Shown: in pieces, positions 1 through 64,000 of the stretch
Layout of the letters: every line of letters starts with the position of its first letter
How positions within the stretch are numbered: the stretch's first letter is position 1
NCBI GenBank assembly: GCA_944350385.1
Contig: CALVOV010000004.1
Location: forward strand, 1-64,000
Length of the DNA: 64,000 nt
Reading direction: 5' to 3'
DNA from: an uncultured Bacilli bacterium
GTDB taxonomy: Bacteria > Bacillota_I > Bacilli_A > RF39 > UBA660
Position numbers and translations under genes: made by a program
Notes under the pieces: model-generated
What the model was told of the DNA's origin: nothing
Seen by the model: the letters and a program-made list of their open reading frames with translations, nothing else
Database searches by the model: none

Positions 1-29
1 AAAAAAATAACATTTATCTGTTATTTTTT
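1..29 (-). terminator. Rho-independent terminator of the DUF7666-like gene
   Basis: On the minus strand a stem AATAACA / TGTTATT with a six-base loop is followed by a run of T. It lies directly after the stop codon of the gene at 30-542. Confidence 0.75.
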
Positions 30-542
30 TTATCTATGAAATCCTTTATTAAAAGCATCTTTATCATTATCTTGATAATATGAAATAAACTTCATTACTT
101 TATCAGAGTCACCATATTTATATTTAAATTCTTCTATTTCTTCATCATTTAATTTATAAAGCTGAATAAACCTACAAACACGATCGTCATCAATTGCATA
201 ATCATATAAAAAATGTCCTATTATTTCGTCTCTATCTAAAAATCTATTTATGGTTAACTTCTCTACTGAATACATATCATAATAACCTTCATAATCATCT
301 TCAAATTTAGCTATTTTACCCTTTCCTGTTACTTCAGCAATTGAAACATTGTCTTCATCCCCAGGAAAAAATCGTAAAGTATCCTCCAATCTCTTACACA
401 TGTGGAAGCCTCCTCGTGAAGAATTGCCAAATTCAATCTTACCCTCATCTTGATAAGTAGTACCCTCTTCAAACAATAATCCATAACGATTTTTATGATT
501 TTTATAAAATGCTTTATATCCATTTATTTCATTATTTTCCAT
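30..542 (-). CDS. DUF7666-like hypothetical protein
   Basis: A 170-residue soluble protein of unknown function. The N-terminal half (KAF near residue 10, then GLLFEEGTTY, then GGFHMCKRLEDTLRF) has the layout of DUF7666-type domains: a short basic start, a Tyr-rich strand, and a conserved G-x-H-x-C near a predicted helix. The C-terminal part is acidic and Tyr-rich. An open frame extends upstream to a GTG at 551, but AAGGTGAT sits seven bases before the ATG at 540-542, so that start is preferred. It is followed by a terminator and is not obviously in an operon. The family assignment is by pattern recall only. Such proteins often occur in phage or accessory regions, which fits the neighbouring 35-residue membrane peptide. 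Confidence 0.6.
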   Translation of the reverse strand: MENNEINGYKAFYKNHKNRYGLLFEEGTTYQDEGKIEFGNSSRGGFHMCKRLEDTLRFFPGDEDNVSIAEVTGKGKIAKFEDDYEGYYDMYSVEKLTINRFLDRDEIIGHFLYDYAIDDDRVCRFIQLYKLNDEEIEEFKYKYGDSDKVMKFISYYQDNDKDAFNKGFHR

Positions 543-589
543 TCTCATCACCTTAAAAGTTCTATGAATTGAATTTAACTCTAAACTAT

Positions 590-697
590 TTATTTGTCAA
601 GAAAATGTTCTATCCTATCATCAGCTATACTTGCCACTTTGCAAGAACAATATATAAATAACAAAATAATAAATAAAATAATACCTAAAACTATCAT
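590..697 (-). CDS. 35-residue single-pass membrane peptide
   Basis: A very short ORF with a textbook Shine-Dalgarno (GGAGGGG, five bases before the ATG at 695-697). An extended -10 (TGATATAGT, 716-724) lies just upstream. The product has one hydrophobic helix from residue 2 to about 16, then a CSC motif, then a charged tail ending HFLDK. This layout (one helix, Cys near the membrane face, acidic/basic tail) resembles tiny DUF3789-type proteins often seen in phages and mobile elements, but the assignment is weak. It lies between a terminator at 722-753 and the DUF7666-like gene, so it may head a short transcript with that gene. Confidence 0.55.
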   Translation of the reverse strand: MIVLGIILFIILLFIYCSCKVASIADDRIEHFLDK

Positions 698-721
698 ATT
701 AACCCCTCCAACTTCACTATA

Positions 722-753
722 TCAAAAAATAAAAAGCTTGTAAAAACAAGCTT
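722..753 (-). terminator. Terminator downstream of the KAP-like NTPase gene
   Basis: Perfect 8-bp stem AAGCTTGT / ACAAGCTT with a TTTT loop, followed on the minus strand by TTTATTTTTT. It ends the transcript of the NTPase gene whose stop is at 855. Confidence 0.8.
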
Positions 754-854
754 TATTTATATTATTAGTATATTACCTTTTATTTTTTTATATTCATAAA
801 AGATTTTAATATTTTTAAGATAAAATAACGTTAAAAATACAAAAATCAAAGTAT

Positions 855-2510
855 TTATAAAATATTATAATATTCATTTAAAGTACTTATACGATATTTA
901 CCAAGTGGAGTTGCTGTTTGATAAAGATCATTAGAAACTTGAATAAGTAAATTTAGCATTTTTCTCTTGTTTTGAGATTCATCACTTGTTGATATTCCTT
1001 TCCATATTTCATGAACAAAATTCCAGATTACTTCATCTATTTCATTATTTAAATCAGGAATAAACAAGTTTTTATTTCTTAATAAACTAATAGCTGTATC
1101 TAAGTCATCATTATTTTTAAAATTAGAGCCTAAAATAAAAGTAATTAAATCAGCTATTTTTTTACTATCATATGTTTTTTCATCATAGGTTTTAATAACA
1201 TTTTCATAATAATACATAAAATACTTATAAACAATCTTATCCTTTAGTATTTTATATATCCTACTACTCTCATCTGTCTTATTATTCTCATGTTGCATTC
1301 TTAATTGCAGATTAAATAAATTTATATCTTCACACTTTAATGCACCAATATAATTATCAATACTTTTAATTATTTCATCCCTCGGAAGTAAATTTTCTTT
1401 CTCAATTAATAAAGCATAGTAATAATAATCGTATAATTGATTAAACCAAGTATCTAAAGTATATTTTGAATTATATTTTATAACAGAATTTTTAACAAAC
1501 TTAGTAATTTTCTTCTCTATTTTATCTGCAGATAAATAAAATAAATTAGGATTTTTTTTCTCTATTTTACAAGAGATTACATTAATAAAGAATTCATTTA
1601 TTTTATTGAAGTATAAAGAAGAAGGATTATCATAAATTAAAATAATACTCTCAACTAATTCTTCTTTTGAAATAGGATATATAACATTTGTTAAATATTC
1701 ACTAACAATAATTTTTAATAAATGCTCTCTATCATAATTATAATGATCTATTTTTTCAGCAACAACACTAAAAGATATATTAACTAATGTTTGAATATCT
1801 CCCTTAGATAAATTAGAAGTATCTACATTATTTATAATAATTCCTGAAAAAATAATCATTTTCTTAATCGTACGTAAATTTTTAATTTTATATTTATCTA
1901 AAAACGATATTAAATAATTTTCATATTTTTCTTTTGTAATGATTTCTTCTTTAGGCTTTAGTTTTGTTAATTTATCGAGAATACTAAATAATGTCTCTTT
2001 GGAATAATTACTAAATAAATATGTTTTATCAATAACTAACTCTTTCAAATTACTAAATATTTCATAATTATTCATTCCTATCTTAGTACTATCACATATG
2101 ATTATTATTTTGATATTTTTAATATCATTTAAAGAAGAAATAAGGCCAAATAATTCTTTGTAAGTTAAAACATCGCTCTTTTTCTCAACGTCATCAAAAA
2201 CAACATATAATGGATTTTCTAATACTTTATCTATCTCTTTTTTTAGAACATTAGTCTTTATATTAAATGGTTCATAAAACTGACAAATTTTTGCTAATTC
2301 AGTATTAATGTTTTTTAGTTCTAAAAATAAATTATCTTCCAACTCTTTTAAGTCCTTAATTCCAAACAAAGATAAATACAAATACTTTTTATTTTTCAAA
2401 TACTCCTTAACCATTGTTGTCTTCCCAATTCCCCATGGTCCGTCTATTAAAAATGATTTATTAGAGGTAATATCAACATTTAATTTTTCAAATATTTTAT
2501 CTATGTTCAT
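855..2510 (-). CDS. KAP-like P-loop NTPase of unknown role
   Basis: A 551-residue protein whose N-terminus carries a Walker A of the form GPWGIGKTT at about residues 23-31. The Trp before the G-x-G-K-T loop is typical of KAP-type and related STAND-like NTPases. A Walker B (VVFDDVEKK) follows near residue 107, then a sensor-like strand (IIIICDSTKIG). The remaining 400 residues are helix-rich, Lys/Asn-rich and unlike anything I recognise. No membrane segment is clear. The ATG at 2510 is chosen because GGTGAT lies four bases upstream; the longer frame starts at a TTG. The gene follows a small partner at 2553-3092, probably in one transcript. KAP NTPases are often linked to defence or mobile elements; a defence role here is inference only. 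Confidence 0.6.
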   Translation of the reverse strand: MNIDKIFEKLNVDITSNKSFLIDGPWGIGKTTMVKEYLKNKKYLYLSLFGIKDLKELEDNLFLELKNINTELAKICQFYEPFNIKTNVLKKEIDKVLENPLYVVFDDVEKKSDVLTYKELFGLISSLNDIKNIKIIIICDSTKIGMNNYEIFSNLKELVIDKTYLFSNYSKETLFSILDKLTKLKPKEEIITKEKYENYLISFLDKYKIKNLRTIKKMIIFSGIIINNVDTSNLSKGDIQTLVNISFSVVAEKIDHYNYDREHLLKIIVSEYLTNVIYPISKEELVESIILIYDNPSSLYFNKINEFFINVISCKIEKKNPNLFYLSADKIEKKITKFVKNSVIKYNSKYTLDTWFNQLYDYYYYALLIEKENLLPRDEIIKSIDNYIGALKCEDINLFNLQLRMQHENNKTDESSRIYKILKDKIVYKYFMYYYENVIKTYDEKTYDSKKIADLITFILGSNFKNNDDLDTAISLLRNKNLFIPDLNNEIDEVIWNFVHEIWKGISTSDESQNKRKMLNLLIQVSNDLYQTATPLGKYRISTLNEYYNIL

Positions 2511-2552
2511 ATATATCACCAAATTTATAATATAATATATTTCTTTTTTTGT

Positions 2553-3092
2553 CTAACTTTTTTCTTCTATTCTATAACTAACCAAAGTATACAAAGAACT
2601 TTTATGCATGTATATTTTAGTATAATAACTTAGTAATAATAATAAATCATTATAATTAATATCATCCATTTCTTGAAAAGTATGCCAAAATTCAATTATT
2701 TTAGTACTAAAACTAATTGGATAATATTTACTTTCATAATCCCTATCTATATCGTCAAAACAAATATCATCTAAATTATTATATTGTTTAATACTTAATG
2801 ATTTTTTACTACTATTAATACTTTTGAATTCATATAACAAATGAAATCTAAATAATTTATCTAAATATCCAAAAGCTTTTGCTAATTTCTTAGTCTTTAT
2901 TGTTAAATTTATCTTAGAACTACTCACATAAATATTAAATAAAGATAAATCTATATTTTTACCAATAAGTGCTAATATCCTATTCTTGTCGTTAATAAAA
3001 TCTTGATCTATTAAATAAGTCTTATTATAAATATTTCTCTTTATTTCTAAAAAAACTATTATTCCCCCATTTATAATAACTTTCTTTTTTAT
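2553..3092 (-). CDS. Hypothetical protein with apparent ATA start codon
   Basis: The reading frame is open from about 3100 to the stop at 2553. The first conventional start in frame is a GTG at 2925-2927 with no ribosome site, which would give 124 residues. Upstream, AAAGGGAGGA at 3099-3108 is a near-perfect Shine-Dalgarno, and exactly seven bases after GGAGG stands ATA (3090-3092) in the same frame. Starting there gives 179 residues beginning with KKKVIINGG. This looks either like a genuine non-canonical start or an ATG lost by one base change, silencing or weakening the gene. The protein is Lys/Tyr/Ile-rich with no motif I know. It lies 42 bases before the KAP-like NTPase gene, so the two are probably co-transcribed from a weak promoter (TTTACA, 17 bases, TAAAAG) near 3115-3145. 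Confidence 0.5.
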   Translation of the reverse strand: MKKKVIINGGIIVFLEIKRNIYNKTYLIDQDFINDKNRILALIGKNIDLSLFNIYVSSSKINLTIKTKKLAKAFGYLDKLFRFHLLYEFKSINSSKKSLSIKQYNNLDDICFDDIDRDYESKYYPISFSTKIIEFWHTFQEMDDINYNDLLLLLSYYTKIYMHKSSLYTLVSYRIEEKS

Positions 3093-3158
3093 TATAATTC
3101 CTCCCTTTGAAATACTTTTATCATATTAAAAAGTTATTGTAAAATAAGTAAAAAAGAA

Positions 3159-3194
3159 AAATAAAAAGATTATTAATAACAAAATTAATAATCT
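3159..3194 (-). terminator. Terminator of the 269-residue hypothetical gene
   Basis: An 11-bp A/T-rich stem AGATTATTAAT / ATTAATAATCT followed by TTTTATTTTT on the minus strand. Confidence 0.75.
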
Positions 3195-3207
3195 AAATAA
3201 GAAAATA

Positions 3208-4017
3208 TTAATTTATTTTATCCTTAATATCACCATTAGATACATTTTTTATTTCATCACGATATTTTAAAATTTCTTCTGTTTTTATAAGATATGTCAT
3301 CATCTCAAAACAATTATCATAATACTTTCTTAACTTATAATTCGATAAAAATCTATATTTCTTATCTATTTCTGCAGAAACACCCATTTTTGTTATAACA
3401 AGCCTAATATTATTAAAAATAGAAGCATTATAGCTTTTAAATTTGTCAAGATCTTCAATTAGATATTCATATATTTTGTTTAAAATAATACGTTTAACTT
3501 TAATACTGTTATTATTAATACTCTTATATGATAATATCAATTCATAAAGATTATCAGGCACCAATTCATCTAAATCATTATAAGTTAAGCCTCTACTAGA
3601 AATTATTACTCTATCATCCAAATTGTAAGCTTGATAATTTAATTTTTCCAATAAAATAGGAATATTATGAAAAATAACACTTTTACATTGTACAGAAAAA
3701 CGAATATTATCATAATAATACTTAATATTTTCTACTAATAACTGGATATTTAAAATAAATTCTAAAAAATTAATAAAATTATCCTGAGTAATCTTCTTAT
3801 TATTAATATTTACACCTATAGATTCTAAATATTCATAACAATCTAAGTAGGTTCCACGATATTTCCAATTATGAAATAAATGGATATTTATAAATTCAAA
3901 ATAGTTATAACTTTTATTTTCGAAAATTACACATTTACTATTCAATACCTTTAACATCTTACTATATTCTTCTTTATAACTTAAACTATTATTAAGATTA
4001 AATATTGATATTCTCAT
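3208..4017 (-). CDS. Hypothetical 269-residue protein
   Basis: I do not recognise this gene. The product is soluble, Asn/Tyr/Ile-rich and probably largely helical in its second half. No catalytic motif or signal peptide is seen. It has a short H-N-W (HLFHNWKYRG) near residue 55 and an R-G-L-T-Y-N-D-L-D-E-L segment near 160. The start is placed at the ATG preceded by TAGGTGAT, rather than at the upstream in-frame start at 4062 that has no ribosome site. A possible promoter (TTGACT, 17 bases, TAATCT) lies around 4026-4056. It is flanked by terminators on both sides and so forms its own transcript. Its place beside a KAP-like NTPase makes an accessory or defence role possible, but nothing in the sequence proves it. 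Confidence 0.55.
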   Translation of the reverse strand: MRISIFNLNNSLSYKEEYSKMLKVLNSKCVIFENKSYNYFEFINIHLFHNWKYRGTYLDCYEYLESIGVNINNKKITQDNFINFLEFILNIQLLVENIKYYYDNIRFSVQCKSVIFHNIPILLEKLNYQAYNLDDRVIISSRGLTYNDLDELVPDNLYELILSYKSINNNSIKVKRIILNKIYEYLIEDLDKFKSYNASIFNNIRLVITKMGVSAEIDKKYRFLSNYKLRKYYDNCFEMMTYLIKTEEILKYRDEIKNVSNGDIKDKIN

Positions 4018-4074
4018 ATTATCACCTACAAATAGATTAATCTTTGTCCTATTAAAAGTCAATTAAACAATTAA

Positions 4075-4100
4075 CAAAAACTAAGAATCACTTCTTAGTT
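4075..4100 (-). terminator. Terminator of the LCP gene
   Basis: Perfect 9-bp stem AACTAAGAA / TTCTTAGTT with a GTGA loop and TTTGTT after it. The LCP stop codon at 4095-4097 lies inside the stem. Confidence 0.85.
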
Positions 4101-5510
4101 TTTTAATAAGGCATTAATATTATTTACAGCAGTAGTAACAGTATCTTCATATGGCACAATAACATAATCTTTGTAATCACTTAGATGAACGTAATCTTTA
4201 GTTTCATATCCATCTACTGATTGTGTTTCAATATTTATATTACCATTTGAAGAAATTATTGTTTTAGCAATCAAACTTATTTGAGTCTTTTGCATATTAG
4301 TTTCATAAAGATTAGCAAGTGAATTTAAAATATTACCATAATTTGTCAATGTATTAGTACTTATTAACTTATCTAAAATTGCCTGCATTATCTTGACACA
4401 ATTCTTTTGTCTTGTTCTATCACCATCATAGAAAGCTAATCTCTCACGAGCAACAGTTAATGTTTGAATTCCATTTAATTGCTGGCATCCTTTAGAAACA
4501 TAAAACTTACCCTTATCATCATTATAAGTATCTAAAACAAGAGAATGAGTAGTATAATAAGCTTGATCAGAACAATAAGTTATTCCCCCTATTTGATCAA
4601 CTAGTTCTACTAAACTATGAGTATTTATTTTTAAATAATAATCTATATTTATTTTAAAATAATTCTCAATTGATTTAATACTTGTTTCTAATCCATATGG
4701 AGACATAAAACTTAAAGTATCCTTTCTTCCATCTTTACCAGCCACTTCAATATAATAATTACGAGGTATAGTAGTAATAATTGCTTTTCTATATTTTAAG
4801 TTTACAGTAACTAATAAATTTAAATCATTAAATCCGGCAAAGTCATTACCACAAATAAATAATGTAAATGTATTTTTTGTATTGCTATTCTCTAAAGACA
4901 ATTTTTCACTTAAATAAAATTCATAAATTATTTTATAATCTGATTTTTTTAGATTCTTATCAATATCAAAAACCATATTAAAACTAGCTTTATCTATAAG
5001 TATAAAATTAATATTCTTATCTTTTATGCCGGTAAATAAATCAGACATATTTTCACTTTCTAAAAATTTAAGATTAAATTTATTACCTAAATATTTTTTA
5101 GTTGCATCAATATCAAAATTATCATAATAATAAATATCACCTTTTATATCTTCTTCAGTATAATCATTACTAGAACTAGTTATAATATAATAAGTGTATT
5201 TGGAAGTTGACTTAGTATTAAAAGATTTATTTAAGAAAGAATCCGTTTTTTGTATATACCAAATACCAATAACATTTATCATACTTATTAAAATTATCAA
5301 AATAATTCCAATAATGTTAAATATCTTCTTTTTAATATTAATTAGTATGAAAGAAATTAATTCTAAAACAAATAGAATCACACCTATAATAATTGTATAT
5401 TTATTAGGTAATAAATTAATTTTAATAATAAAAAATATCAATACAATTGATAATATTAAACTAATAATACCAATAACATTTTTAATTATTATTTTATTTT
5501 TATTATTCAT
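4095..5510 (-). CDS. cpsA: CpsA-like LCP family protein (polysaccharide-to-wall ligase)
   Basis: A 471-residue LytR-CpsA-Psr protein. Three hydrophobic segments cover about residues 8-95. An extracytoplasmic accessory domain follows (about 100-220), then the LCP catalytic domain (about 225-440). The LCP domain shows the expected pattern: TTIPRNYY with the phosphate-binding Arg, DQIGGI, and TVARERL...GDRTRQKN with the paired arginines. Three TM segments plus an accessory domain match streptococcal CpsA rather than the single-TM LytR/TagU type. Family members transfer undecaprenyl-linked glycopolymers to peptidoglycan outside the membrane. It sits just downstream of the CpsC-D-B-transferase operon but has its own extended -10 promoter after a terminator. 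The start is the ATG preceded by AGAGGTGAT; the upstream ATG at 5546 has no ribosome site. Confidence 0.88.
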   Translation of the reverse strand: MNNKNKIIIKNVIGIISLILSIVLIFFIIKINLLPNKYTIIIGVILFVLELISFILINIKKKIFNIIGIILIILISMINVIGIWYIQKTDSFLNKSFNTKSTSKYTYYIITSSSNDYTEEDIKGDIYYYDNFDIDATKKYLGNKFNLKFLESENMSDLFTGIKDKNINFILIDKASFNMVFDIDKNLKKSDYKIIYEFYLSEKLSLENSNTKNTFTLFICGNDFAGFNDLNLLVTVNLKYRKAIITTIPRNYYIEVAGKDGRKDTLSFMSPYGLETSIKSIENYFKINIDYYLKINTHSLVELVDQIGGITYCSDQAYYTTHSLVLDTYNDDKGKFYVSKGCQQLNGIQTLTVARERLAFYDGDRTRQKNCVKIMQAILDKLISTNTLTNYGNILNSLANLYETNMQKTQISLIAKTIISSNGNINIETQSVDGYETKDYVHLSDYKDYVIVPYEDTVTTAVNNINALLKN

Positions 5511-5534
5511 TTTATCACCTCTAATAACGTACAT

Positions 5535-5543
5535 ATTATACCA
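5535..5543 (-). promoter_or_regulatory. Extended -10 promoter for the LCP gene
   Basis: TGGTATAAT matches an extended -10 element exactly. The -35 position (TTTATT, 5558-5563) is weak. It lies about 25 bases before the LCP start codon. Confidence 0.6.
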
Positions 5544-5601
5544 CATAAGTAATACATAATAAAGTTTGGTAATACTTATTTACCTCTTATTTGACAAATT
5601 G

Positions 5602-5634
5602 TGTAAAAAAAAACATCATCTAATGATAATGTTT
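5602..5634 (-). terminator. Terminator of the cps operon
   Basis: Stem AAACATTATC / GATGATGTTT (one G-T wobble) with an ATTA loop and an eight-base T run on the minus strand, immediately after the sugar transferase stop codon. Confidence 0.85.
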
Positions 5635-5635
5635 A

Positions 5636-6313
5636 TTATTCAGCATCTTTTCCAAATAGTACAACGCCAAACGTCTTAAAAAATATTTTTATATCTAATA
5701 ACATACAAGCATTATTTGAATATTCTTTTTCTAATTTTAATCTATCTTCAAAAGTTGTATTACTTCTACCAGAAACTTGCCAATATCCCGTTAGTCCAGG
5801 TTTTGTTTTAATAATACTCATGTAATATACTCCCATATCCTCTTTTTCTCTTGGCAAATATGGCCTATTACCAATTAAAGACATTTGCCCTAAAAAAATA
5901 TTAATAAATTGAGGTAATTCATCTATAGATAACTTTCTAATTATTTTGCCAACTTTAGTAATTCTAGGATCGTTTTTTAATTTTTTCTTTACACTATACT
6001 CTTCAGCCATAATTTTATCTAATTCCAAAGTTCTAAAAAGAATCTCATCTGCATTTGGCACCATAGATCTAAACTTATATAATTTAAATAGTTTACCACC
6101 TTTACCTATTCTTTCTTGAGAAAAGAATATTGAAGTAAAATCTCCTGTACACATATAAGCAATCTTTACAATAATAGCTACTGGTATTAATATCATGATA
6201 CCAATTATAGATATTAAAATATCGCATATTCTTTTGAAGAAAGAATAAGAAAAACTTCTAATTGAAAAACCTTGTTCAGATTTAATATTTAATATATTTA
6301 TTTCACTATTCAT
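5636..6313 (-). CDS. Undecaprenyl-phosphate sugar phosphotransferase
   Basis: A 225-residue bacterial sugar transferase (PF02397 type). One hydrophobic re-entrant segment lies at about residues 28-52 (ISIIGIMILIPVAIIVKIAY). Then come the conserved FSQERIGKGGKLFKLYKFRSM, KNDPRITKVGKIIRKLSIDELPQ and PGLTGYWQVSGRS blocks, with the catalytic Asp-Glu pair in IDELPQ. It moves a sugar-1-phosphate from a nucleotide sugar to undecaprenyl phosphate, the first membrane step of capsule or exopolysaccharide repeat assembly. It is the short monotopic PglC-like form without the multi-TM N-terminus of WbaP. It is the last gene of the cpsC-D-B operon. Sugar specificity cannot be read from the sequence. Confidence 0.9.
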   Translation of the reverse strand: MNSEINILNIKSEQGFSIRSFSYSFFKRICDILISIIGIMILIPVAIIVKIAYMCTGDFTSIFFSQERIGKGGKLFKLYKFRSMVPNADEILFRTLELDKIMAEEYSVKKKLKNDPRITKVGKIIRKLSIDELPQFINIFLGQMSLIGNRPYLPREKEDMGVYYMSIIKTKPGLTGYWQVSGRSNTTFEDRLKLEKEYSNNACMLLDIKIFFKTFGVVLFGKDAE

Positions 6314-6327
6314 TATTATCTCTCCTA

Positions 6328-7059
6328 CTACCTATTTATAGAGAAATCTTGATCATTAACAACTTTATCAAAGTTATTACAAAAAAGATTTTCAACCACT
6401 TCTTCACTTTTTACTATTTTTTTGACCTTTTTTCTGGCCTTATCTATTAAATATTCATCATAATGATGAGTATCACTGCCCAAAAAAGAAATTAATCCCT
6501 TTTTTAATAATATTTCAAGTGTTTTTTTAGCATTCCTTCCGTATTTACCAAAAAGACTTTTATAGTTTCCTTGCATAAGAATACCCATTCTAACATACTC
6601 TTCAACTAATTCTGGTTTCTTTTGAAAAACAGAATATCTTTCTGGATGAGCTAATATTGGAACACATCCAATTGTAACTAACTGGTATAAAATTTCTTTA
6701 GAATTTTGATAAATCTGATTCAATGGAAATTCCAATAATAAATATCTAGAATTATTTATGGTCATTATTTCTCTCTTCATCATTAAATCAAGAAAATTAT
6801 CATTTATATATACTTCATTACCTAAGTATACTTTAATATTAATATTCTCATCTTTAATTGCCTTTACTAGTTGCTGCATTAGTTCACTTTTATCATTGTT
6901 ATTACAGCTATATTTACTATTACATATGTAATGTGGAGTAAATACTATTTCAATTACTCCATCAGCTTCTGCTTTTTTTAAGATTTTTATAGTTTCTTCA
7001 ATATTTTTAGAACCATCATCTATTCCAGGCAGAAGATGACAATGAATATCTTTAAACAT
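6328..7059 (-). CDS. cpsB: CpsB/YwqE-type PHP tyrosine-protein phosphatase
   Basis: A 243-residue PHP-fold metal-dependent phosphatase. Metal ligands are visible in DIHCHLLPGIDDGS near the start, FTPHYI around residue 42, AHPERY around residue 138 and GSDTHH around residue 196. It dephosphorylates the tyrosine-rich tail of the partner kinase encoded just upstream (7062-7766), and so tunes polysaccharide chain export and length in the cytoplasm. Only two bases separate it from the kinase stop codon and there is no strong ribosome site, so translational coupling is likely. Confidence 0.9.
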   Translation of the reverse strand: MFKDIHCHLLPGIDDGSKNIEETIKILKKAEADGVIEIVFTPHYICNSKYSCNNNDKSELMQQLVKAIKDENINIKVYLGNEVYINDNFLDLMMKREIMTINNSRYLLLEFPLNQIYQNSKEILYQLVTIGCVPILAHPERYSVFQKKPELVEEYVRMGILMQGNYKSLFGKYGRNAKKTLEILLKKGLISFLGSDTHHYDEYLIDKARKKVKKIVKSEEVVENLFCNNFDKVVNDQDFSINR

Positions 7060-7061
7060 TA

Positions 7062-7766
7062 TTATTTATTCTGCGTTTTCTTGTAATATTCATTTGTATA
7101 GTAACTATAATAACTATGTTCTTTTCTTTGAACTTTATTTACAACAACTCCTGCAATCTTAACATTTGATTGATCAAAGATTTTTTTTGCTCTATCTAAA
7201 TTCTCCATCTTAGTCTTTTTGTTAGATACAACTAAGATATTAGCATCGCTGCATTGTGTCATAACCAAAGCATCAGAAAGTCCAACTACAGGAGGACAAT
7301 CTAATATAATAATGTCGTATTGTTCTTTTAATTTTTCTAATAAAGCTTTATTATTTTCACTAGATAAAAGTTCAACTGGATTTGGTGGTGTTGGACCAGT
7401 TGGTATTAAGTCAACATTACTATTAGCAGTAGGTAATATATACTTTCCTAATTTAAGTAATGGTTTATAATTTAAAATTAAATTTGAATAGCCAGTAGTG
7501 CTTAAATTCATAACATCAAAAATCTCATGTTGTCTACCTTTTCTTAAATCAGCATCAATCAATAATACCTTTTTTCCTTCTTGTGCATAAGCAACTGCCA
7601 AATTAGCAGAAATATAACTTTTTCCATCTCCAGCTTCTGGTGATGTCATTAAGATTACTTTTAAATCTTTTCCTAATGATGAGAAAGCTAAATTAGTTCT
7701 AATTGTTTTAATAGATTCACTAAATTGTGATTTAGGATTAGAATTTAATCTTAATTCGCTACTCAT
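7062..7766 (-). CDS. cpsD: CpsD/YwqD-type bacterial tyrosine kinase
   Basis: A 234-residue BY-kinase. Walker A (SPEAGDGKS) lies at about residue 43, Walker A-prime (LLIDADLR) at about 73 and Walker B (IIILDCPP) at about 152. The C-terminus is the typical tyrosine cluster (YYSYYTNEYY) that is autophosphorylated. The protein works with the membrane adaptor CpsC encoded immediately upstream and is reset by the phosphatase downstream. AAGGAG stands before the ATG, and the frame starts two bases beyond the cpsC stop. Length and motif order are normal for Gram-positive split kinases. Confidence 0.92.
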   Translation of the reverse strand: MSSELRLNSNPKSQFSESIKTIRTNLAFSSLGKDLKVILMTSPEAGDGKSYISANLAVAYAQEGKKVLLIDADLRKGRQHEIFDVMNLSTTGYSNLILNYKPLLKLGKYILPTANSNVDLIPTGPTPPNPVELLSSENNKALLEKLKEQYDIIILDCPPVVGLSDALVMTQCSDANILVVSNKKTKMENLDRAKKIFDQSNVKIAGVVVNKVQRKEHSYYSYYTNEYYKKTQNK

Positions 7767-7768
7767 TA

Positions 7769-8437
7769 TTATCTTCTCCTTCCTTCTTCTGGAACTACAC
7801 CAAGTATAGTAAGGCCCAATTTTTCTTCTATAGCTTCAGTTGATTTAATAGTAGTATCAAAGTAGTAAATAATAAAGATAACACCGCATGATAAAATTAA
7901 TCCTACCAAAATATAAATCAAATTATCCTTTAAATATGTAATATTATATGGTTCTTTTTCAATAATAGCAGCATCAAGTACAGAAACATTATCCAGATTA
8001 TAATATTGTTTAACCTCTTCTGTAAAAACATCAGCTATTTCATTTGCTATATCTCTTGCAACTTTAGCATTAGAATCACTAACTTCTATTTTAATAATCT
8101 CTGTATCAGCAACTGAACTAACTCCTATAGCTGGTGTTAATTCTTCAACTGTATAATCTAAATCAAGATTATTAATTACTTGGCTTAGAACTTTTCTACT
8201 CTTAACCATCTCAGAATATGTAGGAACTAGGTTTTGATTTATTGATAATGCTGTTTGTGAGTAAGAAGAATCACCACTATTAGCTAATACAACTGTCGTA
8301 TTACTTTTATATAATGGTTCCCTAGTAATTACAGTATAAACATTACCTAGAATAACAATTATAAGAATAGTTCCAATTATCCAAATAATCTTTGATTTAA
8401 AATATTCTAATACCTCTAAAATATTAATTTCTTCCAT
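7769..8437 (-). CDS. cpsC: CpsC/Wzz-type polysaccharide co-polymerase (kinase adaptor)
   Basis: A 222-residue protein with a TM helix at about 17-36 and another at about 172-193 enclosing an extracytoplasmic domain, the Wzz/CpsC topology. The short cytoplasmic C-terminus (GLTILGVVPEEGRR) carries the conserved PEE-type segment that contacts the BY-kinase. It is the first gene of the operon, with GGGGGAG upstream of the ATG and a promoter at 8468-8496. Together with CpsD and CpsB it forms the phosphotyrosine switch that controls envelope polysaccharide length. Confidence 0.9.
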   Translation of the reverse strand: MEEINILEVLEYFKSKIIWIIGTILIIVILGNVYTVITREPLYKSNTTVVLANSGDSSYSQTALSINQNLVPTYSEMVKSRKVLSQVINNLDLDYTVEELTPAIGVSSVADTEIIKIEVSDSNAKVARDIANEIADVFTEEVKQYYNLDNVSVLDAAIIEKEPYNITYLKDNLIYILVGLILSCGVIFIIYYFDTTIKSTEAIEEKLGLTILGVVPEEGRRR

Positions 8438-8467
8438 TAATGGACTCCCCCTTCATTAACGTTTTAT

Positions 8468-8496
8468 ATTTTATCATATTTTTGATATTTTGTCTA
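8468..8496 (-). promoter_or_regulatory. Sigma-A promoter of the cps operon
   Basis: TAGACA (8491-8496), 17-base spacer, TAAAAT (8468-8473) with an upstream TG (TGATAAAAT). Confidence 0.65.
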
Positions 8497-8511
8497 CTAA
8501 GATTTAACAAT

Positions 8512-8547
8512 TCAGAAAAAAAGAACACTATTTATTAATATGTTCTT
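8512..8547 (-). terminator. Terminator of gltX
   Basis: Stem AAGAACA / TGTTCTT followed by TTTTTCTG on the minus strand. The gltX stop codon (8528-8530) is in the loop. Confidence 0.8.
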
Positions 8548-10186
8548 CATATAACTTAACTCTATTTTCTATCTTTTCTTTTCCAAGTATCTTCATAATT
8601 GAATATAAATCTGGAGATTTAGTTCTTCCTGTTACAACAACTCTTATAGCCTCACAAATATCGCCAACATGACCTTTAAAGTTTTCAGGATTTTTCTTAT
8701 ATTCTTTTGGAGTAGCAGCATAACCATTTTTAACAGCAAATTCTTTTACTCCATTAAACCACTCTTCATTTGTTTTATCTAAATCCAAATTATTTATGTA
8801 CTCTTTTATTAAGTCTAAATCATACACCTTATCTGATTCTAATTTACTATAATTTTCTTTTTCAAAAATACTATCAATAGCATAACTAAATTCTTCTTTT
8901 ACATCACTATATTTAGCAATATCTTTTCTTGGTCTGTCACCATCTTTTTCAATACTTAAAAATTTAATCATATCTTCTTTATTATCTTCTAAGATTTTAG
9001 CATAAAAAGAATCGTGAATTCTAGCCCAATCTAAAGTTTCTTCATAAACCTCTTGACCACTTTTTCTAGAAAAATAAGTTTTACAAATATTATTAAGTTT
9101 TGCTTCATCAAAAGAAGTTCCACCAACGGCATGTTTATCAAAACTAAATTTAAAATCTTTTATTTTTTTATTACTATTTTCAATGTACCACTCTTCGAAA
9201 TTACTATTAGTAATTGTTGCTAAGTATAAATGCAAAGCATCTATTGGAATTCCTGCTTCTTCATAATATACTGCTCCAGCCCAAGGGTCTTTTCTCTTAG
9301 ATATTTTTCTAATTGCTCCTGTTTCACTATCTTTAATCGTAATTGGCGCAATATGAGCATACTCAGGTCTAGTAAATCTTAGCATCTTAAATAATTGAAC
9401 ATGTTTTGGAATACTAGATACCCATTCATCACTACGAATTACATGTGTAGTATGCATTAAATGATCATCAATAGCATGAGCAAAATGATATGTAGGTACT
9501 CCATCTTTCTTTAATAAAACAAAATCTTCATCATTTTCTGGAAAACGCATTTTTCCTTTTATCAAATCAGTAAATTCAATAGTTTTTTCCGGATTACCAT
9601 CACTTCTTAATCTAATTACATACTCCTCATGATTATTTATCTTTTCCTTAATTTCTTCTAAAGATAAATCCCTATCAGCTGCGTATATACCATAAACACC
9701 AGTTCTTAGTTTATTAATTTCTTGCTCCTCACGAATATTAGCTAACTCTTCCTCAGTCATAAAGCAAGGATAAGCTAACCCTTTGATAATCAAATCTTTA
9801 ACATAAGTTTGATATATCTCAACTCTTTCACTTTGTTTATAAGGACCATAATTACCACCAAAACTATAACCTTCATTAGGTACGATATTAAAAGCTTTTA
9901 GTATTGAAACAATATTCTCTACGCCGCCTTCAACTTCACGTTTAGAGTCAGTATCCTCAACTCTTAAAAAGAATATACCACCAGTTTGTCTAGCATAAAT
10001 CATATCGCAATATGCTGAATATAAATTTCCTAAATGCACACTACCAGTTGGAGAAGGACCATACCTAGTTACCATAGCTCCATCTTTTAAATCTCTTTTA
10101 GGATATAAAGCTTCATAATATGCTGGATCATTTTTGATATTAGGAAATAAAAGTTCAGCTAATTCTCTTCTTTCAATTTCTACCAT
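8528..10186 (-). CDS. gltX: Glutamyl-tRNA synthetase
   Basis: A 552-residue class I aminoacyl-tRNA synthetase charging tRNA-Glu (and tRNA-Gln in organisms using GatCAB). The HIGH-box region reads YGPSPTGSVHLGN at about residues 42-54 and the KMSKS counterpart reads ISKRKDP at about 296. Conserved FLRVEDTD and HFAHAIDDHLM segments are present. A roughly 35-residue N-terminal extension precedes the catalytic fold, as in some Firmicute enzymes. It has its own promoter (10216-10244) and terminator. No T-box leader is visible; the untranslated leader is only about 25 bases. A tRNA-Gln gene lies just upstream. Confidence 0.95.
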   Translation of the reverse strand: MVEIERRELAELLFPNIKNDPAYYEALYPKRDLKDGAMVTRYGPSPTGSVHLGNLYSAYCDMIYARQTGGIFFLRVEDTDSKREVEGGVENIVSILKAFNIVPNEGYSFGGNYGPYKQSERVEIYQTYVKDLIIKGLAYPCFMTEEELANIREEQEINKLRTGVYGIYAADRDLSLEEIKEKINNHEEYVIRLRSDGNPEKTIEFTDLIKGKMRFPENDEDFVLLKKDGVPTYHFAHAIDDHLMHTTHVIRSDEWVSSIPKHVQLFKMLRFTRPEYAHIAPITIKDSETGAIRKISKRKDPWAGAVYYEEAGIPIDALHLYLATITNSNFEEWYIENSNKKIKDFKFSFDKHAVGGTSFDEAKLNNICKTYFSRKSGQEVYEETLDWARIHDSFYAKILEDNKEDMIKFLSIEKDGDRPRKDIAKYSDVKEEFSYAIDSIFEKENYSKLESDKVYDLDLIKEYINNLDLDKTNEEWFNGVKEFAVKNGYAATPKEYKKNPENFKGHVGDICEAIRVVVTGRTKSPDLYSIMKILGKEKIENRVKLYEEHINK

Positions 10187-10215
10187 CTTTGCACCTCTTT
10201 TAAATTTTCTTATTA

Positions 10216-10244
10216 ATAATAACTTACTTTAAATAAAAAATCAA
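10216..10244 (-). promoter_or_regulatory. Promoter of gltX
   Basis: TTGATT (10239-10244), 17-base spacer, TATTAT (10216-10221). Confidence 0.65.
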
Positions 10245-10271
10245 CATATAAACATATATAAGTTCTATTAG

Positions 10272-10301
10272 AACAAAAAATTGATTATAAAAATCAATTT
10301 T
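10272..10301 (-). terminator. Terminator of the tRNA-Gln gene
   Basis: Stem AAATTGATT / AATCAATTT followed by TTTGTTC on the minus strand, ten bases after the CCA end. Confidence 0.75.
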
Positions 10302-10310
10302 GTCATCTAT

Positions 10311-10385
10311 TGGTTGCCCTAGTTAGATTCGAACTAACGCGTAATGCGGTCAGAGCGCACTGCCTTACCGCTTGGCTATAGGGCA
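10311..10385 (-). tRNA. tRNA-Gln (anticodon CTG)
   Basis: A 75-base cloverleaf with acceptor arms TGCCCTA / TAGGGCA, D arm GCCAAGCGGTAAGGC, anticodon loop CTCTGAC (anticodon CTG), T loop TTCGAAT and encoded CCA. It reads CAG codons, a second glutamine isoacceptor type for an AT-rich genome. An extended -10 (TGTTATAAT) lies upstream at about 10412-10420. Confidence 0.92.
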
Positions 10386-10445
10386 ATTTATTGGAAAAAT
10401 CCAACAAAATAATTATAACATAAAAATAGTTAATATAATATTATT

Positions 10446-10832
10446 TTATTTTATTTCTTTATTATTTTTATTTTTTAAGACTTTCACTAATTTTTTTTCA
10501 AGAGAAGGTTTTAATAATTCTTCATTCAACTGATCTAATGTACTGCGATAAATAATATAAGCATATTTAAAATCATATATGTTTATAGCATTTACACATG
10601 GTTCTATCATTTCATCATATAAATAATCATATATAACATTACCATATTTTAAATTGTTAATTTCATCAACAAGTAAATCAGAAACTTTCCTATAATTATC
10701 TAAATCCTCAGAAGTAAAAAAATTATCTTCTAGCCATCTAATTGTTCTGACTTCTACTCCCTCTTCTTTATACTTATCTCTTAAATGATATTTACATATT
10801 TCTTCAAAAATATCTTTTCTTCTATTATCCAT
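10446..10832 (-). CDS. Hypothetical 128-residue acidic/basic protein
   Basis: I do not recognise this family. It is a small soluble, largely helical protein beginning MDNRRKDIFEEICKYH, with a Tyr/Asp-rich middle (YDYLYDEMIEP) and a Lys-rich C-terminus. The start is the ATG preceded by AAGAGGA; the longer open frame begins inside the promoter and is not credible. It stands alone, with a consensus -35 promoter upstream and no clear terminator. Confidence 0.65.
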   Translation of the reverse strand: MDNRRKDIFEEICKYHLRDKYKEEGVEVRTIRWLEDNFFTSEDLDNYRKVSDLLVDEINNLKYGNVIYDYLYDEMIEPCVNAINIYDFKYAYIIYRSTLDQLNEELLKPSLEKKLVKVLKNKNNKEIK

Positions 10833-10855
10833 AATTTTCCTCTTTTCTAAATAAA

Positions 10856-10883
10856 GTATTACAATAATATCATCACTTGTCAA
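10856..10883 (-). promoter_or_regulatory. Promoter of the 128-residue hypothetical gene
   Basis: Consensus -35 TTGACA (10878-10883), 16-base spacer, TAATAC (10856-10861). Confidence 0.65.
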
Positions 10884-10930
10884 CTTTTTATAGTTAGTAT
10901 TTAATAAAAACTTATTACTTTTAATTAAGA

Positions 10931-10960
10931 CAAAATAAAAGAGTGACTTCCATCACCCTC
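10931..10960 (-). terminator. Terminator of the zinc-ribbon gene
   Basis: Stem GAG-G-GTGA / TCACTC with one bulged base, followed by TTTTATTTT on the minus strand. Confidence 0.65.
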
Positions 10961-10965
10961 TAGAG

Positions 10966-11136
10966 TTATTTACTAGTTTGGCTTTCTTTTGCTGCTTTTC
11001 TTTTATCGCGGCATTCTTTACATCTTTTAGGTTCATGATCTAAACCTTTTTCTTTGTAGAAAGCTTGTTCACCAGCAGTAAAAACAAATTCTTTTCCGCA
11101 ATCTTGACAAACAATTGTCTTATCTTCAAATTCCAA
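10966..11136 (-). CDS. Small zinc-ribbon protein
   Basis: A 56-residue ORF starting at TTG, seven bases after a perfect GGAGG. It carries a four-cysteine zinc ribbon: CQDCGKEF near residue 11 and CKECRDKRK near 40, with FTAGEQAFYKEKG between them. This matches the small probable zinc-binding domain family (zf-Tbcl type) that is widespread in Firmicutes as stand-alone proteins of unknown function. It has a leader of about 100 bases after its promoter (11253-11282) and a terminator downstream. It follows queH but is separately transcribed. Confidence 0.85.
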   Translation of the reverse strand: MEFEDKTIVCQDCGKEFVFTAGEQAFYKEKGLDHEPKRCKECRDKRKAAKESQTSK

Positions 11137-11252
11137 GTTATTACCTCCTTATAATAATTATTGGACTCTCGCTAATAAGGTTTCCAAATTTCTTCCTATA
11201 AAGAGGAAATTAGTCACTACAAACATAAAATCCAGTGATTTAACACAATAAT

Positions 11253-11282
11253 AGTATATCATCTTTTATAAGTATTTGTAAA
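11253..11282 (-). promoter_or_regulatory. Promoter of the zinc-ribbon gene
   Basis: TTTACA (11277-11282), 18-base spacer, TATACT (11253-11258) with an extended TGA. The roughly 100-base leader that follows contains a short stem TTTCCT / AGGAAA. Confidence 0.6.
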
Positions 11283-11285
11283 CAA

Positions 11286-11912
11286 TTAATAATTGTTCTT
11301 TTCAATTTTACGTTTAATAGACTCAGCTTTAGAATATACACATCCACAATAGTCCTGACGATATAAATTATATTCTCTAGAAAGCTCTATACTTCTCTTA
11401 TAACCATTTTTCTTTTTAAAATCACAATATAAAAAATTAGTAGAATATATATCATTTAAATCTTTTCCAATTTCATTAATCCATTTAGCATTTTTATGAG
11501 GAGAAAGGCTAAGAGTAGTAGTAAAATAATCAAAGCCAAGTTTTTCAGCTACTAAAGCAGTTTCATTTAATCTTAATCTGTAACAGGAATAACATCTTTT
11601 ACCTCTTTCAGGTTCATTTTCTAATCCTTTAGAAATATCAAAAAACTCCTTAGGATCATATCTACCAGATAATAGAGATACTTGATATTTAGTCTTGAAC
11701 TCTTCTAAAAATTTCTTTAATTCATTTAGTCTCTTTTCATACTCATCATTCAAACTAATATTAGGATTATAATAAAATACAGTTATTTTAAAATGATTAG
11801 CTAATCTTTCCAAAACAGCTGAAGAACAAGGCGCACAACAAGCATGTAATAATAAAGGAGTCCCCTCTGGAATGTTTTTGATTTGTTCTTCCATTAAAGC
11901 ATCAAAATTCAT
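11286..11912 (-). CDS. queH: Epoxyqueuosine reductase QueH
   Basis: A 208-residue DUF208/QueH protein that reduces epoxyqueuosine to queuosine at tRNA position 34. The N-terminal HACCAPCSS cluster (about residue 22), GKRCYSCYRLR (about 104) and YRQDYCGC near the C-terminus supply the cysteines for the Fe-S cluster and the redox pair. It is a non-homologous replacement for QueG. Transcription probably starts from TGTTAAAAT at about 11936-11944. It is divergent from zupT. No other queuosine gene is in the window. Confidence 0.93.
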   Translation of the reverse strand: MNFDALMEEQIKNIPEGTPLLLHACCAPCSSAVLERLANHFKITVFYYNPNISLNDEYEKRLNELKKFLEEFKTKYQVSLLSGRYDPKEFFDISKGLENEPERGKRCYSCYRLRLNETALVAEKLGFDYFTTTLSLSPHKNAKWINEIGKDLNDIYSTNFLYCDFKKKNGYKRSIELSREYNLYRQDYCGCVYSKAESIKRKIEKNNY

Positions 11913-11984
11913 ACCACCATCTCTTTTCTTTTAAGATTTTAACACATTTAGTTATTTTTTTAAATAATAATCATATGTTTTACT

Positions 11985-12734
11985 ATGAATAAAACAATAT
12001 TTTCTCTATTGGTAACTTTTTTAGCTGGTATTTCTACAATTATAGGAATACTGCCAACATTTATAAATAAAAAACACATTAATAAGACTATTAATTTTTC
12101 TCTTTCTTTTTCTGCAGGTATCATGTTAACAGTGTCTTATACATCGCTTGTACCAGAATCGTTAAACTATTTAAAAGATTATTTTAATACTCCAGTACTT
12201 TTTGTCTACATCTTTATTTTTATTATTTTAGGTATAATATCTTCTAAAATTATTGAAGAAAAAATAGATATTAAATTTCAAAACAATAAATTATATAAAT
12301 TAGGAATAATTTCCATTATCATTCTAATACTTCACAATATACCCGAAGGTATAATAACATTTCTTACTACTTCCAATAATACTCGTTTAGGTCTTCATCT
12401 AGCTTTAGCTATTGCCCTACATAATATTCCTGAAGGAATAACAATCGCAGTTCCTATCTACTATGCCACTAATAAAAGAAAAAAAGCTCTTATTTATACC
12501 TTAATAGCCGGTTTTTCAGAATTTATTGGAGCTTTATTTACACTTTTTTTATTGAAGAAATATCTAAATAATTTCATCTTATCAGCTATACTAGCTATGA
12601 CAGCTGGTATGATGTTACAAATTTCTTTTTGTGAGTTAATACCAAGTGCCCTAAACTACAATAAAAAGAGCTTAACATTGTTAAGCTTTATATTAGGTAT
12701 ACTAATTATGATTATATGTGAATATTTAATTTAA
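11985..12734 (+). CDS. zupT: ZIP-family divalent metal transporter
   Basis: A 249-residue membrane protein with about eight TM helices. The two signature metal-site helices read LHNIPEGIITF (about residue 119) and LHNIPEGITIA (about 147), which identifies a ZupT/ZIP importer of zinc, iron or manganese. No Shine-Dalgarno is visible before the ATG at 11985, and only A/T-rich sequence precedes it. The mRNA may be near-leaderless, or translation may start inefficiently. Its 3' end overlaps the convergent ASCH gene by nine bases with no intervening terminator. Confidence 0.9.
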   Translation: MNKTIFSLLVTFLAGISTIIGILPTFINKKHINKTINFSLSFSAGIMLTVSYTSLVPESLNYLKDYFNTPVLFVYIFIFIILGIISSKIIEEKIDIKFQNNKLYKLGIISIIILILHNIPEGIITFLTTSNNTRLGLHLALAIALHNIPEGITIAVPIYYATNKRKKALIYTLIAGFSEFIGALFTLFLLKKYLNNFILSAILAMTAGMMLQISFCELIPSALNYNKKSLTLLSFILGILIMIICEYLI

Positions 12735-13112
12735 TTCCCATATATTTAATTTACCCTTAGCTTTAATTTTTTCTATCGGTTTGATATCTTCTAAAATCCA
12801 AGCATATCTACCAACTTGATATATTCCCATATCATACTCAGGAGTATTTCTTATTTTTTTTATGAAATCATCATTCATATAAACACAATCCACTAATTTA
12901 CAAGAGCAAATTACATATCCATAATTTAAATCACTATCCTTATATACATGATTTATTTTAGGATTCAACAAAATTTCTTTTTTAGACTTAGCTAAAGATG
13001 CATGAATATATAACTCACCACGATAATTAGTTTTCCAACTGCGTGTTTCGATATGTTTAATATTATCTTTTATTAAGGTAGCATAAGGTTCTTTTATACT
13101 TAAGACTTTCAT
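12726..13112 (-). CDS. ASCH-domain protein
   Basis: A 128-residue ASCH/PUA-like fold protein. The diagnostic N-terminus reads MKVLSIKEPYATLI, then IETRSWKTNYRGELYIHAS at about 23-41, and a YAWILEDI strand near 106. ASCH domains are predicted RNA-binding or nuclease-like modules; bacterial stand-alone members include N4-acetylcytidine amidohydrolases. The exact reaction here is unknown. It begins two bases after the acyl-CoA synthetase stop, so it is probably co-transcribed and translationally coupled. Confidence 0.82.
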   Translation of the reverse strand: MKVLSIKEPYATLIKDNIKHIETRSWKTNYRGELYIHASLAKSKKEILLNPKINHVYKDSDLNYGYVICSCKLVDCVYMNDDFIKKIRNTPEYDMGIYQVGRYAWILEDIKPIEKIKAKGKLNIWELN

Positions 13113-13114
13113 AA

Positions 13115-14869
13115 TTATTTATTTTTTTCTCTCTTATTCTTTTCTTCTTCCTCTAGCTTTTTAAAATCAACTTTATTCATTAAAGTCTTAGGAAAACTAT
13201 CACGTACTTCAAATTCCTTTGGTACTGAATAAACTGCTAATTTTTCTTTACATAATTCTTTTAATTCTTTCTTTAATTTAGGACTATCACTATAACCATC
13301 ATTTAATAATAAGAAAGCTTTAGGAACATGCATCTTATATGGATGAGGTATTCCTATAACACAAGATTTTTTAACAGCAGGATGACTCTCTAATATTTCT
13401 TCAATCATACTTGGATAAACATTAAATCCAGAAACTACAATCATTCTCTTTAACCTTTGAGTATAATAAACAATACCATTAGAAGAAATATAACCAATAT
13501 CTCCTGTATGAAGCCAAATTTTTCCATCTTTATGTTTGCGTAAAACATTTTTAGTTTCTTTAGGGTTATTTAAATATCCAACCATTAATGTTGGACCATT
13601 AACACAAATTTCTCCCTCTTCACCAATTTTCAATGGCTCGCCAGTATCTATATCACAGATTTGAAAAGAATTACCAACCATTGGTATACCAATACTTCCA
13701 GGCTCATTAGTACCAGGAAACGTATAAGCTGTTGCTGCAACAGATTCAGTCATACCATAACCTTTAGTTATATTAATATGTGCACCATGTTTATGTAAAA
13801 ATTCATTAATTTTAATTTCATTTGGAATAGTTAAATAATCTCCACCACTAACTATATATTTTAATTGGGACATATTAACATTATCAAGCTTCTTATTATT
13901 CATCATCGCTTCCCATAATGTTGGAACACCTAAAATAGCATTAGGCTTATCATTTTTCCATATTTTATAGAACCTATTAGCATCATATTCTGGCATTAAA
14001 ATAGTCTCAACTTTTAAACATAAAGGAGTATGTATGCAAATTGCTAATCCAAATCCATGAAAAATAGGCAAAATAGTAAGAATTTTATCTTTTGGTTTAA
14101 CATCAATAACATTAATTGAAGCCTGCATAGCAATAGCATTAAAACTATAATTAGAGATCATTATTCCTTTTGGTGTCCCAGTTGTACCTCCACTATGCAA
14201 TATAACAGCTACATCATCTTTATTAACTTTTATATCAAATTTTTTAGTATAAGAAATTCCACGAGCCATAAATTCTTTCCAACTCATAAAATCACGATCA
14301 GAAAATTTAGGTTTCTTCATCATAATACTACGTGTCAAAGTATAGCCAATATTTAAACCAATAGGCATACTTCCTTTTGGAGAAACAAGTATCGTTTTAT
14401 ATACTAAAGTATCCGTTAAAATCGGTGAAATTTTCTCATAATCAAAATCTACCAATAAAAGAAATCTACTTTTACTTTCCTTTAAGTAATACCTAACTTG
14501 TTCAGGACTACTAAGAGGATGAACCATATCTGCAATAGCGCCAATTTTATTACAAGCATAAAAAGTATAAATTGCTTCAGGCATATTAGGTAAGCAAATA
14601 GTTACCACATCACCCTCTTTAACACCATAACTTCTTAAAGCTCTAGCGCAAATATTAATATTATCAAAAAATTCATTAAAACTAAATTTTCTACCAAAAT
14701 AATTTAGAGCAATAAAATCCTTATCTTCTCCAACTCTTTCTACCAAATATTCATAGATAGACTTAGTAGTAAATTTAATACTTCTATCTTCTCTAGAATA
14801 ATAATCTAACCATGGTTGATCATTATTCTTTTTAAATATTTTAGTCATTAAATCCTTAAAAAATCTCAT
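13115..14869 (-). CDS. AMP-forming acyl-CoA synthetase (copy 1)
   Basis: A 584-residue ANL-superfamily enzyme. The P-loop reads HSGGTTGTPKG at about 220, then GYGMTES at about 372 and LHTGDIG at about 455, and a C-terminal lysine lies in a KTLMNKVDFKK segment. It is predicted to activate a carboxylic acid, probably fatty, to acyl-AMP and then acyl-CoA. AAGGAG precedes the ATG, and an extended -10 (TGTTATAAT) lies at about 14910-14918. A close paralogue stands at 57127-58854. Unlike that copy, no TetR gene or palindrome is adjacent here. Substrate cannot be read from the sequence. Confidence 0.9.
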   Translation of the reverse strand: MRFFKDLMTKIFKKNNDQPWLDYYSREDRSIKFTTKSIYEYLVERVGEDKDFIALNYFGRKFSFNEFFDNINICARALRSYGVKEGDVVTICLPNMPEAIYTFYACNKIGAIADMVHPLSSPEQVRYYLKESKSRFLLLVDFDYEKISPILTDTLVYKTILVSPKGSMPIGLNIGYTLTRSIMMKKPKFSDRDFMSWKEFMARGISYTKKFDIKVNKDDVAVILHSGGTTGTPKGIMISNYSFNAIAMQASINVIDVKPKDKILTILPIFHGFGLAICIHTPLCLKVETILMPEYDANRFYKIWKNDKPNAILGVPTLWEAMMNNKKLDNVNMSQLKYIVSGGDYLTIPNEIKINEFLHKHGAHINITKGYGMTESVAATAYTFPGTNEPGSIGIPMVGNSFQICDIDTGEPLKIGEEGEICVNGPTLMVGYLNNPKETKNVLRKHKDGKIWLHTGDIGYISSNGIVYYTQRLKRMIVVSGFNVYPSMIEEILESHPAVKKSCVIGIPHPYKMHVPKAFLLLNDGYSDSPKLKKELKELCKEKLAVYSVPKEFEVRDSFPKTLMNKVDFKKLEEEEKNKREKNK

Positions 14870-14940
14870 ATTATATCTCCTTGTACATTATTATATGAAT
14901 ACAAAAACTATTATAACATAATTAAATAAATTTACATAAT

Positions 14941-14962
14941 AAAAAAAGTAGCTATACTACTT
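14941..14962 (-). terminator. Terminator of the rhomboid gene
   Basis: Stem AAGTAG / CTACTT followed by seven T on the minus strand. The stop codon lies in the hairpin. Confidence 0.8.
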
Positions 14963-15523
14963 AAAATAAAAACCAAACACTAAACCACATAATCCACCTA
15001 GAATATGTCCTAAATGTGACAAATTATCATTTTTCTTAAATAAGCCTTTAAATACTTCATCTACAACGTAAAATAAGATAATTAGCACTAATGTTAAAGG
15101 AATCTTACCTGCTTGAATATTAACAAAACTACTTAATACTATTAACATAAATACTACACCACTAGCTCCATAAATTCGTGTATTACGGCAAAATATTTTA
15201 TTAGCAACACCTGCAACAAAAGCAGTAATTAAAATCATAATTAATAAATTATAACTACCATACTTCTCCTCTACCATTGGACCAATCAACAAAATTTCTA
15301 AAAAATTATGTGTAAAATGTTCCCAACTACCATGACCTAATATATGTGTAAAGAAACGAATATAAGTTATTGGATTAAACAATGAAGAATTGGAAGAAGT
15401 AGAAAAAAAGTTTTTAGTACTCTCTCCCTTAGTAAGACTATGAATAATCATAATACCCAAACACACAAAAAAATAAGTTAAAATTACAACAGAATTATAC
15501 TGAAAGTAATTTAAAAATTCCAT
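14957..15523 (-). CDS. Rhomboid-family intramembrane serine protease
   Basis: A 188-residue polytopic protein with about six TM helices. The catalytic pair is visible: Ser in YGASGVVF (about residue 121) and His in HLGHILGG (about 173). The HGSWEHFTHNFLE segment contains the conserved His/Asn upstream of the first catalytic helix. It cleaves TM substrates within the membrane; the target is unknown. The start is the ATG preceded by GGTGA; an upstream ATG at 15535 has a poorer site. A TATAAT at 15540-15545 lies in the T run of the preceding terminator, so termination of the DUF4097 operon and initiation here are back to back. Confidence 0.87.
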   Translation of the reverse strand: MEFLNYFQYNSVVILTYFFVCLGIMIIHSLTKGESTKNFFSTSSNSSLFNPITYIRFFTHILGHGSWEHFTHNFLEILLIGPMVEEKYGSYNLLIMILITAFVAGVANKIFCRNTRIYGASGVVFMLIVLSSFVNIQAGKIPLTLVLIILFYVVDEVFKGLFKKNDNLSHLGHILGGLCGLVFGFYFK

Positions 15524-15545
15524 ATACTTCACCATTCTTATTATA

Positions 15546-15578
15546 AAACAAAAGCTGTAGAATTACTACTGCTTTTGT
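15546..15578 (-). terminator. Terminator of the liaF-DUF4097 operon
   Basis: Stem ACAAAAGC...GTAG / CTAC...GCTTTTGT with small bulges and a TTTTAT tail on the minus strand. The tail also holds the TATAAT of the next gene. Confidence 0.8.
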
Positions 15579-15579
15579 T

Positions 15580-16668
15580 TTAAAAACTTTCTTGTATCTG
15601 ATCTAATCCAACCTTATCTGTCTCTTTAATAGAAATAACAGAAGTATTAGAAAAAATTTCCTCTATATTATCATTATTAATAGAATCAATAGTTTTAAAA
15701 GTAAACTCATAAGTTTTGTTAATTTCTAACAAATTATCTTTATCAATAAATTTAATAGTTGCAACCTCACCCTGAAACATTTGTAAAGTTATATAATATT
15801 CATTCTCTCTATCAGTAGGAACTTTACTTAAAACACTATAAGTTTTAGTAAATGTATCTTTAACATCATCATTTTCATAACTGATATTAATAGATCCAAT
15901 CCCACCAGTAATGTTAATTTTATTATTACCATCTCCATAATATGTATTATCACTAATTGAATTGCCTTCTACTCTAACATTTCCTATTCCTTTTGAAACT
16001 TTTAATTTATAATCTAATTTATTACCTAATAAATTCAACTTAAGAGTACCAATTCCAGCTTCAATTGATGATCTTCCTTTAATTACTGCAGAAACATCTA
16101 CATTACCAACACCAATATCTAAATCCAAATTATTCAATATAGAGTTTGCAATATCAGTCATACCTGCTCCAGTACCAATTTGTGATTCATTAGTAACTCG
16201 TAAATTATTTAATGTAACTTTTCCAGCGCCCAACTCTAAATCTAAATTATTTGTAGTTAAAATATTAGTGTCTATAACTCCTGTTTCTGTTTCAATATCA
16301 ACAGAACGAAATTCAAAATTAGTAGGAACATATAAAGTAACTTGAGATACATTATTATTAAATATTGCATTTTTTTCAACAATCTTTAATTCATTTACAT
16401 CTTCACGCACTCTAATGTATTTACTATCAGTCTCAACTTTAAAAACTTCTCCCTCTACTATTTTAAGATTAGATATAGATAACTCAATAGATAAATCTTT
16501 AATATTCTCACTTATTTCAATGTCTTGAACATTTTGAGAACTACTAGATTCTGAATTAGACACTTTAGTAATAAAATTTACTATAGTAATAATAGAACCA
16601 AAAATAATAATAATTAGAAATATTGCTAAACAAATAGCAATATACTTAACCAATCTTTGCCACTTCAT
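15580..16668 (-). CDS. Membrane-anchored DUF4097 beta-helix protein
   Basis: A 362-residue protein with an N-terminal TM anchor (about 8-33), a Ser-rich linker, then repeated short beta-strand turns typical of DUF4097/putative adhesin solenoids (TETGVIDTN, GAGKVTLNN, GTGAGMTD, GVGNVDVS, GIGTLKLN, GIGNVRVEG, GGIGSINI). A C-terminal domain from about residue 275 (YYITLQMFQGEVATIKF) is extra and I do not recognise it. The start overlaps the LiaF-like stop by one base (TAATG), which indicates translational coupling. In Firmicutes such proteins pair with LiaF-like or PspC-like envelope-stress proteins, so a surface or membrane-stress role is likely. Confidence 0.75.
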   Translation of the reverse strand: MKWQRLVKYIAICLAIFLIIIIFGSIITIVNFITKVSNSESSSSQNVQDIEISENIKDLSIELSISNLKIVEGEVFKVETDSKYIRVREDVNELKIVEKNAIFNNNVSQVTLYVPTNFEFRSVDIETETGVIDTNILTTNNLDLELGAGKVTLNNLRVTNESQIGTGAGMTDIANSILNNLDLDIGVGNVDVSAVIKGRSSIEAGIGTLKLNLLGNKLDYKLKVSKGIGNVRVEGNSISDNTYYGDGNNKINITGGIGSINISYENDDVKDTFTKTYSVLSKVPTDRENEYYITLQMFQGEVATIKFIDKDNLLEINKTYEFTFKTIDSINNDNIEEIFSNTSVISIKETDKVGLDQIQESF

Positions 16669-17333
16669 TAATTAATCTCAATATCTCCAAATAAAGCAAA
16701 TCCCTTAACAAATACACAATATTTAGAGTCCTTTCTTTTAATTTTATTAGATATTGAACCAAAAATGGGAGTTGAAATAACTTTAACATCAACTTCATCT
16801 GGTACAATTAATTTAATACTACCAAAAACACTAGTAGCATTAATAATAATATCCTTAGTTACCTTAGTATCTTTAATACTACAAGTTAAACCACCAAAAA
16901 TACTATTTAAATTACAACCACTAATATCCTTAGTCAAATTTATATTTCGATTAGAAAAAATAGAATAATACTCTTCCTCGGTATCTATATTTAGATTCTT
17001 CATTTGTTTTCTTATTTTATTATTCAAATTACTATTAAATATTATTGAAAAACCTAAAGCAATCAAAATAAATGGAATAATTAAATTAGCAATTAACTTA
17101 ATAGAAATAATATTAATACACATTAAATATAAACTAATACCTATAATTAGACCTATTAAACTTCCCTTTCTATTTTTACTATCAAAAAGATCAATGAAAG
17201 ATGGAATAATTATAATAAATGTCCACCATCCATCAAAAAATAAATTAATATCAGTAAAATTTAATGCGTTTAATCCCATTATAATTCCTACTACTATAAA
17301 AATTATTCCCCACAATACATTTTTAATTTTCAT
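16668..17333 (-). CDS. LiaF-like transmembrane protein
   Basis: A 221-residue protein with four hydrophobic segments in the first 115 residues (DUF5668/LiaI-LiaF TM domain, including FFDGWWTFIIIIPS). A cytoplasmic linker follows, then a beta-rich C-terminal domain with FGGLTCSIKD, ATSVFGSIKLIVP and FGSISNK repeats, the cell-wall-active-antibiotics-response (LiaF C-terminal) fold. In Bacillus, LiaF holds the LiaRS system inactive. No liaR or liaS lies next to it here. It is the first gene of a two-gene operon with the DUF4097 protein; TATAAT lies at about 17354-17359. Confidence 0.8.
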   Translation of the reverse strand: MKIKNVLWGIIFIVVGIIMGLNALNFTDINLFFDGWWTFIIIIPSFIDLFDSKNRKGSLIGLIIGISLYLMCINIISIKLIANLIIPFILIALGFSIIFNSNLNNKIRKQMKNLNIDTEEEYYSIFSNRNINLTKDISGCNLNSIFGGLTCSIKDTKVTKDIIINATSVFGSIKLIVPDEVDVKVISTPIFGSISNKIKRKDSKYCVFVKGFALFGDIEIN

Positions 17334-17374
17334 AATCCCTCCTATTTATAAATATTATACAATAATAATCATAA

Positions 17375-17402
17375 ATAAAAAAGAAAAACTCCAAAAGGAG
17401 TC
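17375..17402 (-). terminator. Terminator of the first camelysin-like gene
   Basis: Stem GACTCC / GGAGTT (one G-T pair) with a TTTT loop and TTTCTTTTTT on the minus strand. Confidence 0.8.
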
Positions 17403-17419
17403 AATAATAAAATATTAGA

Positions 17420-17992
17420 TTAATCAGTATTCAAAACTATCTCTTTAGCAGTATTATCTGCTTGAACATAAACAATCGAAATACTTAAAGATAAATCAAC
17501 AATATTAGTTGGCAAATCATTACCAGATAAATCATCATTATATTTAACAGTAATCAACAACTTTAACGACTCACCTGCTTTTAACCTATCATTCGCATTA
17601 ATTTCACTACCATCACTATACATAATATCAAAGTTAACATACTTTTCTTGTTCAGATGTAAGTTTGGATTTAATAACATCCAATATCATTGCATCAATCG
17701 TTCCATCATTTACTACATCAATAGTGAAAGTATATTCATCCGAAGGAACTTTTAAGACTGGATTAAATGATATTTCGATACTATCTTCAACAACAATAGG
17801 CAACTCAGATGAAGTAGTATTAGTTAACATTTCTAAATTTTCAAAATGAATATTCCACGTATTTTTAGGTATATGGGTAATACTAAATATATCCAAATTA
17901 GAAGTATAATAAGAATACCCAATAGACACAACCATAATTAATATAAATACTATTAACAAAATACTTTTCCTATTTAAATTATTCATCACCAT
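17420..17992 (-). CDS. Camelysin/TasA-like exported beta-sandwich protein (copy 1)
   Basis: A 190-residue protein with an N-terminal signal or anchor helix (about 10-30, ending GYSYYTS). The secreted beta-rich domain carries NTWNIHF, VPSDEYTFTIDVVNDGTIDAM, LTSEQEKY and KAGESLKLLITVKY, ending in IVYVQA. The pattern resembles TasA/CalY (M73-type) matrix-fibre proteins, which Bacillus processes with SipW. No sipW is in the window. The protein at 48219-48818 shares the same blocks in the same order and is a clear paralogue. No LPXTG motif is present. A weak AGGA precedes the first ATG, so the start is less certain than the body. Confidence 0.6.
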   Translation of the reverse strand: MVMNNLNRKSILLIVFILIMVVSIGYSYYTSNLDIFSITHIPKNTWNIHFENLEMLTNTTSSELPIVVEDSIEISFNPVLKVPSDEYTFTIDVVNDGTIDAMILDVIKSKLTSEQEKYVNFDIMYSDGSEINANDRLKAGESLKLLITVKYNDDLSGNDLPTNIVDLSLSISIVYVQADNTAKEIVLNTD

Positions 17993-18034
17993 ATTATTAT
18001 ATCCTAGTTATTTTATTTTAATCATTATTTTTAA

Positions 18035-18292
18035 TTATCTTTCTTCCAAATATTTGATAAGAGCTCTAGCTATTTGATCAGGACATGAAGTATTTTTATT
18101 TAAACAAGTAATACCAGATAACTTAACTATAACATCTTCAACTTTCATACCCCTTATCAAAGAATTAATGCCTTTTAAATTACCATTGCAACCTCCTGTC
18201 ACAACTAAATTTTCAATAACATTTGTTTTAGGATCTATATCAAAAAGTATTTCTCTTGAACAAACTCCTTGTGGATTAAATCTATATTCCAT
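18035..18292 (-). CDS. TIGR03905-type TSCPD-domain protein
   Basis: An 85-residue protein matching the stand-alone TSCPD family. It begins MEYRFNPQGVCSREI, has VVTGGCNGNLKGI in the middle, and ends with the name-giving TSCPDQIARAL segment. TSCPD domains otherwise occur at the C-terminus of B12-dependent ribonucleotide reductases and in NrdR-linked proteins. The function of the small free-standing form is unknown. TGATATAAT at about 18312-18320 supplies an extended -10, and GAGGTG precedes the ATG. Confidence 0.88.
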   Translation of the reverse strand: MEYRFNPQGVCSREILFDIDPKTNVIENLVVTGGCNGNLKGINSLIRGMKVEDVIVKLSGITCLNKNTSCPDQIARALIKYLEER

Positions 18293-18322
18293 ATACTACA
18301 CCTCAATATAAATTATATCATA

Positions 18323-18344
18323 AATTAAAAAGGCTAAAAAGCCT
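18323..18344 (-). terminator. Terminator of the histidine kinase array
   Basis: Stem AGGCT / AGCCT with a TTTT loop and TTTTAATTT on the minus strand. The last kinase stop codon overlaps it. Confidence 0.75.
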
Positions 18345-20382
18345 ATAAAATTTCTTCTGAATCATCAGAAATATTAGAATCATTTGATAAAAATTTACCT
18401 AAAACATCAAAAAGAGATCTTTTACTAATTGGTTTAGCTATATATTCATCAAAACCATCTTCCAAATATTTTTCACGTGCTCCATTCATCGCATCAGCAG
18501 TTAAAGCTATAATTGGAGTATTAAAATCAACTTTTTCCTTTAATTTTTTCATAGTTTCTACACCATTCATTTCCGGCATCATGATATCCATAAATATTAA
18601 ATCATATTTTTTCTGATCTATAATATTCAAACATTCAGATCCACTATTAGCCATATCAACATCAAAATTAAATTCTAATAACATTTTTGATGCTACTTTC
18701 AAATTAATTTTATTATCATCAACAACTAATACTTTACGATGATTTCCATTGAAGTTTATAGATGAAGCATCCTCAATTATAGAGGAAATCGAATTATCAA
18801 TTAAAGAAGAGTTTTCTTTATGAATATTGTTATCTCCTACATTAGTAGTAGATGGATTTTTTTCAATAACTTGTGCTGAATCTTTAGCATCAGGAATTGA
18901 AAAAGAATTATCATTTACTTTTACACTTTCTACAATATCACCTGTAGAATTATCAGTTATAATTCGTTGAGAAATAGTAACTGTAAATGTTGATCCTTGG
19001 CCAAGAAGACTATCAACAGAAATTGTACCATTTAACAATTCAACTAATGCTTTTGTGATAGCTAAACCTAAACCAGTTCCAGAAATATCTGAATCCTTAT
19101 CTTGCTCTAATCTATTAAATTTATCATATAATTTTTTTTGTTGTTCTACACTTATTCCACGACCTGTATCTTTTACAGTTATTGTTAATTCACATTTATC
19201 TTTTTTATTTTTACAAAAAACATCAAAATCAACAAATCCCTTTTCTGTATATTTAATAGCGTTAGTCAACAAATTAGAAATAATCTGTCTTAACTTCTCT
19301 TTATCACCATATAAAGCTTTAGGTAATTCTGGAACAAAATATGTCCTTATTTCAATAGGTTTAGTTCCAACTCTTATTTTCATCAAATTAGCTAAAGAAT
19401 TAAAAACATCAATAGGATTATATGTACATTCTACAATCTCCATTTGATTAGCTTCTAACTTGTTAATATCTAAAATTCCATTAACAATCTCTAACAAATT
19501 TTGTGATGCAATAAATACATCATTAGCATCTTTTTTTACAGAATCTAAGTTATCAGCCTCTTTAATCATTTGAGATAATCCAACAATAGTATTAAGTGGT
19601 GTTCTTATCTCATGTGACATACTACTTAAAAAATCTGTTTTTGCGTTATTCGACTTTTCAGCTTGTTCTTTAGCTAATTCCAATTTGTTTACCAACTTTA
19701 AATCAGGATTTTCAATGGTATGATACATTACATATGTCATTAAAGTTACAATAACAACGATAGGACATAAAGCAGGAAATAATATCGTTATAACTATATC
19801 AATAACAATTAAAATTATAAAAATAATAAATGGTGCTATTTTTACAAAGTCCACACTTTTTCGATTGACAGTCAAAAAAGTAAAACAACAAATTAACATA
19901 AGCGCATCAATAAAATACCAATAATAAGAAGAAATTCCACCCAAGTACATTCCGCCAGGAACATGAATTGTTTCTCCAGGTGCTAATAATTGTCCTAACA
20001 TAAATATTACTAAAACTACTACAATAATTCTCTTTATTTTTTTTTCATTATTATATATTTTTTGCATCAATTCTTCATTTTTTTCGATAGAAACAATAAT
20101 TATATAGCATAAAGTAAAGAAGAAATAAAACAAAAGGAAACTTAGGTGTATAGCAGATATAAAATTAAATAGCCAATAAATACGAAAAAAATACGCAACC
20201 AACAAATATAGAAGATGACAATGTAAATCTAAAAAATTCCACAAAAGCATTTGTGTATAAATTTTATTTTCATAATTAACTACTTTTTTCTTTGAAAGAT
20301 ATACTGCAGCTAAAAAATCAAAGAAGAATATTGCAACTATATTAATTGCAATATTAATTGGCATAATACTTAAGTCTTCCAC
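18343..20382 (-). CDS. 7-TM hybrid histidine kinase (array member 7)
   Basis: A 679-residue hybrid kinase with a seven-TM sensor (about 1-230), a short coil, and a HisKA domain with His257 in SMSHEIRTPLN. The HATPase shows an N-box (NLLTNAIKYTE), DTGRGI and GTGLGLAITKAL. A Ser/Asn-rich linker precedes the REC domain with VVDDN, phospho-acceptor Asp599 in FMDIMMP, ALTADA and AKPIS. It ends SEEIL, the tail shared by most array members. The frame is open to a TTG at 20400, but AGGTGG stands five bases before the GTG at 20380-20382, so I start there. It lies 20 bases after the previous kinase stop, which suggests coupled translation. It is the last gene of the array and has the most divergent sensor. 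Confidence 0.88.
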   Translation of the reverse strand: MEDLSIMPINIAINIVAIFFFDFLAAVYLSKKKVVNYENKIYTQMLLWNFLDLHCHLLYLLVAYFFRIYWLFNFISAIHLSFLLFYFFFTLCYIIIVSIEKNEELMQKIYNNEKKIKRIIVVVLVIFMLGQLLAPGETIHVPGGMYLGGISSYYWYFIDALMLICCFTFLTVNRKSVDFVKIAPFIIFIILIVIDIVITILFPALCPIVVIVTLMTYVMYHTIENPDLKLVNKLELAKEQAEKSNNAKTDFLSSMSHEIRTPLNTIVGLSQMIKEADNLDSVKKDANDVFIASQNLLEIVNGILDINKLEANQMEIVECTYNPIDVFNSLANLMKIRVGTKPIEIRTYFVPELPKALYGDKEKLRQIISNLLTNAIKYTEKGFVDFDVFCKNKKDKCELTITVKDTGRGISVEQQKKLYDKFNRLEQDKDSDISGTGLGLAITKALVELLNGTISVDSLLGQGSTFTVTISQRIITDNSTGDIVESVKVNDNSFSIPDAKDSAQVIEKNPSTTNVGDNNIHKENSSLIDNSISSIIEDASSINFNGNHRKVLVVDDNKINLKVASKMLLEFNFDVDMANSGSECLNIIDQKKYDLIFMDIMMPEMNGVETMKKLKEKVDFNTPIIALTADAMNGAREKYLEDGFDEYIAKPISKRSLFDVLGKFLSNDSNISDDSEEIL

Positions 20383-20403
20383 AATACCACCTACATTCAA
20401 TTT

Positions 20404-22563
20404 TTAAAGTATTTCTTCATTGTTATCATTGTTTTCTTTTTTATCAATTAATTGGATATCCTTTAAATCAACATATTTATTAAGAATTGTTTCCAAAACT
20501 TGCTTAATTATAGGTTTAGAAACATACTCATCAAAACCTGCTGCTAAATATTTTTCACGTGCACCTTCCATAGAGTCAGCAGTAAGAGCAATTACTGGAG
20601 TATTAAAGTTCGATAATGACTTGATTTTTTGCATTGTTTCTACTCCATCCATACCAGGCATCATTATATCCATAAAAATAATATCATATTTATTTGGATT
20701 ATCTTGAAGTTTTTGTAAACATTCAAAGCCACTATGAGCTTGATCAACATTAAATTTAAAATCTGTAAGCATTTTGGATGCCACTTTCAAATTCATATTA
20801 TTATCATCAACAACAAGTAATGCATCCGGTTTATTATTATCAAGAGCTTGTGAAGTATCTGCTAACTGTGATGTAGTATCTTGGGAAAAATTAACTGATT
20901 CTTTTTCGGTTGAAGTACTTTCTAAAGTAACTGCATTAGAAGTCTCTTTATTAATGTCAGCATTTTTAATAGTTGTATCAACACCATTAGACTGTACCTG
21001 TGATACTGTATTAGAGGTTTTATTATCTAAATCATTCCCAGAATGAAGCTCAATCACTACTGAATCTTTTGGCTTTTCTTCTTCTTCTGGCTTTTCTTCT
21101 CCACTTACTTCTTCTTGTATTTCAGCTTCAGTTGCTGCTTGTACTATTCTTTGTGAGAAAATAACTGTAAACGTTGATCCAACACCATATGTACTATCGA
21201 CTATTATTTTACCATTAAATAATTCTACTAAAGATTTAGTAATTGCTAAACCTAAACCTGTTCCTTCTATATCTGAATCTTTATCTTCTTCTAATCTATA
21301 AAACTTAGTAAATAATTTAGGTAGTTGCTCTTTTTTCATTCCTCGTCCTGTATCTTTAACTATTAAATGTAAGTTACATTTATCTTTAGAGTTTTCACAC
21401 TCCACTATAAAATCAACTACACCCTTCTCTGTATATTTCACCGCATTAGTTAATAAATTACTAAGTATTTGTCGTACTTTTTCTTTATCTCCATTTAATA
21501 CAAGTGGTAAATTAGTAGGATAATGTGTACGAAGTTCTAGTGGCTTATCACCAATACGTATTTTTATTAACTTGACTAAATTATCAAATATTTCACGTGG
21601 ATTATAATCAGAATCTATCATTTCCATCTTATTTGCTTCTAATTTATTAATATCTAAAATTCCGTTTACTAATTCTAATAAGTTTTGAGAAGCAACTAAA
21701 ATATCTTTTGAATCTTGATGAATCTCCTCTAAATTATTATTTTCATTTATCATTTGAGAAAGTCCAACTATTGCGTTAAGTGGTGTTCTTATTTCATGTG
21801 ACATACTACTTAAGAAATCTGTTTTTGCATTATTAGATTTTTCTGCTTGACTTCTTGCTAACTCAAGAGAAGCAATCAACTTTAAATCTGGGTTATCAAT
21901 AGTATGATACATAACAAAACAAGTTAAAGTTAAAGATATTGAAGCTGGACAATATGCTGGATCGATAAAATTAGTAAGTAAAGTAATAAATTCTAAAAAG
22001 GCTACTATTAAGAATGGTAGAATTTTTTTCTTATCTATTAATTTTCTATTCATATAAATAATAGGGAACATTACTCCACATACACCAAAACCCACAACCA
22101 TTGATGTTCCCAAAGATCCTGGTCCATTAGCATGATTAATATAACCATCAGGTCTATATACCCATTCCAGCGGTAAAATAAATTGAAATAATGCAACCAA
22201 CAATAATACAAAAATTAATATTCTAGAAATCAATTTATGTTTTTGTTTATAAAATTCTGTCCAAACTTTATTATTTTCTATCGCAATTAAAATTACATAA
22301 TAACCAATAAAAATGAAAAAATATAAAATGCCTAAATAAGAAGCTCTTCTAAAAAAACTAATTACTGCCATATTATCAGCCATATAATAACACACTAAAT
22401 AATAAATCAACTCATTAAATACTAATAAAGCAGCACAAGCCATCATATATGGAAATATTCTTGTATCTGTATTTTTTATACTTTTTTTAGAATAATATAA
22501 AATTATTAAAAATATAAGGAAACATATACATACAAAATTTAATGTGATTCCATAAACGTTCAT
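20404..22563 (-). CDS. 7-TM hybrid histidine kinase (array member 6)
   Basis: A 719-residue hybrid kinase. Seven TM helices occupy about 5-225. The H-box His is residue 256 in SMSHEIRTPLN, followed by the N-box NLLTNAVKYTEKG, DTGRGM and GTGLGLAITKSL. A long Glu/Ser/Thr-rich linker (about 480-590) leads to the REC domain with VVDDNN, Asp632 in FMDIMMP, ALTADS and SKPI. It ends NEEIL. The kinase core is identical to that of member 5 over 842 bp, while the sensor differs at many positions. It is preceded by a 109-base gap with possible promoter elements and a TACTAT / ATAGTA inverted repeat near 22590. No DNA-binding or enzymatic output domain is attached. Confidence 0.92.
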   Translation of the reverse strand: MNVYGITLNFVCICFLIFLIILYYSKKSIKNTDTRIFPYMMACAALLVFNELIYYLVCYYMADNMAVISFFRRASYLGILYFFIFIGYYVILIAIENNKVWTEFYKQKHKLISRILIFVLLLVALFQFILPLEWVYRPDGYINHANGPGSLGTSMVVGFGVCGVMFPIIYMNRKLIDKKKILPFLIVAFLEFITLLTNFIDPAYCPASISLTLTCFVMYHTIDNPDLKLIASLELARSQAEKSNNAKTDFLSSMSHEIRTPLNAIVGLSQMINENNNLEEIHQDSKDILVASQNLLELVNGILDINKLEANKMEMIDSDYNPREIFDNLVKLIKIRIGDKPLELRTHYPTNLPLVLNGDKEKVRQILSNLLTNAVKYTEKGVVDFIVECENSKDKCNLHLIVKDTGRGMKKEQLPKLFTKFYRLEEDKDSDIEGTGLGLAITKSLVELFNGKIIVDSTYGVGSTFTVIFSQRIVQAATEAEIQEEVSGEEKPEEEEKPKDSVVIELHSGNDLDNKTSNTVSQVQSNGVDTTIKNADINKETSNAVTLESTSTEKESVNFSQDTTSQLADTSQALDNNKPDALLVVDDNNMNLKVASKMLTDFKFNVDQAHSGFECLQKLQDNPNKYDIIFMDIMMPGMDGVETMQKIKSLSNFNTPVIALTADSMEGAREKYLAAGFDEYVSKPIIKQVLETILNKYVDLKDIQLIDKKENNDNNEEIL
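21116..21957 (-). repeat. 842-bp direct repeat, copy A (kinase core of member 6)
   Basis: Base-for-base identical, as far as I can read, to 22788-23629 (offset 1672). It covers the end of the last TM, HisKA and HATPase regions. Identity breaks off sharply on both sides. Confidence 0.9.
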
Positions 22564-22672
22564 TATTTTACCACCTATCCACTATATTCTACTATATATA
22601 CAATAGTATCATACAATATAAAAATAATAAATACAAAAATAATATAATTTTATAATTATCTTACATTTAAAA

Positions 22673-24235
22673 TTAAATTATATCTATAGTATCTTTTTCA
22701 CTATTATTCAAATTGTTATCTTCATTTCCAGAATGAAGCTCAATTACTACTGAATCTTTTGGCTTTTCTTCTTCACTTACTTCCTCGTGTATTTCAGCTT
22801 CAGTTGCTGCTTGTACTATTCTTTGTGAGAAAATAACTGTAAACGTTGATCCAACACCATATGTACTATCGACTATTATTTTACCATTAAATAATTCTAC
22901 TAAAGATTTAGTAATTGCTAAACCTAAACCTGTTCCTTCTATATCTGAATCTTTATCTTCTTCTAATCTATAAAACTTAGTAAATAATTTAGGTAGTTGC
23001 TCTTTTTTCATTCCTCGTCCTGTATCTTTAACTATTAAATGTAAGTTACATTTATCTTTAGAGTTTTCACACTCCACTATAAAATCAACTACACCCTTCT
23101 CTGTATATTTCACCGCATTAGTTAATAAATTACTAAGTATTTGTCGTACTTTTTCTTTATCTCCATTTAATACAAGTGGTAAATTAGTAGGATAATGTGT
23201 ACGAAGTTCTAGTGGCTTATCACCAATACGTATTTTTATTAACTTGACTAAATTATCAAATATTTCACGTGGATTATAATCAGAATCTATCATTTCCATC
23301 TTATTTGCTTCTAATTTATTAATATCTAAAATTCCGTTTACTAATTCTAATAAGTTTTGAGAAGCAACTAAAATATCTTTTGAATCTTGATGAATCTCCT
23401 CTAAATTATTATTTTCATTTATCATTTGAGAAAGTCCAACTATTGCGTTAAGTGGTGTTCTTATTTCATGTGACATACTACTTAAGAAATCTGTTTTTGC
23501 ATTATTAGATTTTTCTGCTTGACTTCTTGCTAACTCAAGAGAAGCAATCAACTTTAAATCTGGGTTATCAATAGTATGATACATAACAAAACAAGTTAAA
23601 GTTAAAGATATTGAAGCTGGACAATATGCCGGATCAATAAAATTAGTAAGTAAAGTAATCAACTCTAAAACAGCAACGATTATAAATGGTAAAATTTTCT
23701 TTTTATTAATTAATTTTCTATTAATATAAATGATTGGAAGCATAATACCACCTACACCAAACCCTACTGTCATGCCTATACCTAATGAAGCTGGTCCATA
23801 AGCATTATTAATATAACCATCAGGTCTATATACCCATTCTATCGGTAAAATAAATTGAAATAATGCAACCAACAATAATACAAAAATTAATATTCTAGAA
23901 ATCAATTTATGTTTTGCTTTGTAAAACTCTGTCCAAACTTTATTATTTTCTATCGCAATTAAAATCACATAATATCCAATAAAAATGAAGAAATACATAA
24001 CGCCTAAATAAGAAGCTCTTCTAAAGAAGCTAATTACTGCCATATTATCAGCCATATAATAACATACTAAATAATAAATTAACTCATTGAATACTAATAA
24101 GACAGCACAATACATCATATATGGAAATATTATAGTATCAGTATTTTTTATACTTCTCTTTGAATAATATAAAATTATCAAAAATATAAGAAAACATATA
24201 CATACAAAATTTAAAGTTACACCATAAACATTCAT
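22673..24235 (-). CDS. 7-TM histidine kinase without receiver domain (array member 5)
   Basis: A 520-residue kinase with the same seven-TM sensor type and a complete HisKA/HATPase core (His256, all N, G1, F and G2 boxes). It stops shortly after the catalytic domain with an acidic tail ending TIDII. The core is identical at DNA level to member 6. Compared with that neighbour, the linker and REC domain are missing while a C-terminal tail of the array type remains. It must pass its phosphoryl group in trans, perhaps to REC domains of sister kinases, or else act as a heterodimer partner. GAGGTGA precedes the ATG. Confidence 0.9.
   Translation of the reverse strand: MNVYGVTLNFVCICFLIFLIILYYSKRSIKNTDTIIFPYMMYCAVLLVFNELIYYLVCYYMADNMAVISFFRRASYLGVMYFFIFIGYYVILIAIENNKVWTEFYKAKHKLISRILIFVLLLVALFQFILPIEWVYRPDGYINNAYGPASLGIGMTVGFGVGGIMLPIIYINRKLINKKKILPFIIVAVLELITLLTNFIDPAYCPASISLTLTCFVMYHTIDNPDLKLIASLELARSQAEKSNNAKTDFLSSMSHEIRTPLNAIVGLSQMINENNNLEEIHQDSKDILVASQNLLELVNGILDINKLEANKMEMIDSDYNPREIFDNLVKLIKIRIGDKPLELRTHYPTNLPLVLNGDKEKVRQILSNLLTNAVKYTEKGVVDFIVECENSKDKCNLHLIVKDTGRGMKKEQLPKLFTKFYRLEEDKDSDIEGTGLGLAITKSLVELFNGKIIVDSTYGVGSTFTVIFSQRIVQAATEAEIHEEVSEEEKPKDSVVIELHSGNEDNNLNNSEKDTIDII
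22788..23629 (-). repeat. 842-bp direct repeat, copy B (kinase core of member 5)
   Basis: Partner of 21116-21957; see that entry. The flanking sensor-coding DNA differs at both silent and replacement positions. Confidence 0.9.
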
Positions 24236-24278
24236 AAATATTCACCTCGCATATTGAATACCTAATTTATTTATTTAT

Positions 24279-26441
24279 TTATTTATTTGCTAAGTCAATA
24301 TCATCTATTGCAACATATTTACCAAGTACTTCTTCCAAAACTTGTTTGATAATAGGCTTTGATATATATTCATCAAATCCCACTGCTAAGTATTTTTCAC
24401 GAGATCCATCCATTGAATCAGCGGTTAATGCAATAACAGGAGTATTAAAATCTTTCATATTACGAAGTCTATTCAATGTTTCAACTCCATCCATTTCAGG
24501 CATCATAATATCCATAAAAATAATATCATACTTATTCTTATCACTTTCGATTTTTTGTAAGCATTCAAGACCACTATGAGCCATATCAACATTAAAATGA
24601 AGATCTTCAAGCATTTTAGATGCAACTTTTAAATTCATTCGATTATCATCAACAACCAGTAAAATATTACTTTCATCTTTTTCACTTGTAGAGCTTTGTT
24701 TAACTTGACTAGTAGTCAAATTAGTATCATTTGATATATTTTCATTTTTATTTGAGTTTGAATTATCTTCTTTATGAATCTGTTCATTTTCCTCAATTTT
24801 AGTAACAACATTGTTTTCTTCTTGAGAATTTGTGTTACTTACCTCTGAATTATCAATAGAAACAGTAGGAATATTTTTTTCTATCCTAATATCAGTATCT
24901 TCACTATTGCTTTTTGTATCGTTATCAGATACATTCTTATTTTCAACTTCAGAATTTGATAATGTTTTTTCTGAAATATCACTTTGTTCAAGATTGTTTA
25001 TTTCACTAGAATTATCTTCCATTATTTTCTGGGTTAATTTAACTGTAAAAGTACTTCCCTCACCATATACACTTTCAACTGAAATTGTACCATTAAACAA
25101 TTCTACTAATGATTTAGTAATAGCCAATCCCAAGCCAGTTCCTTCGATATCTGTATCTTTATCTTCTTCTAATCTATTAAATTTAGTAAATAACTTAGGT
25201 ATTTGTTCTTCTTTAATACCGCGTCCAGTATCTTTAACAATTATAGTTAAATTACAATGATCACTTTCATTTACACAAATTACTCTAAATTCAATAACAC
25301 CTTTTTCAGTATATTTAACTGCATTAGTTAAAAGATTAGATATAATCTGTTTTATTTTTTCTCTATCACCATATAATTGAGCTGGAAGATTATCATCATA
25401 AAAAGTACGAAGTTCTAATGGTTTACTACCTATACGAATATTCATCAATTTAACCAACTCATTAAATACTGTTCTAGGGTTATAATTTGATTCAACTATA
25501 TCCATCTTATTTGCTTCAATTTTATTTATATCTAAAATACCATTAACTATTTCTAATAGATTTTGTGATGCTACTAAAATGTCTTTTGAATCAGCATGAA
25601 TTTCTTTAATATTATCACTAGTCTCTATCATTTCTGACAAACCAACTATTGCGTTAAGTGGTGTTCTTATCTCATGTGACATACTACTTAAGAAATCACT
25701 TTTAGCATTATTGGCCCTTTCAGCTTGATTTTTAGCATATTCAAGTTTTGCTATAGTCTTTAAATCTGGATTTTCAATAGTAAAATACATCAAGAAACAA
25801 GTTATTGTAAGTGAAAACGAAGCAAGACATAAAGATAAATCAATAGAATTAACTATAAAAGTAACAACTTCTAATAAAGCAACAATATAAAAAGGAAAAA
25901 TCTTTTTTTTATCAATAGTTTTCCTATTAATAATTATAGTAGGAATAACTATAGCAAGTAAAATAGTAACAACAATTATTGTCAATAGATTAGATGCTGG
26001 ACCATCCATATAATCTATACTACCATCTGCTTTATAAAAGAAATCAAGACGCATTGTGAATTGAAAATATCCCATTAAAAATATTGAAACTAAAAGAATC
26101 TTAAATATAAAATCTCTATAATTATTATATTTTTCTAACCATTTTTTATTTTTTTCAATAGCAATAGAAAAAATATAATAGCCAAGAGCTAAAAAGAAAA
26201 GCAACATAAAATATAAAGAAAGTCTTTTCATTATTTCAATTATAAATAAATCATTTGGCATCATATAGGCAAATAAAATGTATAAGATTTCAAAAAATAT
26301 TATAAAAAAATTACATAACAAAATATATCTATAAATTCTATTATCAATATTATTTGCATTCTTTTTAGAAAAATATATGAGCAATAAAAATATAAAAAAA
26401 CCAATACAAACTGAATTTAAAGTTAAGCCAACAATATCCAT
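24279..26441 (-). CDS. 7-TM hybrid histidine kinase (array member 4)
   Basis: A 720-residue hybrid kinase. The seven-TM sensor spans about 5-230. His256 lies in SMSHEIRTPLN, the HATPase motifs are intact, and a linker of about 110 residues rich in Asn, Ser, Glu and Thr precedes the REC domain with VVDDNR, Asp644 in FMDIMMP, ALTADS and SKPI. It is the only array member whose C-terminus (IDDIDLANK) lacks the acidic-Ile-Leu tail; it ends just after the REC domain. The start is the ATG preceded by GAGGGTG; the longer frame from 26474 lacks a ribosome site and would displace the first TM. Confidence 0.9.
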   Translation of the reverse strand: MDIVGLTLNSVCIGFFIFLLLIYFSKKNANNIDNRIYRYILLCNFFIIFFEILYILFAYMMPNDLFIIEIMKRLSLYFMLLFFLALGYYIFSIAIEKNKKWLEKYNNYRDFIFKILLVSIFLMGYFQFTMRLDFFYKADGSIDYMDGPASNLLTIIVVTILLAIVIPTIIINRKTIDKKKIFPFYIVALLEVVTFIVNSIDLSLCLASFSLTITCFLMYFTIENPDLKTIAKLEYAKNQAERANNAKSDFLSSMSHEIRTPLNAIVGLSEMIETSDNIKEIHADSKDILVASQNLLEIVNGILDINKIEANKMDIVESNYNPRTVFNELVKLMNIRIGSKPLELRTFYDDNLPAQLYGDREKIKQIISNLLTNAVKYTEKGVIEFRVICVNESDHCNLTIIVKDTGRGIKEEQIPKLFTKFNRLEEDKDTDIEGTGLGLAITKSLVELFNGTISVESVYGEGSTFTVKLTQKIMEDNSSEINNLEQSDISEKTLSNSEVENKNVSDNDTKSNSEDTDIRIEKNIPTVSIDNSEVSNTNSQEENNVVTKIEENEQIHKEDNSNSNKNENISNDTNLTTSQVKQSSTSEKDESNILLVVDDNRMNLKVASKMLEDLHFNVDMAHSGLECLQKIESDKNKYDIIFMDIMMPEMDGVETLNRLRNMKDFNTPVIALTADSMDGSREKYLAVGFDEYISKPIIKQVLEEVLGKYVAIDDIDLANK

Positions 26442-26516
26442 AATTAAGACACCCTCTTTATCATTATCATACAATAATAATGTACCACTTTTTTATAATT
26501 TTGAAAATAACAAAAA

Positions 26517-28022
26517 CTATAATATTTCTACAGAATTATCACGATTATCACTAACCAAATCATTATTATCATCATAATTAACATTTGATACTGGAAAACT
26601 GATTATTTTTTGATTGAATCTGAATGTAAAAGTAGATCCTACACCATATATGCTTTCTACATTAATATCACCATCAAGTAATTCTACTAATGCCTTAGTA
26701 ATAGAAAGTCCTAATCCGGTACCACTAATATCAGAATCCATATTTTCCTCTGAACGATAGAATTTACCGAATAAATTTGGTAATTGATTTTCTTTTATAC
26801 CTTTACCAGTATCCTTAACAGAAATTGATAATTGACAATTATCTTTAATATTATTACATACTACGATAAAGTCAATAAATCCTTCCTCAGTATACTTTAC
26901 TGCATTACTAAGTAAATTAGTTAAGATTTGCTTTACTTTTTCTTTATCACCATATAATTCTAAAGGTAGATTTTCAGGATAGTGCATCCTTAATTTTATA
27001 CTTTTTGTACCAATATTTATTTTAAAAATACGTTCTAAGTCATCAAAAATAGTCATTGGATTATATACGATAGATTCAAGCTTCATTTCCCCTGCTTCTA
27101 ATTTATTAACATCCAATATACCATTAATTATCTCTAATAATCTCTGAGAAGCAACTAAAACATCATCCAAATCTTTATGTATACTTTCTATTTCGTTAGT
27201 TTCTTTCATCATTTGAGAAAGTCCAACTATCGCATTAAGCGGTGTTCTTATCTCATGTGACATACTACTTAAAAAATCACTTTTAGCTTTATTAGATTTC
27301 TCTGCTTGATTTTTAGCATACTCTAATTGAGCAATAATCTTAATATCAGGATTCTCAATTGTAAAATACATCCAATAACAAGAAATAGTTAAAGAAAATG
27401 AAGCTAAACATAATGATGGTAAAAAGAAATTAATAATTAGCGTTATAACTTCAGCAATTGTTAAAAAAATAAAAGTTGATAGTCTCTTTTTATTAATGCT
27501 TTTCCAATTTTTTTTAATTGTAGGTATAAGTATTGCCAAAAATATAATAACAACAAATGCTGAATAAGGATTACACGCTAATCCACCAACATAATATAAA
27601 TATCCATTATCTCTATAATAAAATTCAACAGGTAAAATAAACTGAAAAAATGCAATAATAGATAAAACTATTATATTTATTGATTTAATTTTACTAGATA
27701 TTTGTTTTAATAAATTCTGAAATTTTTGATTATTTTCCAAAGAAATACTTAATACATAATAAAATATTGAATAAAAGAAACATACTATCATTAAATAATT
27801 AACTTTTTTCAAAAATGCTAATAAAAATAAATTATCGATAAAAAAATAACTGCATATTAAAAATACCAATTCACTAAAATCTACCATCAAGCACGAAATT
27901 AAAGTATATCTATAACATTTATTATCAATATTTTTGATAGACTTTCTAGAAAAGTAAATAAAAATAAGAAAGGTGATAAATGCTAAGCAAATTGAATTTA
28001 ACATAATTCCAACCCAATCCAT
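26517..28022 (-). CDS. 7-TM histidine kinase without receiver domain (array member 3)
   Basis: A 501-residue kinase with seven TM helices, His256 in SMSHEIRTPLN, and full HATPase boxes (NLLSNAVKYTEEG, DTGKGI, GTGLGLSITKAL). It ends after a short Asn/Asp-rich tail closing NSVEIL, with no REC domain. Its core is clearly diverged from that of member 5, so absence of REC is not simply explained by a single duplication of one REC-less gene. AAGGAAGGTGAT precedes the ATG. It starts 24 bases after the stop of member 2. Confidence 0.9.
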   Translation of the reverse strand: MDWVGIMLNSICLAFITFLIFIYFSRKSIKNIDNKCYRYTLISCLMVDFSELVFLICSYFFIDNLFLLAFLKKVNYLMIVCFFYSIFYYVLSISLENNQKFQNLLKQISSKIKSINIIVLSIIAFFQFILPVEFYYRDNGYLYYVGGLACNPYSAFVVIIFLAILIPTIKKNWKSINKKRLSTFIFLTIAEVITLIINFFLPSLCLASFSLTISCYWMYFTIENPDIKIIAQLEYAKNQAEKSNKAKSDFLSSMSHEIRTPLNAIVGLSQMMKETNEIESIHKDLDDVLVASQRLLEIINGILDVNKLEAGEMKLESIVYNPMTIFDDLERIFKINIGTKSIKLRMHYPENLPLELYGDKEKVKQILTNLLSNAVKYTEEGFIDFIVVCNNIKDNCQLSISVKDTGKGIKENQLPNLFGKFYRSEENMDSDISGTGLGLSITKALVELLDGDINVESIYGVGSTFTFRFNQKIISFPVSNVNYDDNNDLVSDNRDNSVEIL

Positions 28023-28045
28023 ATATAATCACCTTCCTTAAAATC

Positions 28046-30637
28046 TTATAATATCTCAGTATCAGTATTACTTACTGAATTTTCAATATTAGTAATATGT
28101 TCATTTATATCTTCACCTTTTTTAATCATGTGAATATCATCAATATCTACATACTTTCCTAATGTTTCTTGTAATATTTGCTTAACTATAGGCTTAGAAA
28201 TATACTCATCAAATCCTACTGCTAAATATTTTTCTCTTGATCCTTCCATTGAATCGGCAGTTAAAGCAATGATAGGAGTATTGAAACCTTCCATAGCTTT
28301 TAACTTTTTCATTGTTTCTACTCCACCTAAATCTGGCATCATAATATCCATAAATATCAAATCATATTTATTTTTATTCTTTTGCACCATATCTAGGCAT
28401 TCTAACCCACCATGAGCCTGCTCTACCTGATAATTTAAATCATTTAACATTCTAGAAGCAACTTTCAAATTTACCTTGTTATCATCAACAACAAGTAAAA
28501 TATTAGTTCTTTTTTCATTATTATTTACAACATTATTTGTATTTTCCATAGTAGTTTCTGAAGAGATAGTATTAGGTATTTCTTCACCATTTTTAACCAT
28601 ATGAATATCATCAATATCTACATACTTTCCTAATGTTTCTTGTAATATTTGTTTAACTATAGGCTTAGAAATATACTCATCAAATCCTACGGCTAAATAT
28701 TTTTCTCTTGACCCTTCCATTGAATCGGCAGTTAAAGCAATGATTGGAGTATTGAAACCTTCCATAGCTTTTAACTTTTTCATTGTTTCTACTCCACCTA
28801 AATCTGGCATCATAATATCCATAAATATCAAATCATATTTATTTTTATTCTTTTGTACCATATCTAGGCATTCTAGCCCACCATGAGCCTGCTCTACCTG
28901 ATAATTTAAATCATTTAATATTCTAGAAGCAACTTTTAAATTCATTTTATTATCATCAACAACTAACAACAATCTAGTCTTATCATCTCGATTAATCATT
29001 GAATTAATATTTTCTTTAATGATAGATGTATTATCAACATTTGTTGAATTTTCACTCGTAATTTTTGGAGTATCATTAGTAACGAGTTTATCAGCTATAG
29101 TCTCAGTTTTCTCAACACTAATAGGTTCAATAGAATCTGACTTAATGGTCTCTTCAGTTTTATCTTTAATAGTTGGTAATGTTGAAGATGATGGAATAGT
29201 TGTATTAACAACTGAAGTTGGTATAGTCTGTGTAATTACTACAGTAAAAGTAGATCCAACACCATATTTTGTATCAACTTTGATTGTACCATCTAACAAT
29301 TCTACTAAAGATTTAGTAATTGCTAAGCCTAAACCTGTTCCTTCTATATTAGTATCTTTATCTTCGTCTAATCTATTAAATTTAGTAAATAAAGTTGGAA
29401 GTTGCTCTTCTTTCATTCCTCGTCCTGTATCTTTTACTGATAAAGTTAAAGTACACTTATCATAATTTATTTTACATCTAACATTAAGATCAACAAAACC
29501 TTTTTCAGTATATTTAACTGCATTAGTTAATAAATTAGTTAAAATTTGTTTTATTTTTTCCTTATCGCCATACAATTCACTTGGTAAATTAGAATCAAAA
29601 TCTGTTCTTAATTCTAAATCTTTACTACCTATACGAATGCGAATCATTCTTAAAACATTTTCAAATAAATCAAGAGGATTATAGTTGCTCTCAATAACTT
29701 CCATCTTATTTGCTTCTAATTTATTAATATCCAATATACCATTAACAATCTCTAACAAATTTTGTGAAGCTAATAAAATATCTTTAGAATCTGATTGCAT
29801 CTCCTGAACATCATCACATTCAGAAATCATTTGTGAAAGTCCTACTATTGCATTAAGCGGTGTTCTAATTTCATGTGACATACTGCTCAAGAAATCGCTC
29901 TTAGCCTCATTTGATTTCTCTGCTTGATTTTTAGCAAGTTCTAATTCAGCTATTAACTTAATATCTGGATTTTCAATAGTATGGAACATCAAATATGAAA
30001 CTAGCGTAAATAACACTATCAAAGCACAAATATGAGGATTTAAAGTAACAACTACAATATAAATAATAATTAATAAATATAATAAATAAAAAGGAACAAC
30101 TTTCTTTACTGGAAGTTTATTTCTATTTTTTGCAATCAAATATATTGTCATTAGAATAAATGGAGCATAAATAACATACAATAGAACCATTGCAGGTCCA
30201 CCTACTATATAAAAATTTTCAGTTACTTCAAGTGATGCAGGTAAAACCATTTGAAGAACACCAGTAATAATCATAAATAAGTAAACAAAAAAATTATATT
30301 TATTTTTATTTTTTAAATAAATAATTTCAAATTCTTCTGTATTTTCTCGAATAACGACATATAAATACAAAATCAAAAAGAATAAATAAAATACAGAAGC
30401 CATAGAATATATTCTTAAAGAAAATATCAAAATAGGAACAGCCGACCTATATTGCTCCAAAAATATATAAAGAAATAAATGTGACACTACTTCAATAAAG
30501 TTCCAAAGTAATAATTGTCGATAAATCTTATTTTCCAAATTATTCATATTTTTCTTAGATAAATAAATACATATCAAAAATATTAAAAAGACTAATGTAA
30601 GTGCTGTAAGAAAAATATTAACTATAAAATACAACAT
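28046..30637 (-). CDS. 7-TM hybrid histidine kinase with two receiver domains (array member 2)
   Basis: An 863-residue kinase. The seven-TM sensor resembles that of member 1. His255 lies in SMSHEIRTPLN, HATPase motifs are complete, and a linker of about 95 residues is followed by two tandem REC domains with phospho-acceptors Asp607 and Asp764. The second REC is a near-exact in-frame copy of the first, 157 codons later. Both retain VVDDNK, FMDIMMP, ALTADS and SKPI, so both look functional. The protein ends SNTDTEIL. It has its own good promoter at 30663-30691, so the array is not one simple transcript. Confidence 0.92.
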   Translation of the reverse strand: MLYFIVNIFLTALTLVFLIFLICIYLSKKNMNNLENKIYRQLLLWNFIEVVSHLFLYIFLEQYRSAVPILIFSLRIYSMASVFYLFFLILYLYVVIRENTEEFEIIYLKNKNKYNFFVYLFMIITGVLQMVLPASLEVTENFYIVGGPAMVLLYVIYAPFILMTIYLIAKNRNKLPVKKVVPFYLLYLLIIIYIVVVTLNPHICALIVLFTLVSYLMFHTIENPDIKLIAELELAKNQAEKSNEAKSDFLSSMSHEIRTPLNAIVGLSQMISECDDVQEMQSDSKDILLASQNLLEIVNGILDINKLEANKMEVIESNYNPLDLFENVLRMIRIRIGSKDLELRTDFDSNLPSELYGDKEKIKQILTNLLTNAVKYTEKGFVDLNVRCKINYDKCTLTLSVKDTGRGMKEEQLPTLFTKFNRLDEDKDTNIEGTGLGLAITKSLVELLDGTIKVDTKYGVGSTFTVVITQTIPTSVVNTTIPSSSTLPTIKDKTEETIKSDSIEPISVEKTETIADKLVTNDTPKITSENSTNVDNTSIIKENINSMINRDDKTRLLLVVDDNKMNLKVASRILNDLNYQVEQAHGGLECLDMVQKNKNKYDLIFMDIMMPDLGGVETMKKLKAMEGFNTPIIALTADSMEGSREKYLAVGFDEYISKPIVKQILQETLGKYVDIDDIHMVKNGEEIPNTISSETTMENTNNVVNNNEKRTNILLVVDDNKVNLKVASRMLNDLNYQVEQAHGGLECLDMVQKNKNKYDLIFMDIMMPDLGGVETMKKLKAMEGFNTPIIALTADSMEGSREKYLAVGFDEYISKPIVKQILQETLGKYVDIDDIHMIKKGEDINEHITNIENSVSNTDTEIL
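28111..28493 (-). repeat. Receiver-domain repeat unit 2 within array member 2
   Basis: About 383 bp matching 28582-28964 at an offset of 471 (exactly 157 codons), with only about a dozen to fifteen base differences. Confidence 0.9.
28582..28964 (-). repeat. Receiver-domain repeat unit 1 within array member 2
   Basis: Partner of 28111-28493. It encodes the first REC domain (Asp607). Confidence 0.9.
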
Positions 30638-30662
30638 AAATAAATCACCCTATTTTATTATT

Positions 30663-30691
30663 ATTATAGCAAGATTAACTATCAATGTAAA
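30663..30691 (-). promoter_or_regulatory. Internal promoter before array member 2
   Basis: TTTACA (30686-30691), 17-base spacer, TATAAT (30663-30668). It lies in the 70-base gap between members 1 and 2. Confidence 0.7.
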
Positions 30692-30707
30692 TTATTAATC
30701 CGATATT

Positions 30708-32672
30708 TTAAATAATTTCTTCATTAGAATCTAGATTATTATTATCATTATTACTTTGATTATTATTACTAATAAACCTATTTAAGACATCCTCTAATCT
30801 TTGCTTTACAACTGGTTTAGCAATATACTCATCAAATCCAGCTGAAAGATATTTTTCTCTTGAACCCTCCATGGAATCGGCAGTTAAGGCAATTATTGGT
30901 ATATTGAAACCTCCGGTAGCTTTTAATTTTTTCATTGTCTCTACTCCATCCAAATCTGGCATCATAATATCCATAAATATTAAATTATATTTATTTTTAT
31001 CCTTTTCTACTATTTCTAAACATTCCAACCCACCATGAGCATCATCAACATTATATCCAAGTTCTTTTAACATTTTTGTTGCTACCTTCAAATTTATATT
31101 ATTGTCATCAACCACTAGCAAAGAACTATGAGAAATATTAGTAGTTTCAGGTGTTTCAATATTAGATGAAATAATTAACTGATTATTTGCCAATTCCTTT
31201 TGAATATTTTGAGAATTTTTTTCATCTTTATGATTTCTCGTTTCTAAAGATGTGATGATAGTTTGCTCAACAGATACAGTAAAAGTTGACCCTTCACCAT
31301 AAATTGAATCAACTTTGATTGTACCATTTAATAATTCCACCAAAGCCTTAGTAATTGCTAATCCTAAACCAGTTCCTTCAATATCAGAATCCTTATCTTC
31401 TTCTAGTCTATTGAATCTAGTAAATAATTTAGCAATTTGTTCTTCTTTCATTCCACGTCCCGTATCTTTAACCATCAAAATTAAAGTGCATTTATTATTG
31501 TCAATCTTACAGGAAACATTAAAATCAATAAAACCTTTATCAGTATATTTAACTGCATTAGTTAATAAATTAGTTAAAATCTGTTTTATTTTTTCTTTAT
31601 CACCAAATAATTCTTCCGGTAGTTTATCATCAAAATTTGTTCTTAATTCTATTGGTTTATTGCCTAAACGAATACGAATCATTCTTAATACATCATCAAA
31701 TATATCAAATAGTTTATAATTACACTCAATAACTTCCATCTTATTTGCATCAATTTTATTGATATCTAATATGCCATTAATGATTTCTAATAAATTTTGT
31801 GAAGCTATAATAACATCATCTAAATCTCTATGAATACTATCAATATCATCTGTTTCTTTCATCATTTGAGATAAACCAACAATTGCATTAAGTGGTGTTC
31901 TTATCTCATGTGACATACTGCTTAAAAAATCACTCTTAGCTTCATTAGATTTCTCAGCTTGAGTTTTAGCAAGTTGTAGTTTAGCAATCAATTTAATATC
32001 TGGGTTTTCAATTGTATGAAACATCAAAAAAGATACTAAAGTAAATAAAACAGATAAAGCACATATATATGGATTCAAAGCATAAACTATCAAATAAAGA
32101 GCAACCATAACTCCTAAAATATAAAAAGGAATTACTTTCTTTTTTGGTAGCTTTTTTATATTCTTTATTATAAAGAAAATAGATGCAATATTAAACGGAA
32201 AGTATGAAACAACAAGCATTGTAATAGCTGGTCCTGAATAAAGACAAAATTCATCAGTAAACTCAATCCCTAATGGCAATATAAACTGCAAAATAGCTGT
32301 AGTAATCATAAAAATATAAATATACATAAGATATTTTTTTCTGTTTTTTAAATATACTACTTCAAATTGTTCTTCATTTTCACGTATAACAACATATAAA
32401 TAAATAGTTAAGAAAAACATATAAAAAATTGTGAAAATTGTATAAGTTTTAACAAAAAAATGTATAAACAACATACTATCTCTTGAAAATTCTAAAATAA
32501 AGTATAAAACCATGTCTGAAAAAACCATAAAAAAATTTGAAATTAACAATTGCCTATATACCTTATTTTCCAAATTATTCATGTTTTTCTTAGAAAGATA
32601 AAGACCTATCAAAAATATTAGGAATAACATTGTTGAAGATGATAAAAAAATATTAACAATAAAATATAACAT
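30708..32672 (-). CDS. 7-TM hybrid histidine kinase (array member 1)
   Basis: A 654-residue hybrid kinase with a seven-TM sensor (about 3-230), His255 in SMSHEIRTPLN, N-box NLLTNAVKYTDKG, DTGRGM and GTGLGLAITKAL. The short linker is followed by a REC domain with VVDDNN, Asp568 in FMDIMMP, ALTADS and AKPV. An Asn/Asp-rich tail ends NEEII. AAGGAG precedes the ATG, and the acyltransferase stop codon lies only 26 bases upstream, so the two genes are probably co-transcribed. The sensor half is closest to that of member 2. Confidence 0.92.
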   Translation of the reverse strand: MLYFIVNIFLSSSTMLFLIFLIGLYLSKKNMNNLENKVYRQLLISNFFMVFSDMVLYFILEFSRDSMLFIHFFVKTYTIFTIFYMFFLTIYLYVVIRENEEQFEVVYLKNRKKYLMYIYIFMITTAILQFILPLGIEFTDEFCLYSGPAITMLVVSYFPFNIASIFFIIKNIKKLPKKKVIPFYILGVMVALYLIVYALNPYICALSVLFTLVSFLMFHTIENPDIKLIAKLQLAKTQAEKSNEAKSDFLSSMSHEIRTPLNAIVGLSQMMKETDDIDSIHRDLDDVIIASQNLLEIINGILDINKIDANKMEVIECNYKLFDIFDDVLRMIRIRLGNKPIELRTNFDDKLPEELFGDKEKIKQILTNLLTNAVKYTDKGFIDFNVSCKIDNNKCTLILMVKDTGRGMKEEQIAKLFTRFNRLEEDKDSDIEGTGLGLAITKALVELLNGTIKVDSIYGEGSTFTVSVEQTIITSLETRNHKDEKNSQNIQKELANNQLIISSNIETPETTNISHSSLLVVDDNNINLKVATKMLKELGYNVDDAHGGLECLEIVEKDKNKYNLIFMDIMMPDLDGVETMKKLKATGGFNIPIIALTADSMEGSREKYLSAGFDEYIAKPVVKQRLEDVLNRFISNNNQSNNDNNNLDSNEEII

Positions 32673-32698
32673 ATAATGCTCTCCTTATCTTAAATATT

Positions 32699-33658
32699 TT
32701 AATTATCAAGAAATTTATTTTTCTTTACGTATTTTATAAATTTAGAAAATTCAAAAATAATTGTTCCAACAATTAAACATACTATTAATGTAAGAACAAT
32801 CTGTACGAATGGATTATTCACATATAACTTTTCTACTCTAATAGTTTGAATAATTATTCCATGAGATAAGTAAAAATACAAAGTCTTATTCCCTATTGAT
32901 TCTAAGAAGTTTTTATTCTTAGGTATTATACTCAACACAAAACTACTAACAATAAAGAATATCGGTAATAAACAAATTCTCTTTATGAAACCATCAAAAA
33001 CAGTTATGGATTCATAATAAGTATTTTTTAAATAAGTATCTGAAAAACTAAAGAAACTTTGATTAAATAAAAACCAAACTATTATTCCAATAGCAACAAA
33101 GCTAAACAAATACTTATATTTTTGAACAAAATCATTTATCTTAAATTCTTCATGAAAATATCCAAGTACAAAGAATGGAAAAAGATTGATAGTACGACTA
33201 ATAGATAAAAAATCTGTTATAAAAGGAATAAATCCTGAAACAAGCATTAATATTAAACTGACAATAAAAATATTTTTATAATTAAATTTTGGAAAAATGT
33301 ACTCAGATAAGTAAAGATAGCCACATGTTAATAAATACCATAGAGTATATCTGGGATATAAAATAGCATCAGCCGAAAGGCTTTTTAAAATAAAATAATA
33401 ATAAAGTGTTGTTATAACTTGCACAACTAAAAACACTTTAATCATATACCAAAATCTCTCTTTTGGTTCTCTTCTACTTAATCGTGCAAAAATACCAGTA
33501 ACATAAATGAATAATGGCATCATGAAAAATCCACATATTTTAGATAAAGACTTATCATATCCATAATAACTACTAAACGCACCAAAAATATGATAAAAAA
33601 TAACAACTAACATTAATAATCCTTTAAGATTATCATAATAATAAATTCTCTTCTTCAT
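32699..33658 (-). CDS. Acyltransferase-3 family membrane protein
   Basis: A 319-residue polytopic protein with about ten TM helices. The N-terminal block (YYYDNLKGLLMLVVIFYHIF) carries the D-N-L-K-G and later His typical of acyltransferase-3 proteins, followed by MMPLFIYVTGIFARL. Such proteins O-acylate sugars, peptidoglycan or lipids at the outer face of the membrane, moving the acyl group across. It leads directly into the kinase array and shares the transcript with at least member 1. The acceptor is unknown; a surface polymer is the obvious guess. Its leader contains a 5'-terminal stem-loop (33690-33711). Confidence 0.83.
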   Translation of the reverse strand: MKKRIYYYDNLKGLLMLVVIFYHIFGAFSSYYGYDKSLSKICGFFMMPLFIYVTGIFARLSRREPKERFWYMIKVFLVVQVITTLYYYFILKSLSADAILYPRYTLWYLLTCGYLYLSEYIFPKFNYKNIFIVSLILMLVSGFIPFITDFLSISRTINLFPFFVLGYFHEEFKINDFVQKYKYLFSFVAIGIIVWFLFNQSFFSFSDTYLKNTYYESITVFDGFIKRICLLPIFFIVSSFVLSIIPKNKNFLESIGNKTLYFYLSHGIIIQTIRVEKLYVNNPFVQIVLTLIVCLIVGTIIFEFSKFIKYVKKNKFLDN

Positions 33659-33689
33659 ACAACATAATCCTTATAATTAAATTTTGTTT

Positions 33690-33711
33690 GATAGCAAGCT
33701 ACTTGCCTATC
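33690..33711 (-). other. 5'-terminal stem-loop in the acyltransferase/kinase leader
   Basis: On the minus strand GATAG-G-CAAG, loop TAG, CTTG-CTATC forms a nine-pair stem with one bulged G. It begins within a few bases of the transcription start expected from the -10 at 33724-33729, and no T run follows. It could stabilise the mRNA or be an operator. Confidence 0.55.
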
Positions 33712-33723
33712 CTAATATAATTA

Positions 33724-33732
33724 TTATAACAC
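33724..33732 (-). promoter_or_regulatory. Extended -10 promoter of the acyltransferase/kinase operon
   Basis: TGTTATAAT is a perfect extended -10 element. No good -35 is visible. Confidence 0.6.
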
Positions 33733-33774
33733 TTATAAATTTAAATATAAAGATTTATTATATTAATTTAATAA

Positions 33775-34149
33775 CTACTCACATACTTCATAATCATCAA
33801 TCACATCTTCTCCAGTATTCTCATCACTAGAAAAATATTTTTTTTCAAATTCAGTATTATTATACATATTTTTCAAATTTACATAAGTTAATAACATTGC
33901 TCTTATCCTTTCAAAATATGTATAGTGTGGTTCATTTCTTAAAACAGAAATATGAATCAGATCACTTGAAAATTGTGGATAACTTAATCTTACTAGTGAA
34001 TCCAAATACTCAAAATTATCTTCTTCTCCCTTATATGATTTATTTTTATAATCTAACATAGTCTTAAATAAATCTAAATATAAATTTTTCAATATATCCA
34101 TAATTTCATCATATTCTTCTTTATTAAATAAATTTTTTTCTTCAGCCAT
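33775..34149 (-). CDS. Hypothetical 124-residue protein
   Basis: I do not recognise it. It is a small, acidic, predicted all-helical cytoplasmic protein. It begins MAEEKNLFNKEEYDEIMDIL, with a R-N-E-P-H-Y-T-Y-F-E-R-I-R stretch near residue 75 and a strongly acidic C-terminus ending YEVCE. AAGGAG stands correctly before the ATG. It lies between def and the kinase array without obvious link to either. Confidence 0.65.
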   Translation of the reverse strand: MAEEKNLFNKEEYDEIMDILKNLYLDLFKTMLDYKNKSYKGEEDNFEYLDSLVRLSYPQFSSDLIHISVLRNEPHYTYFERIRAMLLTYVNLKNMYNNTEFEKKYFSSDENTGEDVIDDYEVCE

Positions 34150-34244
34150 AATGTTTTCTCCTTAAAAAAATATTTTTATTATCAATAGAAAGTATTACCT
34201 CAATTATAAAATATAAAATAAAATTATGCAATTTACTTTCAATC

Positions 34245-34288
34245 TAAAAAAAAACAATTATATTACAGTAAATTTGCAATACAATTGT
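34245..34288 (-). terminator. Terminator of def
   Basis: Stem ACAATTGTATT / AATATAATTGT (one mismatch) followed by nine T on the minus strand, just after the def stop. Confidence 0.75.
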
Positions 34289-34295
34289 CCAATCC

Positions 34296-34937
34296 TTATA
34301 TTAACTTATTTTTTATATTTTTTTGTTCTTTTTCTTTCAAATTCTCAAAATCACCTGTTTTAGAATAAATTTTATATGGATGATTTTGTCTCCACTTTTT
34401 TCTCTCTTCTGTAGAAAAAACAAATAATTCTTCAGCTATATCAATATGTAATATACCATCAAGATGATCAATTTCATGAGATAAAACAGTTGACTCAAAG
34501 CCCTCAAAAGTATCAAGATGTCTATTGTTATAAGTATCATAATATTCTAATATTATTTTATATGGCCTTAAAACTCTACCAAAATTATCTAAGCAACTAG
34601 CACAAGCTTCCCAATAATCAGTTAACCCCTCTCTTTTAATAATAACCGGATTAATTAATATTCTTGATTCATTATATTTTTTTTCTTCTAATGATTCAGA
34701 ATTTGTTTGCATTTTATTAATTATATCTAAATTAGTATTTTTTAGATAAATTAACCTCTTTGGTATACCTAGTTGCACTGCTGCCATTGCCATTACGTCA
34801 TTTTCACAACAATATTGCTCCAAAATTTTTATATCACTAATTAGACTTTTATCAGTAGCAATATCTACAGGTACTGATATTTGTCTTAAATATTCTTCAT
34901 TGTCTGCTATTGTAATAGATTTAAGTATTTTTTTCAT
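34296..34937 (-). CDS. def: Peptide deformylase (divergent)
   Basis: A 213-residue metallo-deformylase removing the N-formyl group from nascent proteins. Motif 3, HEIDHLDG (about residue 155), gives the two His ligands and the catalytic Glu. Motif 1 reads MAAVQLGIP instead of the usual G-x-G-x-A-A-x-Q. Motif 2 reads EACASC instead of EGCLS but keeps the Cys ligand. The C-terminal extension is Lys-rich. The start is the ATG preceded by AGAGAGG; the frame opens six codons earlier at a non-ATG start. It is a divergent but apparently active type. A 9-bp inverted repeat lies about 80 bases upstream. Confidence 0.88.
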   Translation of the reverse strand: MKKILKSITIADNEEYLRQISVPVDIATDKSLISDIKILEQYCCENDVMAMAAVQLGIPKRLIYLKNTNLDIINKMQTNSESLEEKKYNESRILINPVIIKREGLTDYWEACASCLDNFGRVLRPYKIILEYYDTYNNRHLDTFEGFESTVLSHEIDHLDGILHIDIAEELFVFSTEERKKWRQNHPYKIYSKTGDFENLKEKEQKNIKNKLI

Positions 34938-35019
34938 TTTTTTCCTCTCTAACACATAATAATTAAATTAAAATTATTCCTTGAAATAACAAATCCAAGA
35001 CTCCTCTTTATTTAACTTA

Positions 35020-35045
35020 TTCATCAAAACACAACATTTGATGAA
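35020..35045. repeat. 9-bp inverted repeat between rlmD and def
   Basis: TTCATCAAA and TTTGATGAA separated by eight bases. No T run follows on either strand, so an operator or mRNA stem is as likely as a terminator. Confidence 0.5.
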
Positions 35046-35078
35046 ATATGCCAACTATATATATTACTCTACGAGAAA

Positions 35079-36284
35079 TTATCGTAGTCTTAGTAAACAA
35101 ACAGATTCAACATGATAAGTTTTTGGAAACATATTGAAAGTTTTAACTTCGATAACTTCATAACTGTCATTTAGTAATTGCAAATCTCTAGCTAGTGTTG
35201 CAGGATCACATGAGACATATATAATATTTTGAGCTGCTATATCATTTAAATATTGTATTGTTTTTTTATAAAGGCCCGCTCTAGGAGGATCAACTATAAT
35301 CAAATCGTATTTTCCAATAATTTTATCAATATAATCCTCAACCCTACTACAAACAAATTTTATATGAGAAACATTATTTAATTTTTTATTTTTATTTGCA
35401 TCTCTGATGTTAGATTCTGAACTATCAATACCTAAAATATTTTTAGCTAAACTAGAAACATATATTCCTATAGTACCAGTACCACAATATAAATCTAAAA
35501 CATTATTGGAATTTGACTTTTTTACATAATCAAAAATAGTTTGATATAAGCTCTCAACTACTAAAGCATTTATTTGAAAGAATGATTCTATAGAAACATA
35601 AAAATCATATTTTCCAATACGCGATATAAGAGGTGTACCATATACTAATTTATTATTTACATAAATACACTCTACATCTTTTTCTAGCTCATTTAAATCA
35701 TTAACAGTTCCATTGAAATTAATAGCTAAATTAGAATTACTATTACCAACTCTAACAAGTATTTCCGAAATATCGTTTACACTTTTAAAAACTATTTTTT
35801 TTAATTTAGGTAAAATTAAGTTAATTTCTTTCCTTAATAAAAAACAATAATCGATACTAACTAAATCATTACTTTTTTCTTTATAAAAACCGAGTTTTCT
35901 ATTAGCAACATGAAACACTGCTTTATTACGATAATAATATTCATTTGAACTATTGATACTAACTACTTTATCAGAAGATATATTTCCTATTCTTTCTATC
36001 AAACCTTTTACTTTATTAAGCTTATATTCATTTTCTAATTTAATAGGATAATTCAAAAATTGACAACCTCCACAATCAGAATAATATGGACATTTAATTT
36101 CCAATCTATCGCAACTTTTATTAATATATGACAAAACTTTACCTTCTATATATTTTCTATTACTTCTAATAATTTCAATATCAACAACTTCATTTGGTAA
36201 AGCGTTAGATACAAAGCAAACTTTGCCATCTATATGACAAATACCTCTACCAAAATTATCTAATCTTTCAATAAATACTTCCAT
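35079..36284 (-). CDS. rlmD: TrmA/RlmD-family 23S rRNA uracil-5-methyltransferase
   Basis: A 401-residue SAM-dependent RNA m5U methyltransferase. A short TRAM-like N-terminus is followed by the Fe-S cysteines in CPYYSDCGGCQF (about 65-77) with the fourth Cys (DYCFLL) further on. The SAM motif reads VLDLYCGTGTIG at about 264. The catalytic core has VDPPRAGL (about 331) and VSCDPATLARDL (about 353) with the nucleophilic Cys. Length and motifs match RlmD/RumA-type enzymes (YefA/YfjO in Bacillus). The precise uridine modified cannot be told. AGAGGTAA precedes the ATG. Confidence 0.9.
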   Translation of the reverse strand: MEVFIERLDNFGRGICHIDGKVCFVSNALPNEVVDIEIIRSNRKYIEGKVLSYINKSCDRLEIKCPYYSDCGGCQFLNYPIKLENEYKLNKVKGLIERIGNISSDKVVSINSSNEYYYRNKAVFHVANRKLGFYKEKSNDLVSIDYCFLLRKEINLILPKLKKIVFKSVNDISEILVRVGNSNSNLAINFNGTVNDLNELEKDVECIYVNNKLVYGTPLISRIGKYDFYVSIESFFQINALVVESLYQTIFDYVKKSNSNNVLDLYCGTGTIGIYVSSLAKNILGIDSSESNIRDANKNKKLNNVSHIKFVCSRVEDYIDKIIGKYDLIIVDPPRAGLYKKTIQYLNDIAAQNIIYVSCDPATLARDLQLLNDSYEVIEVKTFNMFPKTYHVESVCLLRLR

Positions 36285-36351
36285 ATATTACCTCTTATAA
36301 ATATTCATAACTAATATACTAAACATTAATACTTCAGTCAATAATCTTAAA

Positions 36352-36381
36352 TACATAAAATATTTTTAAATAAACATACTA
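36352..36381 (+). promoter_or_regulatory. Possible sigma-G (forespore) promoter of gerA
   Basis: TACATA (36352-36357), 17-base spacer, CATACTA (36375-36381). The -10 matches the sigma-G form CATAMTA exactly and the -35 differs by one base from TGMATA. The predicted start would be only about nine bases before the ATG, which is unusually short, so caution is needed. Confidence 0.4.
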
Positions 36382-36396
36382 ATAAAAGGTGATAAT

Positions 36397-37764
36397 ATGA
36401 CTTCTAGCGATGTGATTAAAAGGCATCTTATAGTTGATAATTTTAAAATAACTATAACGTACATTGAAACATTAATTAATACTTATAAATTAGATAAACT
36501 TATTATTGAAAAATTAGAATCTTTAAAAAAAGAAAGACTTAAAGATCTTAGTAATTCTCTTGCAAACGAAAACATAAAAATAATTAATAAAAATGAGATA
36601 AATAAATATTTATATAATAGTTTTGTAATAATAGAAACAGATTGGAAAATCTATGCACTAGAATTAAGAGAAAATCTTAATAGAAGTATTCAAACTATAA
36701 ATGGAGAAATATCTATAATTGGACCGAAGGATTCTTTTATAGAAAACTACAATACTAATATTGGTTTAATTAGAAAGAGAATTCCAAATGAAAAAGTTAT
36801 TGTTGAGACTTTAAAAATTGGAACATTAACTGCAACAAAAGTTGGTATATTATCAATAAAAGGTATTACTAGTGAAAAATTAATCAAAAGAATAAAAAAA
36901 CAACTTCAAAAAATATATATTGATGGTTTGATTGATTCAAGTTATATAAAGAGAAATTTAGAAACAAAAGGTCAACTTTTTCCTACTATCATACCAACAG
37001 AACGACCTGATAAAGCAGTCATGCAACTACTAGAAGGAAAAGTTTTAATTGTAGTTGATAACAGTCCATATGTATTAATATTACCAAGTTTTTTTATTGA
37101 TTTCTTTCATACAGTAGATGACTATTATCAAAAAAGCACTCATATCTCTTTTATTAGAATAATTCGTTTTTTTGCCTTTTTGATTGCAATCCTGACACCA
37201 GCAATTTATATAGCTATTACTACAAGAAATTATGATTTAGTACCATTAGATTTACTATTAATGTTAAAAGCTGGTAGGACATTTGTCCCATTTCCTGCTT
37301 ATCTAGAGGCTATTTTCATGATAATTTGTTTTGAGATTTTAAAAGAATCAGATATTCGTATGTCATCTACTAATGGATCAGCCGTTTCTATATTAGGAGG
37401 ATTGATTTTAGGTGATGCCGCAGTTGCAGCCGGAATTGTCTCACCTATCATGATAATAGTTATCGCAATATCATCTATGGCTGCGCTTGTCTTCTCATCT
37501 ATAGAATTTGTTAATGTCATTCGCTTTTATAAAGTATTGTTATTACTATTAGGAAGTTGTTTAGGTATTGTAGGTATAATTATTGGTATAGTATTTCTCT
37601 TATATAATCTTATTAACACTAAATGTTTTGACTATAAATACTTAACACCAATATACCCACTAGACAAAAATGAATTAAAAGATACTATCATTAGAATAGA
37701 TGATAATAATTTATATAGAAATAGTAAAATTACAAAAAATAAATACCGAGGTAAAATAAGATGA
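36397..37764 (+). CDS. gerAA: GerA-family spore germination protein (A subunit)
   Basis: A 455-residue A-type germinant receptor subunit. The N-terminal cytoplasmic half has the conserved GPKDSFIENYNTNIGLIRKR and PTERPDKA segments, then EGKVLIVVDNSPYVL. About four to five TM helices follow from residue 245 (RIIRFFAFLIAILTPAIYIAI onward), with a short C-terminal tail. The family acts in the inner spore membrane, sensing nutrients and releasing ions. AAAGGTGAT precedes the ATG. It ends in TGA that overlaps the next start (ATGA). Normal receptors have a B subunit between A and C; none is present here. Confidence 0.92.
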   Translation: MTSSDVIKRHLIVDNFKITITYIETLINTYKLDKLIIEKLESLKKERLKDLSNSLANENIKIINKNEINKYLYNSFVIIETDWKIYALELRENLNRSIQTINGEISIIGPKDSFIENYNTNIGLIRKRIPNEKVIVETLKIGTLTATKVGILSIKGITSEKLIKRIKKQLQKIYIDGLIDSSYIKRNLETKGQLFPTIIPTERPDKAVMQLLEGKVLIVVDNSPYVLILPSFFIDFFHTVDDYYQKSTHISFIRIIRFFAFLIAILTPAIYIAITTRNYDLVPLDLLLMLKAGRTFVPFPAYLEAIFMIICFEILKESDIRMSSTNGSAVSILGGLILGDAAVAAGIVSPIMIIVIAISSMAALVFSSIEFVNVIRFYKVLLLLLGSCLGIVGIIIGIVFLLYNLINTKCFDYKYLTPIYPLDKNELKDTIIRIDDNNLYRNSKITKNKYRGKIR

Positions 37765-38147
37765 AGAAAATAATTATAATAATGATAATTTTAATAATAA
37801 TTTATATATCAAAAATCCCACCATATAATGAGTTAAATAATATTTCTATTATTGATGGCATTGGTATAGAAAAAAAAGATTCGAATTATATTTTATATCT
37901 AAGAGAAATAATACCTAATAAAAAAGAAAATGGTATAACTTACGAATATAAAATATATCAAGAATCAACTGAAAATATTTTAAAGGGAATAGAAAACCTT
38001 CAAAAGAAAAATAAAAAAAAACTTTACTTAAATAAAGTGAAGTTTATTGTAACTAATTATCAAATTAATTCTACTCATAAATCAATAAAAATTTATCAAA
38101 CAAAAAACGTCTTAAATAAATTAAAATCTATTCAACAATACAAGTAA
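37761..38147 (+). CDS. Truncated GerC-like protein without lipobox
   Basis: A 128-residue protein translated from ATG overlapping the gerAA stop. After an N-terminal hydrophobic helix (about 3-16) it shows NNISIIDGIGIEKK, the signature of the first domain of Ger(x)C proteins, then strands ending in YLNKVKFIVTNYQI. Typical GerC lipoproteins are about 350-400 residues with a lipobox cysteine. Here the cysteine is absent (ISKIPPYNE) and the rest of domain 1, plus domains 2 and 3, are missing. It could be a degenerate remnant or a minimal membrane-anchored partner. It overlaps the convergent gene at 38128 by 20 bases, so its end may have been trimmed by that gene. Confidence 0.65.
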   Translation: MKKIIIIMIILIIIYISKIPPYNELNNISIIDGIGIEKKDSNYILYLREIIPNKKENGITYEYKIYQESTENILKGIENLQKKNKKKLYLNKVKFIVTNYQINSTHKSIKIYQTKNVLNKLKSIQQYK

Positions 38148-38655
38148 AGCCTTTTGCTTCATAATAACTTTTTAATTCAGAAGCTTCTCTAAATTGTTTA
38201 ACTATCTCTTCGTTGTTTTCTATTGTTGCTAACAAAGAATCATTGATAGTAACTACAGTAATACCAGCTGAATAAGTTACAAAATCAGTACTTAATCCGG
38301 AAAACAAACCAAAGAATGCACTATAATCTGTAAATTCTTTTTGACCATCAGGGATTGTTATAGTAGCTACATCACTTAAATTATTAGGATTTGAAAATGT
38401 AATGATATTTGTTGTTATTTTTCCATTACTATAATTAGCATTAGAAACTATAGATAAAGCTGTAGTTGGATAATCTTTAGAACAAACTAAAGTTCCATCA
38501 GTAATATTATTATCATCACCTTCTTCAACATTTTCCACTACTTCTTCTTTAGGAAAAAAAGCTCGTGTAACAGGTGGTACAATAATAAAAAATGCTAATA
38601 TTAAGATAACAATTAAAACGACAAATGTTGGATATTTTTGTTTTTGTTGTTCCAT
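38128..38655 (-). CDS. Membrane-anchored hypothetical protein
   Basis: A 175-residue protein with one N-terminal TM helix (about 10-32) and an acidic linker (EEVVENVEEGDDNN). The predicted extracytoplasmic beta-rich domain contains two cysteines (LVCSKDYP and the C-terminal GFTCIVE) that could form a disulfide. I do not recognise the family. AAAGGGGAG precedes the ATG. Its 3' end overlaps the GerC-like gene on the other strand. Confidence 0.65.
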   Translation of the reverse strand: MEQQKQKYPTFVVLIVILILAFFIIVPPVTRAFFPKEEVVENVEEGDDNNITDGTLVCSKDYPTTALSIVSNANYSNGKITTNIITFSNPNNLSDVATITIPDGQKEFTDYSAFFGLFSGLSTDFVTYSAGITVVTINDSLLATIENNEEIVKQFREASELKSYYEAKGFTCIVE

Positions 38656-38712
38656 TTCTAATCTCCCCTTTACTATAACAATGTTATATCATAGAACTTC
38701 AGATAATTCAAT

Positions 38713-39312
38713 TTATTTTATTTTTATTCCAAGCATCATAGATAATAATAAAGCTTGTTCAGTTGATACAATCAAACCATATAATTCTTTAATTGGTACC
38801 TTAATTTTATCAATATTACAACTAGATAAATCTAAATTTACTAACTTTGTTTTATAAAACTCAATCTCTGTTAAATCACTATTTTCAAATATCAAATCTT
38901 TCCATTTAACTTCTATAAAAGAAGCATCTTTCAATGTACATTCTTCAAAATGTACATTTTTTAAATTCGTACTATTAAAATTACTATAACTTAAATTACA
39001 ATTACAAAATAAAACTTTTTCTAAGAAAGAATCTGTAAAATCTATCCCTACCAAATTACAATTATTAAAAATAACATTTTTATAAGAATGACTAGATAAA
39101 TCTAAATTATTAAAATTACAATTTTCTATTTTTGAAGACTCAATATCTAATCCTTGAAAAACCGCTGCAGAAAAATCACACGAAATTATTTTAGAATTAT
39201 TTATTTCTATATAATCATGATAATTATCTACCTTAATTTTTTCAATTAAACATCCTTCCATTACATCATCAGGTAAATTTTCAATTTTTTTATATTCTTT
39301 AATATTATTCAT
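38713..39312 (-). CDS. Pentapeptide-repeat protein
   Basis: A 199-residue protein whose middle (about 45-170) is built from five-residue repeats of the A(D/N)LXX type: CNFNN, LDLSS, VIFNN, CNLVG, IDFTD, CNLSYSNF, ADASF-like and DLTEIEF stretches. It is predicted to fold into a right-handed quadrilateral beta-helix. Function is not predictable from the repeats; known members include DNA mimics such as Qnr and many unknowns. It overlaps the DUF3006 gene by eight bases and is the last gene of a six-gene operon. Confidence 0.82.
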   Translation of the reverse strand: MNNIKEYKKIENLPDDVMEGCLIEKIKVDNYHDYIEINNSKIISCDFSAAVFQGLDIESSKIENCNFNNLDLSSHSYKNVIFNNCNLVGIDFTDSFLEKVLFCNCNLSYSNFNSTNLKNVHFEECTLKDASFIEVKWKDLIFENSDLTEIEFYKTKLVNLDLSSCNIDKIKVPIKELYGLIVSTEQALLLSMMLGIKIK

Positions 39313-39544
39313 CTTTTTTATTTTGAACCTTAAGTTTCTCTAGTCTTTCTCGTAAAGATTGTTTTCTTTTTACTTCTATTGTTTCATCAATTATATAGCC
39401 ATTTAAATTAAATATTAAAATATTTCCCTCTTTGATACTTTTAGGAAGGTTTTCTAATTTTTCATAAATAATTTTTTTAGTGTGTAATTCTTCCAATTTA
39501 GCTAAATTATCTATTATTTCATCAACAACGTATTTTTTAACCAT
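39305..39544 (-). CDS. DUF3006-like protein
   Basis: A 79-residue protein (VKKYVVDEIIDNLAKLEEL, then LPKSIKEGNILIF and YIIDETIEVKRK) with the small beta-barrel pattern of DUF3006. DUF3006 proteins regularly sit beside ComEC-like metallo-beta-lactamase hydrolases, as here. The start is the ATG inside the last codons of the MBL gene; AAGGAG lies ten bases upstream. The longer frame starts inside the MBL gene without a ribosome site. Confidence 0.75.
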   Translation of the reverse strand: MVKKYVVDEIIDNLAKLEELHTKKIIYEKLENLPKSIKEGNILIFNLNGYIIDETIEVKRKQSLRERLEKLKVQNKKDE

Positions 39545-40463
39545 CAGTATCAGTCTCCTTAGTTGAAAATGTAATTTCTTTACCGTCACTTTTTGCTATT
39601 ATTGTACCATTTAAATCAGTACGATAAACTCTAATTTTCAAATTATTTAATTTATTCAATGTTTCAATTTTAGGATGATCATAAACATTACCTTCTCCAA
39701 CTTGAATAATTGCATATTTAGGATTAACTTTTTCTAAGAAATCAATTGAAGAAGAATACTGAGAACCATGATGGCCGATTTTTAACACATCAGCTTTAAT
39801 ATCAGAATTTAATAATTTTTTCTCAACATTAGCAGTAGCGTCACCAGTTAACAAAAACGAATTATTACCATAAGATAATTTTAAGACAATCGAAGTATCA
39901 TTTAAGTCACTATCTTCATCACCAACATATAAAACTTTGACTATGGCATCTGCCAAATAAAATTGTTCTCCAACATTTGGTGTTTGAAAAGCTAACTTCT
40001 TCTCTTCTAAAGCTAAAAGGACATCTTCAAACGTTCTAGATGAAGATACAACATCTGGCATATAAAAATCATCGATTTCAAAATTATCAATTATATTGTC
40101 CATACCACCAATATGATCTTCATGAGCATGAGTACCAAAAACATAATCAAATTTTTTAATACCTAATGAATTGAAATAATCCACTAGTTTATCTCCATCC
40201 TCATTATTACCAGCATCAATAAGCATATTGTGATCTTGAGTAGAAACTAGTATACAATCAGCTTGACCAACATCAACAAAATGAACCATTAAACTACCAT
40301 CTACTTTACGAGTAACATTAACTGGTTGCGTATCACTAATATTTTCACGAAAAATATTTTGAATAGGGCCTTCTAAATAATTAGTATAAATATAAACTCC
40401 TAAAACTAATAACAAACTGATTACGATTTTTCGAATACTTTGCTCTATCTTATCACTAGACAT
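39537..40463 (-). CDS. ComEC/Rec2-like membrane-anchored MBL hydrolase
   Basis: A 308-residue protein with one N-terminal TM helix (about 10-26) and an exported metallo-beta-lactamase domain. Conserved motifs are MVHFVDVGQADCILV (about 58), the metal-binding THAHEDHIGG (about 110), SFLLTGDA (about 205) and LKIGHHGS (about 228). It corresponds to the stand-alone extracellular nuclease-like domain of ComEC, thought to act on nucleic acid or a phosphodiester at the cell surface. No ComEC channel domain is attached. It lies in an operon with DUF3006. Confidence 0.85.
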   Translation of the reverse strand: MSSDKIEQSIRKIVISLLLVLGVYIYTNYLEGPIQNIFRENISDTQPVNVTRKVDGSLMVHFVDVGQADCILVSTQDHNMLIDAGNNEDGDKLVDYFNSLGIKKFDYVFGTHAHEDHIGGMDNIIDNFEIDDFYMPDVVSSSRTFEDVLLALEEKKLAFQTPNVGEQFYLADAIVKVLYVGDEDSDLNDTSIVLKLSYGNNSFLLTGDATANVEKKLLNSDIKADVLKIGHHGSQYSSSIDFLEKVNPKYAIIQVGEGNVYDHPKIETLNKLNNLKIRVYRTDLNGTIIAKSDGKEITFSTKETDTDG

Positions 40464-40485
40464 AAATAACCACCAATCTTATTCT

Positions 40486-41157
40486 CTACTTTAATATTTT
40501 TTTTTCATTTTTAGATATTAAATAAGCATCTGCTGAAGGGATACTTTTAATTAAACTAATTGAACCATCTACTATTTTTAGAGCTGTTCCATTCTCTAAA
40601 GAGTAGACTTTTCTATCACCAATTTCAGTCATCATCTCGCTATATTTTTCTTCGCTATGATGTGGTGAAAAAATTAAGTCCAAGCACCCTAATCCTTTAA
40701 TGAATTCATATTTATCAGATTCTCCTCTTAATTTTAAAGAATCAGAATATCCTTCATTACATAAAATAATAGCTCCTGCTGATATACCAACTATCACTTT
40801 ATTTTTTTTAAATGCTTCAATAAATAATTCTTCCAAATTATATTCTTTCAATTCATTTAAAAGTTTAATAGTATCTCCACCACCTATATAAATGATATCT
40901 GCATTATTTATTTTAGCTTCTACAATATCTCTATTATTAATGATATTCTTTTTCTTTAAATATTGACAATTACATCCTAAACTCTTATAAATATTTTTCA
41001 TAGCATCATAATATGAATCAGCAAAACTAGAAGCTAAACCAACAAATAAAAATTGGGGCATAGCTTTGTCCGTCATTTTAACTACTTCACGGTCAATATT
41101 CTCAGTTTCCCATGCACCACCCCTAGTGTTGCCTCCCCCTATTAACATACATTTCAT
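40486..41157 (-). CDS. Peptidase S51 family protein
   Basis: A 223-residue dipeptidase E-like protein. The Rossmann-like start (MLIGGGN), IYIGGGDTIKLLN at about 92, and the nucleophile elbow VGISAGAIIL with Ser at about 126 are typical of S51 peptidases (aspartyl dipeptidase or cyanophycinase-like). A His (SPHHSEEKY) near residue 167 could complete the active site. It is cytoplasmic, with no signal peptide. The ATG directly follows the TAG of the DUF4186 gene and has AGAGGTGAT upstream. Confidence 0.85.
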   Translation of the reverse strand: MKCMLIGGGNTRGGAWETENIDREVVKMTDKAMPQFLFVGLASSFADSYYDAMKNIYKSLGCNCQYLKKKNIINNRDIVEAKINNADIIYIGGGDTIKLLNELKEYNLEELFIEAFKKNKVIVGISAGAIILCNEGYSDSLKLRGESDKYEFIKGLGCLDLIFSPHHSEEKYSEMMTEIGDRKVYSLENGTALKIVDGSISLIKSIPSADAYLISKNEKKILK

Positions 41158-41547
41158 CTAATCACCTCTACTATCATTTTTTTGATTCTTGTAATCACGA
41201 ATAATCCACACTATTAATAAACTGACTATATAATTAACTTCATTATTCGTTAACTCTCTATTTAATGGAATATTATGCCACCTTTTTAAACACTTTCTAC
41301 AACAGCAACCGCAAGCATGCTGAGCAATAAAAACCGGATGATTCTTAGTTGGGGTTTGGCGACCATCATTTTTTGGATGAGCCGGCTTTAAATTTCTATT
41401 AATAATATCATAGGCATGTTGAATAATAGTGTCATAACCCTTTTTCTCTAAAAAAGATAACATATATTTTCTTAAATGAAATTGACTTCTAAATTTTGAA
41501 TTACTTAATTCATTTAATTTGTTATTTATTATTTTTAACTTATCCAT
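41158..41547 (-). CDS. DUF4186 protein
   Basis: A 129-residue protein matching DUF4186: KFRSQFHLRKYML early, the invariant core NDGRQTPTKNHPVFIAQHAC, then CCCRKCLKRWHNIP and ELTNNEV. The paired cysteines and histidines suggest a metal site. The biochemical role is unknown. It is translated immediately after the upstream gene (TAGATG) and coupled to the S51 gene after it. Confidence 0.88.
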   Translation of the reverse strand: MDKLKIINNKLNELSNSKFRSQFHLRKYMLSFLEKKGYDTIIQHAYDIINRNLKPAHPKNDGRQTPTKNHPVFIAQHACGCCCRKCLKRWHNIPLNRELTNNEVNYIVSLLIVWIIRDYKNQKNDSRGD

Positions 41548-42075
41548 CTAATCGCTTCTATAATCTTTAAGTAATCCACTATAATATAAATTAGCATTTT
41601 CTAAATACTTAAAATCTTCAGGTTTAACAGCTTCAGGTAGATTATTATAAATGTTTGAATCATCCATGACTTTTTTAACAAATTCAGCACAATAATAACA
41701 ATCATGCCTTTCTAATCTTAATCTAAATTTAGCTAAAATTAAGCCTATAATATTAAATTTGTAATTAAATTTAGATTTATCCATTGATTTAATTTTTTTC
41801 TTCAATTTTCTATATTGAAAATCAGATACTTCTAAACTATATATATTACTTATGGTTGTATTTTCAAATCTTTTAAATGTTCCATAATCTATTCCTTCAT
41901 GAACAAATCCACCAAAAAAAGGATTATATGGATTCAATCTTCCAAATGAATACATCTCTTTTAAATCAGCATCTAAAGAAATAGAAACATGTGCAAACTC
42001 ATCTTTTGTTGTTATATGAATCAAATGAGATAATGCAGTACCAGTAAACGTTAAAACTATGTATATTTTCTTCAA
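41548..42075 (-). CDS. Permuted papain-like (YiiX/NlpC-P60 superfamily) hydrolase
   Basis: A 175-residue protein starting at TTG six bases after GGTGAT. The motif pair is AHVSISL with a His at about residue 29 and CYYCAEFV with Cys near 128. This order (His before Cys) is the circularly permuted papain fold of YiiX/LRAT-like enzymes. Such proteins hydrolyse peptide or lipid amide bonds; the substrate is unknown. No signal peptide is visible. It is the first gene of the operon and has a TATAAT at about 42092-42097. Confidence 0.68.
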   Translation of the reverse strand: MKKIYIVLTFTGTALSHLIHITTKDEFAHVSISLDADLKEMYSFGRLNPYNPFFGGFVHEGIDYGTFKRFENTTISNIYSLEVSDFQYRKLKKKIKSMDKSKFNYKFNIIGLILAKFRLRLERHDCYYCAEFVKKVMDDSNIYNNLPEAVKPEDFKYLENANLYYSGLLKDYRSD

Positions 42076-42112
42076 ACATCATCACCATCCTCATTATACA
42101 TTATTAATTTCA

Positions 42113-42142
42113 AAAAAAAAAGGAATCGATTAGATTTCCTTT
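42113..42142 (-). terminator. Terminator of the yugP-ABC-lipid kinase operon
   Basis: Stem AAGGAA-A-TC / GA-TTCCTT followed by nine T on the minus strand. The hairpin overlaps the end of the lipid kinase gene. Confidence 0.75.
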
Positions 42143-43047
42143 ATAAATAATTTTTTTTCTCTTTCCTTAGGAACAATAAATTTCATTTTATCATTCGCAC
42201 TTATATGATAATGCAACGAATTTTTTTCCAATTTTTCTCCATCTATACACCAGTTTTTCTCTGGTAATTCACTAAATTTTATATCAATATCATTAGCTTT
42301 AATAGAGATTAAATTTTTTGTATGATTTCCTAAGAAAAATTGAATAAAAGTATTAACTAAATCTCCTCTATTTTTAGATTTACACAATAATACTTCTAGT
42401 TGACCATCATCAAGTTTTACATCTTTATAAAATTCTGGTACTCCAGCAATATGATTAGAATTAGAAATTATAATTAGTGAATATTCATCTTCTAACTCTA
42501 TACCATCTAAAACAATTTTAGTTTTATATCTCTTAGTATCTTGAAAAAACTCTTTTATTCCCTCACGAATATAAGCTAAATAACCAGACTTACTTTTTCT
42601 CTCACGAGCAGTCTCATATGGAATATGCATAAATTTTCCCATTCCCGCTACATAAGTAAAAGCTTTCCCATTAATCATACCAATATCTATTTCCCTAATA
42701 TCACCATGTAAAGCTAAATCCAAATTTTCTAATGGTGATTTCGTATATCCAAGCATTGATGCAACATCATTGCAACTACCCATAGGTAATGGACATACTG
42801 CCATTCTATCATGACGTTTAATATTTCCATTAACAACCTCATTTAACGTTCCATCTCCGCCCATAGAATAAACAATATCATAACGATTAGCATCTTCTAC
42901 AATCTCGCGAGCATGATCTGGACGTTTTGTGAAACATATATCAACATCATAACCACATTCAGTAATTTTTTTGTAATAATCTTGTAATACCATAATTGGA
43001 AAACCTCTTCCACTATTAGGATTACATACGATTAATAATTTTTTCAT
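42130..43047 (-). CDS. Diacylglycerol/lipid kinase (DgkB/YegS type)
   Basis: A 305-residue DAG-kinase catalytic domain protein. NPNSGRGFP at residue 9 and the nucleotide-binding YSMGGDGTLNEVVNG at about 58 are diagnostic, followed by CPLPMGSCNDVA at about 84. It phosphorylates diacylglycerol or another lipid alcohol, in Gram-positives recycling the DAG left by lipoteichoic acid synthesis. It starts two bases after the ABC transporter stop without a clear ribosome site, implying coupling. The link with an ABC exporter suggests a shared role at the membrane. Confidence 0.88.
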   Translation of the reverse strand: MKKLLIVCNPNSGRGFPIMVLQDYYKKITECGYDVDICFTKRPDHAREIVEDANRYDIVYSMGGDGTLNEVVNGNIKRHDRMAVCPLPMGSCNDVASMLGYTKSPLENLDLALHGDIREIDIGMINGKAFTYVAGMGKFMHIPYETARERKSKSGYLAYIREGIKEFFQDTKRYKTKIVLDGIELEDEYSLIIISNSNHIAGVPEFYKDVKLDDGQLEVLLCKSKNRGDLVNTFIQFFLGNHTKNLISIKANDIDIKFSELPEKNWCIDGEKLEKNSLHYHISANDKMKFIVPKEREKKLFIKEI

Positions 43048-43049
43048 AA

Positions 43050-45209
43050 CTATAATTCAAACTGAGAGTTATAAAGATCAGCATAAAATCCTTTTTTCTT
43101 CATTAACTCTTCATGATTCCCCTGTTCTATAATATTTCCTTCATTCATTACTAAAATAAGATCAGCATTTTTAATAGTTGACAATCTATGAGCAATAATA
43201 AAGGATGTTCTACCTTCGGTTAATTTATCCATTGCTTTTTGTACTAATTCTTCTGTTCTAGTATCTACATTTGAAGTGGCCTCATCTAAAATCAAGAAAG
43301 GTGCGTTTTCAAGCATACCACGTGCAATTGTAAATAATTGCTTTTGCCCTTGACTTACTGCATCATTATCAGAAATTTTAGCATTCAAACCACCAGGCAA
43401 AGTCTTAATAAAATGTTCTACTCCTACAACTTCACAAGCTTTCCAAATTTCTTCATCTGTAATTTTTTCATTATTAAATCTAATATTTTCAGCTATAGTA
43501 CCATCAAATAACCACGTATCTTGCAATACCATACAAAACAAAGCATGAATATTTTCACGAGTCAAATCATGAATAGAAGTTCCATCAATTAAAATATCAC
43601 CATCATTAATTTCATAAAATTTCATCAATAAATTAACTAGAGTAGTTTTTCCTGCACCTGTTGGTCCAACTATAGCAATCTTTTGACCTGGATTTACTTT
43701 AACACTAAAATCTTTTATGATAGTTCTATTTTCATTATAGCCAAAATTAACATGCTTAAATTCAATTTGTCCTTTTACTTTTGTCTTATCTAATTTAGTA
43801 GTTAAATTTTCTTGAGTAGACATTTCTTTTTCATCTAAAAATTCAAATACTCTTTCACTAGCAGCTGCAGTAGATTGTAAAGCAGTCATTGCCTGAGCTA
43901 TTTGTGACAATGGATTAGTAAATAATCGCACATAAATCATAAATGCTACTATAACACCAAATGAAATAACATTATTCATTGTTAATAAAGCACCTACAAT
44001 GCACACAGCAACATAACCTAAGTTACCAACAAAATTCATGATGGGCATCATTAACCCAGATAAAAATTGACTCTTGTAATTAGCATAATACAAAGATTTA
44101 TTTAATTTTTCAAAGTCATTAAGAGCCATCTCTGTTCCATTATATGCTTTAACAACATTATGTCCTGAATACATTTCTTCAATAAATCCATTCATTTCAC
44201 CAAGTTTTACTTGCCTATCAATAAAATATTTTTGTGATTTAGATAATAATAGGAACATAAATGAAAAACCTATTGAACTGGCAAAAATAGCTGTTAAAGC
44301 CATTTGCCAATTAGTATAAAACATCATAATGACAGAACCAAATAAAAAAGTAATAGAAGTAACCAATGTTGCTAATGATTGATTTAAATTTTGAGCAATA
44401 GTATCTACATCGTTTGTAACAATTGACAAAACATCACCATTTTCGTGAGCATCAAAGTATTTTAATGGTAGTGTATTTATCTTAGTAGAAATATTACTTC
44501 TTAATTTTTTAGCAAAATTATTTGAAATAGTAGTCATTGAGAAACTTTGAATATAATTAAATATAGATCCTAATATGTATAGTATTGCCATAAAAAGAGC
44601 AATATTTTTTATTTTTTGCATATCGATAGCTGGTTTAATTAAATTATAAACAGAAGCAGGCAATTGATCTACAACGTTTAACATGTCATCAGTACTAGTA
44701 ACATTATCAATACCACCATATAGTCTTAAAACTTCAATTTGATCTTTAACACTAATTAATGTTCCATCAACTTTAATATCTTCAAGTAAAACTTTTAACA
44801 CATTATCTGGAATACTAGAAAATATCTGAAACATATTATTTTGATCAGATTTTTGAGAGCTTTCTAACAACTCATTAAATTTTTCTTTATCCTTAGAACT
44901 AATTTCAGTAGATGACATAATTTCCGGCACCTTAGTCTCTAATGAAGAAAAATTATTTCCTATAGCTCTATTTATGTCTTGCATTTTTTCGGTATCTGGA
45001 ACAAGTCCAGTACTAATTGTATCCGCAAAGTCAGATAATTTATTAGGAGCAATTAGAGAAAGAATTGCACTTATCATTGCCAAAACTAAAGCAAAAGATA
45101 GTAAAAAGTGCCATTGTTTCAAGTTACTTAATAAACGTTTCATTGAACCAATGAAATCTTTTGATTTTTCAATAGATTGACCGCTTGGGCCACCGATTGG
45201 TCTAGGCAT
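43050..45209 (-). CDS. ABC exporter half, subunit B (large extracellular insertion)
   Basis: A 719-residue ABC transporter half with six TM helices and a C-terminal NBD. Walker A reads GPTGAGKTT (about 516), Walker B reads LILDEATSN with the catalytic Glu, and the signature is degenerate (VSQGQKQ instead of LSGGQ). Between TM1 and TM2 (about residues 52-195) lies an unusual extracytoplasmic insertion of some 140 residues, rich in Ser, Asp and Ile. It pairs with subunit A (45202-46962), with which it overlaps by eight bases. Heterodimeric multidrug or lipid exporters of the BmrCD/LmrCD type have one canonical and one degenerate ATP site, as here. Confidence 0.88.
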   Translation of the reverse strand: MPRPIGGPSGQSIEKSKDFIGSMKRLLSNLKQWHFLLSFALVLAMISAILSLIAPNKLSDFADTISTGLVPDTEKMQDINRAIGNNFSSLETKVPEIMSSTEISSKDKEKFNELLESSQKSDQNNMFQIFSSIPDNVLKVLLEDIKVDGTLISVKDQIEVLRLYGGIDNVTSTDDMLNVVDQLPASVYNLIKPAIDMQKIKNIALFMAILYILGSIFNYIQSFSMTTISNNFAKKLRSNISTKINTLPLKYFDAHENGDVLSIVTNDVDTIAQNLNQSLATLVTSITFLFGSVIMMFYTNWQMALTAIFASSIGFSFMFLLLSKSQKYFIDRQVKLGEMNGFIEEMYSGHNVVKAYNGTEMALNDFEKLNKSLYYANYKSQFLSGLMMPIMNFVGNLGYVAVCIVGALLTMNNVISFGVIVAFMIYVRLFTNPLSQIAQAMTALQSTAAASERVFEFLDEKEMSTQENLTTKLDKTKVKGQIEFKHVNFGYNENRTIIKDFSVKVNPGQKIAIVGPTGAGKTTLVNLLMKFYEINDGDILIDGTSIHDLTRENIHALFCMVLQDTWLFDGTIAENIRFNNEKITDEEIWKACEVVGVEHFIKTLPGGLNAKISDNDAVSQGQKQLFTIARGMLENAPFLILDEATSNVDTRTEELVQKAMDKLTEGRTSFIIAHRLSTIKNADLILVMNEGNIIEQGNHEELMKKKGFYADLYNSQFEL

Positions 45210-46962
45210 TTTTTAATTCCTCCTCACTTAATTGTGATAATGCAATTTCTTTATACACATCACAATTCTTTAATAATTCTTTGTGTGTACCAATTCCTAC
45301 ACATTCACCATTATCTAAAACAACTATTTTATCTGCGTTGATAATAGTTCCAATACGTTGTGCAACTATCATACTAGTTGCATCTTTAGTATACTTTTTC
45401 AAATCATGTCGTAATGTTGAATCAGTCTTATAATCAAGAGCCGAAAAAGAATCATCAAATATATAAATTTCAGGATCTCTTGCAACAGCACGAGCAATTG
45501 CTAATCGTTGCTTTTGACCACCAGATACATTAGTACCACCACGAGAAATATGTGCTTCATATTTTCCATCCATCTTTTCAACAAAATCTGTAGCTTGTGC
45601 CACCTTAATTGCTTCTTTAATCTTTTCTGGTTTTATTTTCCCTTTGCCATTGTCCCCATAGGCAATATTTTCATTGACTGTTCCTGTAAACATTACTGCT
45701 TTTTGAGGTACATAACCAATTTTATTATATAAATCTTTTAATTTATATTCTTTAACATTAATTCCATCTACTAAAACTTCACCATCCGTTACATCGTAAA
45801 ATCTTGGTATTAAATTAATCAATGTAGATTTACCAGAACCTGTTGATCCAATGAATGCTATCGTTTCCCCCTTGTTAACTTTAAAGGAAATATTCTTCAA
45901 TAAATATTCATCAGCATCTGGATATTTAAAACTAACATTTCTAAACTCTACTTCACCTTTCTTGTTAGTCTTTTTTAAACCTTTGCCATCTAATATTTTG
46001 ATTGGCTCATCAAGAACTTCATTAATACGACCAGCTGATATACTAGCTCTAGGCCAAATCATAAATATCATAGCTAACATCAAAAATGAAGCTATAACCT
46101 GCATACCATAACTTGAGAAAACAACCATATTAGAGAATAAAGTTATTTTATCTAACATACCGGCTTTTTCAATTAAAAAAGCACCAATAATATAAATACC
46201 TAAAGTCAAACTATGCATTACAAAATTCATCATTGGCATCATAATAGCAAAAGTTCTTTGATTAAATAATTGCATATTAGTTAACTCATTATTTACTTTT
46301 TCAAATCTATTTTCCTGATAGTCTTCAGCATTGAATGCCCTTATTACTCTTATACCAGAAAGATTTTCTCTAGTTACACCATTAACTTTATCGATTAATT
46401 TTTGTACTTTAGAAAATCTAGGTAAAACAATAGTAATAATAATTCCTACTGTAGTAAGTAAAACAGCGACACAACAAGCTGTTAATATACTCCATTCTAA
46501 ACCTTTATTTAGAATCTTTAATATTGCCCATACAGCCATTATTGGAGCTTTAATAATAACTTGTAGACCCATGCCCATTAACGTTTCCATTTGCGTTACA
46601 TCATTAGTAGTACGAGTAATCAAACTACTAGTTTGAAACTTTTTAATATCTTCAGTACTAAAATTTTGTACTTTATTAAAAATAAGTTTTCTTAAGGTAT
46701 GAGAATAATTAGAAGCTACCCTTGCAGCAAAAAAACCGACTATAATTGTCGAAATCAAACTTCCTCCAGCACAAAGTAACATAAACACGCCTTGAACAAG
46801 AATATCTGACATTTTACTTCCATCAGATTGAACAAGTCTAGTAATTTCACTCATATAATCTGGCATTCTTAATTCTAGAAAAACTTGAAAAACAATTAAA
46901 GTTAAACAAATAAATATATTTATAAGATCTTCTTTAGTTAATTTTCGAAACAACTTAAACAT
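45202..46962 (-). CDS. ABC exporter half, subunit A (degenerate Walker B)
   Basis: A 586-residue ABC transporter half with six TM helices in the first 310 residues. Walker A reads GSTGSGKST, the signature VSGGQKQRLAIARA is canonical, and Walker B (YIFDDSFSALD) has Asp in place of the catalytic Glu. Together with subunit B this gives one hydrolysing and one non-hydrolysing site. The start is the ATG nine bases after AAGGAG, five bases beyond the zinc-ribbon gene stop; an in-frame TTG at 46971 is too close to that site. The substrate is unknown. Confidence 0.88.
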   Translation of the reverse strand: MFKLFRKLTKEDLINIFICLTLIVFQVFLELRMPDYMSEITRLVQSDGSKMSDILVQGVFMLLCAGGSLISTIIVGFFAARVASNYSHTLRKLIFNKVQNFSTEDIKKFQTSSLITRTTNDVTQMETLMGMGLQVIIKAPIMAVWAILKILNKGLEWSILTACCVAVLLTTVGIIITIVLPRFSKVQKLIDKVNGVTRENLSGIRVIRAFNAEDYQENRFEKVNNELTNMQLFNQRTFAIMMPMMNFVMHSLTLGIYIIGAFLIEKAGMLDKITLFSNMVVFSSYGMQVIASFLMLAMIFMIWPRASISAGRINEVLDEPIKILDGKGLKKTNKKGEVEFRNVSFKYPDADEYLLKNISFKVNKGETIAFIGSTGSGKSTLINLIPRFYDVTDGEVLVDGINVKEYKLKDLYNKIGYVPQKAVMFTGTVNENIAYGDNGKGKIKPEKIKEAIKVAQATDFVEKMDGKYEAHISRGGTNVSGGQKQRLAIARAVARDPEIYIFDDSFSALDYKTDSTLRHDLKKYTKDATSMIVAQRIGTIINADKIVVLDNGECVGIGTHKELLKNCDVYKEIALSQLSEEELKNA

Positions 46963-46967
46963 AAGAA

Positions 46968-47414
46968 TCAACTCCTTCTCTTTTTAAGTGTCAAAAATCC
47001 AAATCGCTTACCACAATCTGGACAAGTAGTATGTTTTATTCCTATCTTTTTAGGATAAGGAAGTTTTAAAATCAAACCACATTTAGGACACTTACGATAA
47101 ATATTTTTTTTATCACTTTTATATTTTTTATTTCTAACAGATATTTTCTTTAAATGTTTAAAAGGCTCCTTTATTTTAACATAAATCTCTAAAAAAATGC
47201 GATTTTCTTTAACTCTTTTATATTTATTTTTAGAAAGCAATCTGAAAAAGAACACTAAAACAGCAACAATTTCTAAAATACCTATAATGAAAATTTTAAA
47301 AAAGGCATCAATAAGTAGTAAAATTAAAATCATAATAAGTAAAAACCTATTTAATTCATCAAATCCTTTTCGTTTTAACGACTCATCAAGATTCTTCTTT
47401 ATTTGTTCTTTCAT
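46968..47414 (-). CDS. Membrane protein with C-terminal zinc ribbon
   Basis: A 148-residue protein with two adjacent hydrophobic helices (about 25-62), a basic linker, and a C-terminal zinc ribbon (CPKCGLILKLP near 112 and CPDCGKRFGF near 133). The domain order is that of small Firmicute membrane proteins of unknown function. It stands between yugP and the ABC exporter in the same operon. Confidence 0.75.
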   Translation of the reverse strand: MKEQIKKNLDESLKRKGFDELNRFLLIMILILLLIDAFFKIFIIGILEIVAVLVFFFRLLSKNKYKRVKENRIFLEIYVKIKEPFKHLKKISVRNKKYKSDKKNIYRKCPKCGLILKLPYPKKIGIKHTTCPDCGKRFGFLTLKKRRS

Positions 47415-47434
47415 ATCATCACTAAAATTAATAA

Positions 47435-48124
47435 TTAATCATCCTCTCTTTTACCAAATATCAATATTAATCTTAATATTTCTAATATAGCTGCAGCAAC
47501 AGAAGCTACATAAGTAAGAGCTGCTGCAGTAAGGACTTCACGTCCTCCACTCATTTCTTCACTATTAAATATTCCTAACTTTTCTATTTCTTTTAGTGCT
47601 CTCCTAGAAGCATCAAATTCAACTGGTAAAGTTATTAATTGAAATATTAAAATAACAATTTCTGCTAATATACCTAGCCAAATTAGGTTAATTGAACTAA
47701 AAAATATTCCTATTAAAATAGCAAAATAACCAGCATAAGAAGCAAAGTTAACAAAAGGAATAAGTGCATGTCGTAAACGTAATGGTACATAATTATTCTT
47801 ATCCTGAATAGCGTGACCACATTCATGACAAGCAACAGCAATTCCTGCAATACTAGCTCCATTATAGTTTTCACTAGATAATCTAATTACCTTATTCATT
47901 GGGTCATAGTGATCTGTTAACATACCAACAGTTTCTTCAACTCTGATATCTTGTAAATCATTTTTATCCAATATTTTTCTAGCAGCTTCACTTCCTGTAA
48001 TTTGGGAAGAAATACCTCTTTTCTTATATTTATTATATGTACTAAATACAAATCCTTGTGCACCAAGCGTAATTAAAAAAGCTATAATAGTTAATCCATA
48101 ACTAATAATATAATAATTATCCAA
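47435..48124 (-). CDS. yugP: YugP-type zinc metallopeptidase
   Basis: A 229-residue membrane peptidase of the Zn_peptidase_2 family. One TM helix is N-terminal, then HYDPMNKVIRLS, the zinc motif HECGHAIQ (about 98-105), then two or three C-terminal TM helices with FDASRRAL between them. It is predicted to cleave membrane or envelope proteins; the substrate is unknown. Translation starts at TTG, eight bases after GAGGT. It heads the operon leading to the ABC exporter and lipid kinase. Confidence 0.9.
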   Translation of the reverse strand: MDNYYIISYGLTIIAFLITLGAQGFVFSTYNKYKKRGISSQITGSEAARKILDKNDLQDIRVEETVGMLTDHYDPMNKVIRLSSENYNGASIAGIAVACHECGHAIQDKNNYVPLRLRHALIPFVNFASYAGYFAILIGIFFSSINLIWLGILAEIVILIFQLITLPVEFDASRRALKEIEKLGIFNSEEMSGGREVLTAAALTYVASVAAAILEILRLILIFGKREDD

Positions 48125-48170
48125 AAAATATACCTCATTTCTTAATCATTTTCCTAATACTACTTTACAT

Positions 48171-48179
48171 ATTATATCA
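48171..48179 (-). promoter_or_regulatory. Extended -10 promoter of the yugP operon
   Basis: TGATATAAT, about 47 bases before the TTG start. Confidence 0.6.
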
Positions 48180-48186
48180 CTAATTC

Positions 48187-48211
48187 AAAAAAAAAGCGAC
48201 TAAAATCGCTT
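48187..48211 (-). terminator. Terminator of the second camelysin-like gene
   Basis: Stem AAGCGA / TCGCTT with a six-base loop and a run of seven or more T on the minus strand. Confidence 0.9.
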
Positions 48212-48218
48212 ATTTTTA

Positions 48219-48818
48219 CTATATATCTTTATAAACAACATCATCTGTTGCTTGAACATAATTCAATGTATATGTAGCATTAAATTCTGTATCACTATCT
48301 AATAAATCTGAAACATCAATATCTTTTTCATATGTAACCCTAATCTTTAAAGATAATGATTCACCAGCACGAATACCATCATTTTCTTCAATAAGAGATC
48401 CATCTTCATAAGTTATTTCATAAGTTAAATACTTTTCTTGATCTGGAGTCAAATTTATGTTTTCAATCTGTTCTTGCAACATAGCATCGATATTACCACC
48501 ATTTGTAACTTCAAAAGTAAATTCATAGTAATCCCCAGGATAATTTAAATTTGCCTCAAAAGATAATTGAGTCGCAGAATCTTCAGAAATAGTCGCTACA
48601 CCCAAATCAGCTACGACACTGCCATAATCAGTAATTGCTGTAGACTCCACTATCTTATCAAAATGTACATCCCAAGTAGGTTTTTTCATTGTCGCATTAC
48701 CTATAATATCCAATTGAGCAGACAAATAAGAAAAACCAACACTAATACAAAAAATTAGTAGTAGTACAAAAAATATTTCCCTATGCCTCTTATTTTGAAA
48801 TTTTTTATTATTTTTCAT
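48219..48818 (-). CDS. Camelysin/TasA-like exported beta-sandwich protein (copy 2)
   Basis: A 199-residue protein with an N-terminal signal or anchor helix (about 14-34, ending GFSYLSA), then PTWDVHF, YPGDYYEFTFEVTNGGNIDAM, LTPDQEKYLTYEITYEDGS, RAGESLSLKIRVTYE and a final LNYVQA. The same blocks occur in the same order in the protein at 17420-17992. The overall pattern is that of TasA/CalY biofilm-fibre or camelysin proteins. It has a separate promoter and terminator. No sorting signal and no sipW are seen. The family call is tentative; the paralogy is clear. Confidence 0.62.
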   Translation of the reverse strand: MKNNKKFQNKRHREIFFVLLLIFCISVGFSYLSAQLDIIGNATMKKPTWDVHFDKIVESTAITDYGSVVADLGVATISEDSATQLSFEANLNYPGDYYEFTFEVTNGGNIDAMLQEQIENINLTPDQEKYLTYEITYEDGSLIEENDGIRAGESLSLKIRVTYEKDIDVSDLLDSDTEFNATYTLNYVQATDDVVYKDI

Positions 48819-48843
48819 AAAAGTGCCTCCATATTCTAAGATA

Positions 48844-48872
48844 ATTTTACATTTCTAGAAAAATTAAATCAA
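48844..48872 (-). promoter_or_regulatory. Promoter of the second camelysin-like gene
   Basis: TTGATT (48867-48872), 17-base spacer, TAAAAT (48844-48849) with GGAGG before the ATG downstream. Confidence 0.65.
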
Positions 48873-48901
48873 CACTTAACTAAAATTTTATAAATGATTG
48901 A

Positions 48902-49735
48902 CTATATTTTTCGCTTTTTATATGCTTTTAAAACATTTTGCCCTAGCTCTGCAACAGTCATTTGACCAACACCACCAGGAACCGGTGTTATAAAACTAAC
49001 TTTATCTTTAACACTTTCAAAGTCAACGTCACCATAAAGTTTTCCATCAACTCTATTAATCCCTACATCTATAACAATAGTACCATCAGAAATCATATTA
49101 CCAGTGATTATGCCTTTCTTTCCAACTGCCACTACTAAAATGTCTGCCATTTTAGTAAATAATTCCAAATTTTTAGTTTTTGAATGACATATTGTAACAG
49201 TAGCATTATTATTTAACATCATTGAAGCTAGTGGTTTTCCTACTAAATCACTTCTACCAACAATCACAACATTTTTCCCTTCTACTGATATACTATAATA
49301 ATCTAAAATATCCATTATACCCTTCGGAGTACAAGGCATCAGAGTATCAACATTATGTGTAAGCTTTCCAGCATTTACATCACTCAAACCATCAACATCT
49401 TTATCACAATCAATTAAATTTTGAATTTTTTTACTATCAATGTGCTTAGGTAAAGGCATTTGTACTAATAAACCATCTATACTTTGATCACTATTTATTT
49501 CTTTAATTATTTTTTCTAATTCTGCTTGCGAAATATCACCAGATAATTTAATATGTTTAAATTTATATCCCAATTGATTAGCCATTTTTTCTTTTTGACC
49601 AACATATATTTCACTAGCAGAATCATTTCCAACTTGAATAACTACTAAGCCAGGCATACGTTCAAGATTTTGAACTTCCTCTTTCAATTTAGCTAATATT
49701 TGTGCTTTAACAATTTTTCCATCTAATATCTTCAT
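48902..49735 (-). CDS. folD: Methylenetetrahydrofolate dehydrogenase/cyclohydrolase FolD
   Basis: A 277-residue bifunctional enzyme interconverting methylene-, methenyl- and formyl-tetrahydrofolate in the cytoplasm. YVGQKEKMANQLG carries the catalytic Tyr and Lys at about 47-55, VQMPLPKHID and DKDVDGL form the folate site, and VVIVGRSDLVGKP binds NADP at about 153. Length and motifs are standard. GATAGGAG precedes the ATG, and an extended -10 lies at 49757-49765. Confidence 0.96.
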   Translation of the reverse strand: MKILDGKIVKAQILAKLKEEVQNLERMPGLVVIQVGNDSASEIYVGQKEKMANQLGYKFKHIKLSGDISQAELEKIIKEINSDQSIDGLLVQMPLPKHIDSKKIQNLIDCDKDVDGLSDVNAGKLTHNVDTLMPCTPKGIMDILDYYSISVEGKNVVIVGRSDLVGKPLASMMLNNNATVTICHSKTKNLELFTKMADILVVAVGKKGIITGNMISDGTIVIDVGINRVDGKLYGDVDFESVKDKVSFITPVPGGVGQMTVAELGQNVLKAYKKRKI

Positions 49736-49756
49736 TCTTATTCTCCTATCTAAGAC

Positions 49757-49765
49757 ATTATACCA
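49757..49765 (-). promoter_or_regulatory. Extended -10 promoter of folD
   Basis: TGGTATAAT, about 22 bases before the ATG, with no clear -35. Confidence 0.6.
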
Positions 49766-49806
49766 TTTAAATTATTAATATCAAACTTCTAATTTAAAAA
49801 TAAATA

Positions 49807-49815
49807 TGTTATACT
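49807..49815 (+). promoter_or_regulatory. Extended -10 promoter of the 271-residue membrane-anchored gene
   Basis: TGTTATACT, 24 bases before the ATG at 49839. AGGAAGGTGG lies between them. The -35 position (TTCTAA) is weak. Confidence 0.55.
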
Positions 49816-49838
49816 CAAAAATATAGGAAGGTGGAAAA

Positions 49839-50654
49839 ATGAAAAAAAAACACATAAACAAGAATATAAAAATTAGTATAATTATTCTAATTATTATCTT
49901 AGTAGTTGCACTCTTTATACTAACAAATTCCAATAAAGAAAATAAAGAAAAATTAGTTTATAGTCCAGACGTAACAATCCGCTACGCATATGGAATTGGA
50001 GTATATACAGCTCAAAATATGAATAGTCAAGAACCATATATAGATATCTTAAAAATAGAATTAACTAATGAACAATTAAAAACATTAAAAGAAATAATCA
50101 AAGATTATTCATTTATAATAAACAAAGCCAAAAATAACACAGGAATAGCTGGTATTTATGAACTAACAATTGGCAATCAAATTATACTAATTGATCAAGA
50201 AGAAGCACTATATACTAAAGATAAAAAAAATTACTATAAAATAGACATGGAAACAAAATTATTTTATTTTGTATCAGATATCGTTTATGAAAAAGTAGAA
50301 TCTAAACAAGAAAAAATAACTTCTAATGAAATTTTTCTATCAAACGACCAAATCGGTTCTGTTACATTTAATAATCAAAGTAAAATAAAAGAAATAATTA
50401 ATACTATACGTTATGTAAAATTAAAAAGTTTAGGTAATGCCTCATTAGATCAAGAAAATTACTACATTGACTTCAATAATGGCATAACAATAACAACATA
50501 TATGAATTCAACAACTGCATTATATAAAAATAAAAATACTAATGAAGAATATTACATTCTTCTATATAATGATCCATCAGAATACTTAAGATCATTTATA
50601 GAGGAAAAATTAGAACTAGATTCTATAGAAGAATATAATAATAACAACCAATAA
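49839..50654 (+). CDS. Membrane-anchored hypothetical protein
   Basis: A 271-residue protein with a Lys-rich start, one TM helix (about 13-30) and a soluble extracytoplasmic domain of mixed strands and helices. It has no cysteine. Two similar alpha/beta halves may exist (about 45-140 and 150-250), each with an I-L-K-I or K-E-I-I helix followed by a Y-strand, but this is only an impression. I do not recognise the family. It is one of the few plus-strand genes and stands alone, with promoter upstream and a bidirectional terminator downstream. Confidence 0.65.
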   Translation: MKKKHINKNIKISIIILIIILVVALFILTNSNKENKEKLVYSPDVTIRYAYGIGVYTAQNMNSQEPYIDILKIELTNEQLKTLKEIIKDYSFIINKAKNNTGIAGIYELTIGNQIILIDQEEALYTKDKKNYYKIDMETKLFYFVSDIVYEKVESKQEKITSNEIFLSNDQIGSVTFNNQSKIKEIINTIRYVKLKSLGNASLDQENYYIDFNNGITITTYMNSTTALYKNKNTNEEYYILLYNDPSEYLRSFIEEKLELDSIEEYNNNNQ

Positions 50655-50685
50655 AAAAACTATCTAAAAGATAGTCTTTTTTTAT
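50653..50685. terminator. Bidirectional terminator
   Basis: Stem ACTATCT / AGATAGT with A-rich sequence on one side and T-rich sequence on the other. It can end both the plus-strand gene at 49839 and the minus-strand gene whose stop is at 50682. Confidence 0.85.
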
Positions 50686-51272
50686 TCCACAATCGGAACT
50701 TCTTCACTAGCTAAAACAAATTTAGTAAATTCTTTAGTATTTATTCCATACTTCGGTTTTTTATATTCAAATATATGTAAACAATTCAATATGTCATTAT
50801 CTAAAGGATTAAATTTAGCAGCTAATTTAACATGAACATTCATTTGATTAGTAATTAAATCCTCCAAAGTAGTAAATTCATGAATTCCATAATTACACTT
50901 ATCACAATTCTCAAACCAATACCATTTATTATCTCTTTTAAAAGCTAAATATGCATGAGTAGGATATGAATTATCTTTATTAATTAAAAAAGTAATATAA
51001 AAGGTTTTAAATTCATATTTATGCTTATAAAACCAATCCCTTTCTAATTCAATTTGATCAAATAATTGACCATACCTATTCTTTAAAAGATTAGCTGGAC
51101 TAGATAAATTCCAATAAATTTCGCTAGCAAGTTCAAAAGAATCTAAATCAGAAGTATCATATAATTTTTTGTTGCTACCACAAATGCCAAAATGAATATT
51201 ATCATGCATAAATTCTAGAAGTGCTTCAGGAGTTTTTATGTTGTTATATAAATCTTTAATATTATCGTGCAT
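50682..51272 (-). CDS. Transglutaminase-like protein with altered catalytic site
   Basis: A 196-residue protein resembling small Firmicute transglutaminase-like cysteine proteases: helices, then YGQLFDQIELERDWF, then THAYLAF and KWYWFENC, GIHEF. In the family the nucleophile lies in a G-x-C-W-D-Q motif. Here the aligned residues are G-Q-L-F-D-Q, with Leu in place of Cys, while the His (in THAYLAF) remains. It may be a non-catalytic binding form. No good ribosome site precedes its ATG. A 26-codon ORF ends five bases earlier, implying translational coupling. Confidence 0.65.
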   Translation of the reverse strand: MHDNIKDLYNNIKTPEALLEFMHDNIHFGICGSNKKLYDTSDLDSFELASEIYWNLSSPANLLKNRYGQLFDQIELERDWFYKHKYEFKTFYITFLINKDNSYPTHAYLAFKRDNKWYWFENCDKCNYGIHEFTTLEDLITNQMNVHVKLAAKFNPLDNDILNCLHIFEYKKPKYGINTKEFTKFVLASEEVPIVE

Positions 51273-51274
51273 GT

Positions 51275-51355
51275 TTAATAATTATTCCCATAAAAAATTC
51301 TATATAAAATTCCTAAAGTACTTTTGATTTTTGACACATCTAAAACTTTTATCAT
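51275..51355 (-). CDS. 26-residue leader ORF
   Basis: A short ORF with its own ribosome site (GAGAGGG, seven bases before ATG at 51353-51355) encoding MIKVLDVSKIK and ending YGNNY. Its stop codon is five bases before the ATG of the transglutaminase-like gene, which lacks a site of its own. It probably serves to bring ribosomes to the next gene, or regulates it. The peptide has no recognisable features. Confidence 0.5.
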   Translation of the reverse strand: MIKVLDVSKIKSTLGILYRIFYGNNY

Positions 51356-51375
51356 ATAACTACCCTCTCAAGGTC

Positions 51376-51404
51376 ATTATACAATAAGATTTTTTAATTA
51401 CAAA
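51376..51404 (-). promoter_or_regulatory. Promoter of the leader ORF/transglutaminase-like pair
   Basis: TTTGTA (51399-51404), 17-base spacer, TATAAT (51376-51381). Confidence 0.55.
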
Positions 51405-51434
51405 GAAAAAAGACAAATTATTTAAATTTGTCTT
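51402..51434 (-). terminator. Terminator of the mnmA/thioredoxin-like operon
   Basis: Stem AAGACAAAT / ATTTGTCTT followed by TTTTCTTT on the minus strand. It overlaps the stop codon at 51433 and abuts the next promoter. Confidence 0.85.
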
Positions 51435-52146
51435 AGCAAGCCTTATTCTCACATACCGCTTCTTCTTGATTTAAACACTCAAGAACACATTTAATTTTAT
51501 TATACATTTCTTTTTCCATTTCTTCCGTTATTTCCATATATGCATCATCTTGTTTATCACTAACTCCTGTTGTCAATTCTTGAGCTTCACCATTAACTAT
51601 AGAAACTATATTAGGAGCATAAATTCTTTTTTTACCAGTTTTAACTTCATTTCCTTCCGAATCAGTCAAAGTATAATCAGCTAAAACATTATCTAATTTT
51701 TCTAACAATTCATAATAGCCATCACTACCAACTTTACTTTCATAGACATCGCCATTATTATCAAGCTCTAAAGTATTACGCATTACTGATATATCTAAAT
51801 AATAAATAGTTTCAATATTTAAATCATCAGCAACTTCAAATAAAGTAGGTAAAATGCTTCTACACCAAGGACAAATATTATATCCAAAATAAATAGCGAA
51901 AGTTTCTTTATTATTTATCTTCTCTATTATCTCTTCAGCAGTAATATAGACCATAGGATTATCTTTTGGAATATCAAGTTCTCTATATTTCTTATTAGAT
52001 TTCTCGTTTATTGAACCATTTGGTTCTTCATATTCCGCTTTAAATTTTCCTGCTTCTGTATAACCATTCATATCTCCTAATAAAAAAGCTACAACCACTA
52101 CAATAATTAATGCAAGTACAATAAAAATAACACCTTTATTTTTCAT
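51433..52146 (-). CDS. Membrane-anchored thioredoxin-fold protein
   Basis: A 237-residue protein with an N-terminal TM helix (about 4-24), an exported linker, and a thioredoxin-like domain. The active site CPWC (YNICPWCRS) lies at about residue 95, preceded by the beta strand TFAIYFG and followed by a helix. A long C-terminal part contains further cysteines (CVLECLNQEEAVCENKAC). It is predicted to act in extracytoplasmic thiol-disulfide exchange. GGAGGAG precedes the ATG, and it follows mnmA by 18 bases in the same operon; the functional link, if any, is unknown. Confidence 0.8.
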   Translation of the reverse strand: MKNKGVIFIVLALIIVVVVAFLLGDMNGYTEAGKFKAEYEEPNGSINEKSNKKYRELDIPKDNPMVYITAEEIIEKINNKETFAIYFGYNICPWCRSILPTLFEVADDLNIETIYYLDISVMRNTLELDNNGDVYESKVGSDGYYELLEKLDNVLADYTLTDSEGNEVKTGKKRIYAPNIVSIVNGEAQELTTGVSDKQDDAYMEITEEMEKEMYNKIKCVLECLNQEEAVCENKAC

Positions 52147-52164
52147 AAGACTCCTCCAAAATAA

Positions 52165-53268
52165 TTATAAGTACCATAACTTTTCATTATGTTTACGTAC
52201 CTCTTTTATTATACTACCACCAATACACTCATTTCCATCATAAAATACACATGCTTGACCAGGAGTAACACTTTTTACACCTTGAGGATACTTAACAAGA
52301 ATTGAAGAACTATCTAACCATTCCAACTCTACAGGAATATCATCTTGACGATATCTAAACTTAGCCATACATTTAACTACCTTTTTATCACCAAGCCAAT
52401 TAACATTATCAACAATGCAAGAATCACTTATCAAATAATCATTATCTTCCCCAATACAAACATACAAAATATTCTCTTGTAAATTCTTACCAACAACAAA
52501 CATTCTTGACTCAGTTCCACCAATATTTAAACCTTTTCTTTGACCAATAGTATAATTCATTAAACCAATATGTTCACCCATAACTTCATTAGTCTCAATA
52601 TTTATTACTTTACCAGGTTTATTAGGTAAATAATTTTTCAAGAAATTACTGAAATTTCTTTCACCTATAAAACAAATACCTGTAGAATCTTTTTTATTAG
52701 CAGTAATCAAATCATGCTCAGCAGCAATACGTCTTACTTCCGGTTTCTCAATCTCTCCTAATGGAAATAAAACATTAGAAAATTGTTCTTTACTAACTTG
52801 TGATAAAAAATATGTTTGATCCTTGTTTATATCTTTAGCTTTATATAATTTTCCCTTATCAATCTTAGCATAATGACCAGTTGCTATATAATCAGCACCC
52901 AACTTATTAGCCTCTTTAGCAAACATATCAAACTTAATATACTTATTACACATAATATCAGGATTAGGAGTTCTACCATTTTTTAATTCTTCTAAAAAAT
53001 AAGTAAAGACATAATCCCAATATTCTTTTACAAAATCTTTTCTGTAAAGTGGAATTCCTAATTTATCACATACTGCTTTTGCATCATTATAATCTTCTTC
53101 TTGTGGACAAATTCCAGATGCAGTAGTAGGTCCATTAAATTCGCCATCTGCTAAAGAATCCCAATTACGCATAAATAAACCAATAACTTCATAACCTTGT
53201 TCTTTTAATAACAACGCTGCAACACTACTATCTACTCCACCACTTATTCCAACTACAACTTTCTTCAT
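52165..53268 (-). CDS. mnmA: tRNA-specific 2-thiouridylase MnmA
   Basis: A 367-residue enzyme that inserts sulfur at C2 of wobble uridine 34 in tRNA-Lys, -Glu and -Gln. The PP-loop [13 protein letters not shown] is at the N-terminus. The first catalytic Cys is in [12 protein letters not shown] (about 106), the second in [13 protein letters not shown] (about 202), and [10 protein letters not shown] follows. Standard length. The start is the ATG six bases after GGAGTG; a GTG at 53277 overlaps that site. Confidence 0.96.
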
Positions 53269-53287
53269 CTTTAACACTCCATTTAAA

Positions 53288-54037
53288 CTATTTTCTTATT
53301 TTACGTAAACTTTTAAAGTCAGCTTCATCTATCGAACAAAAAAGTAAATCTTTAGGAATTTTCTTTTCCTGATTACTATTATCTATAGCAGCAAAATATT
53401 TATCAAAATTTTGATATAAAATCAAATTTCGACATCTAAAATATTTTGAAATTTCTCTACTTTTTTCATTTATTTGACCAACACTTTTTCTTTCCGATAT
53501 TAATTTACTAGCAATCTCTAAATTATCATTATCATAGATGCTAGTTTGCTTTTCTTTTAATATTAAATAATTGATTGGTCTTTTATTGTAAAGAGAATAA
53601 GTAATACTATCTTTCTGGTTTGAATATTGAACAAAATAACCATTTTTTAATAAATATAACTTACCTATATTGAAAGATGATTCAGTCTTTAATAAATATT
53701 GAACTTTTTTATCATTAAAATCGATAGAAATATTATAAATTTTATCGCTAATAATTAAACCTCTAATTTTATTATCTTTTATAGAATAATTTCCATTGAA
53801 GTATAAACTTTTAATTAAGTAATCTATACATTCAACAAATTCTTCATTAATAAAAATACTATTTACTTTATTTTCATATTTAGAAAAATTAATAAAATCT
53901 TCTAAACTAACGGAAAAATTTTTCTTAACATCTAAACCTATTTCCTTTTTCAATTGATACAAATGAATATTATCTATTTTACTTCTATTAAATTCTATTT
54001 TTTTAATATATTTACTTAATGATATTATTTTATTCAA
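53288..54037 (-). CDS. Hypothetical 249-residue protein
   Basis: I do not recognise the family. It is soluble and rich in Lys, Asn and Ile. The N-terminal part (about 1-90) is helical and the middle (about 95-150) is strand-rich ([19 protein letters not shown]). The C-terminal half includes [12 protein letters not shown]. It starts at TTG, seven bases after GTGGTGAT, and has a good promoter whose -35 overlaps the previous gene's stop. It is first in an operon with mnmA. Confidence 0.65.
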
Positions 54038-54056
54038 CTAAATCACCACTTGGCTA

Positions 54057-54085
54057 ATTATATCATAAATCACTCATTTTATCAA
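54057..54085 (-). promoter_or_regulatory. Promoter of the mnmA operon
   Basis: TTGATA (54080-54085), 17-base spacer, TATAAT (54057-54062) with extended TGA. The -35 overlaps the TGA stop of the zinc-ribbon membrane protein gene. Confidence 0.75.
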
Positions 54086-54705
54086 TTATCTTTATCTTCA
54101 AAAAAATAAGTTGCTTTATCGTTAAAATTATATACTAATAACTCATTGTCTCTAGTTACAATAAGTATTTTATAATATGCATATTTTATATTAGTCTTAG
54201 AAGTATACAATTTAGCATAATAAATATCATCTTCAGAAATATCTGCAACATTAAACATCTGCATTATAATATCTAAATTTAAGTTTAGTTCATTTAAAGC
54301 TCCTTCTCCTATCAACACTTCAACTTCTCCTTGAATCTTATCATTAATATTACTAGAATAATCTTGATACCATTCATATGAACCATTATTTTTAATATTT
54401 AATAAATTATTATTATAGGCATCTCCCCATTTACCAATAATACTTTGATAATATCCTGTATCTATAACATTATTGTTCTTTTTTATTGTTGTTAAACTAA
54501 AATACATAAGTATTCCAATAATCAAAAAAGCTACTAAACCTAAAGAGATAATTACAACTAAAAATTTATCATTTTTTACAGAAGAAGAATTACGTAAAGG
54601 TGCAGTATTTTCAATATTATTAATATTATTATTTAAAGGATTTCCACACTGCATACAAAAAAAACTATCATTACTATTTTCCACTCCACAACGATCACAT
54701 TTCAT
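54082..54705 (-). CDS. Zinc-ribbon membrane protein
   Basis: A 207-residue protein with an N-terminal zinc ribbon (CDRCGVENSNDSFFCMQCG, residues 3-21), a polar linker, one TM helix (about 55-76) and a predicted extracytoplasmic domain. The order is that of many Firmicute zinc-ribbon single-pass proteins of unknown function. The start is the ATG eight bases after GGGG; the in-frame ATG at 54714 overlaps that site. TATAAT lies at about 54737-54742. Confidence 0.75.
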   Translation of the reverse strand: MKCDRCGVENSNDSFFCMQCGNPLNNNINNIENTAPLRNSSSVKNDKFLVVIISLGLVAFLIIGILMYFSLTTIKKNNNVIDTGYYQSIIGKWGDAYNNNLLNIKNNGSYEWYQDYSSNINDKIQGEVEVLIGEGALNELNLNLDIIMQMFNVADISEDDIYYAKLYTSKTNIKYAYYKILIVTRDNELLVYNFNDKATYFFEDKDN

Positions 54706-54780
54706 TTTAAGCATCCCCAAAATTTTATTTATTGTCTTATATTATACAATGTAATTTTATCAAATAATTATAAAAGAGTA

Positions 54781-54815
54781 AAATAAAAAAACTTATTTAC
54801 TAAAGAAATAAGTTT
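54781..54815 (-). terminator. Terminator of uppP
   Basis: Ten-base stem AAACTTATTT / AAATAAGTTT and TTTTATTTT tail on the minus strand. Confidence 0.88.
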
Positions 54816-54817
54816 CA

Positions 54818-55645
54818 CTATTTGATAAATATAAAATATCCTAAAATTAATATTCCTAAAACTATACGATACCATCCAAACACCTTAAAATCATGTTTTC
54901 TAATATAATTCATTAAGAATTTAATAATAAGTATACTAACAACAAAAGCAACTAAACAACCTACTCCAAGGATTATTAACTCATTACTACTGAAGACAAA
55001 TCCAACTTTAGCTATATACTTAACTAATTTCAATAGAGAAGCTCCTACCATAACAGGAATAGCCAAATAAAAAGTAAACTGTGCTGCTACACTTCTTTGT
55101 AATCCAATCAATAATCCACCAATTATTGTTGAACCACTTCTAGAAGTACCTGGAATTAAAGATAGCAATTGAAACATTCCTACTTTAAAAGCTTGACCAT
55201 AAGAAACATTTTCTATTTTATCAGTATCTTGACTTCCAATATGTTTATTTTCAATAACAATAAATATAATACCATAAATAATTAAAGCAAGTGTTACAAC
55301 TAAACTATTATATAAATACTCATTTAATAAATCATCAAATAAAATACCTATTACTGCAGCTGGCAAGCAAGCTACAATTATCTTTCCCCATAAATTTATA
55401 GTGCTTTTAGTTTGGTCTTTATTCTTGCCAAATCCCCAAGGAAATAATTCTTTAAAATAAATGCATACAACAGCCATTATAGCACCTAACTGAATCACAA
55501 CCTCAAATAATTCATAAAATTCACTACTAACGTTTAACTTAATAAACTCATCTAATAAAATCATGTGTCCAGTAGAAGAAATAGGTAACCACTCAGTTAT
55601 ACCTTCAACTATACCAAACAAAATCGCTTTTAAAATTTCTAACAT
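54818..55645 (-). CDS. uppP: Undecaprenyl-diphosphatase UppP
   Basis: A 275-residue polytopic enzyme that dephosphorylates undecaprenyl pyrophosphate so the lipid carrier can be reused for peptidoglycan and polysaccharide synthesis. EGITEWLPISSTGHM (residues 13-27) and PGTSRSGSTI (about 160) are the two catalytic blocks. The start is the ATG preceded by GGAGGAAGG; the frame is open 23 codons upstream but without a ribosome site. Also called BacA because overproduction gives bacitracin resistance. Confidence 0.95.
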   Translation of the reverse strand: MLEILKAILFGIVEGITEWLPISSTGHMILLDEFIKLNVSSEFYELFEVVIQLGAIMAVVCIYFKELFPWGFGKNKDQTKSTINLWGKIIVACLPAAVIGILFDDLLNEYLYNSLVVTLALIIYGIIFIVIENKHIGSQDTDKIENVSYGQAFKVGMFQLLSLIPGTSRSGSTIIGGLLIGLQRSVAAQFTFYLAIPVMVGASLLKLVKYIAKVGFVFSSNELIILGVGCLVAFVVSILIIKFLMNYIRKHDFKVFGWYRIVLGILILGYFIFIK

Positions 55646-55664
55646 AATCCTTCCTCCACTGAAG

Positions 55665-55673
55665 ATTATACCA
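55665..55673 (-). promoter_or_regulatory. Extended -10 promoter of uppP
   Basis: TGGTATAAT, about 20 bases before the ATG, with no -35 match. Confidence 0.6.
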
Positions 55674-55718
55674 TAAAACCATGTTTTTTTTATAATTAAT
55701 GCTACTTTTACCAATATA

Positions 55719-55744
55719 AAATTTACATTTGTAATGTCAAATTT
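55719..55744. promoter_or_regulatory. Inverted repeat with second possible uppP promoter
   Basis: AAATTTACATT and AATGTCAAATTT form an imperfect inverted repeat. On the minus strand it contains TTGACA followed after 16 bases by TATATT. It could be an upstream promoter with an overlapping operator. Confidence 0.4.
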
Positions 55745-55766
55745 CCACTATTATTCTATTTCAATA

Positions 55767-55792
55767 TAAAAAAAATATGCCTATAGCATATT
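55767..55792 (-). terminator. Terminator of the nitroreductase operon
   Basis: Stem AATATGC / GCATATT with a five-base loop and six T on the minus strand. Confidence 0.85.
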
Positions 55793-56459
55793 ATTTCCAT
55801 TTAAAATTGTGTTTACCTGCACCTAATTCAAAATGAAATTTTACAATTCCTAAATCAATCTTTGTATAAGGACCAAGTTTTCTTTTTATAGAAACAGTTT
55901 GATCATTATTTAAAGTAAATACAAATTTTTGCTGATTTAAAGCTGTTGGAGCTAATAAAGCATATTCAATCCCCTTCTTATACCAGTCAGGTACATTTTT
56001 ACTTTTTGAAACATCATCAAATGATTTACTCTTTCTTTCATGACCAGGGTAACGTCCATATCCAATAGCAATTATACAAACTAATTTCTGTTTTTCTTTA
56101 ATGTTAACTAAAAGAGAATTTTTATTATAAGTAGCAGCTACCCAACAAGTATTTAATCCTAATTCTTGAGCCTTTAGAACCAACTTTTCACCATAATAGC
56201 CACATTTTTCTTCTAAATCAGCGCATTTATCACCTATAAGAGCAATATAATTATTACAATTTTTTATCTTACCATAATTTAAAATAAAATTACTAAATGC
56301 TTCAGGGTTATCTAAAACCAATTGAATATTTAAAGAAGCCTCTTCATTATATTCATTAATTAATCTTCTTAATACATCAACCTTTAAAGGTTCGATTTTT
56401 TTATCCAAATAATTTCTAACAGAATGTCTAGATCTAACGCATTCATCAATTTGCATCAT
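55791..56459 (-). CDS. Nitroreductase-family protein
   Basis: A 222-residue FMN-dependent nitroreductase-like protein. RSRHSVRNYLDKKI at the N-terminus supplies the FMN-phosphate contacts, and GLNTCWVAATYN (about 118), IAIGYGRYP (about 138) and EYALLAPTALNQQ (about 172) follow the TM1586-type layout, in which two half-domains form the flavin site. It probably reduces quinones or nitro compounds with NAD(P)H; the substrate is unknown. It overlaps the membrane protein gene upstream by 14 bases. Confidence 0.82.
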   Translation of the reverse strand: MMQIDECVRSRHSVRNYLDKKIEPLKVDVLRRLINEYNEEASLNIQLVLDNPEAFSNFILNYGKIKNCNNYIALIGDKCADLEEKCGYYGEKLVLKAQELGLNTCWVAATYNKNSLLVNIKEKQKLVCIIAIGYGRYPGHERKSKSFDDVSKSKNVPDWYKKGIEYALLAPTALNQQKFVFTLNNDQTVSIKRKLGPYTKIDLGIVKFHFELGAGKHNFKWK

Positions 56460-57078
56460 AAAATACCCTCCTATTTATTATTATCTGCAATTTTCTAATT
56501 ATAAATCCAATAAAATATGTTAATGAAAGCAAAATTATAATCCAACCAACAGATTGCCATACTGGTTGCTCATATACTAATAAAAATGGATATGGCCCTT
56601 CAACATAACGTAAAATATTCAAAAACATAATAACAATACCATAAATAACAGTTAAAAGTATTCCATAGAAATTTTCTTTAGCTGTTGTTATCTTTATTTC
56701 ATCAAAACATAAAAAAGTCAATACACTTAATATTGGACATAAGAAATGTTGAAATAATAAAGATTTATAAAATAGCATAAATCCATAATTAAATCCATTC
56801 ATAGGGCAAAGGATAAATACTACCACTAAAAAAGTTAATGTTAAACAAATTGTACTACTATATTTCAATATCTCTAGCCACCTAGGAACTTTCTTTCCTA
56901 ATACTAAATAAACTAAGAATATAGCACAAACAATAAGTAATAATAAATTAGATAAATCCGTATAATATTCATAAGTAATAAATATGTTTTTTACTTGATA
57001 AGTAATAAAAAAACCAAATAGTTCAAAAAGAACAATCATAAGATTTAATAATATAGATATCTTTCTGCGTAATGTCAT
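56446..57078 (-). CDS. Pr6Pr-like membrane protein
   Basis: A 210-residue polytopic protein with about six TM helices. EYYTDLSNLLLLIV (about 36-49), the FILCP after TM3 and QHFLCPILSVLTFL (about 130) match the pattern of Pr6Pr family membrane proteins, whose function is unknown. It is upstream of, and overlaps, the nitroreductase gene; the promoter is at 57100-57108. Confidence 0.6.
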   Translation of the reverse strand: MTLRRKISILLNLMIVLFELFGFFITYQVKNIFITYEYYTDLSNLLLLIVCAIFLVYLVLGKKVPRWLEILKYSSTICLTLTFLVVVFILCPMNGFNYGFMLFYKSLLFQHFLCPILSVLTFLCFDEIKITTAKENFYGILLTVIYGIVIMFLNILRYVEGPYPFLLVYEQPVWQSVGWIIILLSLTYFIGFIIRKLQIIINRRVFYDAN

Positions 57079-57099
57079 AAATACTCACCCTACACTCAC

Positions 57100-57108
57100 A
57101 TTATATCA
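57100..57108 (-). promoter_or_regulatory. Extended -10 promoter of the Pr6Pr-nitroreductase operon
   Basis: TGATATAAT, about 22 bases before the ATG. Confidence 0.6.
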
Positions 57109-57126
57109 TAACAAAAAAAGAAAAAA

Positions 57127-58854
57127 CTACATTTTTTCTTCTTCTAAAAGACGATAATTAATTTTACCAATCATTGTTTTAGGTAAAGATTCTTTAAAAA
57201 CAAATTCTTTCGGTATCATATAATTAGCTAAATTTTTTTGGCAATATTCCTTAATTTCCTTTTTTACTTTATTCGTTAATTCAACATTACTCTTTAATAC
57301 TATAAAAGCTTTAGGAACTTGGACTTTATATGGATGAGGTATACCAATTACTCCACAAGTACTAACATAAGGATGTTTCAAAAGAACATCTTCAATATGT
57401 GAAGGATAAACATTATATCCAGAAACAATAAGCATTCTTTTTAATCTTTGAACAAAGAACAAGCAACCATCTTCGTCTAAGTAACCTAAATCGCCTGTAT
57501 GAACCCAAATTCTTCCTTTCTCATCTTTCTCTAAAATTTCATTTGTTTCTTTTTCATTGTCTAAATATCCCATCATAACAGTAGGTCCAGAAATTAAAAT
57601 TTCTCCTACTTCTCCAGTACAAACTTCTTCTCGAGTATCCTTATCAACAATTTTAATTATATTGCCAGGGAAAGGGATACCAACACTACCAAGCTTATCT
57701 GCTTGTAATACAGAAGCAGTAACTGGACCAGCAGACTCTGTCATACCATATCCCTGAATTATATGAGTACGGCAATGATGCGCTGCTAAAAAAGCATTAA
57801 TAATTTTATTTTTCTCAGGAGGTAAACTATCACCTCCACTTATTATATATTTTACAAAAGATAAATTAACTTTATCCATATTTTTATTATTTAAAAGAGC
57901 CTCAAATAAAGTTGGTACTCCAGTTATGACTGTTGGTTTATATTCCGTTAGTAATTTATCAAATTTTTTTGCATCAAATTGTGGAATTAAAATAGAAGTT
58001 GCTCCTAAAACTAGAGGAGCATGTACTCCAACAACTAATCCAAAACAATGAAAAATTGGCAAAATTGCTAAAAGTTTATCTCCTACTCCTAAATTAGGAA
58101 AAATTACCCTAGCTTGACAAGTGACAGTATTAATATTTCCATTTGTTAGAACTATATTTTTAGGAGTTCCTGTAGTACCACCACTATGTAGTATAACTGC
58201 AGGTTGATCCTTAGTTGTTTTTACCAAGACTCTTCCTGTATATTTTTTACCTTTCTCCATAAAATCTTTCCAATAAAGATTCATTTCGTTCCTTACTGGA
58301 GTCTTTACTTTTCTACCTTGAGTTAAGAAATAACCAATACTTAATAAAGTTGGCATAGAGTCAGCAGGAGATACAATTATTAATTTATAAACTTTAGTAT
58401 CATCAATAATTTCTTGTATCTTTTCATAACTCATATTTATTGCTATTAAACAAACACTATTAGTACTTAAAAGCGATCTTTTAATCTCCTCACTAGCTGA
58501 CAATGGATGAATAATATTAGAAATAGCTCCAATCTTATTAACTGCATAAAAAGATATAACAGCCTCTGGTGTATTAGCCATGCATATAGTAACTACATCT
58601 CCTTCACGAACACCTTGACTTTTTAAGGCTCTTGCACATGTATCTATTTCAGTTAAAAGCTTATCATAATTGAATACCTTATTAAAATAATTTAAAGCAA
58701 TAGCTGAAAGATGTTCAGTAGAAGTTTCCTTTAATCTTTCATATACAGAAATATTAGGAACTTCAATATTACGATCTTCCTTTTTATAAAATTTCAACCA
58801 AGGATATTCTTTATCCTTTTTTATTTTATTAATAACTTTATCAACTAATTTCAT
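57127..58854 (-). CDS. AMP-forming acyl-CoA synthetase (copy 2)
   Basis: A 575-residue ANL enzyme, closely related to the product of 13115-14869. P-loop HSGGTTGTPKN lies at about 216, GYGMTES at about 368, VHTGDLG at about 452, and the catalytic Lys in KTMIGKINYR at the C-terminus. It is expected to activate a fatty or other carboxylic acid to its CoA thioester. The start is the ATG after GGAGGTT; an upstream TTG is part of the leader. Its transcript begins beside a palindrome (58868-58887) that faces a divergent TetR gene, so repression relieved by an acyl-CoA or fatty acid is likely. Confidence 0.9.
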   Translation of the reverse strand: MKLVDKVINKIKKDKEYPWLKFYKKEDRNIEVPNISVYERLKETSTEHLSAIALNYFNKVFNYDKLLTEIDTCARALKSQGVREGDVVTICMANTPEAVISFYAVNKIGAISNIIHPLSASEEIKRSLLSTNSVCLIAINMSYEKIQEIIDDTKVYKLIIVSPADSMPTLLSIGYFLTQGRKVKTPVRNEMNLYWKDFMEKGKKYTGRVLVKTTKDQPAVILHSGGTTGTPKNIVLTNGNINTVTCQARVIFPNLGVGDKLLAILPIFHCFGLVVGVHAPLVLGATSILIPQFDAKKFDKLLTEYKPTVITGVPTLFEALLNNKNMDKVNLSFVKYIISGGDSLPPEKNKIINAFLAAHHCRTHIIQGYGMTESAGPVTASVLQADKLGSVGIPFPGNIIKIVDKDTREEVCTGEVGEILISGPTVMMGYLDNEKETNEILEKDEKGRIWVHTGDLGYLDEDGCLFFVQRLKRMLIVSGYNVYPSHIEDVLLKHPYVSTCGVIGIPHPYKVQVPKAFIVLKSNVELTNKVKKEIKEYCQKNLANYMIPKEFVFKESLPKTMIGKINYRLLEEEKM

Positions 58855-58867
58855 AATAACCTCCAAG

Positions 58868-58887
58868 TATTCAACACTTGTTGAATA
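58868..58887. promoter_or_regulatory. Palindromic operator between acyl-CoA synthetase and tetR
   Basis: TATTCAACA and TGTTGAATA around a CT centre: a perfect 9-bp inverted repeat, extended imperfectly by AAG / ACTT. It covers the region just after the expected transcription start of the synthetase gene. Size and symmetry fit a TetR dimer site. Confidence 0.75.
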
Positions 58888-58899
58888 ACTTACACAATT

Positions 58900-58905
58900 A
58901 TTATA
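58900..58905 (-). promoter_or_regulatory. -10 element of the acyl-CoA synthetase promoter
   Basis: TATAAT on the minus strand, a few bases upstream of the palindrome, which would thus block initiation or clearance when bound. No strong -35 is visible. Confidence 0.5.
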
Positions 58906-58999
58906 TAATTAGATTAAATTAAGTATCAATCCACAATTAAAAATAACTTTGTTACTTATTAAACAAAAAAATTGAATGTGTTGTAAAAGAGGTGAAAGT

Positions 59000-59575
59000 G
59001 TGGATAGAAGAACAAAATACACTAAACAAATAATCAAAGATACTTTTATTGAATTATTGAATAAAAAAGAAATTAATAAAATTACAGTTAGCGAAATATG
59101 TAAAATAGCTGATATTAATAGAGCAACTTTTTATAGATACTATTTAGATATCTATGATTTATTAGATAAACTAGAAGAAGAGTTTATATTAGAATTGAAA
59201 AATGACTATAAAGAATTCAACTATCAAAACAATCAACTATATGATTATGTTATAGCTCTACTAAATTCATGTTTGAAAAATAAATCTTTTGTAAAAGTAT
59301 TATTTAGCACCAAAAACAATGTTCTTTTTTTAAACGAAGTTTTAGAAGATGCTTATGAAAGATGTAAAATACGTTGGGAACATGATATTCCAAATTTAGA
59401 CTCTGAAAAAGAAGAATATACTACCGTCTTTTTATTTAATGGCACAATTGGCATTGTAAATTATTGGATTCAAAATGATTTTGATAAAGATGTTGATGAA
59501 ATAGCAAACATGGTAAAAGAATTAAGTTACTATGGAACATATAAATTTATCTATAACAAAGAAAGAGCCAACTAG
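59000..59575 (+). CDS. TetR-family transcriptional regulator
   Basis: A 191-residue TetR protein. The N-terminal helix-turn-helix is clear: TKQIIKDTFIELLNKK, ITVSEICKIADINRATFYRYY and then DIYDLLDKLEEEF. The ligand domain is helical and ends GTYKFIYNKERAN. The start is the GTG seven bases after AGAGG; an ATG at 58976 lies upstream of that site. It is divergent from the acyl-CoA synthetase and probably represses it, and perhaps itself, through the palindrome at 58868-58887. The C-terminal form (TetR_C_7/DhaS-like) is common in regulators without a known ligand. Confidence 0.9.
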   Translation: MDRRTKYTKQIIKDTFIELLNKKEINKITVSEICKIADINRATFYRYYLDIYDLLDKLEEEFILELKNDYKEFNYQNNQLYDYVIALLNSCLKNKSFVKVLFSTKNNVLFLNEVLEDAYERCKIRWEHDIPNLDSEKEEYTTVFLFNGTIGIVNYWIQNDFDKDVDEIANMVKELSYYGTYKFIYNKERAN

Positions 59576-59590
59576 AGGCTCTTTTACATT
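59563..59590 (+). terminator. Terminator of tetR
   Basis: Stem AAGAGCC / GGCTCTT followed by TTACATTT. The stop codon TAG is in the loop. Confidence 0.8.
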
Positions 59591-59631
59591 TAAATAAAAA
59601 AACTAACTAAAAAGTTAATATTTATCAAATA

Positions 59632-59716
59632 TGGTGCGGGTAACAGGAGTTGAACCTGCAAGCCTTGCGGCACTAGATCCTAAGTCTAGCGCGTCTGCCA
59701 ATTCCGCCATACCCGC
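59632..59716 (-). tRNA. tRNA-Leu (anticodon TAG)
   Basis: An 85-base class II tRNA with acceptor GCGGGTA / TACCCGC, anticodon stem CTAGA / TCTAG with loop CTTAGGA (anticodon TAG), a long variable arm, T loop TTCAACT and encoded CCA. It reads CUN leucine codons. It follows tRNA-Ile2/Met by seven bases in one transcript. Confidence 0.93.
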
Positions 59717-59723
59717 AAAAAAA

Positions 59724-59800
59724 TGGTGGACCCTATAGGACTCGAACCTATGACCGCACGGTTATGAGCCGCGTGCTCTAACCAACTGAGCTAAGGGTCC
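59724..59800 (-). tRNA. tRNA with CAT anticodon, probably tRNA-Ile2 (lysidine)
   Basis: A 77-base tRNA with acceptor GGACCCT / AGGGTCC, D arm with GTTGGTTAGAGC, anticodon loop CTCATAA (CAT), T loop TTCGAGT and encoded CCA. The body resembles tRNA-Ile2, whose C34 is converted to lysidine by TilS to read AUA, rather than elongator Met tRNAs. AUA is abundant in these genes, so this species must be important. A methionine elongator cannot be excluded. Confidence 0.85.
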
Positions 59801-59832
59801 AAATAACAATGTTTCAAACACATTGCTCTTTA

Positions 59833-59862
59833 ATAATATCACAGAGAAACTAGAAAAGTAAA
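59833..59862 (-). promoter_or_regulatory. Promoter of the tRNA pair
   Basis: TTTACT (59857-59862), 18-base spacer, TATTAT (59833-59838) with extended TGA. A stem CAATGT / ACATTG lies in the short leader. Confidence 0.6.
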
Positions 59863-59872
59863 GAGAATTATT

Positions 59873-59900
59873 AAAAAAAATAGAGTTTTTTCTCTATTTT
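59873..59900 (-). terminator. Terminator of the 143-residue hypothetical gene
   Basis: Stem AAAATAGAG / CTCTATTTT with an A loop and TTTT tail on the minus strand. The stop codon lies in the stem. Confidence 0.8.
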
Positions 59901-60325
59901 CCTAATCTATTTAATAAATTGATTTTAAACATATCTCTTTCAGGATTAGTTTTAGAAATCATAACACCTTTATATGTAGATAACTCAGCTCTATGTCCTT
60001 CATCTAAGATACCTTCTGGAGTTATATTAGTTAATAAAATTATTTTCTTTTCAAGATAAGCAGTATAATGCAAAATAATCTCACCATGTACTTTGGCAAA
60101 TAATTCGTCAGTTGGTAGTTTTAATTCATAACTAACAGTTTTATCTTTTTCACTTCTATTAACTTCTTTTCCTAAAAAATTGCCTTTTCTTAATTCAGGA
60201 TAGTAACTAAATGTTAATTTTTTATAAGCTAACATGTTATATTTTCTAACTGATCTTTCTTTTTTTCTAAAATCATTTTCATCTAAATATTCAAATATAT
60301 AAGAATTCATAATACTATTTGTCAT
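59894..60325 (-). CDS. Hypothetical 143-residue protein behind a strong regulated promoter
   Basis: I do not recognise this protein. It is soluble and rich in Lys, Tyr and Glu, beginning MTNSIMNSYIFEYLDEND. A beta-rich middle (KTVSYELKLP, GEIILHYTAYLEKKIILLTN) suggests a small sandwich or barrel, and it ends FKINLLNRLGK. The ATG is placed nine bases after AAGGGG; the TTG at 60334 is too close to that site. The promoter (60403-60431) is close to perfect consensus and is overlapped by a palindrome, so the gene is likely strongly expressed under some condition. The leader is about 70 bases. Confidence 0.65.
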   Translation of the reverse strand: MTNSIMNSYIFEYLDENDFRKKERSVRKYNMLAYKKLTFSYYPELRKGNFLGKEVNRSEKDKTVSYELKLPTDELFAKVHGEIILHYTAYLEKKIILLTNITPEGILDEGHRAELSTYKGVMISKTNPERDMFKINLLNRLGK

Positions 60326-60402
60326 TATATTCAACCCCTTCGAAATATATAAATCTCACTTTCTTCTTAAAGGATCCCCCATTGTACCTTCAAAGTACCC
60401 AT

Positions 60403-60431
60403 ATTATATCATAAAAATGTTGATATGTCAA
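60403..60431 (-). promoter_or_regulatory. Consensus sigma-A promoter
   Basis: TTGACA (60426-60431), 17-base spacer, TATAAT (60403-60408) with extended TGA. Both hexamers match consensus exactly. Confidence 0.88.
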
Positions 60432-60436
60432 CATTT
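60415..60436. promoter_or_regulatory. Palindrome overlapping the -35 (operator)
   Basis: AAATGTTGA and TCAACATTT separated by four bases form a perfect 9-bp inverted repeat that covers the whole -35 box of the promoter at 60403-60431. A bound repressor would exclude RNA polymerase. Confidence 0.75.
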
Positions 60437-60464
60437 AAAAAAAATAGAGGTTAAATCTCTATTT
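60437..60464 (-). terminator. Terminator of the 762-residue protein gene
   Basis: Stem AAATAGAG / CTCTATTT with a seven-base loop and T tail on the minus strand. The TAG stop lies in the stem. Confidence 0.82.
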
Positions 60465-62747
60465 TTTTAATGTTTTTACTATATCGTTGGTATCAGATTC
60501 TAAACTATTAATATATTCATCAACAATTTCTTCATTTGTCTTAGCGGGAGCACTATAATCAATAACTTGTTGTTTTGCTTTTGGAGTAACTACTTCTTCA
60601 GTATAAAATCCATCAGAACTACTTGTATTTGTTGAATTGTTAGAATTTGATGTATTACTACTATTATTTGAGGTATTAGCAGTTGGCGCTTTAGCATCAA
60701 AAGCTGCTCCTGTAACATTAGGATCAGGTAAAGGCTTATTAGCACCTGTACCATCTGTAGTAATGTCTTTTATTGAATCATTTAAATTTCCATTATCATC
60801 TGTGTATTTATCATCAAAATTCACATCATGACTGCCAAAATCATTTTCATTTACAACGCCACCATTATTAATATTTTCATTAGCTTCATTGACTTTATTT
60901 TGGAAATCTTCCTCGTCTTTCTTTACTTCTTCTTCGTTCTTTTGGGCTTGTTTATCAGCTTCTGCCTGTAACTCTTGTCTTTTCTTTTCAGCATCAGCCT
61001 CGGCTTGAGCCTTATTATTAGCATTTTCTATTTCTATTTGTTTATCTACCTCTGCCTCAGCTTGTTCAACTTTAGACTCACTAGATTTCTTAATTGCTTC
61101 TTCTCTACTACTTGTAGTCTCTTTTTTAGTTTCTGTTCTATAAGTTGTATTAGTCTTAGTTGAAGTACTTACATATGAAGATCCTCCACTTGTAATTTTA
61201 TTACTTGAAGATGAAGTACCAGTTGATTTTTCAGTAATATTATCGAAACATTCAACTTGTTTATTTACTATTAATTTAAATGCATCTAATTGACTTAAAT
61301 CTCTCTTATCATCATCTAATGTATAATTTCCTTTTGACTTTAATTCTTCTATTTTAGTACTTCTAAATTCCTCATATGTTGGTTGAGTTGTATCAATAGT
61401 AGAAGATAATAGAATAATTTCTGCTCTTTCAAATTGTTCTTCTGCTAAATTACATAATCCTAAATCATTAAAATAAGCAATAGCTTTATCAGATAAAGTG
61501 TGATCAATTTCTAAGTTTTGGAATAGAATTTCAGAAGCTGCAACTATTGGTGTAACTGCCAACTTATATTGAACAACTTCAGCTCTAGATTGTGCATGAG
61601 AAATACCTTCTTCTCTAACTTCATCAGCAATAGGAAAATCTTTATATAATTCTGCATAGAATTCATTTACTAAATCTACCTTAACAGAACCTGTAGCTTC
61701 CTTTGCTTGCAAAAACATTTCATTATATTTCTTAACAAAATTTTGTCCTTCTGTTGAAGTCAAATATTTGTAAGAATCAACTTGCACATCACGAGTTTCT
61801 AAAACATAAGCTCCCATCAATTGTAGAGTTGCATTTTTATAATATCCATCGTAATCAGAAGATTTAATTTCTGCTCCATTAAATATAGCTCTAATCTCTT
61901 CTTTTGAATAATTATTATAAGCTAATTGTAAAGCCATCATTTCATCCCAAGACAAAGCAGCTTTAATGTCTTTGCCTTCTTCAAGAAATTTATTAGCAAA
62001 ATCTCCATTAAAATAATCAATATTTTCACCAATTAATTTCATAGCATCATGTTGACTTTTAACTGTTGTTCTTTCTAATAATCTTTGATATTCATTCTCT
62101 TCAGCAAAGTCCACATCATCAACTTGATCCATAACAGGAGCCACTTGTGAAAAATCAATATTACTATCATGCATTTGACCACTCTTAGTATTTCTAGCAG
62201 CACATGAATATATTCCTAAACCAACAGCAATAGCTAAAGTAAATACAGTTAATTTTTTTACTAAACTACTATTTTTTATTTTAGTTCCTACTGTCTTTAA
62301 AGTTCTTCTAATAAAACCTGGTCTTTTTTCTATTAACTCTTCTTCACTATCATCTAATTCTTCATCATCTTCATCTAATTCTTTCTCATCAAGAGAATAG
62401 GAAGCAGAATCAAAAGCATCCTCATTAACTGATATTTTTTTTACGGGAACAGTACTTTCTAATTTATCTTTAGCTGAAGGTAAAATCCACTTAAAACTAT
62501 CAAATTTATTTACAAAATCTTCAGCACTCATAGTTTTCACACGATTATCATCACGACTCATGTATTCTTTTAACTCTTTAATATTTTTAATATTCTCTTC
62601 CTCAGCAACTTTTAAAACTGCTTTATATCCTTCTTCAGCAGAAACTGATTCTGTAGTTCCATCTTTATAAAAGATATGTGCCTTAATAATCTCTTGCCCT
62701 TGATTATTAATTGTTTTATAAAATATTACTCTTCCAATATTACTCAT
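60459..62747 (-). CDS. Large single-pass membrane protein with coiled coil
   Basis: A 762-residue protein of unknown family. A cytoplasmic N-terminal domain (about 1-110) is followed by an acidic stretch (DEKELDEDDEELDDSEEEL), a basic segment and one TM helix (about 168-185, ending IYSCAARN). A large helical extracytoplasmic domain (about 200-490) comes next, then a Ser/Thr-rich linker, a charged coiled coil (about 560-625, many E-A-E-A and K-K-R-Q runs), and a low-complexity Asn/Ser/Thr tail. AAGGGGGAT precedes the ATG. It lies 12 bases after the Ser-rich surface protein and is probably in the same operon. The layout suggests an envelope-spanning structural or adhesion protein; no enzyme motif is seen. 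Confidence 0.7.
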   Translation of the reverse strand: MSNIGRVIFYKTINNQGQEIIKAHIFYKDGTTESVSAEEGYKAVLKVAEEENIKNIKELKEYMSRDDNRVKTMSAEDFVNKFDSFKWILPSAKDKLESTVPVKKISVNEDAFDSASYSLDEKELDEDDEELDDSEEELIEKRPGFIRRTLKTVGTKIKNSSLVKKLTVFTLAIAVGLGIYSCAARNTKSGQMHDSNIDFSQVAPVMDQVDDVDFAEENEYQRLLERTTVKSQHDAMKLIGENIDYFNGDFANKFLEEGKDIKAALSWDEMMALQLAYNNYSKEEIRAIFNGAEIKSSDYDGYYKNATLQLMGAYVLETRDVQVDSYKYLTSTEGQNFVKKYNEMFLQAKEATGSVKVDLVNEFYAELYKDFPIADEVREEGISHAQSRAEVVQYKLAVTPIVAASEILFQNLEIDHTLSDKAIAYFNDLGLCNLAEEQFERAEIILLSSTIDTTQPTYEEFRSTKIEELKSKGNYTLDDDKRDLSQLDAFKLIVNKQVECFDNITEKSTGTSSSSNKITSGGSSYVSTSTKTNTTYRTETKKETTSSREEAIKKSSESKVEQAEAEVDKQIEIENANNKAQAEADAEKKRQELQAEADKQAQKNEEEVKKDEEDFQNKVNEANENINNGGVVNENDFGSHDVNFDDKYTDDNGNLNDSIKDITTDGTGANKPLPDPNVTGAAFDAKAPTANTSNNSSNTSNSNNSTNTSSSDGFYTEEVVTPKAKQQVIDYSAPAKTNEEIVDEYINSLESDTNDIVKTLKK

Positions 62748-62759
62748 TTAAAATCCCCC

Positions 62760-64000
62760 TTAATTAGCTAATTTCTTGTTACCAGTATAAGACCAACCAT
62801 TATTTAATAATGTTTTATTATCATATGTTGACCATTTTTTTTGAACTGTTCCACTTTGAATAATTCTTCTAGTCTTAGAACTCATATAACATACTGTTCC
62901 ATATAATGGCTCTGTTCTAGTTGCTATCTCGTTAACCTTAATTGTACTATAAATTGGAATTGTCTTAGTTACATAAGAGCCACAAGAAGCCGTAACACTA
63001 ATAGTACTATTTGAATTTACTGTTGTTGTAGAACTTGAAGTTGTTTGTCCAGGAGTAGTAACTTTAACAATTGATGAGTTCATACCACCATTAAATACAT
63101 ACTTATCGTAATAATATTTTGGTAATGTAGTACAAGTTTCTTCACAATAGCTGTAATCAGCACCTGCAAAAACATAATGAACAGTTGCTGTATCTCTTGG
63201 AGGATTTGAATAACTTCCTCTTCCAGCATAAGTCCAACTACATTTTGATGAACCACAAACAGAACCTTGTGTTTGATAAGTTACATTATTGATAGTTGAA
63301 TATGTTGTAGTTGTAGTAGTCGCATAAGTTGTATTATCTACTATTACATAATTATAATTTGAACATGCCTTCACATAATATTGACCAGTTTGTTTCTTAA
63401 CTTCTCTTGTTCTAGTATATTTTACCTGATGTGTTCCAATTTTTTCTTTATTTTCAGTTAATTGAACTTTTCTTAAACAACTAATATCTGAATCGCTACA
63501 ATTTATCTCTTTTGTATTACAACTTGTCTCAGCCCATGGACTCCATGAAGTCCATTTAGAAAATACAGTATTAGATGATTTTTGATACTCATAAAGATAA
63601 GCATGTTTGTTACCAGAACTACTTGAAGAACTTGAACTTGATGAGCTGGAACTTGAACTTGATGAGCTGGAACTTGAACTTGATGAACTAGAACTTGAAC
63701 TTGATGAGCTGGAACTTGATGAATTTTGACCATCTGATGGAGTAATTGACACTATTGAATCATAATTATTTGAATTTGAAGTATTGCTATTTTTAATAGG
63801 TGTATTAGAATAATCTTTCTCACATACTGCAGTTTCACAATATGTATAGCAACCTAAATGTACTAAAATATAATCTTCTTTTTCACTATCTTTCAAATTA
63901 ACTTTTAAGATATATTCATCATCATCTTTAGTGATTTTTACATAACTTTTCTCTACATCGCAAGCTTTATTATTCTTGTCAATTAAAGGTGTTATAATCT
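62760..64000 (-). CDS. Cys-rich surface protein with polyserine linker (partial, 5' end beyond window)
   Basis: The frame is open from the stop at 62760 to the window edge, so at least 413 residues are present. The TTG at 63896 is only an internal codon. From the N-terminal side: a Cys-containing domain (LVHLGCYTYCETAVCEKDY), an Asn/Ser linker, 36 consecutive serines (63615-63722), then a Cys-rich domain with WTSWSPWAETSC and later YTRTREVKKQ. That W-x-x-W-x-x-W...C spacing recalls thrombospondin type 1 repeats. Tyr/Thr/Cys-rich strands follow to the end. It must be exported, given the paired cysteines. It is followed by the coiled-coil membrane protein gene. Confidence 0.75.
   Translation of the reverse strand, partial: IITPLIDKNNKACDVEKSYVKITKDDDEYILKVNLKDSEKEDYILVHLGCYTYCETAVCEKDYSNTPIKNSNTSNSNNYDSIVSITPSDGQNSSSSSSSSSSSSSSSSSSSSSSSSSSSSSSSSSSSSGNKHAYLYEYQKSSNTVFSKWTSWSPWAETSCNTKEINCSDSDISCLRKVQLTENKEKIGTHQVKYTRTREVKKQTGQYYVKACSNYNYVIVDNTTYATTTTTTYSTINNVTYQTQGSVCGSSKCSWTYAGRGSYSNPPRDTATVHYVFAGADYSYCEETCTTLPKYYYDKYVFNGGMNSSIVKVTTPGQTTSSSTTTVNSNSTISVTASCGSYVTKTIPIYSTIKVNEIATRTEPLYGTVCYMSSKTRRIIQSGTVQKKWSTYDNKTLLNNGWSYTGNKKLAN
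63615..63722 (-). repeat. Polyserine tract built from 21-bp repeats
   Basis: About four and a half tandem copies of a 21-bp unit (plus-strand GAACTTGAACTTGATGAGCTG), each giving seven serine codons that alternate TCN and AGY. Copies are nearly identical, which suggests length instability. Confidence 0.88.

Follow-up and report, generated by a model that had tools for sequence, protein, structure and literature searches.

A predicted serine-stalked membrane protein with a pilin-like domain and a tryptophan-motif C-terminal domain in uncultured gut Bacilli

The locus and its distribution

The window analysed here is a stretch of 64,000 nucleotides, bases 1-64000 of an 88,623-bp contig, and the gene under study runs out of it on the minus strand. 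Its in-window part (62760-64000, -) consists of the stop codon (62760-62762) and residues 107-518 of a protein of 518 amino acids, with the open frame in the window at 62760-63998 (-). The original prediction placed the true N-terminus outside the window, and the upstream contig sequence confirms this: the start codon is an ATG at contig position 64316, with an AGGGGG ribosome-binding site upstream. The full gene is thus 62760-64316 of the contig, and the 412 C-terminal residues of the protein fall inside the window. From its N-terminus, the protein has a transmembrane helix, a pilin-like domain (N-domain), a low-complexity linker and a C-terminal domain.

A second gene (60459-62747, -), encoding a membrane protein of 762 amino acids, begins 12 nt past the stop codon of the studied gene. 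This partner has an N-terminal part, one hydrophobic segment and a long low-complexity part, and it gave no Pfam, NCBIfam or PHROGs match above noise. Among relatives its position is conserved while its sequence is strongly divergent; in 72 homologous loci a gene of similar length begins no more than a few tens of bases downstream, and the two genes are probably co-transcribed. In a comparison of 80 loci, all from independent genomes, a pfkB-like kinase is followed by an Smr-domain gene, the studied gene and a large membrane protein, with Smr seen in 74, PfkB in 68 and a recognisable partner in 48, many of these loci being cut by contig ends.

The gene is mostly single-copy, core and syntenic. 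A profile of the N-domain matches 249 of the 288 genomes of the order and a profile of the C-terminal domain 103 of the same 288, so that in many members the tip has been replaced or has diverged. When a phylum-wide sample of 392 was searched with the C-terminal profile, all nine hits came from the window's own family. The relatives are MAG records titled Bacilli, Tenericutes or Erysipelotrichaceae, and many are gut-derived (rumen, goat, sheep, roe deer).

Several other loci in the window deserve mention. At 18343-32672 seven related membrane-bound histidine kinases lie in tandem, the majority carrying one or two receiver domains at the C-terminal end; inspected by eye, the array contains long near-identical stretches and evidently arose by local duplication. 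A probable exopolysaccharide cluster, also recognised by eye, lies at 4095-8437 and includes a LytR-type protein, a sugar transferase, a PHP phosphatase and a tyrosine kinase with its adaptor. At 51433-52146 a membrane-anchored thioredoxin-like protein with a CPWC motif is a candidate oxidase for exported Cys-rich proteins such as the 518-residue one.

Anchor, pilin-like domain and linker

The protein begins with MYTEEYEHKGFPFKDFLLKLILVVIFVFLLVWLLPKF, which includes a single transmembrane helix (residues about 16-37), and inspection by eye revealed no evident signal-peptidase site. A variable spacer follows, and then a domain of about 110 residues (59-167) that ends in YILVHLGCYTYC..CEK and is followed by the linker and the C-terminal domain. 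The C-terminal part of this N-domain is encoded at 63816-64000 (-); its beginning and the transmembrane helix lie outside the window, at contig positions 64001-64271 (-). In hmmsearch, a profile built from the N-domains of nine relatives also matched type IV pilins from this lineage (E 3e-8, 1e-7, 4e-6 and 9e-4) and, at E 1.3e-3, a small pilin encoded in the genome to which the window belongs. In hhalign, the comparison with same-lineage pilins reached 98.3% (E 1.7e-13) and paired KGFPFKDFLLK of the N-domain family with KGFTMVELLAV of the pilins. Judged by these profile comparisons, the N-domain is homologous to the globular head of type IV pilins.

The prepilin signal itself is degenerate. 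The motif could be located in 72 N-termini; none of them has E+5, all having D or N there, and 43 have G-1. Pfam N_methyl matched none of the nine members tested. A Pro-containing break and the variable spacer part the helix from the head, whereas alpha1 is continuous in pilins. Nor does the domain follow the pilus machinery, since 14 of 17 genomes without T2SSF/PilC have it, as do 235 of the 271 that possess T2SSF/PilC (Fisher p=0.71), a comparison to be read with the incompleteness of MAGs in mind. In genus g39, the four genomes sampled are all without PilC and all retain the gene. The plain reading is that a pilin head has been re-used on an uncleaved anchor. In the same genome, a paralogue of 621 amino acids (L129:1658-3520, contig C23) combines this pilin-like head with a transmembrane anchor that is not of pilin type and has a bacterial surface Ig-like domain (PF16403) after the head, so the head was re-used on plain anchors more than once.

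The low-complexity linker (63612-63815, -; residues 168-235) contains the serine tract (63615-63722, -). A linker of 36 serines encoded by near-identical 21-bp repeats had been predicted, and we find exactly 36 consecutive Ser residues and a tandem array at 63628-63719 with a period of 21, 4.4 copies and a 94% match (Tandem Repeats Finder). The seven-codon periodicity is above chance, the observed autocorrelation being reached in one of 20,000 codon shuffles. The accompanying view that this is a surface protein with a serine linker also holds, in that the 518-residue protein is membrane-anchored, serine-stalked and almost certainly extracytoplasmic.

Among 73 homologues the linker ranges from 21 to 366 amino acids and changes in composition. 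Its commonest state is proline-dominated (32 of the 73); others are rich in threonine, lysine, asparagine, aspartate or serine, or consist of repeated small Cys-containing units. Long Ser runs are restricted to the window's genus, and their period differs from species to species: 36 residues with a period of 21 bp in the window, 30 with 27 bp at L004, and 46 with near-repeats of about 39 bp at L006. Because the periods differ between species of one genus, the serine arrays must have expanded separately. The N-domain and the C-terminal domain are 51-81% identical in the closer relatives compared, while the linker varies freely. These comparisons support the view that the serine tract has expanded and contracted between species, and they indicate that the linker is a free-running spacer of which poly-serine is one genus-level state. 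A conspicuous serine repeat can thus be merely the local state, in one genus, of a neutral-looking spacer.

The C-terminal domain and the TSP1 question

The C-terminal, beta-rich domain (62763-63611, -; residues 236-518) was confined, in the searched sample, to the window's own family. It is built of a base in two halves with an insert between them. The first half (63417-63611, -; residues 236-300) starts with YLYEY and carries the motif WTSWSPW (63534-63554, -), whose middle W is present in 58 of 58 aligned members and whose outer two are conserved in at least 90%. The second half (62763-62915, -; residues 468-518) reads EPLYGTVCYxSxKTR...KWSxYNDxxLLNNGWxYTGNK. Besides the middle W, three further positions do not vary in the 58 aligned members, namely the second Tyr of YEY, the KWS tryptophan and a Leu close to the C-terminus; the R of KTR is at least 90% conserved, and the two base cysteines are conserved in just 65% of members. 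In the wider set of 88 members, WxxWxxW is present in 72. The insert subdomain (62916-63416, -; residues 301-467) is missing from short natural members (L014, L077 and the species sampled from genus g55), which keep the W motif, lack about 170 residues and run from the W-motif half straight into the C-terminal half.

For the short form of L077, about 119 amino acids long, AlphaFold gave a model with a pLDDT of 93.9, in which the W motif lies in a non-regular stretch that is followed by a long two-stranded ribbon. The model of the window's long form is of moderate confidence (pLDDT 76.8, pTM 0.44) and has both base strands lengthened to about 35 residues; the insert is predicted to lengthen the two-stranded ribbon, and with moderate confidence the long strands can be read as an arm, a beta ribbon that ends in another subdomain. 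Foldseek searches with both models returned noise matches only. No PDB sequence profile matched the protein, and searches with Pfam, NCBIfam and PHROGs gave nothing above cut-off for the whole protein, for either half of it or for the partner.

It had been proposed that W-x-x-W-x-x-W and a later R-x-R mark a TSP1 repeat. Both elements are indeed present, the second as R-T-R at 63405-63413 (-), but the assignment fails. At E<=1, Pfam TSP_1 (PF00090) matched no C-terminal domain among 58 homologues, and it had no match in the window's own genome. In hhalign, comparison with real TSP1 repeats from this lineage yielded probabilities of 0.5-1.1%, unrelated controls reaching 0.1%. The prediction had called for a structural model of the WTSWSPW domain; in Foldseek, the confident short-form model matched nothing in the PDB at E<=0.001, and its 50 best matches included no TSP1, small irregular folds being hard for this program. 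The CSxxCG motif occurs in none of the 88 members. On these four counts (Pfam, hhalign, Foldseek and the absence of CSxxCG) we reject TSP1 membership. The R-T-R sits 41 residues after the last W, where TSP1 would have an R-x-R strand about 10-20 residues on that stacks on the tryptophans, and it lies within the insert, so it is not an obligatory partner of the tryptophans, which the short forms keep. A different conserved R could take its place, and the C-terminal domain may form a convergent Trp-Arg ladder. The WxxWxxW motif by itself is insufficient to call TSP1.

The lineage does have genuine TSP1 repeats, in the C-terminal parts of long type IV pilin-like proteins. Those at L124, L125, L126, L127 and L128 (genomes G009, G034 and G047) score above the Pfam TSP_1 cut-off; the protein of a genome of the window's genus (G001, L130:2803-6372) matches TSP_1 below the cut-off, yet has WGGWSGCSASCGGGSQTR. 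Ig-like or DUF7743-type repeats sit midway in these proteins. A literature search on bacterial TSP1 or TSP1-tipped pilins found nothing relevant, and, compared with the window protein, such pilins look the more unusual find in gut Bacilli.

Function and comparison with known systems

We tentatively favour, at somewhat short of an even chance, a stalked single-pass envelope protein that faces the wall or envelope and works with its operon partner. This proposal builds on the architecture of the protein, the pilin homology of its pedestal, the turnover of the spacer, the conservation of the W motif, the gene pair and its synteny, the family-wide distribution and the independence from PilC. The protein would be held in the membrane by an uncleaved transmembrane helix with a short N-terminal stretch on the cytoplasmic side; together these would bear, at the cell surface, the small extracytoplasmic domain that derives from a pilin head and serves as a pedestal. 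The low-complexity spacer, presumably disordered and flexible, would carry the C-terminal domain away from the membrane, where its tryptophan-motif base would extend a long beta ribbon. The domain probably binds a fixed, lineage-wide ligand, for example the cell's own wall or an envelope glycan, and the adjacent 762-residue membrane protein may act as its partner in a complex. We favour an envelope- or wall-facing function because the gene is core and syntenic, its tip motif stays constant and its spacer varies freely; wall or glycan binding is proposed by analogy, since neither a known family nor a solved fold matches the C-terminal domain. The order is probably RF39 of GTDB. For RF39 it has been reported that many genomes keep peptidoglycan genes, with mraY in 86.9% and murG in 68.7% of them (PMC7301438).

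Host adhesion, as originally predicted, fits the distribution poorly. A non-TSP1 W-motif domain on a slippage-adjustable stalk could bind a gut surface ligand, such as mucus, and the extracytoplasmic architecture, the Cys-rich beta domain, the gut origin of many relatives and the species differences in serine tract length are consistent with a host- or mucus-binding adhesin. However, the gene is core, mostly single-copy and syntenic across most of the order and not accessory or variable as an adhesin would be, its W motif is nearly invariant across hosts, no adhesin family was matched, and the MAG titles of some relatives (L090, L108) name no animal gut; we therefore consider this unlikely. 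Still less probable is a stalked tip adhesin of type IV pili, in which prepilin peptidase would cut KG|FPFKD in this subclade. The pilin-derived N-domain, the alignment of its KGFPFKDFLLK segment with the pilin start, the sister pilins with real TSP1 tips and the presence in the genome of a PilB-type ATPase, a PilC-type protein and prepilins all speak for processing, but the D or N at +5, the patchy G-1, the Pro-containing break before the head and the retention of the gene where PilC is absent make it very doubtful.

Similarly improbable, in our judgement, is a divergent TSP1 repeat in which the tryptophans and the conserved KTR Arg would build a Trp-Arg ladder of TSP1 type, the canonical cysteines being absent. 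The frequency of WxxWxxW, the conserved R near the C-terminus, the real TSP1 repeats of the same lineage and the confident short-form model, whose non-regular W stretch and two-stranded ribbon recall TSP1, argue for it; the failure of all profile, fold and CSxxCG searches and a minimal unit of about 110 amino acids with an extra C-terminal subdomain argue against it. A part in a conjugation or secretion apparatus would follow from the weak resemblance of the N-domain to pLS20_p028 (NCBIfam NF045890, E 1.2e-4 with the N-terminal third alone as query). However, this match reaches 21 bits against a cut-off of 150, weakens to E 0.0049 with the full protein, and the neighbours are housekeeping genes in constant order with no mobile element, so that we regard such a role as extremely unlikely.

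Beyond the envelope-facing function that we favour, a more specific possibility, and one we hold to be quite unlikely, is an undescribed one-family envelope system that would combine an uncleaved pilin-head pedestal, a fast-turnover spacer and a convergent TSP1-like Trp-Arg beta-ribbon domain in partner-assisted wall attachment or division-site marking, in the manner of MapZ. A family that is almost universal in an uncultured gut lineage and matches no curated family offers a handle on the unstudied envelope of reduced-genome Bacilli.

Among known systems, the TSP1 repeat (PF00090) shares with the studied domain W-x-x-W-x-x-W and, in the predicted model, a long beta ribbon; the studied domain differs in having no profile match, no three-disulfide pattern (six Cys) and no CSxxCG, in being twice as long and in placing its R-x-R outside the TSP1 position. 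The TSP1-tipped pilins of G001, G009, G034 and G047 have, like the window protein, a pilin-type head near the N-terminus (where this lies in the contig) followed by extracytoplasmic modules, but they differ from it by a real prepilin signal, by repeats of Ig-like or other type and, in three of the genomes, by TSP1 repeats that score above the Pfam cut-off, none of which the window protein has. With type IV pilins and pseudopilins the protein shares a head that is homologous by profile-profile comparison and a similarly placed N-terminal hydrophobic helix, and the same lineage encodes pilins with the same head; unlike them, it has no E+5 and no conserved G-1, its helix is broken before the head, it has gained a tip and a stalk, and it is kept without PilC. 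The relation to pneumococcal MapZ is an analogy of layout alone, the protein having no PDB sequence match and its C-terminal domain no significant Foldseek match. MapZ differs in having a four-helix bundle as pedestal, a tip of another fold and a cytoplasmic domain, but the order of parts is the same: in S. pneumoniae MapZ a transmembrane segment, a pedestal and a flexible serine-rich linker lead to a C-terminal subdomain that binds its ligand, peptidoglycan, and has a conserved patch (PMC4931243).
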